Of a DNA stretch of 40,765 bases, positions 1 through 40,765 are shown piece by piece. Below the pieces are notes generated by a model that did no database searches, was not told the origin of the DNA, and saw only the letters and a list, made by a program, of their open reading frames with translations. A program made the position numbers and the translations under genes. The stretch covers positions 1-40,765 of the forward strand of contig PKTL01000081.1 of NCBI GenBank assembly GCA_002867475.1, given 5' to 3'. The DNA is from Candidatus Woesearchaeota archaeon. Lineage in GTDB: Archaea > Nanobdellota > Nanobdellia > Woesearchaeales > BM511. Each line of letters begins with the position of its first letter. The stretch's first letter is position 1.

Positions 1-1
1 C

Positions 2-331
2 AGAAGACGACTCCTAAAAGCGATGGGCGTAGGACTAGGTGCACTTGCACTTGGCCAAGGAGCACAACTAATCAACCCAACAGAAGCAGAAGCAGCACAA
101 GCTCACAATAATAATCAGCAACAGTTTGAGATTCTTCTTTTTGTCATCCACCATTACTTCCATGATCTAACCGGAAAACAAATCAGAGCACCAAACATGG
201 AAATAAAAAACAAAATAGGATTCTGCACAGGATACAACATAACAAAAACACAAAACGGCCTAGAAATCAGAGCACCAAACATGGAAATAAAAAACAAAAT
301 AGGATTCTGCACAGGATACGACATAAACTAA
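2..331 (+). CDS. Tat-signal small exported protein, 5'-truncated by window edge
   Basis: Frame is open upstream of the listed ATG at 23: RRRLLKAMGVGLGALALGQGAQLINPTEAEAAQA, a twin-arginine-like n-region, hydrophobic stretch and Ala-rich cleavage region. Short mature part contains a duplicated 28-aa unit. Confidence 0.6.
   Translation, partial: RRRLLKAMGVGLGALALGQGAQLINPTEAEAAQAHNNNQQQFEILLFVIHHYFHDLTGKQIRAPNMEIKNKIGFCTGYNITKTQNGLEIRAPNMEIKNKIGFCTGYDIN
180..327 (+). repeat. 84-bp tandem duplication (28 aa), 56 bp identical between copies
   Basis: aaatcagagcaccaaacatggaaataaaaaacaaaataggattctgcacaggatac at 180-235 and 264-319; encodes IRAPNMEIKNKIGFCTGY twice. Confidence 0.9.
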
Positions 332-385
332 AAAAATTCTAAACTAATTCTTCAAAAAAAAATATTACAAAAAAAAAAGAAATGA

Positions 386-3300
386 TCAAATCATATCAAG
401 CGCCTGATCAGCAAGAGAAGGCGTAACAGCAGAACCAGACAAACCACTCGAAACCCTACACTCCATCTCAGAAGTATCATCATCAGTTGTTACTACAAAA
501 GTCTGCTTACCTGAACCAACATTACCAAGATCATCCTTAACCTTAACCACCAATTCAAACTGATCAAGATTTGAATAATCCGAAAGTACATCAAGACCTA
601 CCTTGGATGGTTTAAAGTTGATAAAATAAGATCCAAATTTAGAATTATAATTCAAAGATACATCTGTATTGACTTTTGAACCTACTTGATAAGTAACTTT
701 TCCACCAGTAAAATCTTTATCGCAATCATCATAGATTATAATATCCATAAATCTTTCTACTGAATTGCTAACCTTTATGTTTTTTACAGGATTTATTATC
801 TTCACTTCAGGGCTTGTTTTGCACTTAGCTGAAGGATCTTGATTGTTCACTCTAAAGCTTTTGACTTCTCCATCTTCACCATCTGCATCAATTCCATAAA
901 GTATCTTTTCAAACCGGTCATCTGTTGGAGATAATGATGGCATTCCGCTTGGACAGCTTCCTTCAACGCAATGATAAAGCTCAAACTCAAAATCATATGA
1001 ACCAATTGTCAGATCAGATGAGCTACTAGGGTTCATATTAACTGAAGAATGGACCGTTTCATCTAATCTATATAAAACTAGACTAAGAGCATCAATATTT
1101 TGACTAGTTGAATATGCTGAAATCTGTATGTTCTTTATCTTTTTAGTTGTATCCAAACAATTACCAAAAGAAAAATAATCCTCTCTAAAATTTTGAGGAT
1201 AACAAATATGTTCTACTCCATCTTCACTAGTTAAAATAACTTCATTAAAACCAAGGAGGGTACTTTCAAAATTACTCTCCCCAGATGTAAGTCTTAATAA
1301 ATATGAACTATTTATCATCTTCTCTCTTAAATCAGCGTTTCCTGTGAATACTGTCCTCACATCTGCTGTGGTTTCCTGTTTTATTATCGGAACCGGAAGG
1401 ATAACCTCATTTTTCAAGACATCATTCTCATTGCATTTGAAAACATCCTTAATCAAGTAAGTTTCAGCGCCTTCTTTAACCAAAGTACCATCACTTTTTC
1501 GTACAACATATCTTACTATGAAGTCTTCTTTTTCGTACTGCCACTTCTTCAAGTCAAGCAATGCGTATAGGTCTGTTCCTTTGTAATATGTTTTAGGGAA
1601 CATATCAACGCTAACAAGTTCCATCTGTGCTGAGCCAGATGTTAATTCTCCAAGATCACATTGTAATCCAAGGTTTGAATTTACATCAAACCAGCAGTTA
1701 AAGTTAATATCCCCAATAGCACCAACATCGTTTCCTGGTTTTGTGCTTTTGGTCTCTCTTTTAGTTGTGCTTGTCTCGCTATAGGTATATAATTGGCAAA
1801 CTTGCCCACTACCTGTGCATTGACCTGTAGGTGGTGCAACAAGTACCCCTCCAAGCTTTGTGCAATCCTCAGCTTCAGTTACTGAGCATTTATATTCATA
1901 GGATGATTGCGGTTCAAGAACTACATCATCATAAGAGTAATCAACGTACACCTTGTTGTACCACCTGTGTGCTGGGTTATCATTGTAATATATTGTTTCA
2001 CTAAAAGTTGTTCCCCTAGGAACATTTATTGTTCTTACAGCGTAAGGTTCAAATCCTCCATTTGGACAATATTTTCCACCATCACATAACAAGTATATTG
2101 TTGCTGAAACGTCTGCTCCTTGTCCTGCCATGATGTAAGGAGTTATCTTGTATTGTATCTGCATGTAACCTGTTTGGTCATCATAACCGTTTACGTGTGA
2201 TGTTGCTGCAATTGGACCTATTGTTGGTTTTCTATCCTGTGCAGCTAAAAAACTATCAAGGAAAGTATCGAAGTTTGATGCATCAGCACCAAAAGCTGCT
2301 AAACACATCGCATGAACATAATTTGTGGTTCCAGTCTCACTCATCGCAACCCTGGTCAACGCATCCTCATAAGAATTAGTCATCTCTGCAAAGCTAGTAT
2401 GGCCTTTAGTATCCTTAAAACTGAAGATCTTCTCGTTTTGCGCCCATAACACCACTTTTTCAAATGCCCATGTAAACATCTCACAAGCACTAGTTGTAAG
2501 GAAATGCTCACAGTATCCTGCGTCAAGCACTCCTTCTTCAATGCTTTCCAAGCAATCAAGAAGCTGAGTAAGATGTCTTGATACTCTTTGTGTTTGAAGA
2601 TAGAAACCGCTAAAGCTTCCACACCTAATACTATCAAGCAAGTCATGCATAGGATTCAAATCATAATTTGCAGGACCTGTAATCCATACGCCTGGAATGC
2701 ATTTCCAATTATCATAATAAGGAGCATCTTTATAGAAGCACCTATTTGCTTGCGTTAAACCAGGAGTTATACCTGTGATGTATTCGCCTGATTGAGCTGC
2801 AGATGTCACTAATGCACCAACACCTGTTGAAGTTATTGAACTATCAACACCTGTTATTACAGGATTGCAAGGAACATTATTAATATTGAAAATGTTTCCT
2901 TCCCTATAATAACCTATTGTGACACCTTCACCATAAGATCCTAAAAAACTATCTAAAGGTATGCTTGAACCTGCAGCTTCACTACCACCAACCTTCTGGT
3001 TTAATGCTTGCCAAGTCTTATATCCTTGAGTTGTTTCTATAGATTCAGCTGTAGCACTTGCCGCATTTAAATTACCCATTAATTCATTTGTATCGATATT
3101 GATTGGATCACCATCTGAATTAGTAGGTCCTTTCGGAGGTACTTGAGGACTGAATATCCTGTCACATACTGCTTTCATTGCCTGTGTTATAAATTTAGCT
3201 GTTTCGCCACCATCAGTAGCAGAAAAAAAGCTAACTGCAGTGTTAGCTGCCATCAAAGCTATGCAAACAGGCATAGTGTTCTTTATCAATGTATCTCTTG

Positions 3301-5278
3301 TGAAATTGCTCATATCATCAACGAATTCTTTTGACTCATTAAAGAAAGGAATCAATTTATCATTTACTAATTCAGGTGTTAAAAATTTTGAGAAATCATA
3401 AGGGCTTTGTAATGAAACTTTTGCTTGAACAAACTGCATCTGTTCATCTGCAACGCCATCATACTCATAATTGATAATTACCTTAAAACTGAACTGAAGC
3501 TCATCCTGATCATATAAGTTTTCGTTTGCATCCATATCTTGCGCTACAAAATAAGGTAATAATATATGATAAGATTTAGTGCTTTCATCCTTGAAAGGGA
3601 TAGCATCTGTTTCTCCCATTATCGCAAAAGCGTTTCCACCAATCTGGTCCATACCACCTTCAACAGGATCAAATCTTAATGTTAAGCTATCAACCTTACT
3701 AAAAGATCTTGGGTCGTTCCATACAAGGTCAAACATAAGTAGCATTGGATAATCTTGATGTTTTATCCAAGCAGTATATAGTTCTGTTGGTTCGCTTTGA
3801 AACCCGCTAACTCCCCAAACAGTGCTTGTAGGTTCATAAGTGATAACCTTGAATGCATTATCAACATTTCCTGCCTTGTCGATTGCTAATATACAGATAT
3901 TGTTATCTCTATCTGTTTCATTTATCAATCTGTTTGGACTCATTAGACTAACTATTGATTCGAATTCTCCATCATTATCAGGAGTTATTTTTGAACCGCT
4001 ATTTCCAAGGATTGCTCCAACTAGATTCATACTAAAGCTTGCTTCTAGATCGAAAGCACCATTATTATTTGGATTAAATCCATATTCATATCCTTCTAAA
4101 AATGATTGTTCTATGTCATCAGCATACCTATCACATTTGTTTCCTGTCTCATTTCTTAAGTTTATTACATAAACTGTCAAGTCATCATTTCCTGAATTAT
4201 CTTCAGCGATTCCTTGAAGCGTTACAGGATTGAATGGCGTCCATAACCCACCTCTATAACCTGTTGAGCCGCCACTTATCACCATCTCAGAAATAGAAAC
4301 TATAGTAATATTTGTTATCTGAGGTTCCATCCTATCAACATAGACTTTAGCATCAAAAGAAATATTATTTCCTAAAAGGTCGCTCACTACAAAAGTTAGG
4401 TTCTGCTCGCCATCTCCAGATAATGTCAAAGAATTGTTTACATAACCCATTCCTTCAGTCTCAAATCCGAGATCTGAATATCTATCACTAACATTATCGA
4501 AAAATTCTATTGATCTGAATGTGTTCAATGTGTTACCGTTTGAATAAACCTTTACGCTCGCGTTTATCTCCATAACACCTATTAATCTTATTGTTCCTTG
4601 TGAATATGAAGGAAGCGATGCAAACTCGAAAGCTGGAGGTGTAAAGTCTCCAAATATGCTGAAATCCATCCTTTCGACCTCATTTGAGAAAGGGTCTATG
4701 AATTCTATCCTGAAATCATTATCTCCTTCAACTAGGTTAAGTCCAAGTGAAAAATCACCATCTGAATCATAATAAAATACTGAGCTTCCATCTTCAAGAT
4801 AAAGTTTTTGCTCATACCAGTACTCTCCAAAATTTCTTTTTATCCTTATCTTCTTATCACTCTCACCTTCAACTATAATCCTACTCTCTGCTGATGCTGC
4901 TGGAGGATATATCAGGTTGCTTTCGCTAAGAGGAACCACTGAACCAAAAGGTTGAGTTGTGAAGTTAAGTGTTGTTGTTTGTGAAGGATAATATTCATAT
5001 CCTGATTGCACCCTATAAGTATAGGTTGTTTCTGGTAGAAGACCTGTAAGAAGAACGCTGTGATTTTTTGTCACTGCGTTTTCAGGCTGTGAATCTGTTA
5101 AGCTTCCAACACCATAATGAACTATTCCTGCATTACTTTCATCGCTTGTCCAATTGAACCTTACTGAATTGTATAATGGTGTTACTTCAACGTTCATTAT
5201 CTCTGCAAAGGAGATTGTTGAAAATATTAATAGTAATGATATAAATAATATTGAATTGTACTTGTTTTTTGATCTCAT
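386..5278 (-). CDS. Giant secreted protein: signal peptide, N-terminal fibronectin-III-like domain, Ig-like regions, Cys-rich core
   Basis: 1630-aa ORF; SP 'NKYNSILFISLLLIFSTISFAEI'; Fn3-like 'VEVTPLYNSVRFNWTSDESNAGIVHYG...TTYTYRVQSG'; shares Cys signatures with the 1044-aa ORF at 10246. Confidence 0.85.
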   Translation of the reverse strand: MRSKNKYNSILFISLLLIFSTISFAEIMNVEVTPLYNSVRFNWTSDESNAGIVHYGVGSLTDSQPENAVTKNHSVLLTGLLPETTYTYRVQSGYEYYPSQTTTLNFTTQPFGSVVPLSESNLIYPPAASAESRIIVEGESDKKIRIKRNFGEYWYEQKLYLEDGSSVFYYDSDGDFSLGLNLVEGDNDFRIEFIDPFSNEVERMDFSIFGDFTPPAFEFASLPSYSQGTIRLIGVMEINASVKVYSNGNTLNTFRSIEFFDNVSDRYSDLGFETEGMGYVNNSLTLSGDGEQNLTFVVSDLLGNNISFDAKVYVDRMEPQITNITIVSISEMVISGGSTGYRGGLWTPFNPVTLQGIAEDNSGNDDLTVYVINLRNETGNKCDRYADDIEQSFLEGYEYGFNPNNNGAFDLEASFSMNLVGAILGNSGSKITPDNDGEFESIVSLMSPNRLINETDRDNNICILAIDKAGNVDNAFKVITYEPTSTVWGVSGFQSEPTELYTAWIKHQDYPMLLMFDLVWNDPRSFSKVDSLTLRFDPVEGGMDQIGGNAFAIMGETDAIPFKDESTKSYHILLPYFVAQDMDANENLYDQDELQFSFKVIINYEYDGVADEQMQFVQAKVSLQSPYDFSKFLTPELVNDKLIPFFNESKEFVDDMSNFTRDTLIKNTMPVCIALMAANTAVSFFSATDGGETAKFITQAMKAVCDRIFSPQVPPKGPTNSDGDPINIDTNELMGNLNAASATAESIETTQGYKTWQALNQKVGGSEAAGSSIPLDSFLGSYGEGVTIGYYREGNIFNINNVPCNPVITGVDSSITSTGVGALVTSAAQSGEYITGITPGLTQANRCFYKDAPYYDNWKCIPGVWITGPANYDLNPMHDLLDSIRCGSFSGFYLQTQRVSRHLTQLLDCLESIEEGVLDAGYCEHFLTTSACEMFTWAFEKVVLWAQNEKIFSFKDTKGHTSFAEMTNSYEDALTRVAMSETGTTNYVHAMCLAAFGADASNFDTFLDSFLAAQDRKPTIGPIAATSHVNGYDDQTGYMQIQYKITPYIMAGQGADVSATIYLLCDGGKYCPNGGFEPYAVRTINVPRGTTFSETIYYNDNPAHRWYNKVYVDYSYDDVVLEPQSSYEYKCSVTEAEDCTKLGGVLVAPPTGQCTGSGQVCQLYTYSETSTTKRETKSTKPGNDVGAIGDINFNCWFDVNSNLGLQCDLGELTSGSAQMELVSVDMFPKTYYKGTDLYALLDLKKWQYEKEDFIVRYVVRKSDGTLVKEGAETYLIKDVFKCNENDVLKNEVILPVPIIKQETTADVRTVFTGNADLREKMINSSYLLRLTSGESNFESTLLGFNEVILTSEDGVEHICYPQNFREDYFSFGNCLDTTKKIKNIQISAYSTSQNIDALSLVLYRLDETVHSSVNMNPSSSSDLTIGSYDFEFELYHCVEGSCPSGMPSLSPTDDRFEKILYGIDADGEDGEVKSFRVNNQDPSAKCKTSPEVKIINPVKNIKVSNSVERFMDIIIYDDCDKDFTGGKVTYQVGSKVNTDVSLNYNSKFGSYFINFKPSKVGLDVLSDYSNLDQFELVVKVKDDLGNVGSGKQTFVVTTDDDTSEMECRVSSGLSGSAVTPSLADQALDMI

Positions 5279-7215
5279 GACATCTTCACCGGGAACTTGC
5301 TTGATTTTTCAAATATTATATCTTGATATAAGGACCTTGTCTCTTCATAGGTTATCGGGTCAAGCTCTGATGCAAGAACATCAATAGTTATTTTGTTTGC
5401 TCTTACAAGATCGCTTCCTTTAACTATTTGATTATTGAAATAACCACCAACACTTATGTTAGTATTAGGTATTACAGTTCTCACATCAAATGTTAGATTA
5501 TTATCGTAGGTGCTGTTCAAAGGAATCCTGATAAAAAGATCGCTTGACATGTCACTATCCGGCATATATGCACTGTAATCATATTCCTCTAGATCATGAT
5601 TGTATACTGAGATTACAACACCATAAGTGTCAAAATCAAAAGGTACTGCACTGCTCATATCCCCAACGAACCTTCTTAGTTGAAGATCAACAGGTATCTC
5701 AACTATAGGCTTTAGTTTCATCTTCAAAGTACTCTCACTATATTCGCTTGGAGTAAAGAACATGTTATCAGGTATGTAGTCTGGATGCTCCACAACTAAA
5801 TTTCCATTGATGCAATCTGGAAGTTTAGCATCATTTATCTTTGCAGTTGTGCCTATAGGTATACCATATGAATCTCTTGGGTAATCAGTTATACCAAGCT
5901 GACATCTGAACTTAACACAATCATAATATACAGTAGCGTTAAAGATAGGTGCTCTTCTTACTGAATCTTCTACAAATATATCCACTTCATTTACTGAATC
6001 CTTGCAATAATCTTCAATGTTACCATAGTCTCCTGCTTCTGCAAGTTTTGCTATCTCTGCTAATGGATCGAATTGTTCGGGTGATCTTTGAGGATTATTA
6101 AGCAACATGTTCAGAGGTATTATAAAATTGAATTTTAAGCTTTCACTGTCTGTTATTGAAAACTTAACCGCGTAATCTGCACTATAGAAATGATTGTATA
6201 AGTTTATGCATGGATCGATCATGTCACCAATCATAGGAAGCTGTAAGTTGATGTTTCTTACTATTCCACCTTTGTTTGGTGCTACGCTAAAATATGTTGT
6301 TGGGATAACTTCCACATTTACACTATAGATTCGGTGCCTGCTTTCTGCACCTATATCGAAAAAATAATTTCCTTGATAATAATCAGGATATTCATAAGTT
6401 GGTATCAATTGCTCATTGAATGTGTTCTTATAGGTTATATAATGAAGATTTGCGGATAAAAGATTGTTGAAATCTTCTTCTAATTCTTCCATTGTCCAGG
6501 ATTTGTCACTGCAATCAAACTCATATCCTTTAAATGGGAGTTCTGAACCACTGATGATGTTTATTGTCCTGTTCCAAAGCATCAAGTTCTCATCATTATG
6601 CTCCTTTATCATGTGAGCTAATTCTATTGCTCCTAGCATGTTTGAAGCAACTGTTGCCCTATAATTATTTACTATAGTATCACCTTTTCCAGTCATTGTT
6701 TTCAAGTCAACTGGATAATCTAATTCTACTGATACTCTTTGACGACCAAGCAAGACCTTGCTTTCTGGCTTTGCAAGTTCAGTCAATTGATAGTTCTCTT
6801 TTATGCCTGAAAAGTTACCTATGCATTCTTCAAGCTTGCTATCAATGTAGATCTCTAGTTGTTCTTCAACTTTTTGCTGGTCTGGCGCAAAACTTTTTCC
6901 TTTGTTTTGCCAGTAAGGTATCTTGAAACCGTTTGGACCTAAGAATTCTTGGTATTCTCCATCATTTGATAGTTTCCATGGGCCTTCTTCAATTATTGAG
7001 TATCCTCCTTGGAAAGCTACGAGTGTGACTCCATCTTCAACCACTTCTCTTAAGCATTGCTCTACAAAATTCTTGACGTTTGTTGCGTCAGGTGCTAGAA
7101 TTGCATCAGGGTCAAAATATGTAAGATCTGCTTTCATACCTATATATATCAATGTAGATATAACTATCAAAAGCCCTAGTATTATGAAAAATGTTACTTG
7201 TCCACGCCTATTCAA
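5275..7215 (-). CDS. Pilin-like N-terminus surface protein (paralog of 13377..15500)
   Basis: MNRRGQVTFFIILGLLIVISTLIYIG; TTG start overlapping the upstream stop (TTGA). Shares FVxxC, GGY, IPYW, QxxxYI(D/E)xxLxxC and LDYPV blocks with the 716-aa ORF. Confidence 0.85.
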   Translation of the reverse strand: MNRRGQVTFFIILGLLIVISTLIYIGMKADLTYFDPDAILAPDATNVKNFVEQCLREVVEDGVTLVAFQGGYSIIEEGPWKLSNDGEYQEFLGPNGFKIPYWQNKGKSFAPDQQKVEEQLEIYIDSKLEECIGNFSGIKENYQLTELAKPESKVLLGRQRVSVELDYPVDLKTMTGKGDTIVNNYRATVASNMLGAIELAHMIKEHNDENLMLWNRTINIISGSELPFKGYEFDCSDKSWTMEELEEDFNNLLSANLHYITYKNTFNEQLIPTYEYPDYYQGNYFFDIGAESRHRIYSVNVEVIPTTYFSVAPNKGGIVRNINLQLPMIGDMIDPCINLYNHFYSADYAVKFSITDSESLKFNFIIPLNMLLNNPQRSPEQFDPLAEIAKLAEAGDYGNIEDYCKDSVNEVDIFVEDSVRRAPIFNATVYYDCVKFRCQLGITDYPRDSYGIPIGTTAKINDAKLPDCINGNLVVEHPDYIPDNMFFTPSEYSESTLKMKLKPIVEIPVDLQLRRFVGDMSSAVPFDFDTYGVVISVYNHDLEEYDYSAYMPDSDMSSDLFIRIPLNSTYDNNLTFDVRTVIPNTNISVGGYFNNQIVKGSDLVRANKITIDVLASELDPITYEETRSLYQDIIFEKSSKFPVKMS

Positions 7216-8030
7216 GATTTTTTCACCCTTCTATTCTTTTTTGTTTTTGACTTTTTAAAGGTTTCCCCCTTTAATGATTCATTTTCAGATATAAGAAGCT
7301 TCAAAACCAGGTTATGCGCTGAAAATATGAGAAGTCCTATTGTTGCTATCATAACTGGCGGTATGAAATAGACCAAAAAATTCAATGCATATGAGATTAT
7401 AAAAAGAAGTAATGCATATAGTAAATACTTTTTTAGATTTACTTCCTTCAATGTTTTCAATACATCAAAAAAATCTTTTTTTGAACCGATAAATCTTGAA
7501 TTGAACACGTAAAAATATATAACCATCAGATAGAACAATATAAGTATGGGTACTAATTGGAAAAGTATAACCTTAAACACTTCTGGAATAAAAGAAATAA
7601 TGTAAGATATCATTCCAAGAATCCAATTGAATATTAGATAAGCTATGGTTATTAGTATAAATAAAGAAATAATCACTGAAGTATTTTGTAATGAATATTT
7701 TAAAGAACCTTTCAATGAATACTTACCGTTCATTATCTTCTCCCAGATAAGTTTTCTTGTCAGATTGAATATCAAGAATCCTGATACAAATATCAATAAT
7801 AGAAGAACTAAGTAAACCGTGACGTAAGCATATAATTGGTCTTTTGCTATCATAAGCTCTACCTTGCTTAAGCTTTGCAAGAGATTTGGATCGAAAGGGG
7901 TTGTTGGCAGATATTTCTGTAATATATATGCAAATAATCTAACAAGAGCTAAAAACCCTGTAAGTGAAAAGAATTCTATGGCTAGCAATTGTAAGTTCTT
8001 TTTCCAATCTTTTAATGATTCATATTTCAT
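7212..8030 (-). CDS. Polytopic membrane protein of unknown function
   Basis: 272 aa with about 5-6 hydrophobic segments and a Lys/Arg-rich C-terminus (KKSKTKKNRRVKKS). Confidence 0.8.
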   Translation of the reverse strand: MKYESLKDWKKNLQLLAIEFFSLTGFLALVRLFAYILQKYLPTTPFDPNLLQSLSKVELMIAKDQLYAYVTVYLVLLLLIFVSGFLIFNLTRKLIWEKIMNGKYSLKGSLKYSLQNTSVIISLFILITIAYLIFNWILGMISYIISFIPEVFKVILFQLVPILILFYLMVIYFYVFNSRFIGSKKDFFDVLKTLKEVNLKKYLLYALLLFIISYALNFLVYFIPPVMIATIGLLIFSAHNLVLKLLISENESLKGETFKKSKTKKNRRVKKS

Positions 8031-8033
8031 ATT

Positions 8034-9443
8034 CTACACCCAATCATAAAGGAAGTCATAAACTGTGCTTTCCTCTTTCGCATTATCTCTTTGCGTTACA
8101 AAACTTGTGCAAAAACTTGTACTATCAAGACTATAATCTTCCAATAATTCTTTCAAGCCATCTGAACGAAATTGGAAATCAAGACATACCTTATCGAACA
8201 CTTCGTTTGAATTATTGTTTGTTATGTGTATTAAACTGTTTGTTCCAGTCTTTCTAAAATATGAATTGTTTCCCTCTTCAAGAGTTATAGTATCATTGTC
8301 ATCCACTATTCCATCCTTGTTCAAGTCCATTGCGACTTTTATTGGAACATTTCTCACATCATTTAATTCATCACCATAAAGATTAATAGTGAATTTTGTC
8401 TTACCATCTCCAAAATCTTCATTGTGGTTGAATATGACTTCAACCATATACAATTGGAATTCATATGGTTTTGGCTGGTTGAATCCTGTACTTGTATCTA
8501 CACAGATACCTTCAGCGCAAGCAACATGTCCTGAGTCAAAAAATCTTTCACAGATCTCATCATCATCCTCATCAGTAGTTATATTATAACAAGGTATAAG
8601 TTGACTGTAATTTGCTTTTGATGCTTCAAGAACAAGACCAAAATCACCATCAGAAGTAAGTAATACATTGCTTTCAGTTCCTGCGTCGAACGGGTAGCTG
8701 CATTCGCTTTCTGCCCAAGTGCTTGGATCAATATCATCAGCGATATCCATCAAGCCTTCAATCAATACCTGGTCATCATCCCAGATTCCAAGAGTGTTAG
8801 CTAATGTCCCCCATTGCTTGCCGGCAGCGATTGCATCCGCAGCATTATTAGTGAATTCAGCAATCTCCTCACCAGGCCAATCACCATCACCATTTTCATC
8901 CACTATACCAAAAAATTTGGCAACATCCTCATCCCATGAATCATCACCTAAAGTACCACCAAATTTTTCAGCAACATCATCTACCAATTTATCAAAAGAA
9001 TTTACCAAAGTATGTATTTTGAAATAAAGAGATTCTCTTTCTTCAACATCAGTAAGTCCTGAATCAATATCAAAAGTGTCAATTTCTGCGTCAGGCTCAA
9101 GACTCAATCCACCATCAACATCCCAAGGATCAGCAGGATTATCACCTTCATTTGAAGGTGAAACTTCACCCTCATCAGTAGGATCATCATCAATAACAGA
9201 TTGAATAGCCACACTCTCCTGCTCAGGAGTAATTGTAGTTGAAATACCTTCTTCTCCATCAGTAGGATCATCATCAATAACAGATTGAATAGCAACTGCC
9301 TCCTGCTCAGGAGTAATAACATTCCCTGTTAGCAAATTCTGATCTTTAAAAATTAAACTAGTAAAACTTAATATTATTATTACTAATAAGACTATAATTA
9401 GAGGAATCTTAAATTTATTTAATACATCTTTAATCTCTTTCAT
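8034..9443 (-). CDS. Single-TM acidic ectodomain protein with EF-hand/dockerin-like Ca-binding loops
   Basis: N-terminal TM 'IPLIIVLLVIIILSFTSLIF', very acidic ectodomain; loops DENGDGDWPGEE and DLNKDGIVDDND. Confidence 0.8.
   Translation of the reverse strand: MKEIKDVLNKFKIPLIIVLLVIIILSFTSLIFKDQNLLTGNVITPEQEAVAIQSVIDDDPTDGEEGISTTITPEQESVAIQSVIDDDPTDEGEVSPSNEGDNPADPWDVDGGLSLEPDAEIDTFDIDSGLTDVEERESLYFKIHTLVNSFDKLVDDVAEKFGGTLGDDSWDEDVAKFFGIVDENGDGDWPGEEIAEFTNNAADAIAAGKQWGTLANTLGIWDDDQVLIEGLMDIADDIDPSTWAESECSYPFDAGTESNVLLTSDGDFGLVLEASKANYSQLIPCYNITTDEDDDEICERFFDSGHVACAEGICVDTSTGFNQPKPYEFQLYMVEVIFNHNEDFGDGKTKFTINLYGDELNDVRNVPIKVAMDLNKDGIVDDNDTITLEEGNNSYFRKTGTNSLIHITNNNSNEVFDKVCLDFQFRSDGLKELLEDYSLDSTSFCTSFVTQRDNAKEESTVYDFLYDWV
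9173..9324 (-). repeat. 84-bp tandem repeat (28 aa: TPEQExVAIQSVIDDDPTD...)
   Basis: catcagtaggatcatcatcaataacagattgaatagc occurs at 9173 and 9257, followed in both by ctcctgctcaggagtaat. Confidence 0.9.
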
Positions 9444-10243
9444 AGTGTTGGCTCCTTTATCCTAAACATGTATTTTTCTGGTCTCACCTGTCCTGAGACT
9501 CCATCTTTTATCACTAGATCAGTATAATATTTTCCTGATGTAAAGCTTGAGTCAATAGGTATAACTATCCTAGCAAGGAAATATCCGTCCTTGTAAGGTG
9601 GTTTTCCTACATAAACAACCAAATCCTCAACGTCGTACCCTCTAATTATCTGGTTTGCTTCGTTTCGAAGCGTAAAATGTATCGATAAGCTGATGTTTCC
9701 ATTTATATCTTCTTGAAGATTATACATTTCTACAAAAAGGTAAGCTGTCGCACCTGGCGAGAACTGGTTATTATTTGCTTCTCCAGACTTAAATATTGAA
9801 TTATATGTAAATATGTGATTCACAACAAAAAATCCGTTTTCTAGAACATCATCAATGAATTCTTCATCTTCAACAAGACCTTCATCAATAAATTCTTCTG
9901 TTGAAAAAGCGTCATCAGAAAGCCTATTATCCTCTTGTTCTGCTGCTTCAGCCATTCTTTTTTCTTCTAGAAGTGTTGCGAAGTCTTTTCTTTCAGTAGT
10001 TCGCTCAGTTCTATCAGTTGTATCATCACCATCACCACCATCAAATATGCTATCAAAGCTTGGGAAAGCTGATGATTCACCATCAACAGTTACAACATCA
10101 AACTGAGCTTTCAAGTTTAGATAATATACTGAATAAAATGATGCTGTAAGAAGTAATAGTGTTATAATTAGAAAAGTCATCCAACCATCATTTGTCTTAA
10201 TGATTTGGGTTCCATAATTTTGGTATTGCCTTTGGTCAACCAT
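9440..10243 (-). CDS. Single-TM protein with acidic linker and beta-rich ectodomain
   Basis: 267 aa; TM 'WMTFLIITLLLLTASFYSVYYL'; C-terminal Ig-like segment; stop overlaps the next start by 4 bp. Confidence 0.8.
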   Translation of the reverse strand: MVDQRQYQNYGTQIIKTNDGWMTFLIITLLLLTASFYSVYYLNLKAQFDVVTVDGESSAFPSFDSIFDGGDGDDTTDRTERTTERKDFATLLEEKRMAEAAEQEDNRLSDDAFSTEEFIDEGLVEDEEFIDDVLENGFFVVNHIFTYNSIFKSGEANNNQFSPGATAYLFVEMYNLQEDINGNISLSIHFTLRNEANQIIRGYDVEDLVVYVGKPPYKDGYFLARIVIPIDSSFTSGKYYTDLVIKDGVSGQVRPEKYMFRIKEPTL

Positions 10244-10245
10244 AT

Positions 10246-13200
10246 TTAATCATCATCCTCCAACACCATCGAACAATAATCTGTTGTTTCATCTTCAAGT
10301 TCAAATATGTCACCACTAAAAATTCCTGAGAAAGCCTGAACTGCAGAAACTAATGCATTAATCTTGCTTATAACATGAGTAACAGCACAAGCAGCATTTA
10401 AAGTTGCGCCGCCTGTAGGAGCACATACAGGAGGTAATTTACATCCATAATTTAATATCATACCTATTACAGCTACAGGATTTTGTGCAAATAATCTTAT
10501 TATCGATGCAAACATCTGTAATAAAATTGAAAATGGCATACTATTATAGAATTGACCATATACAAAGATACAAGTAGCATAAGCTTTCTGACCCTCACAA
10601 ACATAAGGTTGCATACCTTGTTCAACAACTTGATTTTCAAGACAATAGACATATTTACAATCTATATTTCTTTTCTGTTTCAAATTATATAATACACCTG
10701 GAATGCATAAAAGAAGTATTGAATAAAGCATACTTTTCTTTGCAATATCCCAATAAGAACCAACAAGTTCACCTCTAAGCTTGGCCAAAGATTGATCAGT
10801 TGATAAGCCAGTAACTGCAAAAATAATTATCTCTTTAACAGTAGTATCCATATCTTCATCACCACTAGTCATTCTTTCTGTGATGAACTTCGGAACTAAG
10901 CTACAATCAGCAAAATTACATAGATTATTTATAAAAGTGCCAATACCTTCAAAAACTGTAGCTATACCAAAATCTGCGGTACAAACACCCATTTTTGCAG
11001 GCGGATTCCAATTCAAAACTTCAGCAGCTATAGCAAATGCAGCACTTATACCTGTATAAATAGTATTAGCAGTATTCCAAACCTGACACATCTGCTGTAT
11101 CATCTCTATCAGACCCATCATGTCATCAATCCACATCTGAGATTCGAGGTCGCTTTTCAAATCCTCAATTTTATTTTTCAGCTCTTCGCCTGCTTTGTAT
11201 TGTGATGTATAAGTAGGGATAGTGAAAGTCATGTTCATCTCAAAACCTTGGTAACGAACACCGTTGCTTGCTGAAATTATCATTATAGGACAAGTGTATT
11301 CTAAATTATCATTGTTTGGTATGTCAACCTTATTCAGCTGCACTTCGAAAAGCAGTTTGTCTTCATCTTGATAAGGTTTTGTCGCTCTAAATATTGTTGC
11401 ATCCCTAAATGCTTTTGTAGCATTAGGATCGTTTGAAACACATTCAGTGCTTTGTAAGAAATCAAGTGATAATGATCTTGCTCCAGGAGTGTTTCCATCT
11501 AATTCTTTTGTCACAAAAACACTTACATAGTCTAATGGAAAATAGGGTAATGTTACGAGGTCGACTTTTTCTGGAATCACACTATCATCAAGTAATCTCC
11601 AGAAATCTCTTGAGTCTTCAGATACTGTAAGAACTTCAACTTCTGATTCATATTCAAGCAGGTTTCCTGCACAGTCATATATGTCAAAATAGACAGGTAT
11701 CATTCCTGTTGAGTCTGCTCTAACAACAGAATTCCAGACACATTCATACTCGTTTCCACGTAAATGCCTGCAATCTGTAGCCACATTATCATAACCTTGA
11801 GATAATCTTGAGAAGTTTGCGTATGCTTCTTCTACACAACTCGTGTCTTCATGAACTTTTAATTTAAAAGTTATCTGGTCTCCATCATCAACCCAAGGAT
11901 GACCTCCACCCATCGCTTCAAAGTACTCTTCTGATTCATCAAAATAAGGAGGTTCACTATCATAGATTATTATACTGCTCGCATCTTCAAATATGTTACC
12001 TATATCATCATAAGATTCACCAAGCCTTACTTCAAAAGGACCACCTTCTTCCAAAGTTACAGGATAAGATAATAAACATATCCATGATGAGCCTGTCTCT
12101 TCACATGAATCAACCCATCTATCATTATAATTGACTCTACCAAGGTTCAAGCTGACTAATTTCTTTGTGAAGGTTTTGGATCCTGATAATATTTCAACCT
12201 TAAAATCAGTTCTTTCTTTAGCATAACATTGACCTGATTCCCTTGAGCAATAGGTTGTTCCTAAAAGGTCAACAACAGGCCGGACATTATCTTCGCTTAA
12301 TACTTTTGTGAATGCTTGATTATCTATAGAATAACCCATAGTGTCACTAGCACTTATCCTTATCTCAACAACTCCTGATGAAGGATTCAATTGATATCCA
12401 TCGCTTCCACCAGAGACCTCTTCTGAAACGCAGACATAATTATAATCATTCTCACTTGAGCAATCAAAAGATACATCAGCATACACTGATTTCAAATACA
12501 TAGTATTTGTTAATTCTGAAAGATCTGCTTTGACACTTGCAGGATCAAGATTTCTATCATTTATCTGAAATGTCACAAACACGCTTCTGTAAAAGCTTGG
12601 ATCTGCTTCGGTTGAAACAAGAGTTACTTCTTCCTGTGTTGCTGAATCTATAAATTTTATCGTTCCTGCAAGAACTGTTGGGCTTTCAGCATCATAATAT
12701 ATTATTACTTCTTCGCTTACTGCAGAATTTCCTAAATTATCCTCAACAGATAATGCGAATCTATATTCACCGCTTGTTGTTATACCAAGATCCACACCTG
12801 ACATACTGACAACACAATCATTTGGCGATGTAGTTATTTCTAGATCAATAGGTTCTGTTGTTGCACTTAATATTCGCGCTTTTTTAATTCCTGAACAGGA
12901 ATTTCCCGATGTTTCACTTGACATCCTTATTTCTTTTATATCAAGGTCTGTTTTTATCTTGCCATCATTTGCATCTTGATACACTCTAAATGATTCTATC
13001 AAAGGAGCTGCATTATCAACTTTCATTATCACACTTTTTGATGAAATAGGGTTTGTATCTGGGTCAAGCTCGCTTAATACATATGATGCAATATCATTGT
13101 GCGTTGTTGGAAGTGAGCTTGTTGGTTTAAGACTGCAATCATACTTACTTGTTGTTGAATTAAATATGCAATTGAAAGGTCTTGAGCTTGGAGAATCTGA

Positions 13201-13380
13201 AAAAACAACTGTCGGATTATCCGATCTAACATCTATCCTAATATTATCATTGCCTCTCAGATAACCATTGTAACCATCTTGACCCCCTGCATATACAACA
13301 GTTATATCTGCATAAGCTAACGCGCTAAGAAAAGGTAGTGTTAGTACCAACATTATCATAAAGCTTGCTTTTCCTCTCAT
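10246..13380 (-). CDS. Large secreted Ig-like protein with Cys-rich hydrophobic core
   Basis: 1044 aa; SP 'MRGKASFMIMLVLTLPFLSALAYA'; Ig-like repeats; C-x5-ANT, CIPGV and CLEN...CE-x7-C blocks shared with the 1630-aa ORF. Confidence 0.85.
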   Translation of the reverse strand: MRGKASFMIMLVLTLPFLSALAYADITVVYAGGQDGYNGYLRGNDNIRIDVRSDNPTVVFSDSPSSRPFNCIFNSTTSKYDCSLKPTSSLPTTHNDIASYVLSELDPDTNPISSKSVIMKVDNAAPLIESFRVYQDANDGKIKTDLDIKEIRMSSETSGNSCSGIKKARILSATTEPIDLEITTSPNDCVVSMSGVDLGITTSGEYRFALSVEDNLGNSAVSEEVIIYYDAESPTVLAGTIKFIDSATQEEVTLVSTEADPSFYRSVFVTFQINDRNLDPASVKADLSELTNTMYLKSVYADVSFDCSSENDYNYVCVSEEVSGGSDGYQLNPSSGVVEIRISASDTMGYSIDNQAFTKVLSEDNVRPVVDLLGTTYCSRESGQCYAKERTDFKVEILSGSKTFTKKLVSLNLGRVNYNDRWVDSCEETGSSWICLLSYPVTLEEGGPFEVRLGESYDDIGNIFEDASSIIIYDSEPPYFDESEEYFEAMGGGHPWVDDGDQITFKLKVHEDTSCVEEAYANFSRLSQGYDNVATDCRHLRGNEYECVWNSVVRADSTGMIPVYFDIYDCAGNLLEYESEVEVLTVSEDSRDFWRLLDDSVIPEKVDLVTLPYFPLDYVSVFVTKELDGNTPGARSLSLDFLQSTECVSNDPNATKAFRDATIFRATKPYQDEDKLLFEVQLNKVDIPNNDNLEYTCPIMIISASNGVRYQGFEMNMTFTIPTYTSQYKAGEELKNKIEDLKSDLESQMWIDDMMGLIEMIQQMCQVWNTANTIYTGISAAFAIAAEVLNWNPPAKMGVCTADFGIATVFEGIGTFINNLCNFADCSLVPKFITERMTSGDEDMDTTVKEIIIFAVTGLSTDQSLAKLRGELVGSYWDIAKKSMLYSILLLCIPGVLYNLKQKRNIDCKYVYCLENQVVEQGMQPYVCEGQKAYATCIFVYGQFYNSMPFSILLQMFASIIRLFAQNPVAVIGMILNYGCKLPPVCAPTGGATLNAACAVTHVISKINALVSAVQAFSGIFSGDIFELEDETTDYCSMVLEDDD

Positions 13381-15500
13381 TTGAATATCGGCCTCGTCAA
13401 GTTATAGTTTTCCATATAGATATCTGATAATTCTCCAAGGAGTTCCATCTCATCAGTACCTACATTAATATTAGGTTCATAAAAATTAGGCACTAATATA
13501 TTTATCTCAATAGATGATGAATTGTATAATTCTTCAGGCATTATCTCAAAATACACATCATTACTACCATTCACATTTATTGATGCTGTCATACTCATAT
13601 TTACATTTTGTCCGCCTGCTTTAGCAACAAATTCCCTATCATCAAGATATATAAGATTTAGATAATATTTTCCAGGATAAAACTCTTTTTCAACAATGGT
13701 AAAATTCTTATCAATCATTATTGAATCCATTATCCTTTCTTTGGAAATAGAATCTCCTTTTCTTTCATATTGTATAATTAAATTTTCATGAGGATATGTT
13801 CCATTCATAGACACCATCGGAGTTGATCCATTAAGAACCCAATTGTTTATTTTTTCCAATACTAATTTATTTATAGAAATCTCTAATTTTTTCTTTGGAT
13901 ACATCACATATTCTTGATAATCTGTCTTGTTTGATGAGAACAAATACATATCATAACTATCAAGGTAATCCTTGTGAGACAGAACTATATAACCCATCCC
14001 CGATTGGAATTTTCCTGTATAATAACCTTCATGGTCTGTTATTCCTTCCTGACACTGCACATCAACAAATGCTGACCTGACATCAACATCTGGAATCTCA
14101 TAATTATCGGTGTAATCTATTGCTTTAACGGTTATATCTCCCGTTTTCTTGAATTCATCTCCACATATATCCATTACTTCTGTATTCATCATACCCATAT
14201 TATTCTGATAATTATCACTACTATAAGCATATACTGCTTGATTATTTCTAAGGTTTGATTCAAGAGCAAAATAAAATGACCAACCTTCATTATTGAATGC
14301 AACTGGATCGGTTATCTTAACAAGGACTGGATAAGATACGTCGTAACTGAAATCATATCTTGTCATTCCAAGACCTATAAAGCTCAAGAAAGGGTTTGAT
14401 CCAGAATCAGGCGATATCACATCACCTCTTCTGGGATTTATGTCAACGTGAAGCTCCCAATTAGGCATGTACATGAATTCAACATCTAAAGGGAATAAGG
14501 CATCATAGTTTAAATCAACTATATAGTTCATCTTGTTTATCATCTCATCCCATGTGCTTGATCCATTATCCATCTGGATCTTCAACAAGGATAAGGTATT
14601 TGTAACCTTGATGCTTGGAATATTTGCTTGGAGCATTCCCCTTAGATGATCTTCGACTTCTGATTGCCTCCAGGATTTGCTTCCTGAATTAGCGCTAAAA
14701 TCTGTTCCACCATACATAGGAGGTATCATCCCTTCGATTCCCCCAAAAGAGGTTATGAGATTTGCAAGATTCTCTTCCAAAAAATAAGTATCCTTTTCTC
14801 TACCCGTAATCATTTGAGCAAGCCAATAAGCATAATATAGTTTTACATCGAATCTTTTTTCAAAATATCTAAGCTCTGTTTGGTGGTTTCCGTAAGTTAT
14901 ATTCACGGGGTAATCAAGCCTTACTACAACAGTGTTTTCCTGAACATCAGTTGCTGCAATTGGATACTGATCAAGCACTGTCATTCCTTGTTCTATAAAT
15001 CCTTGATAACCATTTAAGCATGTTGCAAGATTATCTTCAATGTAATAGCTTATCTGGTTTTCAATAGAGATCGGGTCGCTTGATGATGAAAGAGTTGGTA
15101 CGTAATCAGCTTTAAATTCACAATTTGTTTGGCAATCATTAGGACTATTCATATACATCCAGTAAGGAATTACCATGTTTGTTCCTTCAACAAGTTCTAA
15201 CCCAGTGCTTTCGGTTTCCATTCCTGGAAGAATAATTGTTGTTGATCTATTTAATTCAACATAACCTCCCCCTTGACCTATCAACATTAATGCATCAGTT
15301 CCAACTTCTTCAAAACACCTATATACAAAATCACTTACAGTTTGTGTCTCATCAGTCAATTTTCCTGCATTATATTCAAGATCCTTGCTTTCTGCAATTG
15401 TCTTGTTGATATACATTATGACTGCTGTTGCTAGAAGCATTATGATTCCTATTATTATGAAGATTGTCACCTGGCCTTTTCTGGATTGAGCAATCTTCAT
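13377..15500 (-). CDS. Pilin-like N-terminus surface protein (paralog of 5275..7215)
   Basis: Listed ORF starts at 15527, but the internal ATG at 15500 (MKIAQSRKGQVTIFIIIG) has a GGAGG Shine-Dalgarno 7 nt upstream and forms a 4-bp ATGA overlap with the upstream gene. Confidence 0.85.
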   Translation of the reverse strand: MKIAQSRKGQVTIFIIIGIIMLLATAVIMYINKTIAESKDLEYNAGKLTDETQTVSDFVYRCFEEVGTDALMLIGQGGGYVELNRSTTIILPGMETESTGLELVEGTNMVIPYWMYMNSPNDCQTNCEFKADYVPTLSSSSDPISIENQISYYIEDNLATCLNGYQGFIEQGMTVLDQYPIAATDVQENTVVVRLDYPVNITYGNHQTELRYFEKRFDVKLYYAYWLAQMITGREKDTYFLEENLANLITSFGGIEGMIPPMYGGTDFSANSGSKSWRQSEVEDHLRGMLQANIPSIKVTNTLSLLKIQMDNGSSTWDEMINKMNYIVDLNYDALFPLDVEFMYMPNWELHVDINPRRGDVISPDSGSNPFLSFIGLGMTRYDFSYDVSYPVLVKITDPVAFNNEGWSFYFALESNLRNNQAVYAYSSDNYQNNMGMMNTEVMDICGDEFKKTGDITVKAIDYTDNYEIPDVDVRSAFVDVQCQEGITDHEGYYTGKFQSGMGYIVLSHKDYLDSYDMYLFSSNKTDYQEYVMYPKKKLEISINKLVLEKINNWVLNGSTPMVSMNGTYPHENLIIQYERKGDSISKERIMDSIMIDKNFTIVEKEFYPGKYYLNLIYLDDREFVAKAGGQNVNMSMTASINVNGSNDVYFEIMPEELYNSSSIEINILVPNFYEPNINVGTDEMELLGELSDIYMENYNLTRPIFK

Positions 15501-16408
15501 TGTGCTGCCTCCACTCGTTTCATGCAATCAAAATAATAGAATGGGAACCTTATCCCTTTGCATAATGTTTTTGAGTTTGGATCCTCCTTGTTAAGCTGAG
15601 CAGCGATGTAGAAGCAAAGATCAGGGTTTTGGCTTTTCTGACAATACAAGGATGATTCTATCAACCCTTTATCTTTCAATTCAAATATTAATTGGTTTGC
15701 CTGCACATAACTTTCCCTAAAGAAAAGATTTGCGTAAAACATTGTTCCAATTATTAGACATAGCCAGATGAATACCAATGAAATCATGAAAAGCTTATCT
15801 GTTGCGTGAACATGATATTCAGGTTTTGGATGTAGGAAGTAGTATTTTTTTGACATCAAGAAAAGAAGAGTTATTATGTTCAATATCAATACTAGTACGA
15901 ATGAAAAATTTATGTAGCTTCGAATCGCTCCAACAAAAAGGCTTCGAATTGAAAAGATTGAAAGAAGAGTATTAAATATGACAAGGCCAAAAAATATGTT
16001 TATCAAGTAGTAATGTTTTATGTCCTTTTTTGCTATCCCATAAATCATGTAGAATATTAATCCTATGATTGCTGCATTTACTAAAAATGATGGAAATCCA
16101 CTTATGAAAAGGCCAAAAACCATCGCTTTTTTCAAGTATAATCCAGTCAACCCATAGAAAAATGCTAGAATAAATAGATATACTGTCATGACCCTCATTC
16201 CAAGAGGCAGATCATGTTCAATCTTCAAGAATTTCTGGTAAAGGCTTTTTTCAGGTTTATTGTTTTGTTTATGGTGTGTAGTTGATGATTTTTTTTTAGT
16301 TGTGGAAGTTGCCTTTTTAGAAGAAACAATTTTTTTTGTTTTTGGAGCCTTATGGCTTTTAGAATTGTTTACGCCACTCCTCTTTTTCACAGTACTTTTA
16401 GCTGTCAA
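15497..16408 (-). CDS. Lys-rich N-terminus + polytopic membrane protein, first gene of operon
   Basis: 303 aa; TTG start preceded by a GGTGGG SD; basic low-complexity N-terminus (KKRSGVNNSKSHKAPKTKKIVSSKKATSTTKKKSS) then about 6-7 TM helices. Confidence 0.8.
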   Translation of the reverse strand: MTAKSTVKKRSGVNNSKSHKAPKTKKIVSSKKATSTTKKKSSTTHHKQNNKPEKSLYQKFLKIEHDLPLGMRVMTVYLFILAFFYGLTGLYLKKAMVFGLFISGFPSFLVNAAIIGLIFYMIYGIAKKDIKHYYLINIFFGLVIFNTLLSIFSIRSLFVGAIRSYINFSFVLVLILNIITLLFLMSKKYYFLHPKPEYHVHATDKLFMISLVFIWLCLIIGTMFYANLFFRESYVQANQLIFELKDKGLIESSLYCQKSQNPDLCFYIAAQLNKEDPNSKTLCKGIRFPFYYFDCMKRVEAAQ

Positions 16409-16452
16409 TCTATACTACCCACCAAATCACTAAATAAATTCTTGATTAATTC

Positions 16453-16462
16453 ATTTAAATAT
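16453..16462 (-). promoter_or_regulatory. Putative TATA box for the surface operon
   Basis: Minus strand 'atatttaaatg' about 50 nt upstream of the TTG start; archaeal TATA-like. Confidence 0.5.
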
Positions 16463-16511
16463 CTATCGATTTTTTTAGAGAGAATCTTATAAAAAAAGTA
16501 GATATACAAAA

Positions 16512-17174
16512 TTATTCACAGTCACATTTAGGAATAGTTCGTTTTTTTATATGCTTATACTTTTTTTCTAATAAGCAAAGCAGCTTACATAAATCATCAG
16601 GATTGAATATCAAGATAAGAGAACCTTCTATCTTTTTACCTGAATCCTTTATGCTTAAAGTGTTGTTAACGAAAAGAAATTCAAAATCATCATATCCTAA
16701 ATTATTTGTTACAAAATCAAATATTGATGCAGAATTATCTAATGCGAGATGAGGAAGTGAAGGAAGTAATTTCAATCCAGAAAACTCAGCAAGACTATTA
16801 AGATATGAACCAGTAAGGATATTGCTTACTTCTTTTATAACACTGATGCCTTCTTCATCCAGTAATGTTACATTATCATTTGTTATCTCTTTTATCAGCT
16901 CGATAGCTTCATCATTCTTGAAAAGGCATACAAGAACCCCTTCCAAATCTTCTAACACTTGTAGATGGACACCTACAAATACCTCATCAATAGGAAATAT
17001 TTTGTAAATGTCTTTTTTCTTGACTATACCTAGATCTGGCCAAGTTATCTCTACTTCTTTATCTGTTAATTGGCTAAGTGCTGTGCTACTGTGACCAAAA
17101 CCAATATTTGCTACTTCTTGAAGAATGCCTTTACTTCGTTCTGATAATTCTACTGAAAATTTTGGAAGTTTCAT
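16512..17174 (-). CDS. cheC: CheC-family CheY-P phosphatase-like protein
   Basis: Two copies of the CheC motif: EVAN-x22-P (LQEVANIGFGHSSTALSQLTDKEVEITWP) and S-x3-EVSN-x22-P (SVIKEVSNILTGSYLNSLAEFSGLKLLPSLP). Confidence 0.85.
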   Translation of the reverse strand: MKLPKFSVELSERSKGILQEVANIGFGHSSTALSQLTDKEVEITWPDLGIVKKKDIYKIFPIDEVFVGVHLQVLEDLEGVLVCLFKNDEAIELIKEITNDNVTLLDEEGISVIKEVSNILTGSYLNSLAEFSGLKLLPSLPHLALDNSASIFDFVTNNLGYDDFEFLFVNNTLSIKDSGKKIEGSLILIFNPDDLCKLLCLLEKKYKHIKKRTIPKCDCE

Positions 17175-17213
17175 AAATTTTTTAATGGAAATAAGGGTTT
17201 AAAAATTTTTTTG

Positions 17214-19232
17214 TTACCTAACTTTACCTACTATGTTTCTATCTGAAACTAGATAGTTTCCATTAGCAACCAATTTTTTGCCTTCAGATAGTATACCTTC
17301 TTCAGTTGATTTAATCTTGACCTTCTGGAATTCCTCAAATGTGATCTTGCTTTGCGGAAAACTCTCCACTCCTTCAAGAGTCACTCTTGTTCCAAGTTCT
17401 GCATCAGACAGGATTACTCCAACACCATCTTTGCCATCTGCTGCTAGAAGCATACCTTCACTTAATTCACCACGAAGCTTTGCTGGCAAAAGATTACATA
17501 CAACGATGATTTTCTTGCCATTTAATTCTTCCATAGAATAATAATCTTTGAGTCCGCTAACAATTTGCCTTGTTTCCCCATTTCCAAGATCAATCTTTTC
17601 GATGTAAAGTTTTTCAGCATCTGGATGCTCCTTTACTTCAATTATTTTTGCAACCTTCAAATCAAGCTTTCCAAACTTAGATTCAATGACTTCTTTTTGT
17701 GACTCTTGCTTCTTGCTTTTATTTTGAACTTTAGAGAAAATATTATCTTTCTCTTTTATTTTCAAGCCTTCGGGAATTTCAGAGAACTTGAAAGTTTTTT
17801 CTTTATCGAAATTGAACTGATCGATTATCCTTAAAGATTTTGTTGGCATGAAGCAATCGATGTAATCAGCAAACATTTTTGCAGAAGATACTAATATATT
17901 TACTATAGTTGCTAATCTTGACATATCTTTTTCTTTCCATGGCTCTACCTTATTGACATATGCATTCACATCACGAACAGACGTCCAAAGGATCTCTATA
18001 GCTCTATTGAACTTTAATCCTTGCATCTCTTTGTTGAAATCATCAAATATGTTAAGTGATGAAATGATTTCATTATCAACATCATTCAACTCATTTCTTT
18101 TTGGAACTTTGCCATCAAAATATTTTGTAACCATAGTATGGATCCTACTTATAAGGTTTCCAAGATCATTATTTAGGTCATTGTTTATCTTCTCAATCAA
18201 GTGATCATAGCTAAAGTTCAAATCATCACCATAGGTTCCAAGCGCTAGAACGAAAAACCTGAATTCATCAACACCATATTTCTCTATAACTTCATAAGGA
18301 TCGACTATGTTTCCAAGGCTTTTACTCATCTTATGACCTTCCGCGTCAAGAATCATACCATGATTGAAAACTTTTTTTGGCAGTTCAATACCACAACTTA
18401 ATAAGAATGCTGGCCAGTAAACCGTGTGAAACCACATTATATCATAACCAATTATGTGAACATCACATGGCCAAAAATCTTGCTTTTCTAGATTGATTGG
18501 AGCAGTATAATAATTGAAAAGTGCATCGAACCAAACATAAGTTACGTGTTCATCATCAAAAGGTATTGGAACACCCCAAGTAAGATTATCTTTATGTCTA
18601 CTGATACTAAGGTCATCTAATCCTTCTTTTACCCTGTTCAATATTTCGAGTTGCTTGCTTTTTGGACTGATAAAATCAGGATTTTCTTCATATAATTCTA
18701 ATAATTTATCTTGGTATTTTGATAATTTGAAAAAATAGTTTTCTTGACTGACCTTTTCAACCTCTTTTTTATGGTCTGGGCAAAGCTTTCCATCGACTAG
18801 CTCATCTTCCTTGTAATATCTTTCACAACCAACACAATATAATCCTTCATAGTTTCCTTTGTATATGTCTCCATTGTCAAAACTTTTCTGCAAGTACTCT
18901 TGAACCAATTTCTTATGATCTTTGTCGGTTGTTCTGATAAAATAATCATTACTAATATTTAATTTTTTACAGAGTTCCTTAAATTTCTCTGCTTGAATAT
19001 CAACGAATTCCTTAACTTCTTTTCCAGCTGATTTTGCAGTGTCTGCAATTTTTTGTCCATGTTCATCAGTTCCTGTCAAGAAAAAGACTTTTTTCCCCAT
19101 GTTTCTATTCCACCTAGCGATCACGTCAGCACTTATCTTCTCGTATGCATGACCTATGTGAGGGTTTCCACTAGCATAATCTATTGCAGTAGTCACATAA
19201 AAAGTATTTTTATCATCATTATTATCTGTCAT
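17214..19232 (-). CDS. metG: Methionyl-tRNA synthetase with C-terminal EMAP/Trbp111-type tRNA-binding domain
   Basis: HIGH-type 'GNPHIGHAY', 'KMSKSLGN', C-terminal 'FGKLDLKVAKIIEVKEHPDAEKLY'. Start set at internal ATG 19232 (listed ORF 19247) because the TATA at 19255-19260 places transcription start there. Confidence 0.95.
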   Translation of the reverse strand: MTDNNDDKNTFYVTTAIDYASGNPHIGHAYEKISADVIARWNRNMGKKVFFLTGTDEHGQKIADTAKSAGKEVKEFVDIQAEKFKELCKKLNISNDYFIRTTDKDHKKLVQEYLQKSFDNGDIYKGNYEGLYCVGCERYYKEDELVDGKLCPDHKKEVEKVSQENYFFKLSKYQDKLLELYEENPDFISPKSKQLEILNRVKEGLDDLSISRHKDNLTWGVPIPFDDEHVTYVWFDALFNYYTAPINLEKQDFWPCDVHIIGYDIMWFHTVYWPAFLLSCGIELPKKVFNHGMILDAEGHKMSKSLGNIVDPYEVIEKYGVDEFRFFVLALGTYGDDLNFSYDHLIEKINNDLNNDLGNLISRIHTMVTKYFDGKVPKRNELNDVDNEIISSLNIFDDFNKEMQGLKFNRAIEILWTSVRDVNAYVNKVEPWKEKDMSRLATIVNILVSSAKMFADYIDCFMPTKSLRIIDQFNFDKEKTFKFSEIPEGLKIKEKDNIFSKVQNKSKKQESQKEVIESKFGKLDLKVAKIIEVKEHPDAEKLYIEKIDLGNGETRQIVSGLKDYYSMEELNGKKIIVVCNLLPAKLRGELSEGMLLAADGKDGVGVILSDAELGTRVTLEGVESFPQSKITFEEFQKVKIKSTEEGILSEGKKLVANGNYLVSDRNIVGKVR

Positions 19233-19254
19233 GGAAAAAGAAAACAACTAGAGA

Positions 19255-19260
19255 TTTAAA
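19255..19260 (-). promoter_or_regulatory. TATA box of metG
   Basis: Minus strand tttaaa centred about 26 nt upstream of ATG 19232; leaderless arrangement. Confidence 0.5.
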
Positions 19261-19297
19261 AAGATTACTAGAAAAAAGAAAATAAAAAAAAAAAGAA

Positions 19298-20578
19298 TTA
19301 TTTCAATCCTATCATTGCTACATATTCCTTACCTAGATTATCAATAGGAAAAAGATCAATAAGCGATACACTAACACCACCTAATTCTTTAACATCATAA
19401 AGATAGAATACCTCTATTTCAGAATCTACCCCTATAACTGCTAAGTTAGATGAAACATTATAACTTGTCACACTATGATTATTATAAAATTCGGTGTGAT
19501 CCATAGTCATATTATATATCACATAAGAATATTCATCTTCTATCGGTTGGTTTTCCCAAGTATCATTTATTATTTCACCATCAGTGTCACCAACCACACA
19601 AGTAGCATCTTTACACATATATCCATCAGGACACACATTATGAGACATAGCCACTCCAGTTGATGAACCTGAATTACAAGCAAATGTAACATATTCAGTA
19701 TCAGATAGACAATAATCATTATAACTATCTAAATTTGTAACTACGCCATCATCTGTGTTATTGCAAAAAGTGATACTGTTTTCACATTTGCATGATTCAT
19801 TGATAAAATATCCTTCTGGACATTCAATCATCAATCCATCAGTAAAACAAGATTCAGGGTCAAATTTACATACACCACTATCACAAGCATATCCTGTTCC
19901 ATCCATCAGAGAATCACATGATGCTTCCTTTTTTGCAATCCTATCACCATCGCAATAATATTCAACGATTCCTTTATTTACGCCATCTATTACCCAACAT
20001 TTATCTTGTAGTTGGATTATATCATTTTCTGTTATAGTTCCTATAAATCCATATCCTTTTATTGTTCCAAAGACTTCAGCGTTGATTCCACCATCACTAT
20101 CAGTACAAAGAGATTCATTTATAGTTTCAACGCATACACCATCAACACAACCATTAGGACAAACATAATCTATACTATGCCCTACAGAATCTGGTGTTTC
20201 GCAAATGAATTCTAATAAAGTTGTTGCATCTCTGCATTTATCATCGCCGCCGCCAATTTTTATATCATCCGCATAAGTAACCATTGTTCCTTTTGTATAA
20301 TAATCATCACCATCAGTATCTTTACAAACAATAACTGAAGCTTCTGAATCACCAGTTTCGCTTTCACAATTAGAATCAGCTTCAGCAACTAGAACCATAT
20401 TTCTACCTCTTCCTTCATATAAACCTTCAAAATCAATTAGGCCATCACCATCATTATCTATTCCATCATTGCATTCTGTTATAACTTTTATCTTCTTTGC
20501 ATCACCGGTTATAGTGTCACAACCTGATATTGCAACCAGAAACAATGAAAGCACTAAAATCAAATATAATTTTTTCAT
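19298..20578 (-). CDS. Lipoprotein with Cys-rich modules and a Ca-binding-like NDGxDNDGDGLID motif
   Basis: MKKLYLILVLSLFLVAISGC lipobox (start at M7 of listed ORF); CNDGIDNDGDGLIDFE; CPNGCVDGVCV modules shared with the ORF at 31745. Confidence 0.8.
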   Translation of the reverse strand: MKKLYLILVLSLFLVAISGCDTITGDAKKIKVITECNDGIDNDGDGLIDFEGLYEGRGRNMVLVAEADSNCESETGDSEASVIVCKDTDGDDYYTKGTMVTYADDIKIGGGDDKCRDATTLLEFICETPDSVGHSIDYVCPNGCVDGVCVETINESLCTDSDGGINAEVFGTIKGYGFIGTITENDIIQLQDKCWVIDGVNKGIVEYYCDGDRIAKKEASCDSLMDGTGYACDSGVCKFDPESCFTDGLMIECPEGYFINESCKCENSITFCNNTDDGVVTNLDSYNDYCLSDTEYVTFACNSGSSTGVAMSHNVCPDGYMCKDATCVVGDTDGEIINDTWENQPIEDEYSYVIYNMTMDHTEFYNNHSVTSYNVSSNLAVIGVDSEIEVFYLYDVKELGGVSVSLIDLFPIDNLGKEYVAMIGLK

Positions 20579-20686
20579 TTTAATATTTTCCTCCAAACAA
20601 AAAATATTTTTTGTTTATAACAATTTATAGTATACTAATTTGTATACCAGTTTATAAAAGTTACTATTATTAAATTTAGAATTTAA

Positions 20687-21538
20687 TCAAAGGCTTTGCT
20701 GTATTATAGACTGATACAAGGTTATATTATCAAGAACAAAAGTCTCAACAATCACCGCGAACAATAACACCAATAAAGCTACTGATAAAAGCAGTGAAAC
20801 ATTTATCAAGATCACTTTCAATCTTTTTCCAGAAAATTTTTCTATCAATAAGCCTCTTGAAAGTATCCCGCCACTTATCGCTGCTATGACATAGCTCATA
20901 ATCTCAAAAATTAGATGTGTTATGACTATTACCATAATCAGCAAGAAATATATTATTGGATTGCCTGAAGTTGAAGCTGCTGCTCCTTTTGCAAGGATTC
21001 CAAAAATTGTTCCCCAAACACTCGCATTCCAGGTTATTATAAGAACACCCACATCACCTATCAAAAATGCTAAAAGAAAGCAAAGAAATAACACTATCAA
21101 ATTATTAGATAATATAGCTTTGAATAATGGAAGAGTAAAAGTCGCACTTCCAGATATGTCACCATACAATATCCCTATCTGATTCTCAAACAAATGATTT
21201 GCTGCAAAACTAGGCATAACAATACTAAAGAAACTGAATACTAACATCACACCAACAAAATACAATAAGTAAATCTTGAAAATGTTTGTCTTATCAACAA
21301 AAAAATATGAAAGCTTATAATCTTCTTCAGCTTCAATATTTTCCCCTTTATTCACCAAGCTTTTTATTGTTGGATAGAAAAGCAGCGATGTTATCGCGAT
21401 ACTTATCATTGCAGGGTCTTGAGGAAAAAGGATAACAGATATTCCTATTCCAATACATGCGAATGCTACACCTAGAATAAATGCGTAAAGAAAATTCTTT
21501 TCCAGTACCTTGCTTGAGTAAAGTCTTTCGAATACCAC
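20687..21538 (-). CDS. SpoIIM (stage II sporulation protein M)-like membrane protein
   Basis: 283 aa, about 6 TM; 'ILSNNLIVLFLCFLLAFLIGDVGVLIITWNASVWGTIFG' and 'THLIFEIMSYVIAAISGGILSRGLL' resemble the SpoIIM/DUF95 pattern. Confidence 0.7.
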   Translation of the reverse strand: MVFERLYSSKVLEKNFLYAFILGVAFACIGIGISVILFPQDPAMISIAITSLLFYPTIKSLVNKGENIEAEEDYKLSYFFVDKTNIFKIYLLYFVGVMLVFSFFSIVMPSFAANHLFENQIGILYGDISGSATFTLPLFKAILSNNLIVLFLCFLLAFLIGDVGVLIITWNASVWGTIFGILAKGAAASTSGNPIIYFLLIMVIVITHLIFEIMSYVIAAISGGILSRGLLIEKFSGKRLKVILINVSLLLSVALLVLLFAVIVETFVLDNITLYQSIIQQSL

Positions 21539-21608
21539 AATATAAAAAAATGAAAATTTAGTTATTTAAATCTATCTAAAAAAAAATTAAAAAAAGAAAA
21601 AAATGTTT

Positions 21609-24600
21609 TTATTCTTTCTTGTTTGCAATAAAGACCACCATTCCGATGATAATCATTGCTAATAACCCAATAAATACTCCTACAGGAAATCCTTTGGATT
21701 CTTCTTCAGGCATAACTTCTTCATCAACAACCTCAGCGGTTACAGACTCGCTTTCACCACTAGTTTCAACAGTTTTTTCAACTGAAGGTTTCTCTGTTTC
21801 ACTTGGAGATTCAGTAAACACCTCATTCTTCAATCCGATCGCGAAATAACTCATTCCTGGACTATCCGCTGAGAATACATAGTTATCACCTTCTTCACCA
21901 AGAAGAGTTGTTACTAGCCCTGTCCAAAATTCAGTAAACCTGTAAAGCATCACATCTTCAGGATTATCAGTGTTAGCTTCAACCCAAGACTTAGGAACCT
22001 TAAAAGTAATCTTTGCTTCAGTTATACCCTCATTATCAAGATTATCATGAACAATCTCAAGATATTTGTAAGCTTTTCTTGACCTTGAATTAACATTGAC
22101 TTCAGGCAAATCACTTGGTTTTTCAAGCAAGCTCTTACCAGTTATCTTAACATCAGATTTCTCTTCACCAACACCAATATCAACACTAGTAATCTCCAAA
22201 GTATCTTTATCAAAAGACACAGTCACAGTACCAACAGGTAATGAATCAATATATGTTGACTGAACAGTATCACTTGGAGGAGGAGTATAATTCCCACCAC
22301 TGCTTGAACGTTTTCTCTCAACAGTATAACTTATAGTTTCACTTGCAACATTACCAGCATCATCAGTCACGGTACAAGTAGCTATCCTTGTCCCAGTAGT
22401 AGATGTTGAAAGACCAGTAACAGTTCCTGTAAGAGCACCACTAAAATCATCAGTTCCTGTACAACTATAAGAAGTATCATCATTCAAATAATAAGATGTG
22501 TCACCCATAGTGAAAGTCACAGTAGGTGCAGTCACATCGAATTTTATAGCCACATAATTTGAATCTGCAGTTTCCATTGAAGCAACAATAGAATATGATG
22601 AATCCGCCTCAGTCATATTAGCAATAAATGTCCAATTCAAGATGCAACTATCTCCAAGAGTCATGTTATCCAAGCAAGTATCTGTAATTAAAGTTTTGGG
22701 ATTGGAACTAGTTGTATAGAACGGAGAACCATCTAAATCAAGAGCTGTCTTAGGCACATAATTAGGATTGAACTCATAATAATAACTCTTATCTGAATAA
22801 TCATCTGATATTATATCATAATAAGAAATCCCCTTACCTGAACTAACTCCTTGTAAAAAACTACCAGGAGTTATACTACCATGGTTTATCTTAATACTTC
22901 CATTCTCAAACAAGATTAACTCGCTTTGTGCAATACCTGCACCATCATACCATTCACTATCAACCCTGAAAACTGCATATTTTACTGGAGCAGTCAAATT
23001 ACTACAGAAGTATTCATTATTATAGCTAGCGGAGCCTAAATCATTCCACAAAAATGCGATGATCCTATTACTTTCCATCTCACCAGTATTAACTTCATAA
23101 TTTGAACCTATATCATCAAAAGTAAGCCTACCATTTGTATCTAGATAAACATCAGCAGTACTTGAAATAATTTCTCCAAAGAAAGGAAAATCAAATCCTA
23201 AACTATAAGTTCTGATCTCATCATCACCACTTGTTGTATGACTAGAAGAACAAGGATATTCTGAATTATAATTATTCCCACTAACTTCATTAATATCATA
23301 ATAACCTGAATCTTCATCCCTAACATAATTTAAGCTAACATTAAATGAGCCACAAATTGGAGAATCAACACAGCTCACATTCAATAATAAATCATAAGAA
23401 CCATTGAAATCCATATTTATTTCATTTACTGAAGGTTGGATAAATAAAAGATCAACACCTGTAGCAAGATCTGTCAATCCTCCATCGCTTATAGACCAAC
23501 TATGAATTCCGATTAATGTGTCATTTCTTGCACTAATAGCAGCAGAAGTATATTGTATGCCACTTGCATGTAAATTAACTGAATCTTGAAGGTTTGGTGA
23601 TTGGCTTGCCCAACCGATAAGGATCTTATTATAATTCAGAGTTGAAAGACCTGAACCATCAAACATAGTCCACATAGTTACGACATTTGACATATTCCAT
23701 CCGGATATATCTTGATTGAAACTTGATGCACTTTTAAACATAGATTGCATGCTTGTAACATTATGAGTATCCCAACCACTAATATCTCCATTGAATCCAC
23801 TATTAAAAGAAAACATACCATTCATATCAACAACATTAGAAGTATTCCAAGAACTTAAATTTTGATTAAAAAGATTTGCCTCCCTAAACATAGAACTCAT
23901 ATCTTGAACACTACTTACATCCCAACCACTAATATCTTGATTAAATGAATCAGAACCTAACATATAACCCATATCAATAACATTACTCACATCCCATCCA
24001 CTAATATCTTGATTAAATCGATCAGCATCATAAAACATTGTATTCATAGATACAACATTACTAGTATTCCAATCACTAATATTTCCATTAAATCTAAATG
24101 CAAACAAAAAAGCATTATCCATATTTGTAACATTTGAAGTGTCCCAATTATTGAAATTTGGCGTACTTAATACTTCACAATCATAGAATATATCATAAAA
24201 AGTTGTTGTTCCTGTCAAATCTAAAGTATCTGTAGCACTTATATCAAGATTGGAACATCCAGAAAAATATCCTCCATTATTTCCAAGATTTAATGTGCCC
24301 CATTGAGAAATATCAAGAAGCTTAAGCTTATCACCACCATGATCAAATCTAAAACCTTGTATGGTTCCATCGATGAGAATTTCATATTCTCCAGGAATTG
24401 AATAGGTATGATTCTTATCAACGTCATTCCATGAAGTAACTTCTCCTAAATTTCCATCTCCCCAATCAATTGTGAAATTATAATTTCCATCAGATTCTAA
24501 TGGTAAACTGATTGAAGTACTATTTGAAACTCCTGCTTTGGAAGTATCCCAAATTGAAATAAAAATCGAAGACGAATTTGTTATGGTTAAAAGACTGGAA

Positions 24601-25901
24601 TTTCCCCAATCACTATATGCACTTCCATCATGAAACCTAAGGCTACACCTCCATATATCACCAAGATTTGTATTTTCAGAATCTAATACAGCACTAAATA
24701 AAGTATCAACAGCATAACCATTATTATAATCTAAAGTCCTATTAAGCACGCCATCCTTATACCATCGAACCGTAACATTAATATTATCTCCTTGAGGGTC
24801 TAATATTGTATCATTACAATAAAGATCACTATCAACACTTCTTATACCATTTTCAAAAGAGATTGTTGGAGTTGGAGTGGTTATGGTTGGCTGAAGTCCT
24901 GCATCTGTTATGTCCCAACTGTGAGTATTTACTAATATTGATCTAGCATTAACAGCAGCCGAAGTATATTTGACATCAACATCCAATTGAACACTATCCT
25001 GTAAGTATGGTGATTGACTAGCAAAACCTATGAGTAACGCATCATAATTTTCAACTGAGAAACTTGTTCCTGTAACTATCTGATCAAGATATAAATTACT
25101 TGACATGTTCCAACTAGAAATATCCTGGTTGAACATTGGAGCATCATTAAACATATAACTCATATCAGCGACACTACTTGTATCCCAATTATCTAAAGGC
25201 TGGTTAAAATAAGGCATCATCATAAACATACCATACATGTTCTCAACACTACTAACGTCCCAACTATTCAAATCACCATTAAAATTACACCAATTAAACA
25301 TGAATTCCATATTAATAACACCACTAGTATTCCAAGTACTAACATTGCCATCAAAATATGAAGAATCAAACACATAACTCATGTCAGTAACGCCACTAGT
25401 ATCCCAACTAGTGAAATCAGCATCAACAAAATATTGACCTACATTAGCAAACATATAACTCAAATCAGTTGTTCCTGTAAGATCTAATGCATCAGTAGCA
25501 CTTATATCTAGATTGGAACACCCATCAAAATATCTACCCTTGTTTCCAAGGTTCAAATCACCCCAATTAGATATATCCAGAATCTTAAGCTTATCACCTG
25601 TGTTAGCAAACCTGAATCCTTGGATGGTTCCATTTATAGAAATATTATATCTGCCGCTAGATGCATAAGTGTGGGTAACTTCAGATTGGTTCCATACTGT
25701 GATGAGGTCACTTGAACCATCACCCCAATCAACAGTGAAAGCATAAGTGCCATCAATTTCAAGAGGAAGCTTCACTTGATCGGCGTTTGAAACACCTGTT
25801 TTAGTTGTATCCCATGTTGAATTAAAACTTGCTGCCGTTGTAAAGCTTGCTAGAAATATAGCCAATAATAAATAGATTCCAATCTTTGTGTTTAGCGCCA
25901 T
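21609..25901 (-). CDS. Surface protein: two PKD-like + BspA/DUF285 repeat blocks, nidogen-like region, PGF-pre-PGF domain, C-terminal TM anchor
   Basis: 'FNQDISGWDVSNVxxMxxMF' repeats; 'FTVDWGDGSSD...VTHTY' PKD-like; 'VTVSFDKDTLEI...SPGMSYFAIG' PGF-pre-PGF domain; TM 'VGVFIGLLAMIIIGMVVFIANKKE'. Confidence 0.9.
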   Translation of the reverse strand: MALNTKIGIYLLLAIFLASFTTAASFNSTWDTTKTGVSNADQVKLPLEIDGTYAFTVDWGDGSSDLITVWNQSEVTHTYASSGRYNISINGTIQGFRFANTGDKLKILDISNWGDLNLGNKGRYFDGCSNLDISATDALDLTGTTDLSYMFANVGQYFVDADFTSWDTSGVTDMSYVFDSSYFDGNVSTWNTSGVINMEFMFNWCNFNGDLNSWDVSSVENMYGMFMMMPYFNQPLDNWDTSSVADMSYMFNDAPMFNQDISSWNMSSNLYLDQIVTGTSFSVENYDALLIGFASQSPYLQDSVQLDVDVKYTSAAVNARSILVNTHSWDITDAGLQPTITTPTPTISFENGIRSVDSDLYCNDTILDPQGDNINVTVRWYKDGVLNRTLDYNNGYAVDTLFSAVLDSENTNLGDIWRCSLRFHDGSAYSDWGNSSLLTITNSSSIFISIWDTSKAGVSNSTSISLPLESDGNYNFTIDWGDGNLGEVTSWNDVDKNHTYSIPGEYEILIDGTIQGFRFDHGGDKLKLLDISQWGTLNLGNNGGYFSGCSNLDISATDTLDLTGTTTFYDIFYDCEVLSTPNFNNWDTSNVTNMDNAFLFAFRFNGNISDWNTSNVVSMNTMFYDADRFNQDISGWDVSNVIDMGYMLGSDSFNQDISGWDVSSVQDMSSMFREANLFNQNLSSWNTSNVVDMNGMFSFNSGFNGDISGWDTHNVTSMQSMFKSASSFNQDISGWNMSNVVTMWTMFDGSGLSTLNYNKILIGWASQSPNLQDSVNLHASGIQYTSAAISARNDTLIGIHSWSISDGGLTDLATGVDLLFIQPSVNEINMDFNGSYDLLLNVSCVDSPICGSFNVSLNYVRDEDSGYYDINEVSGNNYNSEYPCSSSHTTSGDDEIRTYSLGFDFPFFGEIISSTADVYLDTNGRLTFDDIGSNYEVNTGEMESNRIIAFLWNDLGSASYNNEYFCSNLTAPVKYAVFRVDSEWYDGAGIAQSELILFENGSIKINHGSITPGSFLQGVSSGKGISYYDIISDDYSDKSYYYEFNPNYVPKTALDLDGSPFYTTSSNPKTLITDTCLDNMTLGDSCILNWTFIANMTEADSSYSIVASMETADSNYVAIKFDVTAPTVTFTMGDTSYYLNDDTSYSCTGTDDFSGALTGTVTGLSTSTTGTRIATCTVTDDAGNVASETISYTVERKRSSSGGNYTPPPSDTVQSTYIDSLPVGTVTVSFDKDTLEITSVDIGVGEEKSDVKITGKSLLEKPSDLPEVNVNSRSRKAYKYLEIVHDNLDNEGITEAKITFKVPKSWVEANTDNPEDVMLYRFTEFWTGLVTTLLGEEGDNYVFSADSPGMSYFAIGLKNEVFTESPSETEKPSVEKTVETSGESESVTAEVVDEEVMPEEESKGFPVGVFIGLLAMIIIGMVVFIANKKE

Positions 25902-25956
25902 CTTATGAGTCCCACCAGTTTTTAAAAAAAAACTTATAGTTTACATTAGAAACCGC

Positions 25957-25968
25957 GTTTATAAATAT
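25957..25968 (-). promoter_or_regulatory. Putative TATA box for the 1430-aa surface gene
   Basis: Minus strand atatttataaa about 60 nt upstream of ATG 25901. Confidence 0.5.
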
Positions 25969-26010
25969 GTCGATTTTAAAAAATAAATTAAAATAAAAAA
26001 TAAGTAAAAA

Positions 26011-26030
26011 AAAAAACACTAAAAGTGTTT
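26011..26030 (-). terminator. Hairpin + T-tract, terminator-like
   Basis: Minus strand AAACACT-TTT-AGTGTTT followed by TTT...; perfect 7-bp stem, overlapping the TAA of the 1877-aa gene. Confidence 0.6.
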
Positions 26031-29000
26031 AGTCTTTCTTGTTTATGAAGATTATAGCTCCAAGAATAATTACTATAAGTAATATTCCTCCAACTATCAT
26101 CCAAGGAAATCCTTTAGATTCTTCTTCAGGCATAACTTCTTCATCAACACCTTCAGCAACTTCTACTTCTTCAGTTCCTTCACCAGTTTCTTCAACTGAT
26201 TCCTCAACTGTTTCTTCAGTTGTTGTTTCATCTGTTTCTTCTGATGGTTCAGCTAAGACTTCATCGTTCACTCCAATCGCAAAGTAGCTCATTCCTGGAC
26301 TGTCCGCTGAGAAGATATAATTATCACCTTCTTCTCTTAAGAAAGTTGTCACTAATTCTTTCCAAGTTTCAGTAAACCTGTAAAGCATTATACTTTGTGG
26401 GTTGTCTGCGTTTGCTTCAACCCATGACTTTGGAACCTTGAAAGTTATTGTTGCTTCAGTCACATCCTCATTATCAAGATTTGAGTGAACTATCTCAAGA
26501 TACTTGAACACTTTCTTAGACTTTGAGTTGACGTTCAGTTCTGGAAGGCTTCCTGGTTTCTCAAGCAAGCTCTTACCTGTTATCTTAACACCCTCAAGAT
26601 CTTCACCAACACCTATCTCGATTCCTACAAGCTCTAAAGTATCTTTACTAAATGATACAGTTACAGTGCCTGCAGGCAATGAATCTATATATGTTGTTTG
26701 TAAGACATCACTTGGAGGAGGCGTATAGCTTCCACCGCCACTGCTGCTTGATGGTCTTCTTTCAACCTCATAACTTATAGTTTCAGTTGCTTCGTTACCA
26801 GCATCATCAGTCACAGTACAAGTAGCTGTCCTTGTCCCAGTTGTTGATGTTGAAAGACCAGTAACTGTTCCTGTAAGGTTACCACTATATTCATCAGTTC
26901 CAGTGCAACTATAAGATGTTGCATCATTCAAATAATATGATGTATCACTCATCGTGAATGTGACATTTGGCGCAGTTAAGTCAATAGTCATATTCCAAAC
27001 TACTTCATCTTGGTTTCCAGCAAAGTCATCAATTTTTACAGTTACTTCATATACTCCTTCGGTTAGGTTTGTATCTTGATAGAACTCTAAAGCTGTACTT
27101 GACACATTACACTTAGCACCACAATTTGTATTATCATATTGTGTTTGTGTTCCATTGTTCAATTCTATAAAGTATGTTGTTGTATTGATTCCTGAACCAA
27201 CATCTGATAATGCAACGCTTATTGTAGGAGTCACATCATTTGTATATATCGGAGTGTTTCCACTGATTACAGGCTCATCAACATCAACTGCCACATAGAT
27301 AGTTGTAGAATTTTCAACATTTCCAGCATTATCTGTTGAGTAATATGTTACTGAGTGATTATCTGTTGTTGATAAGGTTATATTATCTCTAACAACCCCA
27401 TTGATTGTTGTGCTTGCTACATCACTGTGTGCATCATCTGAATCAATAGTTACTGTTTGAGATGTTGTCTGCCAACCAGTTCCTGAATAATCATCACTAC
27501 TATTTGGAGCTGTCACATCAATCAATATAAATTCTTCTTGGATACTATTATTGTTTCCAGCATAATCAACACTAAAATATCTTAATGAGTAATTTCCTGT
27601 TGCCAAAAAAGTCACAGAATCATTTGTTACCCAAACACCATTGTCAATACTATAATTTGTATATGCTAATCCTGAAACTGCATCGGTTGCATTAAAGATT
27701 ATGGTCGCACTTGACACCCAATCAGTTGGTACACCAATAGTATTAGTTATAGGACTTGATTTATCTAATGCTACATATTCAGTAGTATTACTTCCTATAT
27801 TTCCAACATTATCGACAGCATAATATGTTAAGGTATTATTACCTTCCACATTAATTACAATCATGTAAGGGTTTGTACTATCATTATACCAAGTTCCATC
27901 ATAAAAGTAAGTTGTGTGGTTAACTCCAGAATCTGGATCTACAGGGTTCAATGAAACCAAGAAATCTGTAGTTTGCCATGCTACTGGAGCATTACTATCT
28001 GTTGTTGGTCCATCCACATCAAGCAATGCATTTAGAGTCACATTATCTTGTATGTTTCCAGCATAATCAACACTGTAATAAGTTATTGAATAATTACCTG
28101 TCGCGCTTATCTCTATGCTTGTTCCTGATTGCTCGGGTGCGCTATCAACACTATACATAGTATAATTGACTCCTGAAAAAGTATCATTTTCAATCAAGGT
28201 CGCATTATAAGGTGTGGATTGCCAAGTTATTCCTGGATTGATATATCCAGTTGTTGGTTTTGTCTTGTCTATCAAGATATTGATAGTAATATTATCTTCA
28301 ACATTACCTGCATTATCAACTGAATAATAGACAACTGTATAGTTCCCACTTGAGTTTAATGTAAAATCTGTACCATTAGTCCATGTGTTTCCACCATTAG
28401 TACTATAAGTTGTGAATGCTTTTCCACTATCAACTTCAGTAACTGTCAGGTTCACATCAACATCAGTGTTTTGCCAACCAGTTGGTGCAGTATAGCTTGT
28501 AACTGGATCAACCTTATCAAGCAAAGCATAAATAGTAATTACTGATTCAACATTTCCAGCATTATCAACTGCTTTGTAAGTTATAGTATGATTTCCAGAT
28601 TCATTTATTAAGATAATAACAGAATCGCCCATAACTTGAACAACCCCTCCTAAATCAATAGTGTAATTAATATAAGATACGTTGCTTGTAGCATCAGTAG
28701 CACTTAAAGTTATATTAAAATCACTTGTTTGCCAAACACCATCTAAGTAATCATCTGTTGTGCTTGGTTGTGTCTGATCTACCAAGATATTGATTACATG
28801 AGGTGTTTCATTATTTCCAACAATGTCAACTGAATAATAGACAACAGTATAATTACCATCTGCTGATAATGTGAAATCTGTATCGTTAGTCCATGTGTTT
28901 CCACCATCAGTACTATACGTTGTATAATCAACCAAGATGTGGACATCTATTGTTGTTAGATTAACATCAACATCTGTAGTTTGCCACCCTACTGGAGGAG

Positions 29001-31662
29001 TATAGCTTGTCACTGGATCAACCTGATCAACTGTAAATGTCACGTTTGTTGTTCCAAGATTGCCTGGTGCACTACCACCCATATCAGTACCATTAATAAT
29101 TAAAATGACAGTTCCATTTGCAACCGCTAAATATTCAAAACCACAGTACCAGATATCTGATCCTAATGACTGATTAACACAATCATCATTGGTAGCAACA
29201 GGAAACATATTGTAAGCCCCATTTACTATTTCATTCACTACAAAAGTACTTAGTCCTGTACCTGTACCATTAAAGGTTATATTCACCATAACTGAACTAT
29301 CGGAAGTATTATAGTTTTCAATAGGATTTGTAACTGTTAAGATTGGATCAGTATTGTCACTTATATCATAACCTGAAAATCCGAGTACTTGAAATGTTAA
29401 GTTTCCGCTTGGCATACCCATCAATACTGGATCGCTTGGATTCTGTACCCATGTCACGCTTCCATTAAGTCCTGCAGCATTCGCTTGTGCAGTAACATTT
29501 GGTGCTGACGCGAAAGGTAAATGATAGAATTCTACGATTGCTGATATATTAAGTTCGGCTATAGCTGATGAATTAACATATATGTATGAACTGTTGAAAG
29601 ATCCTTGTTGAGCGATATCAAAATATATCTGATCAAATATTGCTCCTATTTTTGCAGCTGCTTCTGGATTACTGAAATCAACTGATGAAAAGTTCGCTAA
29701 GAACACAGGTTCATATTCAGAATAAGGTAACCCAAATTCACAAGACATATTCATCTCAACTTCTACAATTAAGTTTATATCATTAAAATCGGTTTCATTA
29801 TTAAGATTGGTTGTTTTTGATCCCATTATCATACAATCTTCATCTTCACCCACTTCTCCCAAATCATGAATATTAATAGGGAACATATCTTCCACACCGA
29901 AAGGTGCAAACATGTTTCCTGCAACATCATATGCGAATATCATTACATTGAAGCTTGCTACTTCATCTCCACCTGTAAAACTACTTATATTTTCATAAGT
30001 AAAATCAGTTCCGAAACTGCAGTTTCCTTCCCAAAAACCTGAAGTCTCATTGAAATCCAACATCATAAGATCTGTGCATGATCCACCAGAAGTAGTGTTT
30101 GAGATAAATTCTGCAATACTTCTATTTAGACCGAACGCTTCTGTTATGTTAACTTCCACACCCATGACTTCACTGATGTTATCTGTTGCGTTCACCCTAA
30201 AATTTATCATATGATCAATAGGTGAAAAGAATATATCTGGATTTGTTATAAGATCTCTATAATCTGCAAAAGTTATTGGATTACCATCTATATTTGTAGT
30301 TAGCCAAGATTCAAATTCGATCTCAGGTTCTGAAAAATCTGCAACAAATGTGAAATTCATCGTATCAAAAATCATAGGATATGAAGTAAGGAATGCTGTT
30401 GCTTGAAGTTCTTGGACTTCTCCTTCACTGAAAGCTGAAGCATTGATATTACAAGCAAATACAAATGTTCCTGTACTTGAATTATAAGGCCCTGCTGATT
30501 GCTGTCCTGAACAAATATATGCAGGAGTAAGGTTTACTGAAACATTTGAAGTGTTAGTAACATTTATCTCCAAAAATATCATAGGACTCATATTTGAAAA
30601 ATAAGTAATATTATCCCCCTCATAGAATGTTTCAAAATATTCTATTGTAACCTCTTCATTAGTCATTATATTAACAACCTGTGTTGAGAATCCTTGTGCT
30701 TCAGCCCCTTCAATTACTTCAACAGTTATGTTACAAGAATCTCCTTCTGATTCAAAAGCTGGAACTGTCCAGTTAGCAAGTATGTAATCTGCTGTGCTAT
30801 TAATAGTTTGAGGAGGTGCAACATTTCCTAATGTTCCATTACTTGAACCACTGCAAGAAATAGTATAATTGTAATAGGATAATCCAGGATAATTATTATG
30901 AGTTATTGTTGTGTTCAAAAGTATTATCTCCTCTGCTGTCACATTTGAATTATTATCTGAAGGATTATTCCAAGTTATGTAAGGCGAATCCATATCATAG
31001 ATAACTGTCACCGTTCCATTTGAAAGATTGTAAAATCCAGAAACATTATCTGAACTAACTAAGTTTAAAGTATAGGTTAATGAAGAATCATAAATTAGCA
31101 TAAGAGGTTCATCACCTATTGTGTATGATGTTAAATTTTCTTCTGAACCATTAGTAAACTTAACTATTGGAACAGCTGTTAAACCAATAAGATCAGAACC
31201 GTTTGTTATTCCAATATCTGAATAATTTTCACCATTAATAATTGTTATAATATGATCATCTGTATAATTATAGAATAATTCAAAAAGATCACCACCAATA
31301 TATACTTCAATAGCAAAATAAGAATAAGAACCATACACTTCTCTTGTTTCGTAAGTTATTAGTTCACCAAAGGAATCAAGGATTTGACCAGACCAAGTAT
31401 AAGAAAAGTTATAAGAAGAATTGAAGGGACCTTCATCAATAGCGTAAAGGATTTGACCAGAAGAATCAATTATTTGAAACCCTGTCTCATCAAGAGATTC
31501 AGACACATTAGCATTCGCAGTAAAATTGACTTCTAACGAAGTGAATGGAGTAAGATTATCACTATTTGTGACAACTACATCTGTAAAATTTCCTGCTGCT
31601 GATATAAAACTTGCTAAAAAAATAGCTAATAATAAATATATTCCAATTCTTGTATTTCTCAT
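26029..31662 (-). CDS. Giant surface protein with tandem Ig-like repeats and PGF-pre-PGF domain, C-terminal TM anchor
   Basis: 1877 aa; signal peptide near-identical to the neighbour's (IGIYLLLAIFLASF); about seven ~80-aa repeats ending 'YYSVDxAGN...'; C-terminal ~230 aa closely matches the 1430-aa ORF. Confidence 0.9.
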   Translation of the reverse strand: MRNTRIGIYLLLAIFLASFISAAGNFTDVVVTNSDNLTPFTSLEVNFTANANVSESLDETGFQIIDSSGQILYAIDEGPFNSSYNFSYTWSGQILDSFGELITYETREVYGSYSYFAIEVYIGGDLFELFYNYTDDHIITIINGENYSDIGITNGSDLIGLTAVPIVKFTNGSEENLTSYTIGDEPLMLIYDSSLTYTLNLVSSDNVSGFYNLSNGTVTVIYDMDSPYITWNNPSDNNSNVTAEEIILLNTTITHNNYPGLSYYNYTISCSGSSNGTLGNVAPPQTINSTADYILANWTVPAFESEGDSCNITVEVIEGAEAQGFSTQVVNIMTNEEVTIEYFETFYEGDNITYFSNMSPMIFLEINVTNTSNVSVNLTPAYICSGQQSAGPYNSSTGTFVFACNINASAFSEGEVQELQATAFLTSYPMIFDTMNFTFVADFSEPEIEFESWLTTNIDGNPITFADYRDLITNPDIFFSPIDHMINFRVNATDNISEVMGVEVNITEAFGLNRSIAEFISNTTSGGSCTDLMMLDFNETSGFWEGNCSFGTDFTYENISSFTGGDEVASFNVMIFAYDVAGNMFAPFGVEDMFPINIHDLGEVGEDEDCMIMGSKTTNLNNETDFNDINLIVEVEMNMSCEFGLPYSEYEPVFLANFSSVDFSNPEAAAKIGAIFDQIYFDIAQQGSFNSSYIYVNSSAIAELNISAIVEFYHLPFASAPNVTAQANAAGLNGSVTWVQNPSDPVLMGMPSGNLTFQVLGFSGYDISDNTDPILTVTNPIENYNTSDSSVMVNITFNGTGTGLSTFVVNEIVNGAYNMFPVATNDDCVNQSLGSDIWYCGFEYLAVANGTVILIINGTDMGGSAPGNLGTTNVTFTVDQVDPVTSYTPPVGWQTTDVDVNLTTIDVHILVDYTTYSTDGGNTWTNDTDFTLSADGNYTVVYYSVDIVGNNETPHVINILVDQTQPSTTDDYLDGVWQTSDFNITLSATDATSNVSYINYTIDLGGVVQVMGDSVIILINESGNHTITYKAVDNAGNVESVITIYALLDKVDPVTSYTAPTGWQNTDVDVNLTVTEVDSGKAFTTYSTNGGNTWTNGTDFTLNSSGNYTVVYYSVDNAGNVEDNITINILIDKTKPTTGYINPGITWQSTPYNATLIENDTFSGVNYTMYSVDSAPEQSGTSIEISATGNYSITYYSVDYAGNIQDNVTLNALLDVDGPTTDSNAPVAWQTTDFLVSLNPVDPDSGVNHTTYFYDGTWYNDSTNPYMIVINVEGNNTLTYYAVDNVGNIGSNTTEYVALDKSSPITNTIGVPTDWVSSATIIFNATDAVSGLAYTNYSIDNGVWVTNDSVTFLATGNYSLRYFSVDYAGNNNSIQEEFILIDVTAPNSSDDYSGTGWQTTSQTVTIDSDDAHSDVASTTINGVVRDNITLSTTDNHSVTYYSTDNAGNVENSTTIYVAVDVDEPVISGNTPIYTNDVTPTISVALSDVGSGINTTTYFIELNNGTQTQYDNTNCGAKCNVSSTALEFYQDTNLTEGVYEVTVKIDDFAGNQDEVVWNMTIDLTAPNVTFTMSDTSYYLNDATSYSCTGTDEYSGNLTGTVTGLSTSTTGTRTATCTVTDDAGNEATETISYEVERRPSSSSGGGSYTPPPSDVLQTTYIDSLPAGTVTVSFSKDTLELVGIEIGVGEDLEGVKITGKSLLEKPGSLPELNVNSKSKKVFKYLEIVHSNLDNEDVTEATITFKVPKSWVEANADNPQSIMLYRFTETWKELVTTFLREEGDNYIFSADSPGMSYFAIGVNDEVLAEPSEETDETTTEETVEESVEETGEGTEEVEVAEGVDEEVMPEEESKGFPWMIVGGILLIVIILGAIIFINKKD
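27280..29035 (-). repeat. About seven tandem Ig-like repeats of ~80-85 aa
   Basis: Units start D(x)xxPxTxxxxPxxWQTTDxxVxLx and end (T/V)YYSVDxAGNxexxxxxxxLiD. Confidence 0.8.
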
Positions 31663-31744
31663 CTTCTTCTCCTCTAATCCCCACGAGATTTAAAAACCCC
31701 TTAAAATTTCCAAGAAAACTTTATTTATAAAAGTTACGGTAAAT

Positions 31745-34225
31745 TTAAGATACATCCGGCTCAGGATAATTTTCATCCAGACATATACCATTTTCACAAC
31801 CATATGTGCAATCAACTAATACATATGAAAATTCACCTTCACTGCAGATATATTCTTTCAAAGTGCCTGAAGAAATACAAGTATCTTCATAGTTTAATAA
31901 TGTTGAATGATAATCTTCTGGATTTAGATTTCTATAAATAACATTTGAAGCATATGAAATGGTTTCTCCATCTATATCTATGCATTTTAACTCAGGATTA
32001 TCTGTATAAAGTATTGGTTCAGACCAAAAGATTTCTTGATCGCTAAAAGTATCAATATAATTTATTTCAGTTAGATAACACCCCCTTCCTAAAAAAGGAA
32101 GATATTCATCATAACTAATCTCATCACCAGCAAGAGAATTTATAATTACAGTATTAGTGATATTTAGAATTAAAAAATTAACATATAATTGTGTATCATA
32201 CTGTCCAGAATAATTAGTTTTGAACAAGACATCTGTCTTAGTTCTGATTTTCACTTCACCAACATCCAACACATTATTTTCAGATTGATATGTAAAAAAA
32301 CCATCCTCATAATTCAATCTAAAGATTTCATCATACATGTTAGTTATATATACACTTTCAAAACAATCCTTAAAAAAAGTTATATCATTTCCTGAATAAT
32401 CAAAAATTGAAAAATCAAAATAACCTTCTTCATCAGTAAAAAAATAATCATAACCTTCATCATTTGATACATTTATCAAGAATCCTTCTATAGAGTCATT
32501 ATTTGAATCCATCAATCTGCCAATAAAAGTATAGATTGATGAATAATCAAAAATCGTTGAATCCCCTTCTAGTAATGAAGATCCATAATCGATTAATTTT
32601 TGAACTGTCTCGTTTAAATAATCATCATCATAAGCTTCTACCACTATTTTATATTTCTCATCATTTTCATAAAGAGATACATACCCCTTATAAAGTTCTA
32701 ATCCTTCTGCACAATCACCAGGATTGTTTTTCAAGTCAGCAGTCACAATATTTATACAAGGACTACCAATAGAGATTATATTAATCTCTTCAGGATTCGC
32801 TACTTCATTATCAGGTAAAATATTTTCGGTTCCTAATTCTTCAGCAAGTAGATTCGCAAGGTCTAAAGTTCCATAATCAAATTGTGAATAAACTATCAAT
32901 ACGTCTAATTCATCAGAATCATTTAGAAACATTTCAGGATAATCTGACAAATCAACTGTTATTTCATCAAGCATCGCTTGACAGTCCGTTAAGTTCTCAA
33001 AAACATTTATGTTATCATATTCTATGCATGTTGACCCACTATAGCAATCATCTAATGTGCAGTCTTCATCAAGCAAGTATGCAGGTGCACAGTCATCGCT
33101 GCATGCATCTAATTCAATGCACGCGCCATCAACGCAACCATTTGTACAATTTCTGGTTAAAATTCCAGGAATACCATCTTCAGAACACACTGCTTCTGCA
33201 ATATCATAATAATAATCTTCTATTTGTGAACAACTATCATACTCTGTTATAATCTCTCCAACATAAGGATCATAGCCTGTCGCATTTCCTTTAACATAAA
33301 AATTTTCTCCACCATCTGTATCAACACATACATATTCTTCTATACATGCACCATCAACACACCCATACTCACACCCTATAACTTCTAATATGACATCATT
33401 AAAACTATCACAATAAAATTCATACAAGCTATCGCCATGGCATTCTTCTTCATGTGTATAAGAAGCAGAATAAAAAGTGGATAAAACTATCGAAAAATTT
33501 AATTCATTTATTCCTCCGTCCCCATCATAACAGGTTCTTTTAGAAATATAATCTTCAACATCGTATATGCATCTTTCTTCATCTGGATCAAGAACATACC
33601 CTTTACCAATATTTGGACATAATCCATAATGAATTTCACATTTATTAGATATACCATCACAAAAATATTCAATAAGAGTTATATCTTCATTATAATCCTC
33701 ATATATCCCTGTTGAATCAATACAAGTCCCCTTAACTTCATAAGATTCTTGATTGATTGAATCCCCATCTAGCGTGTTATCACTATCTATGCAACCTTCA
33801 ACATTTATGCAAGCTCCATCTTTGCAACCATTTGGACACTCAAATTTTTTCCTTACAAACTTATCCCCTTCGCAGACAAGCTCATAAATATAGCCCCCTT
33901 TGCAGACATCCATGGATCTATATTCTTTTTCTGCATCTCCTCGAATATATCTTGAATAGATATCTCCTTCTTCAAATACATTAAAACCACCATCACTATC
34001 TTCACAAGATAAATACTCTACTTCAAAGCTCACTGCTGTTCTTCTTGAAGAGAAAGCTAAGCCGACTGTAGGTATGGATTCAAGAAAGGATTTTCCATTC
34101 TCATGATTGTATAGTTCATAGTTTGAATCTAGATCAACTATCTCAAAATCCTGTGATTTATCAACACATGAAGATAATAAGAATAAGCTAATGAATAATA
34201 AGAAAAATAATAATTTTTTTATCAT
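31745..34225 (-). CDS. Lipoprotein with repeated Cys modules, S-layer-like central region and carboxypeptidase-regulatory-like domain
   Basis: Lipobox 'FLLSSC'; modules ending CPNGCKDGAC, CEYGCVDGAC, CTNGCVDGAC, CTYGCENGIC; 'IISIGSPCINIVTADLKNNPGDCAEGLELYKGYVSLYEN'; 'IGRLMDSNNDSIEGFLINVSNDEGYDYFFTDEEGYFDFS'. Confidence 0.8.
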   Translation of the reverse strand: MIKKLLFFLLFISLFLLSSCVDKSQDFEIVDLDSNYELYNHENGKSFLESIPTVGLAFSSRRTAVSFEVEYLSCEDSDGGFNVFEEGDIYSRYIRGDAEKEYRSMDVCKGGYIYELVCEGDKFVRKKFECPNGCKDGACINVEGCIDSDNTLDGDSINQESYEVKGTCIDSTGIYEDYNEDITLIEYFCDGISNKCEIHYGLCPNIGKGYVLDPDEERCIYDVEDYISKRTCYDGDGGINELNFSIVLSTFYSASYTHEEECHGDSLYEFYCDSFNDVILEVIGCEYGCVDGACIEEYVCVDTDGGENFYVKGNATGYDPYVGEIITEYDSCSQIEDYYYDIAEAVCSEDGIPGILTRNCTNGCVDGACIELDACSDDCAPAYLLDEDCTLDDCYSGSTCIEYDNINVFENLTDCQAMLDEITVDLSDYPEMFLNDSDELDVLIVYSQFDYGTLDLANLLAEELGTENILPDNEVANPEEINIISIGSPCINIVTADLKNNPGDCAEGLELYKGYVSLYENDEKYKIVVEAYDDDYLNETVQKLIDYGSSLLEGDSTIFDYSSIYTFIGRLMDSNNDSIEGFLINVSNDEGYDYFFTDEEGYFDFSIFDYSGNDITFFKDCFESVYITNMYDEIFRLNYEDGFFTYQSENNVLDVGEVKIRTKTDVLFKTNYSGQYDTQLYVNFLILNITNTVIINSLAGDEISYDEYLPFLGRGCYLTEINYIDTFSDQEIFWSEPILYTDNPELKCIDIDGETISYASNVIYRNLNPEDYHSTLLNYEDTCISSGTLKEYICSEGEFSYVLVDCTYGCENGICLDENYPEPDVS

Positions 34226-34248
34226 GAAGTGATAAATGATAGACCAGC

Positions 34249-34256
34249 TTTAAATA
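34249..34256 (-). promoter_or_regulatory. TATA box of the 826-aa lipoprotein gene
   Basis: Minus strand tatttaaa centred about 27 nt upstream of ATG 34225. Confidence 0.5.
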
Positions 34257-34265
34257 ATTTACTAA

Positions 34266-34664
34266 TTATTTTTTTGGCGCTTTCATTTTCTTGGTGATTC
34301 CTATTTTTTCACCACAATGCTCACAAACTATTACGTAAGCATCGACACCTTTCCATTTTTTTCTTTTATAAGGCGATTCCCCTTCTCCTTCTTTACCGCA
34401 AGCAGGACAAGTATAGACTGCTTCTACAGTTACTTTTGCTTCGTGTTCCTTTTTTTCTTCAGTGTGGCCACACTTATTACATTCATATTCTGTTGCTCTG
34501 ATCTTTGGCTTTTTTGTTTTTGGATCTATTGGTTTACCCATTAATCCATCGCCACATTCTTCACATTTTAGTTTGAATGCCCATGCCTTAATTTTGCCAT
34601 CTTCAGTATTACGATTAGTAAAGTATATGCATTGATCCATGCTTGTTGGTTGAGTTCTTCCCAT
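34266..34664 (-). CDS. Small multi-zinc-ribbon protein, conserved-hypothetical type
   Basis: CEECG, CNKCG, CPACG, CEHCG pairs. Start moved to ATG 34664 (MGRTQPTSMDQCIYF), preceded by minus-strand agggtgat SD; listed ORF starts at 34697. Confidence 0.8.
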   Translation of the reverse strand: MGRTQPTSMDQCIYFTNRNTEDGKIKAWAFKLKCEECGDGLMGKPIDPKTKKPKIRATEYECNKCGHTEEKKEHEAKVTVEAVYTCPACGKEGEGESPYKRKKWKGVDAYVIVCEHCGEKIGITKKMKAPKK

Positions 34665-34739
34665 ATTAAATATCACCCTATCAACTGTTAGCAACACTTA
34701 TTCTTTAAAAAATTTACTGTTATACAAACAAAAAATCAT

Positions 34740-35216
34740 TCAAAATTCTTCATCCACCTTCCTATAATATTCTTTTACTCTTTCTATTATATTAGGTATC
34801 AAAAACTTTGCTAGCTTTTCATCGAAGCCTTCGCTTATCCTTGTGAATTCGGCAATCCTATAATTGTTTTTTACTTTCTCTACCAAGAAAACATCTCGCA
34901 ACCTTTTCAATTGACGCCGGATGTTGCTACTTGCTATACCATTCAATACTAATCCTTCATTCTTTCTTAATCCTATCACATCTTCTCTTACTTCTTCACT
35001 GGACAATTCTTTACCATCTCTTCTTGCTTCAAGAAGAACGTAAAGTACATCAACTACCACATCTCTGCTATCTCCTGGTTGAAGGAGTCCAACACTTAAG
35101 CATAGCTTTCGAACTAATTCTCGTTTTGAGAGATTGTATGGTTTCTCATACCTTCTAAGGCACACCTCTGCAAGTGGCGTGTCTATTGCTATTGTCTTAT
35201 TTTTTGCTGCAATCAT
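34740..35216 (-). CDS. Winged-helix-type DNA-binding protein, putative transcriptional regulator
   Basis: 158 aa, helical, 'NKTIAIDTPLAEVCLRRYEKPYNLSKRELVRKLCLSVGLLQPGDSRDVVVDVLYVLLEARR...SSNIRRQLKRLRDVFLVEKVKNNYRIAEF'; SD aggtgat upstream. Confidence 0.6.
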   Translation of the reverse strand: MIAAKNKTIAIDTPLAEVCLRRYEKPYNLSKRELVRKLCLSVGLLQPGDSRDVVVDVLYVLLEARRDGKELSSEEVREDVIGLRKNEGLVLNGIASSNIRRQLKRLRDVFLVEKVKNNYRIAEFTRISEGFDEKLAKFLIPNIIERVKEYYRKVDEEF

Positions 35217-35301
35217 AATCTATCACCTTTTATCATTTTTTACAATAAACTTGTTTTGATAAAATAGTGTAAGCAAAAATCATTTATAAGTCTCAAACAA
35301 C

Positions 35302-35319
35302 AGTGTCCAGTGTCCAGTG
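35302..35319. repeat. AGTGTCC tandem repeat in divergent promoter region
   Basis: agtgtcc agtgtcc agtg, between oppositely oriented TATA-like elements. Confidence 0.7.
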
Positions 35320-35330
35320 AAACTATAATA

Positions 35331-35354
35331 TTTATATAGAAGTTATACATAACT
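35331..35354 (+). promoter_or_regulatory. TATA box followed by inverted-repeat operator candidate
   Basis: tttatata at 35331-35338, then agttat-ac-ataact at 35341-35354. Confidence 0.5.
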
Positions 35355-35360
35355 ATTTTT

Positions 35361-35423
35361 ATGACTATAAATAAATCAAATTGCTTGGGACTGGCAAACC
35401 AGTTCCGATGTATTCCTTGTTAA
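35361..35423 (+). CDS. Candidate leaderless 20-aa mini-ORF
   Basis: ATG 27 nt after the TATA centre; MTINKSNCLGLANQFRCIPC*; overlaps a 10-bp-stem hairpin. Confidence 0.25.
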   Translation: MTINKSNCLGLANQFRCIPC

Positions 35424-35545
35424 TAGTCTTATTTCTAATAAAATAATTTCAATTAAACCGTTTCCCCTAGTGGGTGCACCATAATTCTAAGATACATTAA
35501 CAAAAAGATAGATTACAATAATAGACAAAACAATGATAATGAAAA

Positions 35546-35839
35546 ATGAAATATAGACTAATAATTTATCAAGATATTGAAAATCGAGAAGAAAAATATA
35601 AAATATTAAAAAAAGCAAAATATGAAACGTTTCCAACAAAAGATTTCAGCGATGGATACCACCTTCCAGGATCAGAAAAAAGCATAAGGAAAATGATATC
35701 TTTTCTAAAATCACAAAAAAAAGAAAACAACTTAGATATTACTCAATTAGGTTGTGAAACGATTGATGAAGCAATAGAAATATTTGAAGAAAAAAAAGAA
35801 AACCATATAAATATAGGAGAGGTTGTCACAATAATATAA
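35546..35839 (+). CDS. Small uncharacterised protein upstream of proS
   Basis: 97-aa ORF, stop 2 bp before the proS ATG, good coding composition. Confidence 0.65.
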   Translation: MKYRLIIYQDIENREEKYKILKKAKYETFPTKDFSDGYHLPGSEKSIRKMISFLKSQKKENNLDITQLGCETIDEAIEIFEEKKENHINIGEVVTII

Positions 35840-35841
35840 AA

Positions 35842-37302
35842 ATGGCAAAAGAAAACAAGAATCAAAAAAGTCAAGGGATCACCGTAAAGAAATCAGAAGA
35901 TTTCAGCGAGTGGTACACTCAAGTTATACAGAAAGCTGACTTGATAGAATACACAGATGTCAGCGGATGCATAGTATACAAACCAGGGTCATACCAATTA
36001 TGGGAAAACATACAGAATTTCATGAATGCTATCCTGAAAAAAAGAGGTGTCAAAAATGCATACTTCCCAATTTTCATACCAGAGAAACTGCTTGTAAAAG
36101 AGAAAGATCATGTTGAAGGTTTTACTCCAGAAGTTGCTTGGGTAACACATGGAGGTCAAAGCGAACTAAAAGAAAAGCTTGCAGTTAGACCTACTAGTGA
36201 AACTATAATGTATGATGCGTACAGCAAATGGATCAGAAGTCACAGAGATCTTCCACTACTTATCAACCAATGGAATAATGTGATAAGATGGGAATTTAAG
36301 AATCCTATGCCATTTATTAGAGGAAGAGAATTCCTTTGGCAAGAAGGACATAACGTTTTTGCAAGTAAAGAAGAAGTTGACAAAGACACTTATGAAATAT
36401 TAAAAGATGTCTATGCTAAAACACAGACTGATTTACTTGCACTTCCAGGACTTCTTGGACAGAAAAGTGATAAGGAAAAGTTTGCAGGAGCTGATTATAC
36501 AATAAGCATAGAGAACTTCGCACCTAATGGTAGAGCTATTCAAGGATGTACAAGCCATTGCTTAGGACAAAATTTCTCAAAAAGCTTTGATATAAAATTC
36601 CTTGATAAGGATGAGAAAAAAGCTTATGCTTGGCAAAATAGTTGGGGTCTTAGTACAAGAACCATAGGTATTATGATAATGATACATAGTGATGATAAAG
36701 GACTTGTTCTTCCACCAAGGATTGCTCCTACAAAAGCTGTTATAGTTCCAATACTTTTCGATAAGACAAAAGAATCCACTTTGAAAAAATGTGAAGAGTT
36801 GAAAAAGGCTTTGAAAGATTTCGATGTGATAATCGATGATAGAGAAGGCTACACTCCAGGTTTCAAGTTCAACGAATGGGAGATGAAAGGAATCCCTTTA
36901 AGGATTGAAGTTGGACCAAAAGATATGGAAAAAGGCCAAGTTGTCATCGCTAAAAGAAATACTGGAGAAAAGCTTTTTATCAAAGAATCTGAATTGAAAA
37001 GCACAGTAGAAAAAACACTTGAAGACATCCATAATGAAATGTTCAACGCTGCTGAGAAATCATTGAAAGAAAATATTGTTGAAGTATCAAATAAAAATGA
37101 ATTCAAGAAAGCAATCGATGAAAAGAAAATGGTTTTTGCTCCTTGGTGTGAAGAAACAGCTTGCGAAGAAGAGATCAAAGATGCTTTTGGTGGTGTGAAA
37201 TCGCTTAACATGCCTTTCGATCAGAAAGCTTTAGAGAATAAAAAATGTGCGTCATGCGGCAAGGATGCTAAATTGATGTGTTACTTTGGAAAAAGCTATT
37301 AA
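35842..37302 (+). CDS. proS: Prolyl-tRNA synthetase, archaeal/eukaryal-type
   Basis: Class II motifs: 'EVAWVTHGG...LAVRPTSETIMYDAYSKWIRSHRDLPLLINQWNNVIRWE', 'FIRGREFLWQEGHNVF', 'GCTSHCLGQNFSKSF', 'SWGLSTRTIG'. Confidence 0.97.
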   Translation: MAKENKNQKSQGITVKKSEDFSEWYTQVIQKADLIEYTDVSGCIVYKPGSYQLWENIQNFMNAILKKRGVKNAYFPIFIPEKLLVKEKDHVEGFTPEVAWVTHGGQSELKEKLAVRPTSETIMYDAYSKWIRSHRDLPLLINQWNNVIRWEFKNPMPFIRGREFLWQEGHNVFASKEEVDKDTYEILKDVYAKTQTDLLALPGLLGQKSDKEKFAGADYTISIENFAPNGRAIQGCTSHCLGQNFSKSFDIKFLDKDEKKAYAWQNSWGLSTRTIGIMIMIHSDDKGLVLPPRIAPTKAVIVPILFDKTKESTLKKCEELKKALKDFDVIIDDREGYTPGFKFNEWEMKGIPLRIEVGPKDMEKGQVVIAKRNTGEKLFIKESELKSTVEKTLEDIHNEMFNAAEKSLKENIVEVSNKNEFKKAIDEKKMVFAPWCEETACEEEIKDAFGGVKSLNMPFDQKALENKKCASCGKDAKLMCYFGKSY

Positions 37303-37308
37303 GCTAAA

Positions 37309-37335
37309 AAAATATTTTTTTTATTTTTTATCAAT
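37309..37335. terminator. AT-rich region between convergent proS and taw1, T-tract terminator-like
   Basis: ctaaaaaaatattttttttattttttatc between two convergent stop codons. Confidence 0.45.
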
Positions 37336-37345
37336 TATTTTACTA

Positions 37346-38290
37346 TCAATCAAATTTCATTATCCTATCAGGCAAGTCTTCTTTCATAAGAAGAACTACT
37401 CTGCTTGAAACCTGTTCATCGATTATTTTATATCCTGTTTTTTCACATAATTTCTTAGCAAATTCAACTATTTCAAGATGTCTTGGCATGTTCTCAATTG
37501 TTAATCTTTGCCTGCTGCTTCCAATGAACATGTAAGCTTTAACTTCAATGAAAGTAGGATCACTTTTCAATATCTGTTCTGCCCACCCATCAACATCAAA
37601 ATCGTTCATTCCTTTAATTATAGTTAAACGAAGAGTTGTTCGAGTCTTACTTTTTAATGTTTTCAAGACTTCTAATGTTTTTTGCAAACGCTCCCACCCA
37701 TCGATATAAAGAGGCCTATCAATTTCCTTATACACCTCTTTATTTGGAGCATCAACTGAAATATACAGTTGTGTTGGCATCTCCATGCTTTCAATCTTTT
37801 CTGGAAGCATACCATTTGTAACAACAAAAGTTGTTTTTCCATTTTCATGAAGTTTTTTTATAAATTCATTCAGTTTTGGATATATCAAAGCATCCCCTGT
37901 TAAACTTATAGCGTAATGCATTGGGTCTTTTGCTTCGTCAAGCTTCTTTTTATCAGCTTTCTCATTTCCATAAAAACCAACAAGTTGATGGGCTTGAGCA
38001 GGACCTGACTTTTCAAATACGGATTTTGGATCATCAACAACGCCATCCATCACTATCTTAGTCTCTCCAAGTTCTCTCCAGCAGAACTGACATGCGTGCT
38101 GACAAAAATCAACACTTACACTCATCTGACAGCAAAGATGAGCACGGATCCCATAGAATTTTTCTTTATAACAAGTACCTTCCCCACGAATACTTTTCTT
38201 TGTCCAATCACATATCTTTACAGCACTATGACTACCAATGAACTCGTATTGTTGCTTTTCAAGATTTGCTTTTGATTTTTCTGAAACCAT
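37346..38290 (-). CDS. taw1: tRNA 4-demethylwyosine synthase (Taw1/TYW1-like), radical SAM
   Basis: CxxxCxxC 'VDFCQHACQFCWRELG'; 'HYAISLTGDALIYPKLNEFIKKLHENGKTTFVVTNGMLPE' and 'EVKAYMFIGSSRQRLTIENMP' match the TYW1 pattern. Confidence 0.9.
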   Translation of the reverse strand: MVSEKSKANLEKQQYEFIGSHSAVKICDWTKKSIRGEGTCYKEKFYGIRAHLCCQMSVSVDFCQHACQFCWRELGETKIVMDGVVDDPKSVFEKSGPAQAHQLVGFYGNEKADKKKLDEAKDPMHYAISLTGDALIYPKLNEFIKKLHENGKTTFVVTNGMLPEKIESMEMPTQLYISVDAPNKEVYKEIDRPLYIDGWERLQKTLEVLKTLKSKTRTTLRLTIIKGMNDFDVDGWAEQILKSDPTFIEVKAYMFIGSSRQRLTIENMPRHLEIVEFAKKLCEKTGYKIIDEQVSSRVVLLMKEDLPDRIMKFD

Positions 38291-38369
38291 TGAATTTTAG
38301 GATTTAATTCTTATTTTTAAATGATTTGTTTAGAAAAGATTAATAAATCACTCTTTTTTCTCTTTTTTT

Positions 38370-38984
38370 ATGATTATAGCAATAGATATTGATCAAGTGC
38401 TTGCTGACACTACTCAACCAATAATTGATTTCTATAATAAGAAACTTAATGCTTCAGTTATTCTTGATGAGAATTTTTCATATGCCTTATTTAAGAACTG
38501 GAATCTTGAAAAGGAAGATTCACTAAAGATAGTTGATGAATTTATTGCTAATGAAAGCATAAATATAGAACCTATTGATGGAGCGATTGAAGCAATAAGC
38601 AAACTTAAAGAAAAGGGTTTTAGACTTTTTGCAGTTACTGCTAGACCAAGAATCCATGAAAACATAACAAAGGAATGGATAAATAGACATTTTGGTGATG
38701 ATACTTTTTTTGAAATCATATCAACAAATCAATACAATGATCCAAACGAAGCTAAAAAATCTTATTTCCTAAAAGAGTTCGGAGCTAGCATGATAATTGA
38801 TGATAATCCTTATAATTGTGAAGAGTGTTTTGATAATGGATTTAATGCTATCCTTTTCAATATGAATAATCAGTATCCTTGGGGGAAAACTAATAATGAA
38901 AAAATTCAAAAAGTTACCAGTTGGGATGAAGTATTAAATAATATTCAAATACAAAAAGAAGTATTATTACAGAAAAACTTATAA
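38370..38984 (+). CDS. HAD-superfamily 5'(3')-deoxyribonucleotidase-like (NT5C type)
   Basis: 'IAIDIDQVLADTTQPIIDFYNK' motif I, 'AVTARPR' motif II, 'MIIDDNPYNCEECFDNGFNAILF' motif IV. Confidence 0.8.
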   Translation: MIIAIDIDQVLADTTQPIIDFYNKKLNASVILDENFSYALFKNWNLEKEDSLKIVDEFIANESINIEPIDGAIEAISKLKEKGFRLFAVTARPRIHENITKEWINRHFGDDTFFEIISTNQYNDPNEAKKSYFLKEFGASMIIDDNPYNCEECFDNGFNAILFNMNNQYPWGKTNNEKIQKVTSWDEVLNNIQIQKEVLLQKNL

Positions 38985-39011
38985 GAAACCTAAATTGATT
39001 TTTTTCTTAAA

Positions 39012-39500
39012 ATGAAAATATTAGATGTATTAGAACAATTGGAAGAGTCACAACTTTTTAAGGATTGGAAAAAAGAAAACAATCAAGATTACCTTGCAAA
39101 CATATTCAAGTTTATACAAAATGAAGAAACTCCTTGGCAAATAGGATATTATAATAAAGAAACTGATCTGATAACCACTTTCAATGTTGGTGATGATATA
39201 ACTAAAAATGATGCTAGTGAAGTCTTCAAGAAAGAAGATTCCATCGATATGCTAAAAACTGATGATGTGAAGATTGATTATGATCAGGCACTTCTAGCAG
39301 CTACCAATTTTCAAAAAGAGAATTACCCATCAGATATGCCTATGAAAATAATTGTGCTTTTACAGAACAAAGGTACAACAATGTACAATATCACTTTTAT
39401 AACACAGACAATGAAGACATTGAATATGCATGTCTCAACACTTGATGGAAGCATATTAGAATCTAAAGTTACTAGCCTTATGGATTTCAAAAAAGAATAA
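39012..39500 (+). CDS. Uncharacterised soluble protein
   Basis: 162-aa ORF with good coding composition; no confident family. Confidence 0.7.
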   Translation: MKILDVLEQLEESQLFKDWKKENNQDYLANIFKFIQNEETPWQIGYYNKETDLITTFNVGDDITKNDASEVFKKEDSIDMLKTDDVKIDYDQALLAATNFQKENYPSDMPMKIIVLLQNKGTTMYNITFITQTMKTLNMHVSTLDGSILESKVTSLMDFKKE

Positions 39501-39532
39501 ATTATTTAAATGAATTTATTGATATGATTTTA

Positions 39533-40039
39533 ATGAATAAAAGATACGGTTCTTTAATAGTTTCATACATTATTTTTTTAATATATATACTAATAACACT
39601 AATATATATTTTTAGATCTTCCTTTTATAGATACTCTCAATCGATCAACATTATAGTAATTATTTTTTTAACATTTATTTTTGGATCATTTTTTAGATAT
39701 TTGCAGAATAGATTCAATACAAACCTAAGATTCAATATTATTAATTCAATTTTTATAACTACAATTATTTCAATAAGTATGACTGCCTTAATATATACTA
39801 TTAATGAATTATCAAAAGTGATTTATTTTGACCATTTAGATAATATGAATTCTAGTTGGATTTCACCTTTTATAATAGATATTCATATTTTAATAATAAT
39901 CTTGATATTTTCATTTAATATATTTTATTTTTTTGATTTGTATAAAGAAAAAAAATATAAACCCTATTTTTATTATTTAGCAGTTTTAATTTTAAATTAT
40001 ATTATTTTAGGCCTTATCAAATTTTTTATAATTTATTAA
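39533..40039 (+). CDS. Small multi-TM protein, very AT-rich
   Basis: Ile/Phe-rich with about 5 hydrophobic segments; start could be 39524 or 39533. Confidence 0.6.
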   Translation: MNKRYGSLIVSYIIFLIYILITLIYIFRSSFYRYSQSINIIVIIFLTFIFGSFFRYLQNRFNTNLRFNIINSIFITTIISISMTALIYTINELSKVIYFDHLDNMNSSWISPFIIDIHILIIILIFSFNIFYFFDLYKEKKYKPYFYYLAVLILNYIILGLIKFFIIY

Positions 40040-40055
40040 TAATTTGTCACTCCAT

Positions 40056-40067
40056 CGTGATTTCACG
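40056..40067. promoter_or_regulatory. Perfect 12-bp inverted repeat upstream of dut
   Basis: cgtga-tt-tcacg, between the small membrane ORF and the dut TATA. Confidence 0.35.
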
Positions 40068-40142
40068 TTTTGATTATATATTTCTTATAGCAGATTTGCT
40101 TATAAATATGTTTCAAAAACTAATAGTATAGGTGGGTAATTT

Positions 40143-40598
40143 ATGAATTTACAAGATCAAAAAAATATACAAATTTCTATAGAAAGACTAGATAAAGAAT
40201 TAGAACTTCCAAATTTTGCAAACGAACATGATGCAGGACTTGACTTACGAAGTGCAGAAGACCAAAAACTCGCACCAGGTGAGAAAAAGATTGTCAAGAC
40301 AGGTATAAAAGTTGCAATACCTGAAGGTTACGTCGGACTAATCTGGGATAGAAGCGGCATGGCTGCAAAGTATTCTATGCACACAATGGCAGGAGTCATA
40401 GACTCAGGCTACAGAGGCGAAGTTGGAATCGTAATCATAAATCTTGGAACTGAAGATTTCTATATAGAAAAAGGTATGAGAATTGCTCAGATGGTAATCC
40501 AACCCGTGCTTAATACTAAAGTAATTGAAGTTAATAAATTAGCAGAAGAAGAAACCGAAAGGGGTGCAGGCGGCTTTGGTTCAAGTGGCTTGAAATAA
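40143..40598 (+). CDS. dut: dUTP diphosphatase, trimeric type
   Basis: 'DAGLDLRS', 'DRSGMAAK', 'GVIDSGYRGEVGIVIINLG', 'GMRIAQMVI', 'ERGAGGFGSSG' = five dUTPase motifs; TATA at ~40099 and GGTGGG SD. Confidence 0.97.
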   Translation: MNLQDQKNIQISIERLDKELELPNFANEHDAGLDLRSAEDQKLAPGEKKIVKTGIKVAIPEGYVGLIWDRSGMAAKYSMHTMAGVIDSGYRGEVGIVIINLGTEDFYIEKGMRIAQMVIQPVLNTKVIEVNKLAEEETERGAGGFGSSGLK

Positions 40599-40615
40599 AA
40601 AAAAGGTGTGATAAA

Positions 40616-40753
40616 TTGAAACAAAAAGAAATCAAACCAATAAAATTGTTGCGAGGTTCAAAGCATGCAAGTGTATATGGCTGGAACAGCCCCTACATAT
40701 TCAGTAGGTTGGAAGAAGAATTCCTCTATGGGGATCTCCCTTGCGGGATGTGA
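40616..40753 (+). CDS. Candidate small ORF (45 aa) with TTG start
   Basis: aaaaaaggtgtgataaaTTG; LKQKEIKPIKLLRGSKHASVYGWNSPYIFSRLEEEFLYGDLPCGM*; not in the supplied track. Confidence 0.3.
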   Translation: MKQKEIKPIKLLRGSKHASVYGWNSPYIFSRLEEEFLYGDLPCGM

Positions 40754-40765
40754 TTTCAACTGTCC

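Follow-up and report, generated by a model that had tools for sequence, protein, structure and literature searches.

A Conserved Eight-Gene Surface System of Woesearchaeales and Its Possible Role as a Cell-Contact Apparatus

Introduction

The recognition of and attachment to partner cells by DPANN archaea is little understood, and most of their lineage-specific membrane or secreted protein families have no assigned function (PMC8204110). A multi-gene surface system that is nearly universal in one lineage therefore offers a concrete target. The locus described here, from a tiny and probably partner-dependent archaeon, consists of eight tightly packed genes for surface proteins, which raises the question of whether they encode a single apparatus and, if so, of which kind. 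The original prediction had seen in them a pilus- or secretion-like machine of the cell envelope.

Eight Coupled Genes for Membrane and Secreted Proteins

The window, i.e., the whole stretch of DNA that was analyzed, is an entire contig of 40,765 bases (C63) of a 1.67-Mb, 95%-complete genome. Its minus strand carries eight open reading frames, A to H, encoding in order of transcription 303, 707, 1044, 267, 469, 272, 646, and 1630 aa. By direct reading of the letters, neighboring genes overlap by ATGA at the junctions A/B (15497-15500), B/C (13377-13380), D/E (9440-9443), and G/H (5275-5278), and by TTGA at F/G (7212-7215); C and D are separated by a gap of 2 bp (TAA-AT-ATG), E and F by one of 3 bp (TAG-AAT-ATG). 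According to hydropathy, A has five transmembrane (TM) segments, F has six to seven, and B, C, D, E, G, and H have one each at the N-terminus. The gene coordinates and junctions given by the original prediction are thus exact to the letter, and its view that all products are membrane-bound or secreted holds, each having TM segment(s) or a signal by hydropathy. The contig ends beyond H, so that a second F-like gene, as found in relatives, would fall outside the window. Upon comparison of A to H with Pfam and NCBIfam, the sole family match above cut-off is a generic fn3/Ig-like domain at the N-terminus of H. In these databases, the members thus do not fall into known unrelated families.

A CheC-like gene (window 16512-17174; Pfam 3.9e-16) lies directly upstream of the operon and is not found at that place in the closest genome, G002 (JAAOYB010000032.1, Candidatus Woesearchaeota). 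In several genera, represented by G002, G014, G015, G009, G006, and G010, metG is located just upstream of the operon; in the window, metG (17214-19247) is separated from it by the CheC-like gene.

Conservation of the Gene Block

Stretches around homologs of G or C were collected from ~60 further genomes within the order, and their genes were called mechanically with profile HMMs. The block [A]-B-C-D-E-F-G-H recurs across the Woesearchaeales: C directly follows B in 44 of 55 cases and H directly follows G in 36 of 38, and where a fetched stretch includes both genes, 24 cases have G after F and 19 have F after E. In 24 of 67 groups, a single fetched stretch contains all six genes B, C, E, F, G, and H; many of the remaining groups are cut by contig or fetch ends. 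Even the exact 4-bp overlaps are retained in part, namely in 18/44 B-C, 15/36 G-H, and 6/6 D-E junctions. Since gene order and 4-bp overlaps recur in other genera, the arrangement is not a product of chance.

Among the matches listed, the C profile finds ~156 of the ~166 genomes of the order (about a dozen of them weakly), and in sister orders it gives weak matches only. The G profile matches 241 of 279 genomes across the phylum; within the order, one family includes several genomes without any match to it. Homologs that were scattered, or that belonged to known unrelated families, would have spoken against the single multiprotein envelope system that had been proposed. What is found is synteny kept across the order and a three-gene core kept across the class: the eight genes form one system. 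No description of the operon was found in the text of open-access papers. The gene system is new in the sense that it belongs to no known family or named system, while its mechanism may prove to be that of an unusual pilus tip or surface layer.

B and G, Two Paralogs Proposed as Anchors

Gene B (13377-15500, minus strand) encodes a protein of 707 aa with a single TM segment, the N-terminus SRKGQVTIFIIIG, and a large ectodomain, and is proposed here as the anchor of C. Gene G (5275-7215, minus strand) starts with TTG and encodes a putative single-TM anchor of 646 aa. B and G are paralogs along the entire protein (hhalign 100%, E 1e-93), which bears out one half of the earlier claim of paired paralogs. 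A further duplication of the putative anchor is seen at a locus of genome G045 (L060), where two B-type genes lie on one stretch.

The N-termini of both proteins follow the pattern [KR][GA]Q[VI]TxF(III)G, and the prepilin-type signal together with the TM segment spans 15411-15482 in B ([KR][GA]Q[VI]TxF, aromatic at +5 and no Glu5) and 7123-7209 in G (RRGQVTFFIILG, F or Y at +5), both on the minus strand. Position +5 is F or Y in all 47 readable N-termini of B and all 36 of G, and Glu in none of the 83; ordinary pilins of the same genome have Glu at this position. A FlaFind-like pattern for class III signals is matched by 44/55 B and 34/38 G proteins, compared to 6/55 C, 2/38 H, and no D or E proteins. 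According to published work, processing does not depend on Glu5, which is often missing from pilins of archaea, but homopolymers require it (PMC4471445). In the light of this literature, processing of B and G by a prepilin peptidase is possible despite the aromatic residue, and a filament built from B and G alone is unlikely.

The AlphaFold model of G (mean pLDDT 81.3) consists of the TM helix, a second helix and then β-domains, one of which resembles transthyretin/CarboxypepD-reg domains (Foldseek 5aq0, TM 0.7). The arrangement of domains relative to each other is uncertain in the models of both G (pTM 0.54) and C (pTM 0.42). Foldseek searches with these models gave no whole-protein match for either protein among solved structures, and no pilin fold among the matches of G. 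Likewise, G, F, and the constant domain of E have no match among PDB sequence profiles.

The Giant Secreted Proteins C and H

Gene C (10246-13380, minus strand) encodes a secreted giant of 1044 aa with a signal peptide. In its AlphaFold model (pLDDT 79.7), tandem Ig-like domains extend to residue 725 and are followed by an all-helical, Cys-rich end. The predicted stalk of Ig-like β-sandwiches (residues 27-725; 11206-13302, minus strand) rests on the secondary structure of the model and on generic Foldseek matches to Ig tandems. The helical part (residues 731-1044; 10249-11190, minus strand) carries the signature CIPGVLYNL...C...CLE...C...C and is shared with H. Gene H (386-5278, minus strand), which follows G, encodes a secreted giant of 1630 aa with an fn3/Ig-like N-terminus, a central Cys-rich helical domain and a presumably β-rich C-terminus. 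Its signature, C.SF.GFYLQ...CLE...G.C...C (2354-2713, minus strand), is common to C and to the giants of sister orders. The match between C and H is limited to ~70 residues of the Cys-rich helical domain (98.4%, E 7e-15), so that the second half of the claim of paired paralogs applies to C and H only in this part.

A Constant Domain with Exchangeable Front Parts: E

Between C/D and F, the operon encodes a secreted protein, E, whose size ranges from ~370 to >2000 aa among genomes, with one frame of 3407. D itself (9440-10243, minus strand) is a single-TM ectodomain protein of 267 aa. In the window, E (8034-9443, minus strand) has 469 aa and combines a short front part, which contains a duplicated 19-aa repeat and is without known domain, with a constant C-terminal domain (residues ~183-463; 8055-8897, minus strand). 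The constant part comprises ~265 residues, and 37 of 42 copies group in a single BLAST cluster; the front parts, of which 39 were compared, are spread over 32 unrelated clusters. It occurs about once per genome in 75 genomes and was found only in this order. In eight genomes, C and the constant domain of E are fused into a single ORF, which speaks for a joint action of the two proteins.

Domains recognized in E front parts are SLT transglycosylase (two proteins), Sel1, PG_binding_1, and HINT with an intein-like match, together with weaker matches to M43, CBM5/12, and SGNH. The combination of a constant part with exchangeable effector domains (HINT, SLT, Sel1, PG-binding) is reminiscent of polymorphic toxin-like carriers. 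Such carriers have the effector at the C-terminus and an adjacent immunity gene; in E, the variable part is N-terminal. No domain is recognized in the majority of E front parts and of giants, and fast-evolving disordered front parts would likewise appear variable.

The Polytopic Proteins and the Origin of the Operon

Two products of the operon are polytopic. A (15497-16408, minus strand; 303 aa) has a Lys-rich N-terminal tail and ~5 TM segments and is an accessory found in part of the order, with homologs upstream of B or C in G002, G037, G158, G153, G218, G148, and G095. F (7212-8030, minus strand; 272 aa) has 6-7 TM segments without large loops and neither a conserved motif nor a family match, and it belongs to the class-wide core.

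This core becomes apparent in sister orders, where a single homolog of G (hhalign 100%, E 1e-110) stands in front of a secreted giant, adjacent in ~20/20 loci. Where the stretch is complete, these giants usually have 1500-3000 aa, and they share the Cys-rich helical domain with H (97.4%, E 1e-11). An F-like six-TM protein follows the giant in about half of the 20 loci. In the tree, 53 B sequences form one clade, 36 G sequences another and 17/18 sister sequences a third, the support for the G clade being low (0.42). Compared to the three-gene form, the eight-gene form looks duplicated and expanded. F-like genes also occur after H in several relatives. The simplest history suggested by these sequences starts from an ancestral set of anchor, giant and F, whose duplication within the order gave rise to [B-C-D-E-F] and [G-H-(F')].

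Several genomes additionally encode stand-alone mini pairs, in which a protein of 240-445 aa with a B/G-type N-terminus precedes a secreted protein; eight of these pairs are coupled and a ninth is adjacent. In the genome of the window, two mini pairs are located on contig C16 (L039:2-13869), each with a QVTxFIIIG protein (346 or 358 aa) and, after it, a secreted protein, which has 770 aa in one pair and at least 2893 aa in the other. They resemble miniature B-C or G-H modules.

Cell Wall Hydrolase Domains in Relatives

In sister orders, the giants can contain inserted domains of the types SLT (3/16), M23, NlpC/P60, VanY, glucosaminidase, or metallophosphatase. SLT domains inside the frame of the giant or within ~10 kb of G were counted by eye in at least ~11 genomes of sister orders. 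M23 peptidase was also considered as the typical payload and rejected, since most M23 domains show no linkage to it. In the window, no hydrolase domain was found in E, C, or H. A role in cutting cell walls thus concerns the relatives; the payload of the window might serve the same purpose.

A comparable observation has been made for fam00969, a family of Woesearchaeota and Pacearchaeota that includes proteins of up to 3,000 aa with a murein-transglycosylase domain, for which attachment to bacterial walls was proposed (PMC8204110). Both this family and the system described here comprise very large secreted proteins from the same groups, some of them with SLT. However, the available part of that source treats a protein family only, without operon context, anchors, E slot, or three-gene core (PMC8204110). 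Moreover, fam00969 has SLT within a very large secreted protein, whereas C, E, and H of the window are without SLT. Predatory, “vampiristic” Woesearchaeota have been proposed earlier (PMC9723730), and peptidoglycan hydrolases that kill bacteria have been reported in archaea (PMC12352652).

A Candidate Apparatus for Cell Contact

The best explanation at present, to which we would give an even chance, is that the operon encodes a cell-surface contact apparatus of Nanobdellota, composed of the anchors B and G, the giants, the base proteins and the exchangeable payload E. It builds on the observed synteny, paralogy, three-gene ancestor and signal motif, on the fusion of C with E, on the swapping of payloads, and on the hydrolase domains of relatives; the pairing of the parts follows from gene order and fusion, and from there anchoring, docking, and contact might be conceived as follows. 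B and G would be membrane anchors with prepilin-type N-termini, each translated with, and probably holding, its own Ig-stalk giant (B-C and G-H). The Cys-rich helical domain of C and H could provide a common functional head, and F, joined by A where present, a polytopic base in the membrane. E would be the exchangeable payload, whose constant C-terminal domain docks on C. Such a device could extend from a small partner-dependent cell, bind another cell, be it partner or prey, and present lineage-specific activities, which in some relatives are peptidoglycan-cutting or -binding domains. The model predicts which proteins are in contact, which part varies with the partner, and which lineages cut bacterial walls.

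More tentative, and in our view somewhat doubtful, is the far-reaching proposal of a new class of contact nanomachine, ancestral to a whole class of partner-dependent archaea, in which duplicated anchor-giant pairs carry exchangeable, docked effectors including bacterial-wall hydrolases. If true, this machine would determine for each lineage the partners or prey that it is able to bind or breach.

Relation to Type IV Pili

The prepilin-type N-termini suggest a different reading, namely a type IV pilus tip or priming complex that is served in trans: B and G would be giant minor pilins cleaved by the peptidase of the genome, C, H, and E tip adhesins comparable to PilY1, and one of the genomic motors would assemble the shaft. 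We regard this as unlikely, while acknowledging that several observations fit. B and G conform to the pattern of [KR][GA]Q[VI] plus TM segment, and subunits that lack Glu5 can join compound filaments (PMC4471445). The components needed in trans, a possibility that the original prediction had considered, exist: searches and fetched stretches place ATPases and a peptidase elsewhere in the genome, namely three ATPases of the T2SSE type and one clear Peptidase_A24 prepilin peptidase. Two of these ATPases have T2SSF partners and weak PilB3-like matches at the C-terminus. In the order, T2SSE ATPases were detected in 60/60 genomes tested and prepilin peptidase in 57/60; in the phylum, the peptidase is present in 268/279 genomes. 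Service in trans is accordingly possible. A further point in favor comes from contig C71 (L035:12442-15663), which encodes a 1073-aa protein with the B/G-like N-terminus KKKGQVTFFIIIG and weak similarity to G next to a PilB3-like ATPase, two T2SSF proteins and a pilin, the sole motor neighbor of this kind seen in the genome.

The known systems of this type show both the likeness and its limits. Archaeal minor pilin/adhesin operons (PMC4858521) share with B and G the prepilin-type N-terminus with [KR][GA] before Q, likewise encode large Cys-containing secreted proteins together with pilin-like proteins, and have motors that may serve several pilin sets. The system described here differs from these operons in that neither a motor nor T2SSF is linked, position +5 is aromatic in 83/83 cases, the ectodomains have ~650 aa, and Pfam, NCBIfam, and PDB sequences give no family match. 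The bacterial tip adhesins PilY1/PilC are giant, secreted and accompanied by pilin-like minor pilins, and PilY1 likewise joins an N-terminal part that varies to a constant C-terminal one (PMC4471445). However, no β-propeller constant domain was identified here, and the constant domain of E has no PDB sequence match.

Linkage to pilus motors was tested and rejected: a motor or T2SSF lies near only 1 of ~83 module loci, at a distance of >10 kb, and the few motors on the same contig match, by estimate, the level expected by chance. In about ten genomes that encode the operon or G, motors are few and apparently limited to the universal type of ~760 aa. Genomes without G retain peptidase and motors, and with the peptidase nearly universal, co-occurrence is uninformative. 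The invariant aromatic residue and the large ectodomains are unlike pilins, in line with the absence of a pilin fold among the structural matches. The original prediction is thus supported in part: the single envelope system is borne out, the pilus or secretion machine is not, as ~82 of 83 loci have no linked motor, Glu5 is always absent and B and G are far larger than pilins.

An ATPase of ~768 aa is present in nearly all 60 relatives, including ones with few other motors. In the genome of the window, the 768-aa T2SSE-type ATPase is encoded on contig C9 (L038:3575-10068) with a 751-aa T2SSF-like partner and divergent pilins.

Structural and Secretory Alternatives

B and G could alternatively form the stalks, and C and H the canopy, of a structural envelope layer similar to a two-component S-layer, to which E would be attached as an extra. 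SlaB is anchored at its C-terminus. The pairing of stalk and giant genes, the Ig-tandem architecture and the near-universal presence in the order would suit such a layer, and the giant/anchor pairs recall Sulfolobus SlaA/SlaB, where a giant secreted protein is combined with a membrane-anchored multi-domain stalk. Foldseek indeed lists SlaB for G (8qox_B, E 1.4e-4) and the Nitrosopumilus S-layer for C. However, these matches have TM-scores <0.2 (0.14/0.19 with rmsd 27 for 8qox_B) and rmsd >20, as would be typical of generic β-sandwich tandems, and B and G are anchored at the N-terminus. A lattice would leave two non-equivalent giants, the payload slot and the hydrolase domains unexplained, and several genomes of one family of the same order have no match to the G profile. 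A structural layer therefore seems improbable to us. Finally, F and A could make up a channel through which E or substrates are secreted or taken up, which would agree with the place of F in the class-wide core and the cargo-like variation of E. Such a secretion or uptake machine is most improbable, given that F has no conserved motif or family match, each product comes with a signal peptide or TM segment of its own, and no ATPase is linked.

Other Surface Proteins in the Window

Outside the operon, the window encodes two more giant surface proteins of 1430 and 1877 aa (21609-31662), which have similar signal peptides and C-terminal TM ends; the first of the pair, with 1430 aa, gives several DUF285 matches. 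At the edge of the contig, a truncated ORF on the plus strand (2-331) contains a duplicated EIRAPNMEIKNKIGFCTGY repeat.
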